A DNA stretch of 34,977 nucleotides. Source: an uncultured Bacillota bacterium. GTDB taxonomy: Bacteria; Bacillota; Clostridia; Oscillospirales; Oscillospiraceae. Shown here piece by piece: positions 1 to 34,977 of this stretch (its first letter is position 1; each line of letters starts with the position of its first letter). The notes under the pieces are model-generated. The model was not told where the DNA came from. It did not search any database and saw only the letters and a program-made list of their open reading frames with translations. Position numbers and translations under genes: made by a program. Location: contig CAMWBA010000013.1 in the NCBI GenBank assembly GCA_947172355.1, positions 1-34,977 on the forward strand. The letters are read 5' to 3'.

Positions 1-54
1 AGCACCGGATTGTGGTTCCGGGTGTCGAGGGTTCGAGTCCCTTTACCCACCCCA
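1..54 (+). tRNA. tRNA-His (GTG), 5' end cut off by the window
   Basis: The anticodon arm reads CCGGA-TTGTGGT-TCCGG with anticodon GTG. It is followed by a T arm with TTCGAGT and an acceptor strand TACCCAC, then C73 and an encoded CCA at 52-54. The 5' acceptor and most of the D arm lie before base 1. It is the first visible member of a tRNA series with Gln and Lys. Confidence 0.93.
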
Positions 55-68
55 CATTAAGGCGGAAG

Positions 69-90
69 GGCCGGAGCTTCTGCTCCGGCC
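69..90. other. GC-rich stem-loop between tRNA-His and tRNA-Gln
   Basis: A perfect 9-bp inverted repeat, GGCCGGAGC / GCTCCGGCC, has a TTCT loop. Only a mixed pyrimidine stretch follows, with no solid T run. It is therefore more likely a processing or spacing hairpin in a tRNA operon than an efficient terminator. Confidence 0.5.
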
Positions 91-114
91 TGCGTCTTTC
101 TTACCTTTGGATAC

Positions 115-189
115 AGGGGTGTAGCCAAGTGGCAAGGCAAGGGACTTTGACTCCCTCATTCGCTGGTTCGAATCCAGCCATCCCTGCCA
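115..189 (+). tRNA. tRNA-Gln (TTG)
   Basis: A complete 75-nt cloverleaf can be drawn. Acceptor AGGGGTG pairs with CATCCCT, the anticodon arm is AGGGA-CTTTGAC-TCCCT with anticodon TTG, and the T loop is TTCGAAT. The discriminator is G and the CCA is encoded. It sits 60 nt after tRNA-His. Confidence 0.95.
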
Positions 190-224
190 GCCGCCGCAGG
201 CGGCCATTCCTGTTTTCCCCACAC

Positions 225-300
225 GACCCAGTAGCTCAGCCGGTAGAGCAACTGCCTTTTAAGCCGTGGGTCCGGGGTTCGAGTCCCCGCTGGGTCACCA
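225..300 (+). tRNA. tRNA-Lys (TTT)
   Basis: A complete 76-nt cloverleaf. Acceptor GACCCAG pairs with CTGGGTC, the loop CTTTTAA carries anticodon TTT, the T loop is TTCGAGT, and the end is A73 plus an encoded CCA. The anticodon stem ACTGC/GCCGT has one T:C mismatch, T253 against C265 (tRNA positions 29:41). A rho-independent terminator follows directly. Confidence 0.95.
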
Positions 301-302
301 CG

Positions 303-339
303 TCGGAGCAAGCTGTATATCGCTTGCTCCGATTTTTTT
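303..339 (+). terminator. Rho-independent terminator of the tRNA operon
   Basis: TCGGAGCAAGC (303-313) pairs with GCTTGCTCCGA (322-332) as an 11-bp stem and is followed by a run of seven T. It lies 2 nt after the CCA of tRNA-Lys, so it ends the His-Gln-Lys transcript. Confidence 0.92.
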
Positions 340-376
340 CAAACATCGGAGCGCGCTCGTTACGCAGCTTCTCCTC

Positions 377-413
377 GCCAAATCGAACCCGCTTCACTAG
401 GCTTCGATTTGGC
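377..413. repeat. 11-bp inverted repeat in the tRNA-downstream spacer
   Basis: GCCAAATCGAA (377-387) is the exact reverse complement of TTCGATTTGGC (403-413), with 15 bases between. No T run follows. It may be a dispersed intergenic hairpin element; its copy number cannot be judged from this window. Confidence 0.5.
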
Positions 414-474
414 TTTGGGCGCAGACTTGAAAAACGATATGTTACCGTTTTTTGCCTGTTTTAGAATATGGATG

Positions 475-511
475 GAATCTCCAAGGAATTTATTCCTTGG
501 AGATTCTTTTT
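475..511 (+). terminator. Second terminator-like hairpin
   Basis: GAATCTCCAAGGAAT (475-489) is exactly reverse-complementary to ATTCCTTGGAGATTC (492-506), and five T follow. It has the form of a strong intrinsic terminator, about 135 nt after the first one. Whatever transcript it ends (read-through from the tRNAs or an unseen small RNA) is not clear. Confidence 0.75.
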
Positions 512-1142
512 GCAGGAAAACACAAACTAGATTTTGACGTCCCATATTTCTTGGGCAACGGGGAATATGGGGCGTTATATGCACTCCAGTCTTTTGCGTG
601 GATCTTGGCTGCCGGCGTTTTCATAGTCCATCTTAATTTTATGTAGTTGAGCGATACAATCCGCTTAAAAAGGCGATTGAGAAAAACGGTCGGCACCCGG
701 CAGGATAGATAAAAGAAGAAAGTCTTTCTTTGTAACCCGAGAAGTGGAGCAGACGACACTGGACTGCCTCTTTTTTCTTGATAGAAAGGGGATGTGCAGC
801 CAAAAAAACATTTTAGGGGATGCAGGAACCTGTTAAAAAAACGATATGACAACGATTATATGCTATCATCTTCTTAGCGGGAAATGGGTTTGCTTTTTGG
901 AAGGGAGAATGACTATGGTGTATTTGCCGGCGGATAACATGAATTATTCCATCCGTTGTGCACGGTGTGAACTGGCGAAGCTGAAATACAGAAACAGATA
1001 CGTCTTGGCATGAAAATTGCCTTGGCGGTGGGAAGCCAGAGAATCGCCAACCTGAACGAAATGATCCATTTCCCAATGTACAGCGAGACCCGAATGTGGC
1101 GTTGGTCCTGGAAGCGCCATCGTTACCGGTGGCGCTGTCTAA
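512..1142. other. Spacer without a convincing gene; decayed sequence
   Basis: No open frame here has a supported start, a Shine-Dalgarno site and a recognisable product. A short frame with a plausible ribosome site begins at ATG 915 and stops after about 32 codons. Several short frames in different phases read like protein fragments and lead into the broken gene at 1143. The stretch is best seen as decayed coding DNA plus spacer. Confidence 0.5.
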
Positions 1143-1703
1143 GAATCTGTAGTCATAACCGAGGCGCAAACGGAGGCCCAGAAGGGGAATGTCCGCTATG
1201 ACAAAGAAATTCTTCCCCGAGCGATTCATACCGCCTTGGACAAGGCGGAGTCTGCGTCTCCTGACGCGATGCTAAACGGACTGTGCTCCGCTGGTGCGTT
1301 TGCGCTGAAGGTTGCCTCATTTGTTGTGTCGCTGTCTGTTATTTTCCTGGCGCTGGCCAACTACACACCTGTGGTCTCCTGGCTGGGTATTCCGGTTGCA
1401 CCTATCCTGAATCTGCTGGGGCTGCCCGATGTGGAGCTGATTGCACCCTCTGTATTTTCCGGTTTCTTCGCATTGTCTCTGCCCTCCACTCTGCTAAAGG
1501 GAACTGCTGTGGCGGCGAAAGGCGGATTCTTTGTGGTGCTGTTGTCCACCGCACAGATCATTTTCTTTACTGAGAGCGCCAATGCGATGCTGGAATCGGA
1601 GATTCCGGTTGATTTCAAAGATCTGTTGATTATTTTCCTGGAGCGTACGGTGTTCCTGATCCCTCTGTGCGCCCTGATCTGCGGAATTGTATTTGGATTT
1701 TGA
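1143..1703 (+). pseudogene. Remnant of a YjiH-like nucleoside-recognition (Gate) membrane protein
   Basis: The frame opens after a TAA at 1140 and reads protein-like sequence from 1143 (ESVVITEAQTEAQKGN...) to a stop at 1701-1703. It contains about four hydrophobic segments, a V-SWLG-P-L-LLG-P pattern and a closing FKDLLIIFLERTVFLIPL segment. This matches the C-terminal half of YjiH-type Gate-domain proteins, which are normally more than twice as long. Only a TTG (1236) or an unsupported internal ATG (1269) could start it, neither with a ribosome site, while the homologous reading begins upstream of both. I therefore call it a 5'-truncated pseudogene. Family assignment rests on remembered pattern similarity. 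Confidence 0.6.
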
Positions 1704-1730
1704 TGGGGTTCCCCTAGTTCGCCCTGCATA

Positions 1731-1773
1731 ATTTTCCCACCTGATTGTCTTGGACAGCGGGTGGGGAAATTTT
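1731..1773 (+). terminator. Imperfect terminator-like hairpin before the urocanase operon
   Basis: ATTTTCCCACC (1731-1741) can pair with GGTGGGGAAATTTT (ending 1773) across a long loop, allowing a bulge; a short T run closes the 3' arm. It lies between the pseudogene and the ribosome site of the next gene. It could be an old terminator or part of the operon leader. No clear promoter was found between 1704 and 1811. Confidence 0.4.
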
Positions 1774-1811
1774 ACAAAGCGGCAGGGAAAAAGAAAGAAT
1801 GAGGTGAAGAT

Positions 1812-3824
1812 ATGAATCACACAGAGATTCAAAAATATATGAAAATCAAGCTGGAAGGTCCGCTGCCCCAGCCCGAAAAATTTGCTTCAGGGATCCGCCG
1901 GGCACCCAAGCGTGAGGCAAAGCTGAGTTCGGAGGATGTGGTTCAGGCAATTAAAAACGCCCTGCGCTACATTCCGGAAGAATACCAAAAAGAAATGGCA
2001 AAAGAATTTTACCAGGAACTAAAGGAGCGGGGCAAGATATATGGCTACCGTTTCCGGCCTCATGGAAAGATATGGGGCCGCCCGGTGGACAGCTACAAAG
2101 GGAACTGTCTGGCCGGAAAAGCGCTTCAGGTTATGATTGACAACAATCTGGATTTTGATGTGGCCCTCTACCCCTATGAACTGGTGACCTATGGCGAAAC
2201 CGGTCAAGTATGTCAAAACTGGATGCAGTACCGTCTCATAAAGCGCTATCTGGAGGAGATGGAGGAAGATCAAACGCTGGTGGTCAGCTCCGGTCATCCG
2301 CTGGGGCTGTTCCACTCGTCCAAGGAGTCCCCGCGGGTTATCCTGACCAACGGCCTTTTGGTGGGGAAGTACAATGACAATGACAACTGGAACCGGGCCG
2401 CGGCTCTGGGGGTGTCCAATTACGGTCAGTTTACCGCCGGCGGCTGGTTCTACATCGGCAGCCAAGGTATTGTCCACGGCACCTTTTCCACCCTGCTTTC
2501 TGTGGCACGTACTGTGCTGCACCACGACAATGACCAGGATATGATGAAAGGCGCTCTGTTTGTTACGGCCGGTCTGGGTGGGATGAGCGGCGCCCAAGGC
2601 AAATCCATCGAGATGTGCAACGGTGTGGGCATTATTGCCGAGGTGGATGAGTCCAAGATTGAACTCCGTCAGCGGTTGGGCTGGGTCTCTCTGCGGGCCG
2701 AGACGCCGGAGGATGCATTTTCCAAGGCGCGCACCTACATCGCCAAAGGCGAGCCCATCTCCATTGCCTACCACGGCAACATTGTGGACCTGCTCCAATA
2801 CGCTGTGGACCATAAGGAAAAGATTGATATTTTAACCGATCAGACCTCCTGTCATGTCGCCTTTGATGGCGGCTACTGTCCCCAAGGACTGACCTTTGCC
2901 CAGCGGACCCGGCTGTTGGCAGAGGACAAGCCCCGCTTCATAGAGCTGGTAAAGCAGACGCTCCGCAAGCACCATGAACTGATTGAAATTCTCCGCAGCC
3001 GGGGCACCTACTTTTTCGACTATGGAAACAGCCTGACCTCCACCATGTATGAAATTGGAATTAAGGAAGTGTGCACCAACGGGGAAAATCCTCTGGATGG
3101 CTTTGTTTACAAGTCCTTTGTGGAAGAATTTCTGGGGCCCAATCTGTTTGACTGCGGCTATGGCCCCTTCCGTTGGGTATGTCTGTCCGGAAAACCGGAG
3201 GACCTCCACAAAACCGATCTTGCAGCTATGGCATGTATCGACAAGGACCGGCGGTATCAGGACTATGACAACTATGTCTGGATTCGGGACGGTCTGGTCA
3301 TTGGAACGCAGGCGAGGATTCTGTACCAAGACGCCCAAACCAGGGAACGGATTGCGCTGAAGTTTAATGGAATGGTCCGCTCGGGTGAGATAGGTCCTGT
3401 TATGATGGGACGGGATCATATGGATACTGGCGGAACCGATGCCCCATCCCGCGAGACCTCCAATATTCGGGACGGCAGCAATATCACCGCGGACATGTCT
3501 GCTCTGGTGTTCGGCGGGGATGCCGGTATGGGTATGACTTTGCTGTCTATGCACAATGGCGGAGGCGTTGGAATCGGCAACTCACAAAGCTGCGGTTACG
3601 GTCTGCTCCTGGATGGCAGTGAAAGAACGGACCAGATTATCCGGCGGGCGGTCAGCTATGATGTGATGTGTGGCGTAGCCCGCCGGGCCTGGGCAGGCAA
3701 CGAAAATTCCATCCAAACAGTGCTGGATCACACGGAGCCTTCCGACACAATTACGCTGCCGTTCCTGTGTGATGAGGCGGTGATCCGGCAGATGATTCAG
3801 GAAGACGGAAGCGGCTGGCACTAA
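1812..3824 (+). CDS. hutU: Urocanase family hydratase (urocanate or thiourocanate hydratase), long form
   Basis: Urocanases add water to urocanate using tightly bound NAD+ as an electrophile and form imidazolone-propionate in the cytosol. The 670-residue protein is of the long type (about 670 residues, against about 550 for the short bacterial form). Recognisable segments are SSGHPLGLF, a glycine-rich GLGGMSGAQ (about 254-262) in the NAD region, FDYGNS, GPFRWVCLSGKPEDL and MGRDHMDTGGTD. The start is ATG 1812 after GAGGTGAA. It is the first gene of an operon whose other members activate, dehydrate and reduce acyl-CoA esters. No hutI, ftcD or canonical hutH is nearby, which is odd for ordinary histidine breakdown. 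With a probable ergothionase in the same window, thiourocanate is a possible substrate (inference). The family call is firm; the substrate is not. Confidence 0.9.
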   Translation: MNHTEIQKYMKIKLEGPLPQPEKFASGIRRAPKREAKLSSEDVVQAIKNALRYIPEEYQKEMAKEFYQELKERGKIYGYRFRPHGKIWGRPVDSYKGNCLAGKALQVMIDNNLDFDVALYPYELVTYGETGQVCQNWMQYRLIKRYLEEMEEDQTLVVSSGHPLGLFHSSKESPRVILTNGLLVGKYNDNDNWNRAAALGVSNYGQFTAGGWFYIGSQGIVHGTFSTLLSVARTVLHHDNDQDMMKGALFVTAGLGGMSGAQGKSIEMCNGVGIIAEVDESKIELRQRLGWVSLRAETPEDAFSKARTYIAKGEPISIAYHGNIVDLLQYAVDHKEKIDILTDQTSCHVAFDGGYCPQGLTFAQRTRLLAEDKPRFIELVKQTLRKHHELIEILRSRGTYFFDYGNSLTSTMYEIGIKEVCTNGENPLDGFVYKSFVEEFLGPNLFDCGYGPFRWVCLSGKPEDLHKTDLAAMACIDKDRRYQDYDNYVWIRDGLVIGTQARILYQDAQTRERIALKFNGMVRSGEIGPVMMGRDHMDTGGTDAPSRETSNIRDGSNITADMSALVFGGDAGMGMTLLSMHNGGGVGIGNSQSCGYGLLLDGSERTDQIIRRAVSYDVMCGVARRAWAGNENSIQTVLDHTEPSDTITLPFLCDEAVIRQMIQEDGSGWH

Positions 3825-3841
3825 GACGGGGGGGACAAACG

Positions 3842-5071
3842 ATGGATCAATATAAACCGCTGGCTGGTATTACGGTGATAGAATTGGCCACCTTTGTGGC
3901 CGCTCCCTATGCCGCCAGAACCATGGCGGACTGGGGCGCCGATGTAATCAAGATCGAGCCGCCCAAGGGCGACCCCATGCGCATGATGGGCGGACTTTTG
4001 AACATGCCGACCGACGACGAACAGGAAAACCCCGCTTATGACCAGCAAAACGCCAATAAACGCGGCATTGTGCTGAACTTGAAGAATCCGGACGGTATGG
4101 CGGCGCTTCACAGGCTGCTTGCTAACGCGGATGTTTTTGTCACCAACAACCGGCAGGAGGCGCTGGAGCGGATGGGGCTGTCTTACGAACAGCTGTCAGA
4201 GAAGTACCCTGCTCTGGTTTACGGCCAGGTGTCTGGCTATGGGGAAAATGGGCCGGATAAAGACCGGCCTGGGTTTGACTTTACCGCCTACTACGCCCGG
4301 GGCGGCATCAGCGGCACACTGTATGAGAAGGATACCGCCCCGCTTCTCACAGTGGCGGCCTTTGGCGATCAGCAGGTCAGTTTGGCCCTGTTATCTGGAC
4401 TGTGTGCTGCGCTGTTCAATGCCAAACGCACCGGAAAAGGGGAAAAGGTCAGCGTCAGCCTATACCAGACAGCCCTGTATTGCATGTGTCATATGATTGC
4501 TTCCAGCCAGTATGGAAAAAACCCCTATCCCCGCAGCCGCCTGGATACAGCCAATCCCTTCCAGGTAGCTTACCCCACTAAGGACGGGCGCTGGATTCAA
4601 GGGGCGGTCAATGCGTACGACAAGGAGTACGCCCGTATTTGCCGCCTGGTGGGCCGGGAGGACTTGGCCGCAGATACACGGTATAACACCTTTCAGAAGG
4701 TCAAGGATAACCCAAGGCCCTTCATCCAGGAACTGGACCAGGCGTTTCGGCAGAAGACCGCGGACGAGTGGGTGAAAATCTTTGACGAGGCCGATCTCCC
4801 CTTTGACAAAGAGATGCTCTGGGAGGAGATTCTGGAGGACCCCCAGGCATGGGGTGACGACGACCTGTGCCGTGTAGAGGGATATCCGGACCATGAAACA
4901 CTTGGCACCAGCCGCATTTTGGTCCGTTCTCCGGTGAAGTTCCGCAATATGGGACTGCCTCCCTATGAAAAGGGCCCGCGGATTGGACAGCACACAGACC
5001 AGATTCTGACCGATGCGGGCTTTTCGCCAGGGGAGATTGAGGCGCTGCGGGCCAGCGGTGCCATCAAATAA
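3842..5071 (+). CDS. Class III CoA-transferase (CaiB/BaiF, HadA/FldA-like)
   Basis: Family III transferases move CoA between carboxylic acids through an aspartyl-CoA anhydride. The 409-residue protein opens with the typical GITVIELATFVAAPYA block and GADVIKIEPPKGDP. It carries the conserved RPGFDFTAYYARGG segment, in which Asp146 is the expected catalytic residue. Directly downstream are both subunits of a 2-hydroxyacyl-CoA dehydratase, the same partnership as HadA-HadBC and FldA-FldBC. The likely job is to load CoA from the pathway's end-product ester onto a 2-hydroxy acid or an acrylate. The ATG at 3842 lies 17 nt after the urocanase stop, behind a G-rich GGGGGGGACAAACG. Carnitine CoA-transferase (CaiB) is an alternative on family grounds only; the neighbours do not support it. 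Confidence 0.9.
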   Translation: MDQYKPLAGITVIELATFVAAPYAARTMADWGADVIKIEPPKGDPMRMMGGLLNMPTDDEQENPAYDQQNANKRGIVLNLKNPDGMAALHRLLANADVFVTNNRQEALERMGLSYEQLSEKYPALVYGQVSGYGENGPDKDRPGFDFTAYYARGGISGTLYEKDTAPLLTVAAFGDQQVSLALLSGLCAALFNAKRTGKGEKVSVSLYQTALYCMCHMIASSQYGKNPYPRSRLDTANPFQVAYPTKDGRWIQGAVNAYDKEYARICRLVGREDLAADTRYNTFQKVKDNPRPFIQELDQAFRQKTADEWVKIFDEADLPFDKEMLWEEILEDPQAWGDDDLCRVEGYPDHETLGTSRILVRSPVKFRNMGLPPYEKGPRIGQHTDQILTDAGFSPGEIEALRASGAIK

Positions 5072-5090
5072 CAAGGAAAGGACTGCTATC

Positions 5091-6305
5091 ATGGGGAATG
5101 AAACGATACGGGCAAAGGATCTGCTGAACCGGCTTCTTGATCGGCACTATCAAGAGGCTTGGACGGCCAAGCGGCAGGGCAAACCGGTGGGCTGGGTCTC
5201 CTCCAATTTTCCGCAGGAGTTTTTGGAAGCTATGGACCTGACGGTGTGTTACCCGGAGAACCATTCCACCTCACTGTCCGCCAAACATGAATCTATGGAT
5301 ATGATCGGTGAAGCGGAGCGATTGGGCTATAACAATGATCTTTGCGGCTATGCACGGGTTAACCTGGGTTTTTTAAGCAAGGGCGGATGTGAGAGCCTGC
5401 AAATGCCCATGCCGGACTATGTGGTATGCAGCAATAATATTTGCAACCAGTTGGTGAAATGGTTTGAAAATGTGGCGAACCTCTGCAACATTCCTTTTAT
5501 TGTCTTTGATATTCCCTTCAATCATGAATACGAGGTCAGCCGGTCCCGCCTGGAATATATGCGGGCACAGATTCCGGAATTGATTGCCCAGCTGGAGAAA
5601 GCTGCCGGAACCAAGTGGAATGAGGCCCGCTTTCAGGAGGTTATGGCAATTTCCAACGAATGTGGGGAGCAGTGGCAACGGGCCTCCCGTTACTTTGAGG
5701 CTGTGCCCAGTCCGATGAACGGCTTTGAGATGTTCAACTATATGGCCCTGATGGTCTGCGCCCGGGGGAGAAGGGAGACTGTGGAGGCAATCCGCCTGCT
5801 GGCAGATGAACTGGAAGAGCGGTATCACACAGGGGAAACCACATTTCGGGGCGAGCCCAGATTCCGGATTATGATGGAAGGCATTGCCTGCTGGCCCCAC
5901 TTGAAGCACAATTATCAGACGCTGAAAAACAACGGCTGTAATTTGACCGGTACTGTCTATACCGAGACCTGGGGGCGTACCTACAAAAATCTGGACGAGA
6001 TGCTCCGGTCCTATAGCGTTGTACTGGATAATACCAATGTTGACCATGCCTGCGACCGGCGCATCCAGTTGGCCCGCCGTGCCTGCTGCGACGGCGCACT
6101 GATCCACATGAACCGGAGCTGTAAGGCGTGGGACGGTATTCTGTATGAGATGGAACGGCGTATCCGCAGTCAAGCAAAGATTCCCACAGCGGTCTATGAC
6201 GGCGACCAATCAGATCCCAGATGCTATTCCGAAGGACAGTACGCGTCCCGGGTGCAGGGACTGTGTGAGGTCATGGAAAACCGCAGAGGGGAGGGGGCGC
6301 AGTGA
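5091..6305 (+). CDS. 2-hydroxyacyl-CoA dehydratase, larger subunit (HadB/FldB-like)
   Basis: This is one of the two [4Fe-4S] subunits that remove water from (R)-2-hydroxyacyl-CoA by a ketyl-radical mechanism to give an enoyl-CoA. The enzyme is oxygen-sensitive and needs one-electron activation by an ATP-driven activase. The protein has 404 residues, usual for HadB/FldB. Conserved cysteines sit at C85 (DLCGYARVN), C113/C118 (CSNNIC) and C344 (NRSCKAWD), the spacing of cluster ligands in this family. The start is ATG 5091 behind AAGGAAAGG; the frame stays open further upstream into the previous gene, but that extension has no family match. It overlaps the next gene by 4 bp, suggesting coupled translation. 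The activator gene is not in the window. Confidence 0.92.
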   Translation: MGNETIRAKDLLNRLLDRHYQEAWTAKRQGKPVGWVSSNFPQEFLEAMDLTVCYPENHSTSLSAKHESMDMIGEAERLGYNNDLCGYARVNLGFLSKGGCESLQMPMPDYVVCSNNICNQLVKWFENVANLCNIPFIVFDIPFNHEYEVSRSRLEYMRAQIPELIAQLEKAAGTKWNEARFQEVMAISNECGEQWQRASRYFEAVPSPMNGFEMFNYMALMVCARGRRETVEAIRLLADELEERYHTGETTFRGEPRFRIMMEGIACWPHLKHNYQTLKNNGCNLTGTVYTETWGRTYKNLDEMLRSYSVVLDNTNVDHACDRRIQLARRACCDGALIHMNRSCKAWDGILYEMERRIRSQAKIPTAVYDGDQSDPRCYSEGQYASRVQGLCEVMENRRGEGAQ

Positions 6306-7429
6306 GCCGGCTGGACTGTATATTAGAGGCGATATCCAACGACGCCAAGCATCCAACCACCGCGATCCGCCGGGAACTGGAGCGTACCCGAAAAAAAGCG
6401 GTGGGTTGTATGCTGGAGTTTTGTCCGGAGGAACTGATCTATGCTGCAGGAATGCTGCCCGTAGGCCTGTGGGGCGGAAATGTGGAATTGTCTCTGGTCA
6501 AAAGGTATTTTCCGGCGTTCTTCTGCGCGCCCGTTCAGCAGAATCTTGAGCTGGCCCTTCAAGGGGCGTTCGATGGGCTTCTCACGGCGGTTATTGTGCC
6601 GATTCTCTGTGACACATTAAAATCAGCTAGCCAAAACTGGCGCATTGCGGTCCCTCAGATTCCCATGATTCCGGTTACATACCCTCAAAATCGCAAATCC
6701 CGCTCCGGACAAGCCTTTTTGCGCTGTGAACTGGAGGATGCCCTGAAAAAATTGGAACAGATAAACCGCTGCAAGGTGTCTGAACAGGATGTAACCAATG
6801 CCATTTTGCTCTATAATCGCTACAGACAGACTATGCGTGAGTTTGCAGAGAGGGCGGCCCATCACACAGACATCATTACACCCGCCGTCCGGCACAGTGT
6901 ATTTCAGGCCGGGTTCTATCGGGATAAGGCGGATTATTTGAGGACTGTGCAGGAATTGACCGCCCAGTTAGAACTGTTTCCCCAGACGAAGGGCCGGCAC
7001 CCCATAGCGCTGACCGGAATTGCACTGGATGTGCCCCGCGTTTTGGAAGCGATGGAACAAAATGGGCTGAGCGTTGCCGCAGACACACTGGCGCAGGAGT
7101 ATGGGCAGGCCGCCTTTCCGGTTCCGGATGGGGACGATGGACTGACCCGGCTGGCGGCTTGGTGGGGGCAGGTCCGCTGCTCCTCGCTGGCCGCAGACCC
7201 CCGAAAGGAGCGAGTGGAATATATGATCCGGCTGGTCCGGGAGGGACGGGCGCAGGGCGTTATTGTGTCAGCCCCTTCCTTCTGCGATCCGGAGGAGTAT
7301 GACGAACCCATTTTCCACAGTGCTTTTCAAGCTGCCGGCATTCCGCACCTATACTTAGAACTGAATGACGCACCCTCCGCAGAACAAGCCGCTGCAAGAG
7401 TTCAGGGTTTTGCGGAAATGCTGCCCTGA
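6302..7429 (+). CDS. 2-hydroxyacyl-CoA dehydratase, smaller subunit (HadC/FldC-like)
   Basis: This is the second dehydratase subunit, 375 residues, typical of HadC/FldC. Visible features are the N-terminal ARKKAVG-like segment and EFCPEELIYAAGMLPV. Cysteines C75 (AFFCAPVQQ), C103 (PILCDTLK) and C328 (SFCDPEEYDEP) are the likely cluster ligands. It starts at GTG 6302, overlapping the stop of the partner gene (GTGA). The closing segment GIPHLYLELND is typical of the subunit's last Rossmann-like fold. Substrate range in this family runs from lactate and 2-hydroxyglutarate to phenyl-lactate and cannot be read from the sequence alone. Confidence 0.9.
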   Translation: MSRLDCILEAISNDAKHPTTAIRRELERTRKKAVGCMLEFCPEELIYAAGMLPVGLWGGNVELSLVKRYFPAFFCAPVQQNLELALQGAFDGLLTAVIVPILCDTLKSASQNWRIAVPQIPMIPVTYPQNRKSRSGQAFLRCELEDALKKLEQINRCKVSEQDVTNAILLYNRYRQTMREFAERAAHHTDIITPAVRHSVFQAGFYRDKADYLRTVQELTAQLELFPQTKGRHPIALTGIALDVPRVLEAMEQNGLSVAADTLAQEYGQAAFPVPDGDDGLTRLAAWWGQVRCSSLAADPRKERVEYMIRLVREGRAQGVIVSAPSFCDPEEYDEPIFHSAFQAAGIPHLYLELNDAPSAEQAAARVQGFAEMLP

Positions 7430-7455
7430 GCGGGCGAGAACAGGAGGCAGACCGA

Positions 7456-8589
7456 ATGATTCATACAGACATGCAGAAGTTGATCCGCAAGTCGGTTCGG
7501 GATTTTGCGCAGAAAGAAGTAGCGCCCCTCGCCGCACAGATTGACGAGACAGGGGAATTTCCGGATGAACTCTATCAAAAGCTGGCAAAAAACAATTATT
7601 TTGGGATTACAATTCCCAAAGAATACGGCGGAACAGGTGCCGGTTATGTGGTCATGTGCATTGTCATGGAGGAGTTGGCCCGCGTATGTGTGTCCACCAC
7701 ATTGCATATTACGTCTCCTAATACCCTTCTGGGACTGCCGCTGGCCAACTACGGTACGCCAGAACAGAAAAAGCGCTACCTGTTACCCGAGATGCGGGGA
7801 GAAAAAGAAGGTACATTCGCCTTGACCGAGCCGGGAGCTGGTTCTGACGCCGCATCTATGAAGACCACTGCGGTCCGGGATGGAGACTACTACATACTGA
7901 ACGGACGCAAGACCTTTATCACCGCAGCCCCTGTGGCGGACTTTGTGGTGGTGTTCGCCGTGACGGATCGGAGCAAGGGCACTCGAGGAATCACGGCCTT
8001 TCTTGTGGAGCGGGGCACACCCGGCTTTTCCACAGGGAAAAAAGAGCGCAAGATGGGGGTGTGCGGCTCCCCGACCAGCGATGTGATTTTGGACCGTGTT
8101 CGGGTCCATAAGAGCCAGATCCTCGGAAAAGAGGGCGAAGGGTTCCTCATGGCCATGAAGACCTTGGATTCCGGCCGTATTGTGGTGGCTGCGCAATGTT
8201 TGGGCATTGCCCAAAGTGCGATGGACGAAGCGGTTAAATATGTGAAAGAGCGCCAGCAGTTCGGCCGGGCGATTGGAAACTTCCAGGGGATTCAGTTTAT
8301 GCTGAGCGATATGGAGACAAAAATCAACTGCGCCCGAGCGCTGATTTATGATACGGCACAGAAAAAGGACCTGGGAATGAACATCACAAAGGAGGCCGCC
8401 ATGGCGAAGTATTTTGCCTCCGAGATGTGTAATGACGTGGCGGCAAAGGCGCTGCAGCTTCATGGTGGATATGGATATATGAAGGACTACCCCATTGAAC
8501 GGATCTTTCGGAACGCTCGGGTGACAACGATTTATGAGGGCACCTCCCAGATCCAGCAAATCGTGATTGCCAAGCAGCTGTTGAAGTGA
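7456..8589 (+). CDS. Acyl-CoA dehydrogenase/enoyl-CoA reductase (AcdB/Bcd-like)
   Basis: A 377-residue FAD flavoprotein of the acyl-CoA dehydrogenase family. The FAD-binding loop [17 protein letters not shown] is followed by the [14 protein letters not shown] and [11 protein letters not shown] blocks. The catalytic base is Glu361 in [10 protein letters not shown]. In anaerobes with adjacent EtfBA these enzymes usually run as reductases of enoyl-CoA, sometimes with electron bifurcation from NADH to ferredoxin. The order dehydratase, AcdB, EtfB, EtfA matches the reductive aryl-lactate (Fld) cluster known from Clostridium sporogenes. The start is ATG 7456 behind CAGGAGGCAG. I infer it reduces the enoyl-CoA produced by the dehydratase or directly by the CoA-transferase. 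Confidence 0.93.
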
Positions 8590-8603
8590 CGGGAGGAACC
8601 GCC

Positions 8604-9392
8604 GTGAAAATGATTGTTTGTGTAAAACAAGTGCCGGATACCGCAGAGGTGCGGATTGATCCTGTCACCCACACCATGATTCGAGATGGAGTGCCCAGCA
8701 TTTTGAACCCTGAGGATGCCAATGCGCTGGAAGAGTCCCTGCGGATCAAGGACCGCCATCCCGGCGCCAAGGTCATCGCGCTGACGATGGGGCCGCCCCA
8801 GGCACAGGCCATGCTTCGGGAGTGTCTGGCTATGGGAGCGGACGAGGCCGTCCTGCTCACGGACCGGGCGGTTGCCGGTGCAGACACCTGGGCGACAGCC
8901 AACACCATCGCTTCTGCGATTCGGGCCCTGGGCGGGGCAGAGCTGATCTTTGTGGGCCGGCAGGCTATTGACGGCGATACCGCCCAGGTTGGCCCCCAGC
9001 TTGCGGAGCGTCTGGGACTGCCCCAGGTAACCTATGTGCAGAAACTGACCACGCTGGAGGACGGCCTGCTTCAAGTGGAACGGCGGATGGAACAGGGCTA
9101 TGAAGTTTTGCGGGTGCGTACTCCTGTTCTCCTGTCTGCGGTCAAGGAATTGAATGCTCCACGCTGCCTTTCCATTCTTGGTATCTGTGAGGCCTATGAG
9201 AAGGAAATTAAAATACTGTCCATCCAGGATCTGGACATTACTCCCGCAGATACCGGCTTGAATGCCTCACCTACAAAAGTATACCGCACCTTTACACCCA
9301 AAACGGAACGAGCGGGTGTGCTTTGGGAGGAGGACGCTGGACGGATGGCTGGCAAACTTTTGACTGCGCTGCGGGAAAAGCACGTTATTTGA
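8604..9392 (+). CDS. etfB: Electron transfer flavoprotein subunit beta
   Basis: EtfB of 262 residues. It opens with MIVCVKQVPDT, has NPEDANALEESLRIK and the GRQAIDGDTAQVGP segment of the beta-subunit fold, and ends in an arm that packs on EtfA. I place the start at GTG 8604, 8 nt after GGGAGG; a GTG at 8586 overlapping the previous stop has no ribosome site. It donates electrons to the preceding acyl-CoA dehydrogenase together with EtfA. Whether it bifurcates electrons cannot be settled by eye. Confidence 0.95.
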   Translation: MKMIVCVKQVPDTAEVRIDPVTHTMIRDGVPSILNPEDANALEESLRIKDRHPGAKVIALTMGPPQAQAMLRECLAMGADEAVLLTDRAVAGADTWATANTIASAIRALGGAELIFVGRQAIDGDTAQVGPQLAERLGLPQVTYVQKLTTLEDGLLQVERRMEQGYEVLRVRTPVLLSAVKELNAPRCLSILGICEAYEKEIKILSIQDLDITPADTGLNASPTKVYRTFTPKTERAGVLWEEDAGRMAGKLLTALREKHVI

Positions 9393-9416
9393 TTGAAACG
9401 GAAGGAGTGATTTGAG

Positions 9417-10436
9417 ATGTCTGTCTCCCAATCTGCTTCCAGCAGCCAAAATGTCTGGGTCTTTGCCGAACTGCGTGACGGTGTGCTTGCCCCCGTTGTG
9501 ATGGAACTGCTCGGCGAGGGGAGAAAACTGGCGGATACGCTGGGCCACAAGCTGTGTGCCGTATTGCTGACCGGCAGTAGCGACAGCCGCCTGCACAGTC
9601 AGCTGGCAGGCTATGGGGCTGATAGGATTTATTCTGCGGCACATCCCCTGCTGGCGCATTACACCACCGACGGCTTTGCTGCCGTACTCACGGAGCTTAT
9701 TTTGCAGGAGAGCCCAGAGATCGTTCTCTTTGGCGCTACCCATGTGGGCCGTGATCTGGCCCCCCGCATTGCCGCAAGGGTCAATACTGGTCTTACCGCT
9801 GACTGTACCAGCCTGGATATCGACCCGGAAACCGGCAATCTGCGCCAAACTCGTCCGGCTTTTGGCGGAAACCTGATGGCCACCATCCTATGCCCGGTTC
9901 GCAGACCTCAGATGTCCACGGTTCGCCCTGGTGTGATGGACAAGGCTGTATTTCTGGAGGGGCGCAGCGCTGAAATTATTCCAATATGTCCTGCATTAAA
10001 AGAGGAGCAGATCCGTACACAGTTGATTCAAGCAGTGTCAGAAACCCTTCATCAAGTGTCGCTTTCAGAAGCGAGGGTAATCGTATCGGGCGGTCTCGGG
10101 TTGGGGGGACCTGAGGGCTATGAGCTGTTGAAGAAACTCGCCGGCCGATTGGGCGGGACCATAGGCGCTTCTCGAGCAGCGGTGGATGCTGGTTGGATTG
10201 ACCCCACTCGTCAGGTTGGACAGACTGGGACAACCGTCAAACCGGATGTGTATATTGCATGCGGTATTTCGGGCGCAATTCAGCACCTGGCCGGAATGAA
10301 AGGTTCCAAGATAATTATTGCAATTAATACCAACCGGGAAGCCCCTATTTTTGAGGTGGCCGACTATGGACTTGTGGGCGATTATAAAGAGGTGATTCCT
10401 GCTATTTTGGAGCGGTTGGAGAGAACAATTTCATAG
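9417..10436 (+). CDS. etfA: Electron transfer flavoprotein subunit alpha
   Basis: EtfA of 339 residues. The C-terminal FAD domain is clear: [18 protein letters not shown], then [32 protein letters not shown] and [21 protein letters not shown]. The N-terminal half matches the alpha-subunit fold ([30 protein letters not shown]). The start is ATG 9417 behind GGAGTGATTTGAG. It is the last gene of the urocanase/dehydratase operon; no intrinsic terminator with a T run follows, only the stem-loop at 10498-10525. Confidence 0.96.
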
Positions 10437-10466
10437 GATAAGTAATAAGTAAAAAGAGTTCCGTTC

Positions 10467-10475
10467 TGGTATAAT
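10467..10475 (+). promoter_or_regulatory. Extended -10 promoter of the SARP-type regulator
   Basis: TGGTATAAT matches the extended -10 consensus TGnTATAAT exactly. No good -35 lies 17 nt upstream, which is common for extended -10 promoters. It would start transcription near 10482 and give a leader of about 90 nt containing the stem-loop at 10498. Confidence 0.6.
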
Positions 10476-10497
10476 ATTTGCAGCGGTACATCACACC

Positions 10498-10525
10498 GGC
10501 AGCCCGCGCCTTGGCGCGGGCTGCC
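10498..10525. repeat. Perfect 13-bp GC inverted repeat between etfA and the regulator
   Basis: GGCAGCCCGCGCC (10498-10510) and GGCGCGGGCTGCC (10513-10525) are exact reverse complements around TT. No T run follows. It may be a protein-binding site, a leader hairpin of the regulator mRNA, or a weak terminator for the etf operon. Confidence 0.65.
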
Positions 10526-10572
10526 AGCTGTAAATCGGAGCAAATGAACTCTTTTGTTATGGAGGAACTGCT

Positions 10573-13395
10573 ATGGTAGTAAACGCTTGTTTTCTCGGAA
10601 AACCCAAGGTCTTGATTGATGGTATCCCGATTGCCTTGGAACAGACGAAGATATATGCGCTGCTTTTGTATGTTCTCTTTAATGGAAGCGGCACCCGGGA
10701 CGAGTTGGCAGAGCTGCTTTGGTGCGATTATCCAATGGAGAATGCCAGAAGGAATCTGCGCAACAGCCTCCATAAACTGAAAACGATTGTGGGGGACAAG
10801 CTGTTGGACGCCAAGGGGCATTCATTGATTCGGGTTTCCGACGCTGTGACACTCTGCCGTGATGTAGACCTCTTTATTACAGAGAATAGTCAGACGCAGC
10901 TGCTCTCTCTGGACAGCTATGTGTTTCTCAGGCACTTCTACGTGAAAAATTGTCCTGAATTTGACCGCTGGATTACCAGTATGCAGAATGTCTATGAAAA
11001 GCTAATTGTCAAACGGTTCACAAAAGAGCTGCAAAACAGCATTTTGAAACAGATGGATCATCGGACCGAGCAATATGCAACCCGAATTTTGGAGATAGCC
11101 CCCTATCATGAGGAGGCTTGCCGCGCTTTGATGCAGGTCAACCTCCAGCGCGGCGACTACAATACTGCTATGGCACATTATCAAAAGCTGAAAAAGGAGC
11201 TGGAGGAGGGGCTGGGTGTCTCTCCGGAGAGCGAGACAGAGCGCCTATTTCAGCAGCTCTTGAAAGCAAAACGTTCGGTTCAGCAAGTGGTATTTGATGC
11301 AGAAAGTCAGCATACGCAGGCGTTGGTGGAAAAACTAGACTATGAATATCACAGCTTCCGTCTGGGACACAAAATCAGCCATTATATCCTCAGCGGCGAT
11401 ATCGGAATGGGGAAGAGCCAGGTTCTTCAAGCGTTTCTGGAACGGGTCAACCGAAGAGAGGTAATCGAACTCGCATTTCAGCTGTCGTACCGCAGGGTGC
11501 CTTTTTATGGTGCAGAGCGTCTGGTGGAGCTGTTATCCCATCTGGTAAAAACACCTGCCTCCAAGAAACAGGAACAATACAGAGGAAACGACGCGCTTTA
11601 TTATTTCAAAGCGCTGAACCGGCTGTTTGAGGTGATGCAGAATGAAGCGTGCCGTTATGTGCTGGTACTGCAAAACCTGGAGGCCATCGACCGGGCCAGT
11701 ATGGATATCTTTATAGCCTGTCTGTTTGAACATGTACCGGTTTCATTGTTCATTGTCAGCGAATACTGTCCTAATTTTGAGGAGGACACCAAATTTTTGG
11801 ACAAAGTGATGCTTCTTCCTCGGGTTCGGCTTTTGCAGTTTCCGCCTTTAAACGAACACGCCAGTGCTGCTTATTTACGCAAGCATCTTGACCGGCGGTT
11901 TGATCGGGATGAGGTAATACAGGAGGGCTTTGAGTGTACTGGAGGCAACCTTCTTCTGCTTCAGGAATTTGTACACAACGTTGAAAACGGCAATGCAAAA
12001 CCGTATACTCTATCGGCCGAAGGAAACCGAATGGTCAACAAGCTGCTTTCCAGTCTGAGTGAGGAGGAGTCCCGTGTGCTGGAGGTACTGGCCGTTCTGG
12101 ATTTGGCGGAAGTGGAGGCAATTGCTCAAATTATGCAGCGCCCTTCGATCCAAGTCATCCAGGTGCTGGATGACCTGTCCCGCCGGAACTGGATTTGGGA
12201 GCAGGAGGAGAATGGACATCTGCTGCTCCGAAACCGGTTCGGGCTGATTAAGAGCCGGTTATGTGAATGTATGCCGAAGTATAAGCGGATGGAGTTTCAC
12301 CGCATCGCGCTGGACTACTATGAGCACAGCTATCAGCAAAACACAAAGGATCTGTTTTATATCACCCAGCTGTGCACACACTCCCGCAATACCTTTAACG
12401 CGCAAAAGAAAATTTACTATCATATCCTTCATCTTGAACGGGTTCTGGACTACTTTGATGAATTTTTCCCAACTATTTTGGATGATACCATTCAATATAA
12501 GGAGCGTTGGCTCATCAGCCGGGAGGAGACCTATGCCCGTTTTGAGCAGTACAGCGCAGAACTTCAAGCGTTGGAGGACGAATTGCCCTCCGCGCAGTAT
12601 TATGAGCTGCGCATGAAACTGGATTTTCTGCAGGGGCGAGCTATGATCCGCAGCGGACAGAGAAATATTGGATTGGGTATTATTCAAAATCTGGTAGCAT
12701 TGGCGGAGAAGCTGGAACAAAACGAAATGTTGATGAAAGGCTATGTAGAAATTCTGTGCTATGCAGTACGTGCAGAGGATACCGCGCTGATGAAACAATA
12801 TATTGATTTGGTGTTCAAAATAAAAGATTTTGAAAAATATGAAAAAGATAATGGTGTGTTCCTTCGGCTTCAAGGGTATCTCCACATGTTAAACGGACAA
12901 TATAATGCCGCCGAGCGCTGTTATAAACAATCCATTGCCATCTTTGAACGTCCGAAATTGAGGAGCACGAACTATTTCAATATAGCAGGGGCCTACGATT
13001 ATCTGGCGCTTAACAGCAGGCGGCAGATGAATCTGGAGGAAGCGCTGATCTATATTCATAAAGCCATTGACCTGTGCGTGGAGAAGAACGTTCAAAAAAG
13101 CCTGGACCTTTTCTACGAGGACTGTGGCTATATCCTGTTTTTGAAGGGGGATTATCAAGCGGCGGAACGCTATCTCCTGAAAAGTATAGAGCTGTATGAA
13201 CAGTTTGATACCTACTGGCTGCGGTCCATCGCGGAGAGCAGTTTGGCCATGATCTATGCGTCCGATGATCTCCGGGACTCTGCCCTGGAGCATTTTCGGA
13301 AAGCGGAGGTGTTCAGCCAAAAAGAGATGGCGCAGGAGGAACTTGTGGTGTTGGAGCAGGCCCGCTGTGTGCTGAAAAAAGCAAATATTTTATAA
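10573..13395 (+). CDS. SARP/BTAD-type regulator with ATPase and TPR repeats
   Basis: A 940-residue multidomain protein. Residues 1-95 resemble an OmpR-like winged helix (KPKVLIDGIPI, RDELAELLW, ARRNLRNSLHKLK). Residues about 100-240 form a bacterial transcriptional activation domain of helical repeats (EEACRALMQVNLQRGDY, EEGLGVSPE). A STAND/AAA-type ATPase follows, with Walker A GDIGMGKS at about 274-281 and a hydrophobic Walker-B-like strand VLVLQNLEAID near 362. From about 690 onward, repeated A-x-x-Y/F helices look like TPRs (NAAERCYKQSIAIFE, QAAERYLLKSIELYE). Such proteins usually sense a signal through the TPR/ATPase part and activate neighbouring operons. The ATG at 10573 follows TATGGAGGAACTGCT. 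It is the likely regulator of the upstream operon (position-based inference). Confidence 0.88.
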   Translation: MVVNACFLGKPKVLIDGIPIALEQTKIYALLLYVLFNGSGTRDELAELLWCDYPMENARRNLRNSLHKLKTIVGDKLLDAKGHSLIRVSDAVTLCRDVDLFITENSQTQLLSLDSYVFLRHFYVKNCPEFDRWITSMQNVYEKLIVKRFTKELQNSILKQMDHRTEQYATRILEIAPYHEEACRALMQVNLQRGDYNTAMAHYQKLKKELEEGLGVSPESETERLFQQLLKAKRSVQQVVFDAESQHTQALVEKLDYEYHSFRLGHKISHYILSGDIGMGKSQVLQAFLERVNRREVIELAFQLSYRRVPFYGAERLVELLSHLVKTPASKKQEQYRGNDALYYFKALNRLFEVMQNEACRYVLVLQNLEAIDRASMDIFIACLFEHVPVSLFIVSEYCPNFEEDTKFLDKVMLLPRVRLLQFPPLNEHASAAYLRKHLDRRFDRDEVIQEGFECTGGNLLLLQEFVHNVENGNAKPYTLSAEGNRMVNKLLSSLSEEESRVLEVLAVLDLAEVEAIAQIMQRPSIQVIQVLDDLSRRNWIWEQEENGHLLLRNRFGLIKSRLCECMPKYKRMEFHRIALDYYEHSYQQNTKDLFYITQLCTHSRNTFNAQKKIYYHILHLERVLDYFDEFFPTILDDTIQYKERWLISREETYARFEQYSAELQALEDELPSAQYYELRMKLDFLQGRAMIRSGQRNIGLGIIQNLVALAEKLEQNEMLMKGYVEILCYAVRAEDTALMKQYIDLVFKIKDFEKYEKDNGVFLRLQGYLHMLNGQYNAAERCYKQSIAIFERPKLRSTNYFNIAGAYDYLALNSRRQMNLEEALIYIHKAIDLCVEKNVQKSLDLFYEDCGYILFLKGDYQAAERYLLKSIELYEQFDTYWLRSIAESSLAMIYASDDLRDSALEHFRKAEVFSQKEMAQEELVVLEQARCVLKKANIL

Positions 13396-13438
13396 GACTG
13401 CCGGTGGATGTAAGGGAAACTAAGCCGTATATAAACAT

Positions 13439-13466
13439 GGTATCCGCCCCGAAGGGGGTGGATACC
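13439..13466. terminator. Hairpin between convergent genes, possible two-way terminator
   Basis: GGTATCCGCCCC pairs with GGGGGTGGATACC around a short GAA loop. It lies between the 3' ends of the SARP regulator (+) and the SMR-like gene (-). Neither side has a strong T run, so terminator function is likely by position rather than proven by form. Confidence 0.6.
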
Positions 13467-13473
13467 AAAACAT

Positions 13474-13800
13474 TTATCGGGATAGCAGGATCACACCTGC
13501 CAGGATGGCGGTTACGCCAATGAGTTTTTGCTTTGTTACACGCTCTCCTAGGAACGCGGCCGAGAGGGCCATGGACCAGACATAGGTAACGGCGGTCATG
13601 GGGTAGAGCACGGAGTAATCCAGCCGCCGCAGAAGGAGTATATTCAAAAGGGCTCCGGCCAGGTAGAAGCACCCGCCCAAATAAATCCTGGGATTTTGAA
13701 ACAAGGAGGTCAGGCTGTCGACCCGGTCCATCCCGGCTTTGAGAAAAAAGGCGCCCATAGCGCCAACGAGGGTCATTGCCAAGACGGCCAAATAAATCAT
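13474..13800 (-). CDS. SMR/EamA-like four-helix transporter, second of a pair
   Basis: A 108-residue protein with four hydrophobic helices. It has the SMR-type closing pattern: YPMTAVTYVWSMALSAAFLGE, then a helix VTAILAGVILLSR. It resembles the short half-transporters of the drug/metabolite superfamily, such as ArnE/ArnF, which work as pairs to flip lipid-linked sugars. It starts at ATG 13800, overlapping the stop of the preceding SMR gene by 4 bp. The linked HAD phosphatase and UbiA prenyltransferase suggest a prenyl-phosphate glycolipid as cargo (inference). Confidence 0.82.
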   Translation of the reverse strand: MIYLAVLAMTLVGAMGAFFLKAGMDRVDSLTSLFQNPRIYLGGCFYLAGALLNILLLRRLDYSVLYPMTAVTYVWSMALSAAFLGERVTKQKLIGVTAILAGVILLSR

Positions 13801-14150
13801 TTGTCCTCCGCCCCCTTCGAGGTGCTGAGACACATCAGCCCGGCGGTGATAATGGCAATCCCCAGCAGTTTGTTGGCGGAGACACGCTCCCCCAGAACCA
13901 GAGCGCCTAACAGGATGGACAGCGCATATCCGGCGCTGAGCATGGGGTGGAGTACAGACAGCTCCCCGAAGCGCATAGCGCCCATCATCAGCAGAGCTCC
14001 GCAGCCATAGAGGACAAAACCGGCCAGCAGGAAGAGCAGGGAGTCCTGCTTGGAAGCCAGCTTCCAGCACAGCTGGCCGATGCAGGTGAGCAGGGCGGAG
14101 GTCAGCATAAGGGCGATGCCGATGGTCAGACGGTGTTTTTTTACTTCCAT
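13797..14150 (-). CDS. SMR/EamA-like four-helix transporter, first of a pair
   Basis: A 117-residue, four-helix membrane protein: MLTSALLTCIGQLCWKLAS, LLAGFVLYGCGALLMMGA, ELSVLHPMLSAGYALSILL and LLGIAIITAGL. The LGERVSANKL turn matches the same position in its partner. I use ATG 14150; a GTG at 14165 in the same frame is possible, but its ribosome site would abut the codon. It begins 25 nt after the stop of the HAD gene and overlaps its partner by 4 bp, so the two halves are probably co-translated as a heterodimer. Confidence 0.8.
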   Translation of the reverse strand: MEVKKHRLTIGIALMLTSALLTCIGQLCWKLASKQDSLLFLLAGFVLYGCGALLMMGAMRFGELSVLHPMLSAGYALSILLGALVLGERVSANKLLGIAIITAGLMCLSTSKGAEDK

Positions 14151-14175
14151 ATGCGGCGGGTACACCTCATTTCAA

Positions 14176-14736
14176 TCAATCCGCAGGCCAGGGGGAGAGG
14201 GTCAAGCCTTTCACCAGAAAGGCTTGACGGGCCCGCTGGGCCAAAGGGGCATCGGAGAGGGAATCGGAGTAAAATTCCTCCACCGGGGCGGCAGGGTACT
14301 CCCGGTCCAGACGGGCTACCTTCTCCGCCCCCCGGCAGTTGGGGCCTAAAAGCCTCCCGGAGTCCGGAGCAACCGGAGAGGCAATGCCGCGTACGTTCAG
14401 AAGGCGGCAGACCGGGAGGATCAAAAAGTCCGGCGAGGCGGAGATGATTAGATCGTCCTCCTGTTTTTGTTCCAGATACCAGGGGGAAATGCGGGACAGA
14501 TTTTTTGCCCAGAAAGCGGACACAGCCCCATCCACATCGGGGACATGCCGCAAAAAGCGGTAGAAACTGCCTTTGAATTGTTCCCGCGTGCCCAGCTTGA
14601 CTTGGAACAGCGCACCGGACAAAATAGCTCCGGGCAGGGGGCGCAGAGCGGCGGGATGCCGTCGAAGGCAGAATCTCCAAAAGTCCAGGGTGCTGTCGCC
14701 GGGGTAGATAGTGTGGTCAAAGTCGTATACGTTCAC
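14176..14736 (-). CDS. HAD-superfamily phosphatase (PSPase-like, class IB)
   Basis: A 186-residue cytosolic HAD hydrolase. The nucleophile motif is D5-F-D7-H-T9, motif II is SASPD (about 98-102), the motif III lysine is in GAEKVARL, and motif IV is YSDSLSDAPL with the two metal-binding aspartates. It sits 11 nt after the UbiA-like gene. In prenyl-phosphate ribose or arabinose pathways a HAD-type phosphatase removes the 5-phosphate after UbiA-type transfer, which fits this place. The exact substrate is inferred from context. Confidence 0.88.
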   Translation of the reverse strand: MNVYDFDHTIYPGDSTLDFWRFCLRRHPAALRPLPGAILSGALFQVKLGTREQFKGSFYRFLRHVPDVDGAVSAFWAKNLSRISPWYLEQKQEDDLIISASPDFLILPVCRLLNVRGIASPVAPDSGRLLGPNCRGAEKVARLDREYPAAPVEEFYSDSLSDAPLAQRARQAFLVKGLTLSPWPAD

Positions 14737-14747
14737 GGCGGCCTCCC

Positions 14748-15632
14748 TTATAGTCCGGGTACATAGATGAGAGCCACCACCGCCAAAGCGAGGAGAACTG
14801 CCAGCAGCAGGAGCACCTTGTCATGCATAACCACATCCACCGGATCGCCATAAGAGTTGGACTCGATGTCCGCACTGTATTTCATCAGGATGATGATCAC
14901 TATAGGGACGGTCCAGATCAGTTTGTCGGTGCCATATTTGGCGGCCACCTCGCTGTCGGTGCTCCACAGGGCGTAAAAGGTGACGGCCAGAGTGAGGCAC
15001 AGGTACATAAATTTGTCCAAAAAATCATAGGAGTAGTATTGGAGTACCTTCCGTGTGTTCCCTTTGGCTTTGGCCAGTTCGTTGCGCCGCTTGCCCAGTC
15101 CCAGGTAGAAGGACAGGGAAAAAACCGTGAGGTAGACCCAGGCGGAGGTGCTGGAGTTTACAATGGCTGCGCCATAGACCACCCGGAGAACAAACCCCAT
15201 CACCAGCAGAACGATGTCCAGAAAAGGGACATGCTTCAGCCCCAGGCTGTAGCCTAAATTGACAGCAAAATAGGCCAGCATGAAAAACAAACCCCGCAGG
15301 CCGCAGAACGACAGATGAATGGCCAGTGCGGAGACCAGAAGGACTGCCGCCAGCACCCAGGCCGCAGGGATAGGGACGGCGCCCGAGGCGATAGGACGGT
15401 ACTTTTTTACCTCGTGCTGCCGGTCGGCCTCCACATCCCGGATGTCGTTGAGGACATAGACTGCGGAGGTGAGCAGGCAGAAGGCCCCGAACCCCATCAG
15501 GGCCTGAACCAGCACGGCGGGATGAAACAGGTTGCGGTCGAAGGTGATAGAGACGAAGATGAGAAGGTTTTTGATATAGTGCTTGGGCCGCATCAGCTTG
15601 ATATAATCCAGCGGTCTGGAGTAGTTTCTCAT
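14748..15632 (-). CDS. UbiA-family prenyltransferase, resembling decaprenyl-phosphate phosphoribosyltransferase
   Basis: An integral membrane protein of 294 residues with about eight helices. The first Asp-rich motif is N62-D-I-R-D66-V-E-A-D70, which binds Mg and diphosphate, followed by KKYRPIASGAVP. The second conserved block is NLGYSLGLKHVPFLD. The MRPKHYIKNLLIF opening is typical of the branch that moves phosphoribose from PRPP to a polyprenyl phosphate. With the HAD phosphatase and SMR pair it would make and flip a prenyl-phospho-pentose. The start is ATG 15632 behind CAGGAGGACATCCGC. A TATAAT on the minus strand at 15683-15688 is a possible -10. Menaquinone-type UbiA is less likely by motif. 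Confidence 0.88.
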   Translation of the reverse strand: MRNYSRPLDYIKLMRPKHYIKNLLIFVSITFDRNLFHPAVLVQALMGFGAFCLLTSAVYVLNDIRDVEADRQHEVKKYRPIASGAVPIPAAWVLAAVLLVSALAIHLSFCGLRGLFFMLAYFAVNLGYSLGLKHVPFLDIVLLVMGFVLRVVYGAAIVNSSTSAWVYLTVFSLSFYLGLGKRRNELAKAKGNTRKVLQYYSYDFLDKFMYLCLTLAVTFYALWSTDSEVAAKYGTDKLIWTVPIVIIILMKYSADIESNSYGDPVDVVMHDKVLLLLAVLLALAVVALIYVPGL

Positions 15633-15712
15633 GCGGATGTCCTCCTGTGCGCGTCGAATGTGGACTCTGGTGTAGTGTCGTAATTATATTATTTTACCAC
15701 AAGGAGAGGATG

Positions 15713-15880
15713 TTGGCAAGAAAATGTGTTAGAGATTCCGGCCTTCATACAGCGCTGATTGAGTTTGCAGCCGACCCGATTGCTTACGATTTAAGCGAGA
15801 TGTGTCCGGAAGCGGAAAGGTGGGAAATGGCGGTGGCCTGTGAAGCGATGCAGGAAGAGCTGTACAGGACGAAACGCTAA
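15713..15880 (+). CDS. Small hypothetical protein
   Basis: A frame of about 55 residues after AAGGAGAGG. TTG 15713 has better ribosome-site spacing than ATG 15710, which is out of useful range although in frame. The product is charged and acidic towards the end (CPEAERWEMAVACEAMQEEL) with no membrane helix. I recognise no family. It may be a real small gene because of the strong ribosome site, or chance. Confidence 0.4.
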   Translation: MARKCVRDSGLHTALIEFAADPIAYDLSEMCPEAERWEMAVACEAMQEELYRTKR

Positions 15881-15900
15881 ACGCTTACCACAGGGACGGA

Positions 15901-15932
15901 AAACGGAGCCGCCTTTTGAGACGGCTCCGTTT
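15901..15932. terminator. Bidirectional terminator hairpin
   Basis: AAACGGAGCCG (15901-15911) and CGGCTCCGTTT (15922-15932) are exact reverse complements. On the minus strand it follows the D-2-hydroxyacid dehydrogenase stop by about 12 nt and ends in a T-rich stretch. On the plus strand it follows the small frame at 15713. Confidence 0.78.
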
Positions 15933-15944
15933 CTATGCGGCAGT

Positions 15945-16886
15945 TTAGTTGAGGTTCAGCGCCTCTTTCACCTTGTTGATGATGTGGGCGCCAATGTCCC
16001 GGGAGGCATCGGTGGTCTGAGCGCCCAGATGGGGCGTGACAATGAAGTTGTCGCAGCCGAACAGGGGGGAATCGAAGCCAGCGCCCTCGGTCAGCCCGCC
16101 GGCGGCCAGCTCGTTTTCCATCACGTCGGAGGCGTAGCCGCCAATTTTGCCGGCCTTCAGCGCCTCATACATATCCTTCTCGTTGACAATGCCGCCTCGG
16201 GCCATGTTGAGGACGACGGCATCATTTTTCATGCTCTCGATGGACTTGGAGTTGAACAGGTTCCGGGTCTCGTCGTTAAGGGGCATGTGGATGGTTACAA
16301 AGTCAGAGACCTTCAGCACTTCCTCGATGGACATGCTCTTGGCGTGCTGCTGCTCAAAGACCTCGGCAGGGAGGTAGGGGTCATAGGCCACCACGTCCAT
16401 CAGAAAGGCCCGGGCCAGCTCGCCCACCCGCTGGCCGATGCGGCCGAAGCCTAGAACGCCCAGGGTCTTGCCCCGCAGCTCCCGGCCCACAAACTTATAC
16501 TTGTCCCAGTTTTTGTTGATCTTTACATCGTTGCAGGCGGGGATGGTGTGGCGGGACATATCCAGCATCTTGGAGATGGTCAGCTCGGCCACAGCGTTGC
16601 CGTTAAGACCGGGGGCGTTGAATACCTGAATGCCATTGGCCTTGGCGGTGTCCATGTCGATGTGGTTCAGGCCCACAGAGCATACGCCTATGACCTTCAG
16701 CTTTTTGGCGGCATCCAGAATTTCCTTGTTGATGGCGGGGTCCACACGCATGATGAGTACTTCATAATCGCCGATCATGCCGGCCAGCTCGGCTTGGGTG
16801 GGGAGGATTTTGGTGTCTACCTGCATAAACTTGCCCAATTCTTCTGCGATGGCGGGGGATACGACGTCGATGATGAGACATTTCAT
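15945..16886 (-). CDS. NAD-dependent D-2-hydroxyacid dehydrogenase
   Basis: A 313-residue member of the PGDH/D-lactate dehydrogenase family, which interconverts 2-oxo acids and (R)-2-hydroxy acids. The NAD site is G146-F-G148-R-I-G151 with Asp169 for the adenosine ribose, favouring NAD over NADP. Catalytic residues are Arg230 (NMARGG), a Glu in SDVMENE (about 257-259) and His286 (TPHLGAQT). It lacks the extra C-terminal ACT domain of full SerA. It is divergent from a LysR regulator, which probably controls it. It could feed (R)-2-hydroxy acids to the dehydratase encoded upstream, but the sequence does not define its substrate. Confidence 0.9.
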   Translation of the reverse strand: MKCLIIDVVSPAIAEELGKFMQVDTKILPTQAELAGMIGDYEVLIMRVDPAINKEILDAAKKLKVIGVCSVGLNHIDMDTAKANGIQVFNAPGLNGNAVAELTISKMLDMSRHTIPACNDVKINKNWDKYKFVGRELRGKTLGVLGFGRIGQRVGELARAFLMDVVAYDPYLPAEVFEQQHAKSMSIEEVLKVSDFVTIHMPLNDETRNLFNSKSIESMKNDAVVLNMARGGIVNEKDMYEALKAGKIGGYASDVMENELAAGGLTEGAGFDSPLFGCDNFIVTPHLGAQTTDASRDIGAHIINKVKEALNLN

Positions 16887-17003
16887 AAACCAACATTCCT
16901 TCCTGATTGTTCAAATTTTAAGGCCGAAGCCCTGCTGGATACACTCACTATTGATTATTATGCCATATTTGAATGGATTTGGGAAGTACCTTTTTGTCGA
17001 GGG

Positions 17004-17032
17004 TTGCCACAATCTTTTGGCTGTGGTACAAT
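17004..17032 (+). promoter_or_regulatory. Sigma-70-type promoter of the LysR gene
   Basis: TTGCCA (17004-17009), a 17-nt spacer, then TACAAT (17027-17032). The site lies in the divergent region between the dehydrogenase and the LysR gene, about 33 nt before the chosen start. LysR proteins normally bind such regions to control both directions. Confidence 0.65.
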
Positions 17033-17064
17033 GAGCTATCTTCCGAAAAAGGGTGGACGATTTT

Positions 17065-17997
17065 GTGAACTTTCAACATTTGCGGTATTTTCTCATGGTG
17101 GCCGAGGAGCTTAATATCACCCGGGCAGCGGAACGGTTATACATTTCCCAGCAGTCGCTGTCCAACCACATCGGAAATCTGGAGCGGGAGTTGGACGTGA
17201 AGCTGTTTACCCGTTCCCCCAAGCTGTCCCTTACCTACGCGGGAGGACTGCTGGTGGACACCGCCACGCAGATTCTGGATCTGCACAGCCAGTATCTGTC
17301 CAAGGTGGGGGATATCAATAAGCAGTACATGGGGGTGCTGCGGGTGGGGATCTCCCATACCTGTGGGCTGGCTCTGCTGCCCGAGATTCTGCCCAAGTTC
17401 CGGGCGGAGTTTCCCCAGGTGGAGTTTTCCCTGTATGAAGGCAATTCAAACCAGTTGGAGGACGAATTGTCTCACGGCCGGGCGGACTTGATTATCTGTT
17501 TTCAGCCTATTATTATGGAGGGGGTGACCACCGTTCCCCTTACGGAGCAGCAGCTGGTGATGGTGGTGCCCAAGAACTTTACCGACCGCCTGTTTGGCAG
17601 CCAGGCAGAGGAGCTTCGCACCCAATTTTCTCAGGGGGCGGATATCAGGGCCTTTGAACAGCTGCCCTTTGTGCTGATTAAACGGGGCAACCGGACCCGG
17701 AGCATTGTGGACCAGTATTTCAGCCGGTATTTTTTCAAGCCTCAGCTGATTTTAGAGACGGAAAATACCGTTACTACCCTTGCCATGGCCCAGGCGGGCA
17801 TCGGGGTGACCATCTGTCCCGAACTGTTTCTGCGGGCGATTCCCGCACCCAACCCCGGTTCGGCGGGAGTGGATTTGTTCCCCTTGACCGACCCGTCTAT
17901 GTTCAGCAAGCTGGTGGTGGGGTATCGGGAGGGGCGCTATCTGTCCCATTTCGGCCAGCGCTTTGTGGAGATGGCCCAGGAGACTCTGCGGAAGTAG
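17065..17997 (+). CDS. LysR-family transcriptional regulator
   Basis: The N-terminal winged helix is classical: FQHLRYFLMVAEELNITRAA, then AERLYISQQSLSNHIGNLERELDVKLFTR. The co-inducer-binding half runs from LRVGISHTCGLALLPEILP to the end. I choose GTG 17065, spaced well from AAGGGTGG; GTG 17053 is the other option and adds four residues. Length (about 310) is normal. Its divergent neighbour, the D-2-hydroxyacid dehydrogenase, is the likely target. The signal molecule is unknown. Confidence 0.93.
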   Translation: MNFQHLRYFLMVAEELNITRAAERLYISQQSLSNHIGNLERELDVKLFTRSPKLSLTYAGGLLVDTATQILDLHSQYLSKVGDINKQYMGVLRVGISHTCGLALLPEILPKFRAEFPQVEFSLYEGNSNQLEDELSHGRADLIICFQPIIMEGVTTVPLTEQQLVMVVPKNFTDRLFGSQAEELRTQFSQGADIRAFEQLPFVLIKRGNRTRSIVDQYFSRYFFKPQLILETENTVTTLAMAQAGIGVTICPELFLRAIPAPNPGSAGVDLFPLTDPSMFSKLVVGYREGRYLSHFGQRFVEMAQETLRK

Positions 17998-18037
17998 AGG
18001 AGCTGTGGGGGAAACTGTAAACAAATTATGAACTCTC

Positions 18038-18066
18038 TTGCATTTTGCAGGGAGGTGCGTTAGAAT
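18038..18066 (+). promoter_or_regulatory. Vegetative promoter of htpG
   Basis: TTGCAT (18038-18043), a 17-nt spacer and TAGAAT (18061-18066). The expected start of transcription falls at the left edge of the CIRCE operator. Confidence 0.75.
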
Positions 18067-18070
18067 AAGT

Positions 18071-18097
18071 TTAGCACTCGAGAAAAAAGAGTGCTAA
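18071..18097 (+). promoter_or_regulatory. CIRCE element (HrcA operator)
   Basis: TTAGCACTC, nine bases, GAGTGCTAA: an exact match to the CIRCE inverted repeat. It lies just downstream of the htpG promoter, the usual place for HrcA repression. HrcA released by heat or misfolded protein would then allow htpG expression. Confidence 0.96.
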
Positions 18098-18145
18098 TAT
18101 AAATGGTTATCAAAGTAAATTTATATACATGGAGGAATCAAGTTT

Positions 18146-20062
18146 ATGGCAAAGAAGCAATTCAAGGCGGAGTCCAAACGGCTGCTGGACCTGATGGTCA
18201 ATTCCATCTACACCCACAAGGAGATTTTTTTGCGGGAACTGATCTCCAATGCCAGCGATGCGGAGGACAAGCTGGCCTATAAATCCCTCACCGATGACAG
18301 CGTAACGGTGAAGCGGAAGGATCTGAAAATCACCATTGTCCCAGACAAGGAAGGGCGGCTGCTCACCGTTTCGGACAACGGCGTGGGCATGAGTAAGGAG
18401 GATTTGGAGTCCAACCTGGGCACCATCGCCCGCAGCGGCTCAGGGCAGTTCAAGGCTGGACTGGCAGAGGATGACAAAGCTGCCGACAAGATTGATGTTA
18501 TTGGTCAGTTCGGCGTGGGTTTTTACTCAGCCTTTATGGTGGCCGACCATGTGACCGTTATCTCCAAAGCCTGGGGGGCGGAAGAAGCCTGGATGTGGCA
18601 GTCTGACGGGGCGGACGGCTATACAGTGACCTCCTGTGAGAAGGAGGCTTCTGGCACCGATGTGATTATGCACATCAAGGCCAACGCCGACGAGGAGGAC
18701 TACGACCAGTATTTAGATACCTACAAATTACAGGAGCTGATTAAAAAGTACTCCGATTATATCCGCTACCCCATTGTGATGGAGGTGGAGGACTACCGTC
18801 AGAAGGAAAAGCCGGAGGACGCCGGTGAGGACTACAAGCCTGAGTGGGAGACGGTGAAGGAGTGGAAAACCCTCAACTCCATGGTGCCCCTGTGGCAGCG
18901 GCAGAAGTCCAAGGTGAAGCCTGAGGAGTACAACGCCTTTTATAAGGAGAAGTTTAACGACTGGCAGGACCCTCTTGCTGTGATCCACACCAGCGCAGAG
19001 GGGGCGGTGACCTACAAGGCCATGCTCTATATCCCGGAGAAGACCCCCTACGACTTTTACACTCGGGAGTATCAGAAGGGGCTTCAGCTCTACTCCTCCG
19101 GCGTGCTGATTATGGACAAATGTGCCGACCTCCTCCCGGACCATTTCCGCTTTGTCAAGGGGGTGGTGGATTCCGCCGATTTCTCCCTAAACATCAGCCG
19201 TGAGGTCCTCCAGCACACCCGGCAGCTGAAAGTAATCGCCTCCGCTCTGGAGAAGAAGATCAAGAACGAACTGCTGAAGATGCAGAAGGAGGACCGGGAA
19301 AAGTATGAGAAATTCTGGTCCGCCTTTGGCACCCAGCTGAAATATGGCGTGGTGGCGGAGTACGGCCGGAACAAGGAGATTTTGCAGGACCTGCTGCTGT
19401 TCTGGTCCTCGAAGGAGGAGGCCAACACCACCCTGGCCGCCTACAAGGACCGGATGCCCGAGGACCAGCCGTTCTACTACTACGCCTGCGGCGAGAGCGT
19501 GGACAAGATTGCTAAACTGCCCCAGGTGGAGCGCATTCTGGACAAGGGATACGAGATCCTCTACTGTACCGAGGACGTGGATGACTTTGTGATGAAGGGC
19601 CTGCGGGAAATGGACGGCAAGGAGTTTAAATCGGTCACTGAGGAGGATGCTCTGCCCCAGACCGACGAGGAGAAGAAAGCTGCGGAGGAGAAGACTGAGG
19701 CCGGCAAACCGGTGCTGGAAGCGGTGAAAGAGGCCCTGGGAGACCAAGTGAAAGCAGTGCGCATCTCTGCCATTCTAAAATCGGGGGCCTGTTGCCTGTC
19801 CTCTGACGGTCCCGTCTCCATCGAAATGGAGAAGTATATGAGCAAAGTGGAGGGGGGCGAACCCATAAAGGCCGACCGGGTGCTGGAGCTCAACGCCGAC
19901 TGTGCCCCCTTCGCCGCCTTGAAACAGGCGGTGGACGCGGGGGACAAGGACCGAGTGGAGAAATATTCCAAGCTCCTGTACGGGCAGGCCATTCTCCTGG
20001 CCGGACTGCCCCTGGAGGATCCGGCAGAATACAGCCAGCTGGTGTGTTCCCTGATGATTTGA
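18146..20062 (+). CDS. htpG: Chaperone HtpG (bacterial Hsp90)
   Basis: A 638-residue Hsp90 of normal bacterial length. The GHKL ATPase domain shows E31-L-I-S-N35-A-S-D-A, D77-N-G-V-G-M and G120-Q-F-G-V-G-F-Y-S. The middle domain holds LYSSGVLIMDKC and the SREVLQHTRQLKVI block, whose Arg contacts the ATP gamma-phosphate. A C-terminal dimerisation domain follows. It is an ATP-dependent cytosolic chaperone. The start is ATG 18146 behind TGGAGGAATCAAGTTT. It is a single-gene unit with its own promoter, CIRCE operator and terminator. Confidence 0.98.
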   Translation: MAKKQFKAESKRLLDLMVNSIYTHKEIFLRELISNASDAEDKLAYKSLTDDSVTVKRKDLKITIVPDKEGRLLTVSDNGVGMSKEDLESNLGTIARSGSGQFKAGLAEDDKAADKIDVIGQFGVGFYSAFMVADHVTVISKAWGAEEAWMWQSDGADGYTVTSCEKEASGTDVIMHIKANADEEDYDQYLDTYKLQELIKKYSDYIRYPIVMEVEDYRQKEKPEDAGEDYKPEWETVKEWKTLNSMVPLWQRQKSKVKPEEYNAFYKEKFNDWQDPLAVIHTSAEGAVTYKAMLYIPEKTPYDFYTREYQKGLQLYSSGVLIMDKCADLLPDHFRFVKGVVDSADFSLNISREVLQHTRQLKVIASALEKKIKNELLKMQKEDREKYEKFWSAFGTQLKYGVVAEYGRNKEILQDLLLFWSSKEEANTTLAAYKDRMPEDQPFYYYACGESVDKIAKLPQVERILDKGYEILYCTEDVDDFVMKGLREMDGKEFKSVTEEDALPQTDEEKKAAEEKTEAGKPVLEAVKEALGDQVKAVRISAILKSGACCLSSDGPVSIEMEKYMSKVEGGEPIKADRVLELNADCAPFAALKQAVDAGDKDRVEKYSKLLYGQAILLAGLPLEDPAEYSQLVCSLMI

Positions 20063-20073
20063 GGATAGAATTG

Positions 20074-20113
20074 AAAATCCCCGCCGCAGTTAGGGTGCGG
20101 CGGGGATTTTTTT
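20074..20113 (+). terminator. Rho-independent terminator of htpG
   Basis: AAAATCCCCGCCGCA pairs with TGCGGCGGGGATTTT, followed by more T. It is a strong GC-rich stem after the htpG stop. It overlaps the 3' end of the convergent ABC permease gene. Confidence 0.93.
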
Positions 20114-21226
20114 CATCTCTATTCCGCAGAACAGGGAGAAAAACACCAAAGCGGCGGCGGTCAAAAGCAGACCGTCTGTCCATGCCCCGCCGCAGGTCCG
20201 CAGGTAGAGGGTGATAGGGGACCAGCGGATGATAGGGGCCAGGGCGGGAAAGAGGGCGGAAAGGTCCAGCAGTATGGGGGATAGGAGAAGACTTAATACC
20301 GGAACAAAGGGCATCAGGATAGGCAGTACCCCCCACAGTCCCCGGTGCCGGGCCAGCAGCAGCGTCCCTGCACCCCAGAACAGCAAATAGGGAACGAGGG
20401 GCAGGATATAACTTGTGGGCCGGTCCAGTGCCAACAAAGACAGTGCGCCAGCGCACAGGGGGAGAATCAGCGCAGCCCCCAGCCGGGCCAACAGCAGCGG
20501 CCCCCGCCCGCGGAGGGGGATCAACCGGCGGGTAAAGGGGCTGTCCAGCCAGCGGCCCAGGTCCATGGCAAGGAACAGCGTCCAAATCAGCAGTAAAACG
20601 GCGGTCAGCCCGGCCAGCAGCTGAGAGATGCCCCGGTCCGCCAAAAGGATGGGGTCCAGAGAGGAACCATCCACCGTTTCCAGGGATACCAGCACCCGGT
20701 CTGGGTCTGCTAGCACCTGGTTCAGCCGGGGGCGTACTTGGTCCAGCTGTTCCGGGGCGGCAATGCCGCTGTCCAGCAGATAGTCCGCGGCCAGCTCCGG
20801 AGAGAGCCGCTGGGCCAGACAGGCGGTTACCGTTTCCCGCACCAGAGGATAGACAACAGAGCTGGGGCCAATGAGCAAGGTAAACAGTCCCTCCAATTCC
20901 CGGCGGTCCAGGCGGGCTTGAAAATCATCCGGAAGGACCAAGGCGCAGTCCCAGCGGCCGGCGGCCACACGGCGCTCTGCCTCCTCCAAGCTGGAGATAC
21001 AAAATTCCACCACCAGACCGCTGCGCTCCTCCAACAGAGCGCCAAAGTCTGACTCCCCTTCTGGCAGAACTACCCCTACTTGAACGGGGGCGGAGACCTC
21101 CTCTGGAGGCATCCGCCGGGCGGCGGTAAAGGTAAGCAGGGGCAGCAGCAGCAACAGCGCCCAGTTCCGGCGGCTTGTCAGCTGGGTGCACAGACTTTCC
21201 CATAAAAAGGACCGGAAAAAACTCAT
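20090..21226 (-). CDS. ABC-2 type permease, second of two
   Basis: A 378-residue membrane protein of the ABC-2 (YhgE/DrrB-like) fold. It has one N-terminal helix (NWALLLLLPLLTFTAA), an extracytoplasmic domain of about 150 residues containing VVLPEGESDFGALL, and about five C-terminal helices. The real start is ATG 21226 after GGAGGTGTCGCC, overlapping the previous permease by 4 bp; the open frame continues upstream but that part is not protein-like. It is the last gene of a four-gene operon with an ATPase. Export of a drug, lipid or polymer is likely; the substrate is unknown. Confidence 0.85.
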   Translation of the reverse strand: MSFFRSFLWESLCTQLTSRRNWALLLLLPLLTFTAARRMPPEEVSAPVQVGVVLPEGESDFGALLEERSGLVVEFCISSLEEAERRVAAGRWDCALVLPDDFQARLDRRELEGLFTLLIGPSSVVYPLVRETVTACLAQRLSPELAADYLLDSGIAAPEQLDQVRPRLNQVLADPDRVLVSLETVDGSSLDPILLADRGISQLLAGLTAVLLLIWTLFLAMDLGRWLDSPFTRRLIPLRGRGPLLLARLGAALILPLCAGALSLLALDRPTSYILPLVPYLLFWGAGTLLLARHRGLWGVLPILMPFVPVLSLLLSPILLDLSALFPALAPIIRWSPITLYLRTCGGAWTDGLLLTAAALVFFSLFCGIEMKKIPAAP

Positions 21227-22431
21227 GGCGACACCTCCTGCCAGCCGGTCCGGCGGCGGTACAGGATCAGGGAGAGCCCTGCCATCCCGGCAGAGGACAG
21301 GAGCAGACCGGCCCAGGAGGCAGGGACAGGGGGATAGCCCATAGGCCAGGCGGTCAATTCCATCAGCCAGGTTACCGGAGACAGCCGAACCGCCTCCCGA
21401 AGTCCCGCCGGCAGCAGGACGGGGGGCACAATCCCTCCGGCCAGGGCGAGCCAGACCAGCGCCAGCGAGAAGGACAGCGCACCGCAGCCGGCGGCGCTTC
21501 CGGAGAGCAGACAGCACACAGCGCAAAACAGCGAGCAGTATGCCGCCATAAGGGCGGCCGCTCCCAAAAGCGGGAGGGAGACTGCCCCTGCGGCCAGCGT
21601 CAGAGAAGGGGCCAGGAGGAGAAAGAGAAGGCACGTTCCGGCAAGGACACCGCTGGCGCAGCCTGGAAGGATTCCCCAGCCCAAACTTCTCAGCCGCCGC
21701 TGAAAATTCAGCCAGTTTCCGGTGTAAATCGGCAGAAACAGGGGAGCGGAAGACAGGGCAAAATAGGCCAGCAGGGTCAAAGCATAGTGGAGAGGGACGG
21801 GGCGGGTTTGGGTGACGGATATGGTGTGAGTTTGAAAGAAGGCGCTGCGATTGAGGGCCAGGGAGATATAGCGCAGATTGATGTCCATAACCACCTGATC
21901 CCGGGTAAGACCGGGAGGCGAGGCCTCCTCATACAGATCCAGTACGGCATACACCCCGCTTTGAAAGGCGGAGAGAATGTCGCTGGCGCCCTGCCCAACC
22001 CAGAGCAGCAACAGAGACTCCAGAGGCTGGTCCCCCCGGGTGATGAGCCGCAGATCCGGATTGTCCCCCTGCATGACCCCGCGGATAAAGTTTGCCGGCA
22101 GTGACAGAACTGCGGTGATATCTCCGTTTTGGAGGGCTTTCAGGGCCTCGCTCTCCTCCATAGCGGTGATGCGGCAGTACTGAGCGATGTCCTCCATCCG
22201 TCCCATATACTGTTCCAGCAGACGGGGCGTCTCATCCCCTGCGGGAGCGGTGACGGCCAAGGTGACCCCATCAAAGTCCACGCCCTGAGACAGCAGAAAT
22301 TGAACAGCCTGTCCCATGCCCAGCGGGAGAACAAGGCATAAAAGGGCAAGCCCTGCCAGCAGCCAGCGCTGCTGGCAGAGCCTGACCAGAGTCAGCCGGG
22401 TAAATTGTCCCAAAAAAGACAATGATTCCAT
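21223..22431 (-). CDS. ABC-2 type permease, first of two
   Basis: A 402-residue protein with the same build as its neighbour: a first helix (WLLAGLALLCLVLPLGMG), a long outside domain (about 45-200) and six C-terminal helices (YFALSSAPLFLPIY onward). The two permeases probably form a heterodimer served by the ATPase at 24238-24873. The ribosome site is weak. A gap of about 106 nt without a clear terminator separates it from the zinc-ribbon gene upstream. Confidence 0.85.
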   Translation of the reverse strand: MESLSFLGQFTRLTLVRLCQQRWLLAGLALLCLVLPLGMGQAVQFLLSQGVDFDGVTLAVTAPAGDETPRLLEQYMGRMEDIAQYCRITAMEESEALKALQNGDITAVLSLPANFIRGVMQGDNPDLRLITRGDQPLESLLLLWVGQGASDILSAFQSGVYAVLDLYEEASPPGLTRDQVVMDINLRYISLALNRSAFFQTHTISVTQTRPVPLHYALTLLAYFALSSAPLFLPIYTGNWLNFQRRLRSLGWGILPGCASGVLAGTCLLFLLLAPSLTLAAGAVSLPLLGAAALMAAYCSLFCAVCCLLSGSAAGCGALSFSLALVWLALAGGIVPPVLLPAGLREAVRLSPVTWLMELTAWPMGYPPVPASWAGLLLSSAGMAGLSLILYRRRTGWQEVSP

Positions 22432-22537
22432 CTTGTTTTAAACTTCCCATCCGCGTGGTATTCCTTGGGGAAAAACGCCCTGTAAATCCCGCTCCTGTGT
22501 TGGAAAAAGGAGTCCAAAAACCGGTTCGTAAATTTCG

Positions 22538-24241
22538 TCATCCTCCGAACAGCTCCGGGGGCAGACGGGTGATAAACAGCAGTTCCATCGCTTCGGACCA
22601 CTGGAGGAGACGGTCGTGGGTATCCTGAACCATCTGCATCAGTTCGTCCTCGGTCATCTGAGTAATCAGCTTGGGCTTGTGGATGGACAGCTGGTCAGGA
22701 ACGTTGCTGACATGGTAGTCAAAGGCCAAGTTACAGACCTCTATCCCCATCACACGCATAGAAATGTCCCCTAGAGCAAGCTGGATGTAGCGGCTGTCCA
22801 TACTGAAGTCCCCTTGTGTCTCTAAGGAAAAGACGGTAAGGCCGGAGCTGTCTGCCGACAATTCCCACTGGAAATTGTCATCCTGGGCCTTGGGGTTCAA
22901 GCTCAGCTGGGAGGAAATTTTAACCAGCGTGCTGCTGCCCTCCCGGATACGGATGGTGGTCTCATCGGTGTAGACACCGCGGCTGAGTGCGTGGTCGCCG
23001 GTGGACTTGAGTTCGATTAGTTCCATCCCATCGCTGGATATCTCCAGACTCCAGTCGTCCACATACTCGGCGCCGCCGCCCAAATACAGCTGTGCCTCCA
23101 CATAGGTGCGCTGGATGGTTCCCGTCCAGCGCACCGCCGATACATAGCCGCCGCTTACACAGACCTCCAGCTGCAAATCGCCGGACCGGGTGACCGCATC
23201 CCGGAGACCGTCAGCCAGCTGTCCATAGACATCCAGTTCATCCAGTTCGTCCATAAGGTCGTCGATCTCAGCCTGGGGCAGTCCGGTGGCCTGGAGTATC
23301 TCTTCATACAGGCTGAACGAGTCCCATGTGGAGAGGAGCTCCTCCCAGACGGTGATATACTGGACCAAGGCATCCTGGGGAATAACCACCTGGTATACCA
23401 TGACCTTGGTCTCGCTGCCGTTGACCGAGATGGAAGCGGAGCCGGACTTCTCTACCCCGGCCGCATCCCAGAGGGCCTTGTTGGCCCTCTGAAGCGACTC
23501 TTCCAACTGTTCCGGGTCCATCTGCTCCAAGGTTTTCTCCACCAGGTCAAATAGATTAAAGCTGATGCCTTCCATCGAGTCGTCCCCGGTCATTGCAGCC
23601 AGGTCGGCGCCTATGGTCTCGGTATTTACGCCGTAAGACTCCTCGCCGGTGAGATGGGGGATGTCAACATAAAGCTCGGCGTCGTTCCCCACAATTTGAG
23701 CGGTAAAAAGGTCGTCTTCGTCCCAAAAGACCCCAAGGCGGGCGAACATCCGCCGGCTTTTGCCGTCGTAAGAGGAGGATGCCTCCAGGCCCAGCCCCTC
23801 CAAGGCGGACAGATCATAGCCGATCAGGGCGCTGCTGATGCCGGTCAGTTCCAGCCGCATTCCCTGGCTGATGGACCGGTCCCGCTGCCACTGGCGGAGG
23901 TCAGGCATCCCTAGTGCTTCCTCTGCCGCCTGATAGGCGGCGAGGGATTTGGCAATGGCCTGCTCTACTTGACCCTTTGGGTTGGCAAACAGACCGCTGG
24001 CAAAGACCACGGCCAGGGCGATTACAAGAACCACGGCCCCGATAGCCCCTCCAATGAATAGCCCCTTTTTCTTCCCGGCTCCTGGGACTGGGGCCTCTGG
24101 ACCGGAATAGTCCGGCGAACTGGGCGCAGGGTTCCGAGCGATTTCGGACCAGGTAGGGGCTGACGGGTCCATCCCACAGTAGGGACAGAAGGTTGCCTCA
24201 TTGTTCATTTCTCGTCCGCAGTTTCTGCAAATCATTGTCAT
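22538..24241 (-). CDS. Zinc-ribbon, single-helix membrane protein with large extracytoplasmic domain
   Basis: A 567-residue protein. A short rubredoxin-like zinc ribbon lies at the N terminus, with C5-x2-C8 and C19-x2-C22. A Pro/Ser-rich linker follows, then KKK and one helix at about 60-83. The remaining 480 residues are predicted outside the cell, acidic, with repeated beta-strand-like stretches (SASISVNGSETKVMVYQVVI, LQLEVCVSGGYVSAVRW). Similar zinc-ribbon anchored proteins (YvbJ-like) accompany transporters in Firmicutes. The start is ATG 24241, overlapping the ATPase stop (ATGA). I do not recognise a specific function; a sensor or substrate-handling part of the exporter is possible. Confidence 0.8.
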   Translation of the reverse strand: MTMICRNCGREMNNEATFCPYCGMDPSAPTWSEIARNPAPSSPDYSGPEAPVPGAGKKKGLFIGGAIGAVVLVIALAVVFASGLFANPKGQVEQAIAKSLAAYQAAEEALGMPDLRQWQRDRSISQGMRLELTGISSALIGYDLSALEGLGLEASSSYDGKSRRMFARLGVFWDEDDLFTAQIVGNDAELYVDIPHLTGEESYGVNTETIGADLAAMTGDDSMEGISFNLFDLVEKTLEQMDPEQLEESLQRANKALWDAAGVEKSGSASISVNGSETKVMVYQVVIPQDALVQYITVWEELLSTWDSFSLYEEILQATGLPQAEIDDLMDELDELDVYGQLADGLRDAVTRSGDLQLEVCVSGGYVSAVRWTGTIQRTYVEAQLYLGGGAEYVDDWSLEISSDGMELIELKSTGDHALSRGVYTDETTIRIREGSSTLVKISSQLSLNPKAQDDNFQWELSADSSGLTVFSLETQGDFSMDSRYIQLALGDISMRVMGIEVCNLAFDYHVSNVPDQLSIHKPKLITQMTEDELMQMVQDTHDRLLQWSEAMELLFITRLPPELFGG

Positions 24242-24873
24242 CTCTCCTGTTCCTGTAGTATGCCGTGTTCTAGGGTCAGCACGGCGCCGCACAGCCGGTC
24301 CAGCTCCTCCCGGTGGTGACTGCACCACACCAGGCGGCCGCCGCCGGCCAGAAAGGTCTCCAGCCAATTCAAAAGCTGGGGAACATAGTCCCGGTCTAGT
24401 CCGGAGGTGGCCTCATCCATTAAAAGGATCTTGGGGCGGGACAGCAGGCCCAGCGCGATGCTCACCCGCTGGGCCATTCCCCCTGACAGGGACCGGATGG
24501 GCGCTTGAAAAAGGGGCTCCAGCCCCAGCAGCTCCAAAATATCCCCGGGCAGCGGACCGGACAATCCACAGGCGCTCCGCCAAAGGGAGAGCTGCTGTTT
24601 GACCGTCAGCTCCCGGGCCAGTTCCGCTGTCTGAGGAACATAGCCTAGGCACCGGCGCAGAAACTGCCGGTCACCTAGAACGCTCCTTCCGTCCAAAAGG
24701 ATATCGCCGCGGTCCGGCCGTTCAATTTGGGCCATAAGGCGCAGCAGAGTGGATTTTCCGGAGCCGTTGTGCCCAGCCAGCCCCAGGCACTGGCCTGGGG
24801 GCAGGACAAAGCTGACAGGGGACAGCACCTGCCGTCCTGCGTAGTTTTTGCACAATCCCCGTACCTCCAGCAC
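24238..24873 (-). CDS. ABC transporter ATP-binding protein
   Basis: A 211-residue ATPase. Walker A is G34-H-N-G-S-G-K-S-T42, the Q loop lies in GYVPQTAE, the signature is LSGGMAQRVSIA and Walker B is ILLMDEATSGLD, followed by a switch His in WCSHH. The start is GTG 24873 behind GGGGGGAACGC. As first gene of the operon it powers the two ABC-2 permeases. The CcmA/DrrA-like build fits an exporter. Confidence 0.94.
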   Translation of the reverse strand: MLEVRGLCKNYAGRQVLSPVSFVLPPGQCLGLAGHNGSGKSTLLRLMAQIERPDRGDILLDGRSVLGDRQFLRRCLGYVPQTAELARELTVKQQLSLWRSACGLSGPLPGDILELLGLEPLFQAPIRSLSGGMAQRVSIALGLLSRPKILLMDEATSGLDRDYVPQLLNWLETFLAGGGRLVWCSHHREELDRLCGAVLTLEHGILQEQER

Positions 24874-24918
24874 AGCGTTCCCCCCTAAGTTTTTGGTTTG
24901 GACCCCACAGCATTCTTA

Positions 24919-24951
24919 TGTGTGTCCCGCCGCGGAGGAGCGGAACACACA
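24919..24951 (-). other. Leader stem-loop of the ABC-2 operon
   Basis: On the minus strand TGTGTGTTCCGC pairs with GCGGGACACACA (one G-T pair) around an eight-base loop. It lies between the predicted promoter and the ATPase start. No T run follows, so it is not a typical terminator. It may be a regulator site or an RNA structure in the leader. Confidence 0.55.
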
Positions 24952-24979
24952 AAAAAGGATTGCGATTCCTTATTTAAAT

Positions 24980-25008
24980 AGTATCGCATATTTCCTGGTA
25001 AAAATCAA
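24980..25008 (-). promoter_or_regulatory. Promoter of the ABC-2 operon
   Basis: On the minus strand TTGATT (25008-25003) is followed by 17 nt and GATACT (24985-24980). The predicted leader is about 100 nt and includes the stem-loop at 24919-24951. The rest of the 24874-25252 spacer holds the regulatory repeats and promoter of the small peptide/bce-like genes. Confidence 0.55.
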
Positions 25009-25154
25009 GAGGGACGCAGGACAGGGGGGGCGCAGCAAAGATCAATTGCGGGATTCTCCCACTTCCGGCGGAAGAAATACTGATAAAATCTCTGCGCTTC
25101 GGATACTCCCGCAGTACGGTGTGTCGGGGGGCTGCATGGAAAAGAAAGGGAACC

Positions 25155-25193
25155 TTAAGAAATCTTTAATGAAATCCTTATCGTTCCTTTAAA
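25155..25193 (+). promoter_or_regulatory. Tandem CTTwAA repeats, likely OmpR-family response regulator box
   Basis: CTTAAG (25155), CTTTAA (25165), CTTAT (25178) and CTTTAA (25188) occur as two pairs with 10-bp spacing. They lie directly upstream of the putative promoter at 25212. Direct repeats of about one helical turn are typical sites for OmpR/PhoB-family regulators. No two-component genes are in the window. Confidence 0.5.
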
Positions 25194-25211
25194 GCATTTT
25201 GCCAAACTGTA

Positions 25212-25220
25212 TGGTATCAT
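25212..25220 (+). promoter_or_regulatory. Extended -10 promoter for the small peptide and BceAB-like genes
   Basis: TGGTATCAT fits the extended -10 pattern with one mismatch. The -35 region (around 25192-25197) is poor and overlaps the CTTTAA repeat, as expected for an activated promoter. Confidence 0.45.
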
Positions 25221-25252
25221 CTAGTACAGTGAAACGAAGGGAGCGGATAGTA

Positions 25253-25396
25253 ATGGCACAGAAAATAAAAACCGGTTTCTGCGTAGTGACTCTGCTGCTG
25301 GCGGTGCTGGCGGCTTATGTGCAGGAGACTAACCATCAGCAGAACGGAGGGACGCTGGTCCAGCCGGCCCCCTTCACGCTGGTACAGGTCAGATGA
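25253..25396 (+). CDS. Small single-helix membrane peptide
   Basis: A 47-residue product starting at ATG 25253 behind AAGGGAGCGGATAGTA. One hydrophobic stretch (GFCVVTLLLAVLAAYV) near the N terminus acts as a signal anchor or signal peptide; the rest (QETNHQQNGGTLVQPAPF) is polar and outside. It is about 80 nt before the BceA-like gene and appears to share its promoter. I know no family. It may help or report on the transporter. Confidence 0.6.
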   Translation: MAQKIKTGFCVVTLLLAVLAAYVQETNHQQNGGTLVQPAPFTLVQVR

Positions 25397-25473
25397 GGCT
25401 CCCGCCCTGGTACTCCGCAGGCACAGCATGCCGGAGCGAGTGGGAAGCCATCAAAGGAAAAAGGAGAATTGTT

Positions 25474-26241
25474 ATGTCGAATATTTTAGAAGTGACCGAT
25501 TTGAAACGGGTGTACGGCAAAGGCGGGTCGTTGACCCGGGCGCTGGACGGGGTGTCGCTGGCCCTGGAGGCGGGGGAGTTTGTGGGGGTGATGGGTCCCT
25601 CCGGGTCGGGCAAGACCACCCTGCTCAACTGTGTGTCCACCATTGACCGGCCCACCTCTGGCTCCATTGTCATTGACGGAAAGGAGCTGACCCGGCTCAA
25701 GGGACGGGAGCTGGCCAAGTTCCGCCGGGAGCGGCTGGGTTTTATTTTTCAGGACTGCAACCTGCTGGATACCCTCACCGCCTATGAGAACATTGCCCTG
25801 TCCCTGTCCATCGTAAAGGCCCCCACCCAGAAGATTGACAAGCGGGTGCGGGAGATGGCGGAGTTTTTGGGCATCACCGACTGCTTGAACAAGTATCCCT
25901 ATCAGATGTCCGGCGGGCAGCAGCAGCGGTGTGCTGCTGCCCGGGCAATGGTAACCCGCCCGGCCCTGGTCCTGGCCGACGAGCCCACCGGAGCCCTGGA
26001 TTCTAAGGCGTCCTCCATGCTGCTGGGCCGGCTGGACGCGCTGAACCAGGAGCTGGGAACCACCATTCTTATGGTCACACACGATGCCTTTACCGCCAGC
26101 TGCTGCCGCAGGGTGGTCTTTCTTCAAGACGGCCAGATCTTCCTGGAACTGCACCGGGAGAGCGACAGCCGGAAAGCGTTTTTCCAAAAGATTATTCAAG
26201 TGACCGCTCAGATGGGGGGAGGCATGGCAGATGTTCTCTAA
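25474..26241 (+). CDS. BceA-like ABC transporter ATP-binding protein
   Basis: A 255-residue MacB/BceA-type ATPase. Walker A is G41-P-S-G-S-G-K-T48, the Q loop is IFQDCNLLD, the signature is MSGGQQQRCAAARAM and Walker B is LVLADEPTGALDS, with the H loop in MVTHD. The C-terminal extension (LHRESDSRKAFFQKIIQV) is usual in BceA proteins. The start is ATG 25474 behind AAAAAGGAGAATTGTT. It overlaps the permease gene by 11 bp. BceAB transporters free cell-wall targets from peptide antibiotics such as bacitracin and also act as sensors for a linked histidine kinase, which is absent here. Confidence 0.93.
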   Translation: MSNILEVTDLKRVYGKGGSLTRALDGVSLALEAGEFVGVMGPSGSGKTTLLNCVSTIDRPTSGSIVIDGKELTRLKGRELAKFRRERLGFIFQDCNLLDTLTAYENIALSLSIVKAPTQKIDKRVREMAEFLGITDCLNKYPYQMSGGQQQRCAAARAMVTRPALVLADEPTGALDSKASSMLLGRLDALNQELGTTILMVTHDAFTASCCRRVVFLQDGQIFLELHRESDSRKAFFQKIIQVTAQMGGGMADVL

Positions 26242-28087
26242 ATTGGCCCTGCGCAATGTGGCCCGGTCCTTCCGGGACTACGGTGTCTATCTGCTTACCC
26301 TCACCTTTGGCGTGTGTCTGTTCTATACTTTCAACTCCCTGGACGGGCAGGGGGCCATGGTCTATCTGGCCAAAAACGGCAATCCCATTGTGGATGCCAT
26401 CATGGTTCTGATGGATGTGTTTTCGGTGGTGGTGGCGGTGGTGCTGGCCTGTCTGATTCTCTATGCCAACCGCTTTCTCCTTCGCCGGCGCAAGCGGGAA
26501 CTGGGGACCTATCTGCTGCTGGGGCTGTCTCAAGGGCAGGTGTCCCGGCTGCTCTTTCTGGAGACGGGGCTGATTGGCCTGATTTCCCTGGCCGTCGGGC
26601 TGGTTTTGGGGGTGTTGGCCAGCTTCGGCATGTCCGCCCTTACGCTGTCTATGTTTGAAGTGGACCTGTCCGCCCTGCTGGCAGTGAACTTCTCCCCCCG
26701 GGCCGCAGGCAAGACGGTGCTCTATTTCGGAATCATCTTCCTGCTGGTCATGGCCCTCAGCGGAGTGCAGGTGTCCAAGTCGAAACTCATCGACCTGATC
26801 CACGGGGAGCGGAAGAATGAAATTCTAAAACCCCGGCCCCTGTCCATCGCGGTGGTCCAGTTCCTTCTGGGGGTGGCGTGCCTGTTGGGCGCCTACGCCA
26901 TTTTGCTTATCTTTGGCATGGCCCTGGCTGTGGCCGTCCCCTTCCTATGTTTCCCCATGCTGGGGCTGGGGACGGCGGGTACTCTGCTCATCTTCCGGTC
27001 GCTTTCCGGCTTTGTGCTGAAGTTTGTCCAAAGCCATCCGGGGGTCTATTTCCGGAATTTAAATATGTTTACCCTGCGGCAGTGGATCAGTAAGGTTCAC
27101 ACCACCTATCTGGCGCAGACGGTGGTCTGCATCCTACTGCTGTTGGCCATCGGCATCACGGCCAGCTCCCTGGGGCTCAATTCCACCCTGTCCGCCATGA
27201 CCGGCGGAGAAGCTCCCTTCGACATCACCGTGCAGAACCGCTCTGCGGACGACGCCGGCCTGGTGGATCTTCCCGCCCTGCTGCGGGAGGGGGGCTTCGA
27301 CCCGGATACCCAATTGACCCGGCAGACAGACTTCTGCGTCTATTACAATGACCCAGCGGTGACCGGCGTAGAGGATGTGTCCGGTGTGCTGGCCCTATCC
27401 GACGTAAACGCCCTGCTGAAGCTCCAGGGGAAGAAGCCGATCGCCTTGGAACCCGGGGAGCACCGTATGCTGGACACCTGGGGAGACGGTCTGGTCACCG
27501 GAAGCCTGGGCATATTCGCCGCCGTGGTGGAGGACAGCAGCGCCCAGCAGCTGGAGGTCCGGCGGCAGTATTGGTCGGCCGACTATGTGGGGGAGGATAA
27601 GATGGAGACGGAGGAGCGGCTGCTCCAGCTCATCCAACCCCTGGAGCTGGAGCTGTCCATGCGGGTGGAGTCCCGCCTTTCCATCTATGCTGACATGATG
27701 GGCAACAAGTGCCTGGCCCTTTTCTTGGGGCTGTATCTGGGCTTTACCTTCCTGCTGGCCGCTACCGCTGTGCTGGCCCTCCAACAGCTGAGCCAAGCTG
27801 CCGACAACACCGGACGGTACGCCATCCTGCGCCGCTTGGGCGCCGAGGAGAAACAGGTGGCCAAGTCTGCCACTCAGCAGGTGGCCTTGGCCTTCCTCCT
27901 GCCCCTGGCCCTGGCCTTGATCCACTCGGCTGTGGGTATGAAGGCCGCCAATGATATTATCTTCTCTGTGGGAAAGGTGGACAGCGCCGGCAGTTCCTTG
28001 ATTACTGCTGGAGTCATTCTGGTGGTTTATGGCGGGTACTTCCTGGCCACCTCTCTGGCCTGCCGTCGTATGGCAAAAAATGCATAG
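26231..28087 (+). CDS. BceB-like FtsX-type permease
   Basis: A 618-residue permease with about ten helices. It starts with LALRNVARSFRDYGVYLLTLTFGV, typical of BceB. A large outside domain of about 200 residues lies between central and last helices (TVQNRSADDAGLV to VESRLSIYADMM), followed by three closing helices with the RYAILRRLGAEEKQV coupling segment. This is the usual build and length of the bacitracin/lantibiotic resistance permeases. It forms a complex with the ATPase encoded just upstream. The specific antibiotic cannot be read from sequence. Confidence 0.92.
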   Translation: MFSKLALRNVARSFRDYGVYLLTLTFGVCLFYTFNSLDGQGAMVYLAKNGNPIVDAIMVLMDVFSVVVAVVLACLILYANRFLLRRRKRELGTYLLLGLSQGQVSRLLFLETGLIGLISLAVGLVLGVLASFGMSALTLSMFEVDLSALLAVNFSPRAAGKTVLYFGIIFLLVMALSGVQVSKSKLIDLIHGERKNEILKPRPLSIAVVQFLLGVACLLGAYAILLIFGMALAVAVPFLCFPMLGLGTAGTLLIFRSLSGFVLKFVQSHPGVYFRNLNMFTLRQWISKVHTTYLAQTVVCILLLLAIGITASSLGLNSTLSAMTGGEAPFDITVQNRSADDAGLVDLPALLREGGFDPDTQLTRQTDFCVYYNDPAVTGVEDVSGVLALSDVNALLKLQGKKPIALEPGEHRMLDTWGDGLVTGSLGIFAAVVEDSSAQQLEVRRQYWSADYVGEDKMETEERLLQLIQPLELELSMRVESRLSIYADMMGNKCLALFLGLYLGFTFLLAATAVLALQQLSQAADNTGRYAILRRLGAEEKQVAKSATQQVALAFLLPLALALIHSAVGMKAANDIIFSVGKVDSAGSSLITAGVILVVYGGYFLATSLACRRMAKNA

Positions 28088-28115
28088 TGCCATGGGCTGA
28101 ACGGTGCCCAAAAAT

Positions 28116-28145
28116 GAACCGCCCCGTCCGGGGCGGTTCGTTTTT
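28116..28145. terminator. Two-way terminator between the bce-like and BCCT operons
   Basis: GAACCGCCCC (28116-28125), loop GTCC, GGGGCGGTTC (28130-28139), then G and five T on the plus strand. On the minus strand the same stem is followed by ATTTTT. It ends both convergent operons. Confidence 0.92.
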
Positions 28146-28204
28146 GGGGGAAGTGGCCGGAGCGCAGAAATTTCATCCGTCTTCTCGGCGAGCACGCCCT
28201 GTTT

Positions 28205-28468
28205 TTATCCCTTCTTGATACAAAAATCCGACTTTCGGAACAGGGACCGCAGCAGGACCATCCATCCCCAGGAGACCGACAGGGTGGGCAGACAGGCCAG
28301 CAGGACCGCCTTCACCGGATGGATGTCGGTAAAGCAAATGGGGCCAAAAAACATGACAAAGAGGACCACCATCATCACAATCAATGTCAGTTTCTCCAGC
28401 CGGGTATTGGGCGGCGTAAGAAAGATTTTCCTCAGGTCGATCTCCACGCGGGTGACTTCTTTTTTCAT
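28205..28468 (-). CDS. Small two-helix membrane protein of unknown function
   Basis: An 87-residue product with two hydrophobic helices (LTLIVMMVVLFVMFFGPICF and AVLLACLPTLSVSWGWMVLL) and basic ends. It starts at ATG 28468, one base past the stop of the MIO-less lyase, with GGAG upstream inside that gene, so the two are almost certainly co-translated. I recognise no family. Its place as third gene after a BCCT transporter and the lyase suggests a role tied to uptake or to membrane anchoring, but that is only position-based. Confidence 0.7.
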   Translation of the reverse strand: MKKEVTRVEIDLRKIFLTPPNTRLEKLTLIVMMVVLFVMFFGPICFTDIHPVKAVLLACLPTLSVSWGWMVLLRSLFRKSDFCIKKG

Positions 28469-28469
28469 A

Positions 28470-30011
28470 TCAGCTCAATGCTCCTGTTACGGTTTCGGCC
28501 ACTTGAATCAGTTGACCGGAGTGAATAAAGTCCTTTAAGTACTCAAGATAGGGGTGGAGAAGCATATCCTTTTCCAGCACCGGAACGGTTTTGCCGATCT
28601 CAGCCAGCACCGCCGCTGTGGCGGGGGCGCGATTCACGTCCGGATCTACAAACTGCTGGACCTCATAGACGCTGAGCAGCTCGATGGCCAGCATATACTC
28701 CAACTTCTCCGCCATGGGGCCCGCCTTTTTGCAGGCGTTGTAACCCATGGCCACATAGTCCTCCTGGTTGCCGCAGGTGGGGGTGTTGTCAATGGTGGAG
28801 GGGGTGGCCAGCATCCGCATCTCGTTGAGCAGACCGGCCTGGACATACTGGGGAATCATCAGTCCGGAGTTCAGCCCCGGATTTTTAATACAGAAATATG
28901 GGTAGCCCGACAGAGAGCCGTCCACAATCCGGTTGTTTCGCCGTTCAGACATTTTTGCCAGTCCCACAGCGGCAATGCAGGCGCTGTCCATCTCCATACC
29001 TACGTAGGCCGAGTCGGCGTTACAGGCGGAGATCACATCCTCGTTGCCCGTCTCCGGCCAGATGATGGGGTTGTCACAGCAGGAATTCATCTCAATTTCG
29101 ATGGTTTTCTTTGCGTCCTCCAGGGTCTTCCGGGCCGCGCCGTGGAGCTGGGGGATGCAGCGCAGGGACAGGGCGTCCTGCACCCGGCTGCCTTTGTACT
29201 TCTCCATGATGCCGGAACCCCTCAGCATCCGCCGGACATTTTCGGAAGCGTTGAGCTGGTCTGGGTGGGGGCGGACCGCCATAACCCGGGGGTCAAAGGC
29301 GTTGATTACCCCTTTCATAGCTTCCAGGGACATAGCGCCGATGATGTCGGCGGATTTGGCAGCGTTGAGCATGTCATAGAGGGCCAGGGCTGCCATGGCG
29401 GTGGCGGAAGTGGTGCCGGACACCAAAGCCAGCCCCTCCTTGGAACTGAGGGCCATGGGTTCCAGACCCGCTTTTGCCAGCGCCTCGCCGCCCTCCAGCT
29501 GCTCTCCGTTGTAATAGGCTTTCCCACGGCCCAGCAGCACCAGTGCCATATGGGCCTCAGGGGAGAGATAGCCCACGCTGCCGTCGCCAGGGGCGTAAGG
29601 AGTCAGGCCGATGTTGAGGAAGGCCTTATACTGCTCCAGCACCTCCATCCGCACTCCGCTGTATCCCTGCCCGATGTTTTGCAGAACCATGAGCATGGTG
29701 CCCCGCACCCGCTCGATACTAAGCGGTTCCCCTACGGAGACCGAGTGGGACAGGATGATGTTTTCCTGAAGCTGGGCGGTCTCCTCTTTGCCGATTGCCT
29801 TGGTACACAGTGCACCGAAGCCGGTGGTGACGCCGTACATCACCCGCTCTTCCTCCACCCACTGTTCCACCAGGGCCCGGGAGCGGTTCACCCGCTGGAT
29901 ATATTCCGGAGAAAATTCCACCTTCCGCCCAAACCGGGCCACAGATACAAAGTCCTCCAACGTAATGGGCTCGCCCAAAACCAATACGTTTTTCTCGTCC
30001 AACCAATTCAT
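28470..30011 (-). CDS. MIO-less aromatic amino acid lyase homologue, candidate ergothionase
   Basis: A 513-residue protein of the histidine/phenylalanine ammonia-lyase fold. Conserved parts are Y59-G-V-T-T-G-F-G, GSVG (144-147), AHMALVLLGRG, SLRC-PQ, DNPI, SERR and QEDYVAMG. In canonical enzymes GSVG is followed by Ala-Ser-Gly, which cyclises to the MIO cofactor. Here GSVG runs straight into YLSPEAHM, so these three residues are missing. The usual ALxNGT Asn is Ser (LVSGTT) and the catalytic Tyr of QDxYS is Leu (QDALS). The DNA shows no frameshift. Ergothionase, described from Treponema denticola, is an MIO-lacking homologue that eliminates trimethylamine from ergothioneine to give thiourocanate. 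The adjacent BCCT transporter supports that role. Ordinary histidine ammonia-lyase activity is unlikely. The start is ATG 30011 behind GGGAGGTATTTCGAT. Confidence 0.88.
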   Translation of the reverse strand: MNWLDEKNVLVLGEPITLEDFVSVARFGRKVEFSPEYIQRVNRSRALVEQWVEEERVMYGVTTGFGALCTKAIGKEETAQLQENIILSHSVSVGEPLSIERVRGTMLMVLQNIGQGYSGVRMEVLEQYKAFLNIGLTPYAPGDGSVGYLSPEAHMALVLLGRGKAYYNGEQLEGGEALAKAGLEPMALSSKEGLALVSGTTSATAMAALALYDMLNAAKSADIIGAMSLEAMKGVINAFDPRVMAVRPHPDQLNASENVRRMLRGSGIMEKYKGSRVQDALSLRCIPQLHGAARKTLEDAKKTIEIEMNSCCDNPIIWPETGNEDVISACNADSAYVGMEMDSACIAAVGLAKMSERRNNRIVDGSLSGYPYFCIKNPGLNSGLMIPQYVQAGLLNEMRMLATPSTIDNTPTCGNQEDYVAMGYNACKKAGPMAEKLEYMLAIELLSVYEVQQFVDPDVNRAPATAAVLAEIGKTVPVLEKDMLLHPYLEYLKDFIHSGQLIQVAETVTGALS

Positions 30012-30030
30012 ATCGAAATACCTCCCAGAA

Positions 30031-30047
30031 GCAAAACGAAATTTTGC
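30031..30047. repeat. GCAAAA-N5-TTTTGC inverted repeat between transporter and lyase
   Basis: GCAAAA (30031-30036) and TTTTGC (30042-30047) flank five bases. The same arms, two bases apart, occur at 31880-31893 next to the regulator. It lies in the 78-nt gap upstream of the lyase gene and could be a regulator site or an mRNA hairpin. Confidence 0.45.
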
Positions 30048-30089
30048 GCAAAGTTCTTTCAGGCTCTTTTCCTTATAAGAAAGAGAACA

Positions 30090-31667
30090 TTACCCCTCGA
30101 TCTGGTCCACACTGTCCACAATGTCCTTCTTGGTCTCCGGATCAAAGAAGAACACCTTGAAGGCTGCCGCGACCTGGAAGATAAAGACAATCAGCACCAC
30201 AAAGCCGCCGCAGGCCGCCAGGTACTTCACGCCGTCCACACCCTGGGCACCGCCGCCAAAGGCCACCATGATGCAGGCGATCACGCCGATGGACACGCCC
30301 CAGACGATTTTCTGCCAGATGGCGGGTTCCTCGTCGTGGCGGGCGCCCTTGGTACACAGGGCGGCAATGGTGGTGGACATGGTGTCCGCGGTGGTGGAGA
30401 ACGCGGCAATCAAGGCCAGAATAATCACAGGAATGATAATCATGCCCAGCGGCACATGCTTGAGGAACTCCCACAGCCCGGCGGTAGCCCCACCGGCTTG
30501 AATGGCGGCGATGATGTCAGCATTGCCGGACTTCTGCCACTCCAGGGCGGTGGAACCCCATACGGCAAACCAAACATAGCCGAAGGAGGCGGGCAGAATC
30601 CAGTTGACGATGAGGAACTGCCGAATGGTGCGTCCATAGGCGATGATGGCGAAGAAGATGCCCATCAGGGGGGCGTAGGCAATCCAGATGGCCCAGTCAT
30701 ACATAGTCCACCAGGTGACCAGGGCGGAGCCACCCACGGTGTAGGGGTCGAAGCCCCACATCCAGAACCGATCCAGCCAGTAGCCCAGGCCCACATTGGC
30801 CATGTTTAGGATATAGACGGTGGGGCCAATGATAAACAGCAGGACCAGCAGAATATAGAAAATTTTGGAGGTCAAGCCGGCCAGCCACTTGATGCCCTTG
30901 TCGATGCCGGTGACCGAAGCAATGGTAAAGGTGATGGTGATGATGGCGGTGAGAGCCACCCATACGATGGGGCCCTGGGCCACGCCATAGGCGGAGTAGA
31001 GGCCGGAGCCGATGAGGGCCAGACCGGCGCCCAGAGAGGCCGCCAGGCCCAGGGCGATGGCCAGCACAGAAAGCACGTCCACCAGCACTACCCAGATACC
31101 CTTGGTCACCCGTTCGCCGAAAATGGGGGTGAGGGAGGCGGCCACAGACAGGTCCTTCTTGCGGTTGAAGTACATGTAGGCGATGAGCACTCCGGACAGG
31201 GCATACATGGCGTAGGGAATAAAGGTCCAGTTGTAGAAGCAGCGGCCCATGGAGAACAGCTCGGCCTCTTGGGTCAGCGGGGTAATGCCGTAGCCGTCCA
31301 GTTCGCCGTAGATGTTGCCGTAGTAGATCAGCACCTCGTTGACGCCGTAAGTAATCAGGCCGGTGGCGATCCCACCGGTGAGCGTCATGGCAAACCAGGA
31401 GCCGAAGGAGTGCTTGGCCTTGGCCTCCGGACCGCCGAAGCGGATCTTGCCCACCTTGGTGAACAACAGCAGCGCGGCCAGCAGCAATGTCACCATCGCT
31501 ACGATCTGATACAGCCAGCCGAAGTTGGTCAGCGACCAGTCAAACACCGCATAGGTGGCGCTGGTCAGCCAATCGTTGGTGACGATGCCCAGTAGGGCTG
31601 AGCCGCCGATGACGATGAAGCAGGGGATGAATACGTCCCATCGGATCGGTTTGTTTTCATGTTTCAT
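30090..31667 (-). CDS. BCCT-family transporter for a betaine-type substrate
   Basis: A 525-residue membrane protein with twelve predicted helices. The family block in helix 8 is WWTMYDWAIWIAYAPLMGIF, giving the Trp/Tyr box that binds quaternary ammonium groups. Other family parts are GSWFAMTLTGGIATGLITYG, FSTTADTMSTTIAALCTKG and a C-terminal basic/acidic tail. The start is ATG 31667 (MKHENKPIRWD) behind CGGAGAAACAC; the frame runs further upstream but that part is not protein-like. BCCT carriers move glycine betaine, choline, carnitine or dimethylsulfoniopropionate. Ergothioneine is also a trimethyl-betaine, so uptake of it fits the neighbouring lyase (inference). It is the first gene of the minus-strand operon, behind a sigma-54-type promoter. 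Confidence 0.93.
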   Translation of the reverse strand: MKHENKPIRWDVFIPCFIVIGGSALLGIVTNDWLTSATYAVFDWSLTNFGWLYQIVAMVTLLLAALLLFTKVGKIRFGGPEAKAKHSFGSWFAMTLTGGIATGLITYGVNEVLIYYGNIYGELDGYGITPLTQEAELFSMGRCFYNWTFIPYAMYALSGVLIAYMYFNRKKDLSVAASLTPIFGERVTKGIWVVLVDVLSVLAIALGLAASLGAGLALIGSGLYSAYGVAQGPIVWVALTAIITITFTIASVTGIDKGIKWLAGLTSKIFYILLVLLFIIGPTVYILNMANVGLGYWLDRFWMWGFDPYTVGGSALVTWWTMYDWAIWIAYAPLMGIFFAIIAYGRTIRQFLIVNWILPASFGYVWFAVWGSTALEWQKSGNADIIAAIQAGGATAGLWEFLKHVPLGMIIIPVIILALIAAFSTTADTMSTTIAALCTKGARHDEEPAIWQKIVWGVSIGVIACIMVAFGGGAQGVDGVKYLAACGGFVVLIVFIFQVAAAFKVFFFDPETKKDIVDSVDQIEG

Positions 31668-31677
31668 GTGTTTCTCC

Positions 31678-31700
31678 GTATGCGGCGCTCGGCCGCATAC
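31678..31700 (-). promoter_or_regulatory. Leader hairpin touching the transporter ribosome site
   Basis: GTATGCGGC (31678-31686) and GCCGCATAC (31692-31700) are perfect 9-bp arms with a 5-base loop. In the minus-strand mRNA the stem ends directly before GGAG, the ribosome site of the BCCT gene. It could tune translation or protect the mRNA end. Confidence 0.6.
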
Positions 31701-31731
31701 TCTCCTTTCCTCAAAGTTGCTTTTATAAATA

Positions 31732-31747
31732 AGCATTCCATGGGCCA
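31732..31747 (-). promoter_or_regulatory. Sigma-54 (-24/-12) promoter of the transporter-lyase operon
   Basis: On the minus strand TGGCCC-N5-ATGCT has GG and GC at the exact -24/-12 spacing of the consensus TGGCAC-N5-TTGCW. It would start transcription about 54 nt before the BCCT start codon. The divergent gene encodes a sigma-54 activator, which strongly supports the match. Confidence 0.68.
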
Positions 31748-31801
31748 GGTTGAGAAAATAGGAAGAAATACGATGAAATTTGTGGGGGCTGCACGATTTT
31801 G

Positions 31802-31914
31802 TTTTGCTAAAACTATGCAAATCGCCGAGGAACGAAAGCCTAGGGCACGGCAAAGTCATTCAATTTCTCCCACACAAGAGCAAAAAATTTTGCATATTGC
31901 AATTATATTTTGCA
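31802..31914. promoter_or_regulatory. TTTTGC/GCAAAA repeats, candidate activator-binding sites
   Basis: TTTGC-N9-GCAAA lies at 31803-31821 and GCAAAA-AA-TTTTGC at 31880-31893. TTGCAA (31897-31902) and TTTTGCA (31908-31914) follow. These stand about 60-170 bp upstream of the -24/-12 promoter, the usual distance for enhancer sites of sigma-54 activators, and just before the regulator's own promoter. With the promoters and hairpin listed they fill the 31668-31979 spacer. Confidence 0.5.
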
Positions 31915-31920
31915 CTTAGC

Positions 31921-31949
31921 TTGACAATGGAGCCGGATTCCGCTACACT
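31921..31949 (+). promoter_or_regulatory. Sigma-70-type promoter of the sigma-54 activator gene
   Basis: TTGACA (31921-31926), a 17-nt spacer and TACACT (31944-31949). The -35 is a perfect match. It gives a leader of about 25 nt with AAGGAGG before ATG 31980. Confidence 0.8.
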
Positions 31950-31979
31950 GAATGGGTACAAAATATAAGGAGGCGGCCT

Positions 31980-33629
31980 ATGCTCTATGACATTCTGTTT
32001 ACGCTGGACCCGAAGGGCCGGTTTCAATCGGTGTCCTGGGGAAGCCAGGAGGCTGAGGGGTTGTACCGGGACCTCTTTGAAAGCTGGGCTGCCACCCAGC
32101 GGGCAATCGACACCGCCTTCTCTTTGCCGGAAAGGGCGGAGTGCGGCCGGTTCTGCTGGGAGGAAACGGCCTTTGACTTCCAATTCCTTCCTGCACCGAA
32201 GGACCAACGCTACCTGCTGTTAAAGCGGGAGGATAACCGTCCGTATCTTCTGGCGCGTGCCTTGGACCAGATAGGGGATGGGGTTCAGATTTATGACAAG
32301 AATGCCTGTGTGGTCTATTTTAATAAGGCCAGCCGGGGAATTTCTCAAATTCCCAGCGGTGTGAGTGTAGAGGGACGGCACCTGCTGGACCTGTATAATC
32401 TGGAGGAGAGCGTGAGCACCACCATGACCGCACTCCAGACCCAGGCACCGGTGATTGACCGGGTGGACCGCTTTCGTGTCAACGATTTTAATGCAGCGCC
32501 CATTGCTTCGGCGAACACCTCCTACCCCATTTTCCGAAACGGGGAGCTGCTGGGGGCGGTGGTCTTTGAACAGACCGAGGAGATTGTGGAGCGGAACATC
32601 AAAAAGCTGGAGGCCACCCGGCGGGCGCTGGCCGCATTCCCGCAGAAGCTGCCCAAAGTCAGCTTTTCCGGCTATACGTTCGACAATGTGATTGGTAGCT
32701 GCTCCAAACTGCGGGAGGCGGTGGCGCTGGCCCAGCGGGTGGCCCAGCAGGACAGCCCGATTCTTCTGGTGGGAGAGACGGGAACCGGCAAGGAAATCTT
32801 TGCCCAGAGCATCCACCGCGCCAGCCCCCGACGGGGAAGGAAATTCCTGGCCATCAACTGTGCCGCCATACCGGAGCCCCTTATTGAAGGGCTGCTTTTC
32901 GGCACCCAGCGAGGCAGCTTTACCGGCAGCGAGGATAAGGCGGGATACTTTGAGGAGGCCGCCGGCGGTACGCTTTTTTTGGACGAGCTGAACTCCATGA
33001 GTCTGGCCATGCAGTCTAAAATTTTGCGTGTAATCCAGGAAAAGACCTTCCGCCGGGTGGGGGGCGGCCGGGACCTAAAGCTGGATGTGCGCATTGTCTC
33101 CTCCTGCAATGAGGACCCCTTCAAGGCTGTTTCTGAAAATACCTTCCGCCGGGACCTGTTTTACCGGCTGTCCACCGTGATGATTGAGCTGCCGCCTCTC
33201 CGGGAGCACCTGGAGGACCTGGAAGAGCTGGTGCGTTATCACCTGGAGGCCACCGCCTATCAGTTTGTCCACTCCATCACGCAGATGGAAGCGGAGGTCT
33301 ATGGACTTCTGCGGGCGTACCACTGGCCGGGGAATGTGCGGGAGCTGTTTCACGTGCTGGATTACGCCCAAAATGTTGCCGACTCCGGCATAATCGAGGT
33401 TCGGCATCTGCCGCCCTATCTGCTCAAACACCACGCTGGTCCGGAGCCCCCGCAGGAGATTGATTTTTCCCGTGAGACGCTTCAGAGCCTGATGGACCGA
33501 TATGAACAGGAGATTATTTCCAAAGCGCTGGACCATTGCGGGTTCAATATCTCACAGACGGCCCAGACCTTGGGGATCCTGCGGCAGAGTTTGCAATATC
33601 GGATTCGGAAATATGGGCTGATTTTCTAA
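31980..33629 (+). CDS. PAS-domain sigma-54-dependent transcriptional activator
   Basis: A 549-residue enhancer-binding protein of RocR-like order. A sensory N-terminal half contains a PAS-like domain at about 85-200 (DQIGDGVQIYDKNACVVYFN). The AAA+ domain has Walker A GETGTGKE (about 264-271), the sigma-54 contact loop as GSFTGS (about 311-316; consensus GAFTGA), Walker B GTLFLDEL and a FRRDLFYRLS sensor segment. A Fis-type helix-turn-helix ends it (NISQTAQTLGILRQSLQYRI). The start is ATG 31980 behind TAAGGAGGCGGCCT. It is divergent from the BCCT-lyase operon, whose promoter is of the -24/-12 type, so that operon is the likely target. The PAS domain may sense the imported substrate or a product. 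Confidence 0.95.
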   Translation: MLYDILFTLDPKGRFQSVSWGSQEAEGLYRDLFESWAATQRAIDTAFSLPERAECGRFCWEETAFDFQFLPAPKDQRYLLLKREDNRPYLLARALDQIGDGVQIYDKNACVVYFNKASRGISQIPSGVSVEGRHLLDLYNLEESVSTTMTALQTQAPVIDRVDRFRVNDFNAAPIASANTSYPIFRNGELLGAVVFEQTEEIVERNIKKLEATRRALAAFPQKLPKVSFSGYTFDNVIGSCSKLREAVALAQRVAQQDSPILLVGETGTGKEIFAQSIHRASPRRGRKFLAINCAAIPEPLIEGLLFGTQRGSFTGSEDKAGYFEEAAGGTLFLDELNSMSLAMQSKILRVIQEKTFRRVGGGRDLKLDVRIVSSCNEDPFKAVSENTFRRDLFYRLSTVMIELPPLREHLEDLEELVRYHLEATAYQFVHSITQMEAEVYGLLRAYHWPGNVRELFHVLDYAQNVADSGIIEVRHLPPYLLKHHAGPEPPQEIDFSRETLQSLMDRYEQEIISKALDHCGFNISQTAQTLGILRQSLQYRIRKYGLIF

Positions 33630-33640
33630 TCCACCTTAAA

Positions 33641-33660
33641 AATGCAAGTTTTAATGCAAA
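33641..33660 (+). repeat. Direct repeat AATGCAA with 12-bp period after the regulator
   Basis: AATGCAA occurs at 33641-33647 and again at 33653-33659, and the second copy runs on into an A tract. The motif resembles the TTTTGCA/TGCAAAA copies upstream of the regulator. It precedes the aminotransferase promoter by about 35 nt, so it could be a shared regulator site. No clear terminator of the regulator gene is visible. Confidence 0.4.
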
Positions 33661-33692
33661 AAAATGAACAAAAATAAGGCTTGAAATTTTTC

Positions 33693-33721
33693 TTGCAAAT
33701 TTGTCCGGTCTGACTTATAAT
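33693..33721 (+). promoter_or_regulatory. Promoter of the aminotransferase gene
   Basis: TTGCAA (33693-33698), a 17-nt spacer and TATAAT (33716-33721). The -10 is perfect. The leader is about 60 nt and ends in AAAGGAGATCATACC before the ATG. Confidence 0.78.
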
Positions 33722-33786
33722 AAGGAAATCAATACGGCATACCGCATTCCTGCATTTTAAATGAAACATTGAAAGGAGATCATACC

Positions 33787-34977
33787 ATGAAACCGTATCA
33801 GGAGATGACCAAAGAGGAACTTCAGGCCGAGCAGGCCCAGCTGACCCAGACCTATTCCCAGCTTCAGGCCAAGGGCCTCAAGCTGAATATGGCTCGGGGC
33901 AAACCGGGGGCCGACCAGCTGGAACTGTCGTTGCCCATGCTGGATGTGCTCAATTCCAAGAGTGACTGCCGCACCGCCAGCGGCATCGACTGCCGCAACT
34001 ACGGCGAGCTCACCGGCATTCCCGAGGCCAAGGAGCTTTTCGCCGATTACATGGGCGTTACCCCCGAGGAAGTGATTGTGGTGGGTTCCGCCTCCCTCAC
34101 CTTTATGTACGACTGTATGAGCCGGGCCATGCTGCTGGGCGTTCTGGGGGGCGATAAACCCTGGTGCAAATACGATAAGGTGAAGTTCCTGTGCCCCGTC
34201 CCAGGCTACGACCGGCACTTTACCATCTGTGAGACGCTGGGGATTGAGATGATCAACATTCCCCTCACCGAGTGGGGGCCGGACATGGAGCTGGTGGAGA
34301 AGCTGGTCGCGGAGGATGAGACCGTCAAGGGCATCTGGTGCGTACCCAAGTATACCAACCCCCTGGGCGGCTCCTACTCTGACGAGGCGGTGCGCCGTTT
34401 GGCCGCCCTCAAGCCCAAGGCAAAGGACTTCCGTATCTTCTGGGACAACGCCTATGCCGCCCACTATGTCTATGAAGATACCCCCGTTCTCAACATTCTG
34501 GAGGAATGCCGGAAGGCGGGGAACCCCGATATGGTGTATGTGTTCGGGTCCACATCCAAGATCACCTTCCCCGGCGCGGGTGTAGCCTTCTTCGGGGCCT
34601 CCAAGGCCAATGTGGACTTTACCGCCAAGCAGCTGGACGCCCAGGCCATCAGCTGGGACAAGATGAACATGCTGCGCCATGTGCGTTTCTTTAAGGACGC
34701 GGCGGGCATCAAGGCCCAGATGAACAAACACGCCGCCATCCTTCGGCCCAAGTTTGACGCGGTGCTGTCCACCTTGGAGGCGGAAGTGGGCGGCACTGGG
34801 GCCGGTTCCTGGGTAAAGCCCAAGGGCGGCTACTTTGTCACCTATATGTCCATGCCCGGCTGTGCCAAGCGGATTGTCAGTCTGTGCAAAGAGGCCGGCG
34901 TAGTCCTCACCGGGGCGGGCGCCACCCACCCTTATCACAAGGACCCGGAGGACAGCTACATCCGCATTGCCCCCTCC
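33787..34977 (+). CDS. PLP-dependent aminotransferase, MocR-type class I (3' end outside window)
   Basis: An open frame of 397 codons reaching the window edge without a stop. Features are LNMARGKPGADQLELS near the N terminus, NYGELTGIPEAKELFADYMG, the PLP-contact CVPKYTNPLGG, the IFWDNAYAAHYV strand with the Asp that binds the pyridine N, and GSTSKITFPGAG with the Schiff-base Lys. This pattern belongs to the aminotransferase family often annotated as type Ic aspartate aminotransferase. It starts at ATG 33787 behind AAAGGAGATC. It may serve general amino acid metabolism, or supply 2-oxo acids to the 2-hydroxyacid pathway; the latter is speculation. Confidence 0.9.
   Translation, partial: MKPYQEMTKEELQAEQAQLTQTYSQLQAKGLKLNMARGKPGADQLELSLPMLDVLNSKSDCRTASGIDCRNYGELTGIPEAKELFADYMGVTPEEVIVVGSASLTFMYDCMSRAMLLGVLGGDKPWCKYDKVKFLCPVPGYDRHFTICETLGIEMINIPLTEWGPDMELVEKLVAEDETVKGIWCVPKYTNPLGGSYSDEAVRRLAALKPKAKDFRIFWDNAYAAHYVYEDTPVLNILEECRKAGNPDMVYVFGSTSKITFPGAGVAFFGASKANVDFTAKQLDAQAISWDKMNMLRHVRFFKDAAGIKAQMNKHAAILRPKFDAVLSTLEAEVGGTGAGSWVKPKGGYFVTYMSMPGCAKRIVSLCKEAGVVLTGAGATHPYHKDPEDSYIRIAPS

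Follow-up and report, generated by a model that had tools for sequence, protein, structure and literature searches.

The locus considered here raises the question of what is cleaved by an aromatic-lyase homologue that lacks the residues from which the electrophilic MIO group is formed. The gene lies in a stretch of 34,977 nucleotides from an uncultured Bacillota bacterium (below, the window means this whole stretch). The following alternatives are to be distinguished: the protein could be an ergothionase (ergothioneine trimethylamine-lyase), as an earlier note on this DNA had considered likely; it could release trimethylamine from another betaine, such as hercynine (histidine betaine, N-alpha-trimethyl-L-histidine); or it could be a residual or inactive form of histidine ammonia-lyase (HAL, HutH). 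Elimination of trimethylamine in the absence of MIO is the known principle of ergothionase.

The lyase gene (protein P0001) occupies positions 28470..30011, as had been noted before, and we find it on the minus strand, with the ATG at 30011, the stop codon at 28470, and 513 codons with no internal stops. In a profile search, the PF00221 model covers nearly the whole protein (543 bits), which places it in this superfamily, and its AF2 model has a pLDDT of 93.1. Four further genomes of the genus have orthologues 81–92% identical to it, all with the same GSVGY loop, and dN/dS relative to the 92% orthologue is 0.050/0.66; judged by this comparison, the gene is under purifying selection. A frameshift or a pseudogene was considered and rejected, as the frame is open, the loop is kept in the orthologues and dN/dS is low. 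Since the same loop recurs in the four genomes of the genus and in the named genera listed below, and dN/dS is low, the MIO-less loop is not a sequencing artefact; the uninterrupted frame also bears out the earlier description of the DNA as clean. The expectation that automatic annotation would call the gene hutH held for relatives with the same loop (L071 and L251), which pass the NCBIfam hutH models, and failed for P0001, which scores 499 with TIGR01225 (cut-off 539) and 518 with NF006871 (cut-off 524). As it falls just under both cut-offs, the label hutH would not come from these models alone.

In the alignment, the HutH loop GSLGASGDLAPLAHM corresponds to GSVGYLSPEAHM in the lyase, which is three residues shorter; therefore, the lyase lacks the Ala-Ser-Gly from which MIO forms by cyclisation. 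As the earlier note had read, residues 144–147 are GSVG and YLSPEAHM follows directly (codons of residues 144–149, 29565..29582, minus strand), so GSVG-YL stands where HutH has its Ala/Ser-Ser-Gly triad. The proposed match of YLSPEAHM to DLAPLAHM is correct as to the shortening by three residues, and the counterpart of Tyr148 is decided by the gap placement, being the Asp after Ala-Ser-Gly in that reading and Ala in the MAFFT alignment. The other residue assignments made at that time agree with our alignment: the Asn of LxNGT (N195 of HAL) is Ser198 (codon 29418..29420, minus strand), the Tyr of QDxYS (HAL Tyr280) is Leu281 (codon 29169..29171, minus strand), and the retained Tyr, Arg and Glu are Tyr59, Arg284 and Glu417.

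Residues were tallied over 63 rows (GSVGY, n = 31; ergothionase-type, n = 9; HutH, n = 23). None of the 63 rows departs from Tyr59, His89 or Glu417, and none of the 31 GSVGY rows from Tyr148. Met385 is present in 31/31 GSVGY and 23/23 HutH rows, and is replaced by Ser or Gly in 9/9 ergothionase-type rows; Gln416 of the lyase is also HAL-like, the ergothionase-type rows having Ile, Val or Ser. Position 198 is Ser in 18 of the 31 GSVGY rows and Asn in all 23 HutH rows, and the deep GSVGY branches retain Asn. Position 281 is Leu in 26/31 GSVGY rows, Tyr in 23/23 HutH rows, and Leu or Val in 9/9 ergothionase-type rows. Residue 332 (Ala in P0001; Phe329 in HAL) is Ala, Pro or Cys in 26/31 GSVGY rows; the five GSVGY rows of subtype C keep Phe332 and mostly Tyr281. 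Glu152 and Asp333 each occur in 30 of the 31 GSVGY rows. HAL residue numbers 280 and 329 also occur in PDB titles; the roles of the HAL residues are those given in the literature, where the counterparts of His89 and Glu417 are the imidazole contacts. The lyase keeps the HAL-type Tyr59, His89, Gln278, Arg284, Met385 and Glu417, and its changes relative to HAL are on the amine side (N to S, Y to L, F to A, and the new Tyr148). Thus, by this tally the lyase resembles HAL where the imidazole would bind and ergothionase where the amine would lie. Such a pattern is what a hercynine lyase would need, and the retained Met385 would suit an unsubstituted imidazole; the substrate is one that we infer from these residues.

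The earlier note had named the closest characterised relatives as a check, such that MIO-containing lyases in that place would speak against an ergothionase. MIO-containing HALs score up to 295 bits with the lyase, higher than the T. denticola (Treponema denticola) ergothionase PDB 6S7J (179 bits), and the host genome has a separate, clear ergothionase elsewhere (640 bits to 6S7J). As a PF00221 protein without MIO, the lyase resembles ergothionases, and in place of the ergothionase loop [GS]S[VI]GE[GA]DI, a pattern that we set from 6S7J and its nearest relatives, it has GSVGYLSPEAHM. In a tree built without the loop and active-site columns, a branch with support 99/95 sets the 39 GSVGY rows apart, as it does in 100% of the 200 bootstrap trees; the 11 ergothionase-type rows, including 6S7J, are grouped at 100/100 with the lyase excluded. 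Loci L157-L159 also contributed ergothionase-type sequences. The 27 MIO rows were on one side in 0 of 200 bootstrap trees, so no replicate unites the two MIO-less groups. In the first tree (63 rows), the 31 GSVGY rows were grouped at 94/89. The canonical rows were 23 of 105 in the first tree (22 chosen for diversity and the host's own HutH), with four more in the second; L066, the L065 fragment and two pieces of L178 were omitted for unreadable loops. The AU test did not reject a common clade of GSVGY and ergothionase-type rows (p = 0.34 with 63 rows, 0.40 with 77 rows).

As far as scores and trees can tell, the GSVGY-L clade is separate from the ergothionase-type group and nearer to HutH. Ergothionase by descent was thus rejected in its direct form, as membership in the group, on the bit scores and the 100/100 grouping, and a shared MIO-less ancestor is compatible with the AU test. 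Separate losses of MIO with a convergent N to S replacement are favoured, because the loop deletions differ (three residues versus one) and the deep GSVGY branches keep Asn198. Hence the part of the earlier interpretation that describes a MIO-less lyase stands, and the label of ergothionase is probably wrong, on the scores above and on group, loop and pocket, a sister-group origin with ergothionases not being rejected. Compared with the T. denticola enzyme (6S7J/6S7Q), the lyase shares the PF00221 fold, the absence of MIO, the N to S and Y to L replacements and the retained Tyr base, Arg and Glu, whereas it is only 27% identical, and its loop is three residues shorter than that of HutH, while SIGEGDI of ergothionase is one shorter. 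Unlike HutH/HAL (Pseudomonas putida 1B8F, Thermoplasma acidophilum 7TQR), it has no Ala-Ser-Gly and hence no MIO, has Leu for Tyr280, Ala for Phe329 and Ser for Asn, and is encoded next to a transporter of the BCCT family. Group, loop and pocket would place the lyase outside the ergothionases, and MIO and score would place it outside HutH.

The GSVGY family looks rare. From the best 80 of 587 relatives found in GTDB, 79 loci were obtained, 17 of them with GSVGY and an 18th (L066) cut off before the loop; the protein of the latter, from a Lawsonibacter MAG, is 96% identical to the lyase over residues 202–513, which makes a Lawsonibacter-like gut member of the Oscillospiraceae the probable host. 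The GSVGY taxa among the matches listed are Acidaminococcus, Clostridium mobile, Geosporobacter, Bacillus, Alkalihalobacillus, Acinetobacter, Paenibacillus and several MAGs. In a sample of the taxonomic family (400 genomes), MIO-less loci were confined to the genus among the loci taken, those of the higher-ranked matches; in the order (197 genomes), six other genomes had a match, with canonical loops; in the phylum (398 genomes), the four matches outside the genus above 1e-122, a threshold that deeper MIO-less members would miss, are all canonical by loop. The plasmid collection (895 records) gave only matches below 60% identity.

Several features of MIO-less lyases were observed besides. The host genome encodes a third MIO-less lyase (P0003; L004/L015, contig C8), with the loop GSVGMSDLGN and 354 bits to 6S7J; by eye, it adjoins an M20-like hydrolase and a LysR-like gene, and its locus contains no BCCT gene. 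A xanthine-dehydrogenase-like molybdenum hydroxylase lies beside ergothionase in four loci from three genera (L014 and L256 by Pfam; L257 and L258 by eye), and one of the same type was found by homology in the GSVGY locus L068; thiourocanate or urocanate may be its substrate. L055 (790-5508), L060 (1-2949), L054 (6162-9287), L063 (9995-14953) and L068 (8272-18588) each contain two or three distinct genes for MIO-less lyases, in tandem or close to each other. Active sites in the PF00221 family form between subunits, so mixed oligomers with several substrates are possible. Aconitase-X (AcnX) is encoded beside MIO-less lyases of different groups (L049 and L067 by Pfam; L048, L055 at 237-797 and L259 at 10523-11764 by homology or eye). 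In a one-contig genome of the genus, four partial PF00221 matches in two open frames (L178-L181; G552 C1:1866317-1868342) appear to be incomplete or decaying paralogues.

The next gene upstream of the lyase, in the same direction, encodes a BCCT-family (betaine/carnitine/choline) transporter (30090..31859, minus strand; PF02028 358 bits, cut-off 27), whose likely start, by eye, is an internal Met near 31667. We compared 33 GSVGY loci, comprising 17 GTDB loci (from the best 80 of 587 relatives), seven of the genus, the window, and eight fetched later (L248-L255), of which L254 and L255 come from genomes that had already contributed a locus; contig ends truncate some of the 33. A BCCT gene is present in 16 of the 33 (GTDB, 9/17; genus, 5/7; the window; L254), and in none of the 61 canonical-only GTDB loci, again among the best 80 of 587 relatives. 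Taxon bias as the cause of this link was tested on HutH loci of the same family, where BCCT was found in 0/20. The control loci were checked for four kinds of gene, namely BCCT, HutU, HutI and the activator described below. Among the GSVGY loci, L071 has an OpuAC-type ABC importer. The BCCTs beside subtype A, to which P0001 belongs, are 57–98% mutually identical in ten loci (the window and nine others). A BCCT gene also adjoins the host's own ergothionase on contig C5, and the subtype-A proteins are only 32–34% identical to this transporter (the one in the window, 34%). A second BCCT group accompanies tandem or other subtypes, plus one lone subtype-A gene (L049).

Divergently from the BCCT gene, a PrdR-like sigma-54-dependent activator is encoded at 31980..33629 on the plus strand (PF00158 204 bits, HTH_8; PrdR model 350 bits, below the cut-off of 795). 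Its homologues adjoin the lyase in 11 other loci, and it is the probable regulator of the BCCT-lyase pair. A candidate sigma-54-type -24/-12 promoter with two mismatches lies upstream of the pair (31732..31747, minus strand). In the window alone, such sites are at the chance level (22 found versus 21.8 expected). Over the activator-bearing loci, all 12 regions that precede the lyase or the BCCT-lyase pair have a candidate with at most two mismatches on the operon strand, while random stretches of the same 12 loci gave a mean of 1.06 and a maximum of 4/12 in 100 draws; the 12 loci are not independent, because seven of them (the window, L046-L050 and L052) come from the genus of the window.

HutU and HutI are both encoded in 12 of the 33 GSVGY loci (L056, L062, L064, L065, L067, L071 and L248-L253; the GTDB part from the best 80 of 587 relatives), whereas neither was found in any of the six ergothionase-type loci examined (L014, L015, L256-L259). 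Four of the hut-linked loci are of subtype A, like P0001 (L056, L062, L064, L065), and three of these (L056, L062, L065) also contain a canonical HutH. In the family of Paenibacillus eucommiae, all six loci L248-L253 consist of an MFS carrier, the lyase, an AraC regulator, HutG, HutU, HutI, glutamate dehydrogenase and malic enzyme (in two pieces in L252), the names being assigned by models for L251, where HutG is just under the cut-off, and by homology or eye for the others. A canonical HutH is encoded elsewhere in five of the six genomes; as HutH is also present in L056, L062 and L065, hutU and hutI may serve histidine too. In Acinetobacter ANC 4558, HutU, HutI, HutG, glutamate dehydrogenase and the lyase are contiguous, with no HutH in that locus. 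The 10.3 Mb genome of P. eucommiae yielded a single PF00221 protein, the lyase, and a single urocanase, and since the assembly is a draft, a HutH may have been missed; the run there comprises betaine-type permeases, an OpuAC binding protein, an ATPase, the lyase, HutU, HutI and a HutG-like protein just below the cut-off. The MFS carrier beside the lyase-hut run in L248-L253 (e.g. L251, 10811-12154) reaches 176, short of the cut-off of 551, with TIGR00898, a model for organic cation transporters, and is a candidate hercynine carrier.

The urocanases were compared with the NCBIfam models for urocanate hydratase (hutU, cut-off 375), thiourocanate hydratase and S-methyl-thiourocanate hydratase (cut-offs 930 and 880). 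All nine tested, eight in GSVGY loci (with L251 alone representing L248-L253) and the distant one of the window, pass hutU and fail the other two. Five short urocanases score 988–1020 with hutU versus 688–744 with the others; the four long ones, including that of the window, score 432–455 versus 302–368, and discriminate weakly, because they are far from all three models. No hut gene adjoins the lyase in the window, where the nearest urocanase is divergent, about 25 kb away and part of another gene run. This run (1812-10436, plus strand) encodes the divergent long urocanase, a class III CoA-transferase, two HGD-D dehydratase subunits, an acyl-CoA dehydrogenase and EtfBA, and is possibly a reductive fermentation pathway for a urocanate-related acid. 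It is followed by a large regulator (10573-13395, plus strand) of the same family as the BTAD-type ones near the ergothionase (L014) and in L067.

From the residues and gene neighbourhoods, the lyase very probably acts on some trimethylammonium betaine, and we consider a cofactor-free hercynine trimethylamine-lyase, yielding urocanate, its probable identity. Urocanate absorbs near 277 nm, and thiourocanate at about 311 nm. In the proposed mechanism, the unsubstituted imidazole would be bound by Glu417, His89 and Met385 in the manner of HAL and the carboxylate by Arg284, and Tyr59 would take the beta-proton, while the trimethylammonium group would sit in the widened pocket, possibly in a cation-pi contact with Tyr148; its departure as neutral trimethylamine would need no electrophilic MIO. 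The adjacent BCCT transporter would bring in the betaine, the activator would switch on the BCCT-lyase pair, and in the relatives urocanate would pass to HutU, HutI and HutG. An MttB-type methyltransferase (PF06253), a dedicated consumer of trimethylamine, was found in 0 of 13 genomes searched, the host genome being only 77% complete; hence, trimethylamine is probably released and likely exported. In this the lyase would be similar to the gut choline TMA-lyase and the gamma-butyrobetaine enzyme BbuA, which free trimethylamine from quaternary amines; both are unrelated to it as proteins, the first being a glycyl radical enzyme and the second a flavoenzyme that resembles acyl-CoA dehydrogenases (PMC8364193). 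The following counts against hercynine: BCCT is missing from 17 and HutU with HutI from 21 of the 33 loci, some of which are cut by contig ends; L248-L253 carry the MFS carrier and no betaine transporter; and a molybdenum hydroxylase such as those beside ergothionases is present in one GSVGY locus (L068).

If the lyase were nevertheless an ergothionase, or acted on an ergothioneine derivative (S-methyl-ergothioneine or ergothioneine sulfonate), the product would be of the thiourocanate type, and the gene could be a paralogue of the host's ergothionase differing in affinity or regulation. This is unlikely: the loss of MIO, the N to S and Y to L replacements and the adjacent BCCT are common to both kinds of lyase, and a single MIO-less clade is not rejected, but the low score to 6S7J beside that of the other gene in the genome, the exclusion from the ergothionase-type group, the HAL-like Met385 and Gln416, the distant BCCT, and the urocanases beside the relatives, which in the cases tested match hutU rather than thiourocanate hydratase, all speak against this reading. 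The transporter implies a betaine of some kind, and the several subtypes and tandem paralogues in the clade mean that substrates may differ within it; the lyase could thus release trimethylamine from another amino-acid betaine (e.g. that of tryptophan, tyrosine or phenylalanine) or from a ring-methylated histidine betaine. We rate this as unlikely too, slightly below the ergothionase reading. Against it, a link to hutU and hutI needs urocanate, and His89 and Glu417, the imidazole contacts of HAL, do not vary in any of the 63 rows.

A weak or residual histidine ammonia-lyase that manages without MIO, or a partner of HutH with no catalysis of its own, would fit the place of HALs among the nearest characterised relatives and the hut clusters that the lyase can share with HutH (L056, L062, L065). 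Histidine deamination without MIO is very slow, and an inactive partner does not agree with the retained catalytic base and substrate-binding residues, the low dN/dS, or the hut run of P. eucommiae with the lyase as the sole PF00221 protein found; moreover, BCCT is absent from all 81 canonical control loci (61 GTDB loci, among the best 80 of 587 relatives, and 20 of the same family). We regard this explanation as very improbable, and hercynine as the most probable substrate.

For the family as a whole, the chances seem to us evenly balanced that the clade is a second MIO-free HAL-family lineage, evolved apart from ergothionase, of hercynine trimethylamine-lyases linking betaine uptake to histidine utilisation, in which some subtypes and tandem paralogues may act on additional imidazole betaines, and whose gut members would form an unrecognised route from diet-derived hercynine to trimethylamine. 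In humans, ingested ergothioneine is reported to be converted mainly to hercynine (PMC7653990). Ergothionase was judged rare in gut bacteria in a 2026 paper which relies on BLAST with one Burkholderia sequence and notes that divergent homologues fell outside its scope; the GSVGY clade is the kind of sequence that such a single-query search would label ammonia-lyase (PMC13405746). Should the hercynine reading hold, the activity would be one of which the literature searched, which missed key ergothioneine papers, gave no report, either as hercynine cleavage or as a hercynine lyase. It would also mean that a second lineage of the enzyme family does without MIO, would account for genes that pass, or nearly pass, current hutH models, and would give gut Bacillota a further source of trimethylamine, from which TMAO is formed.
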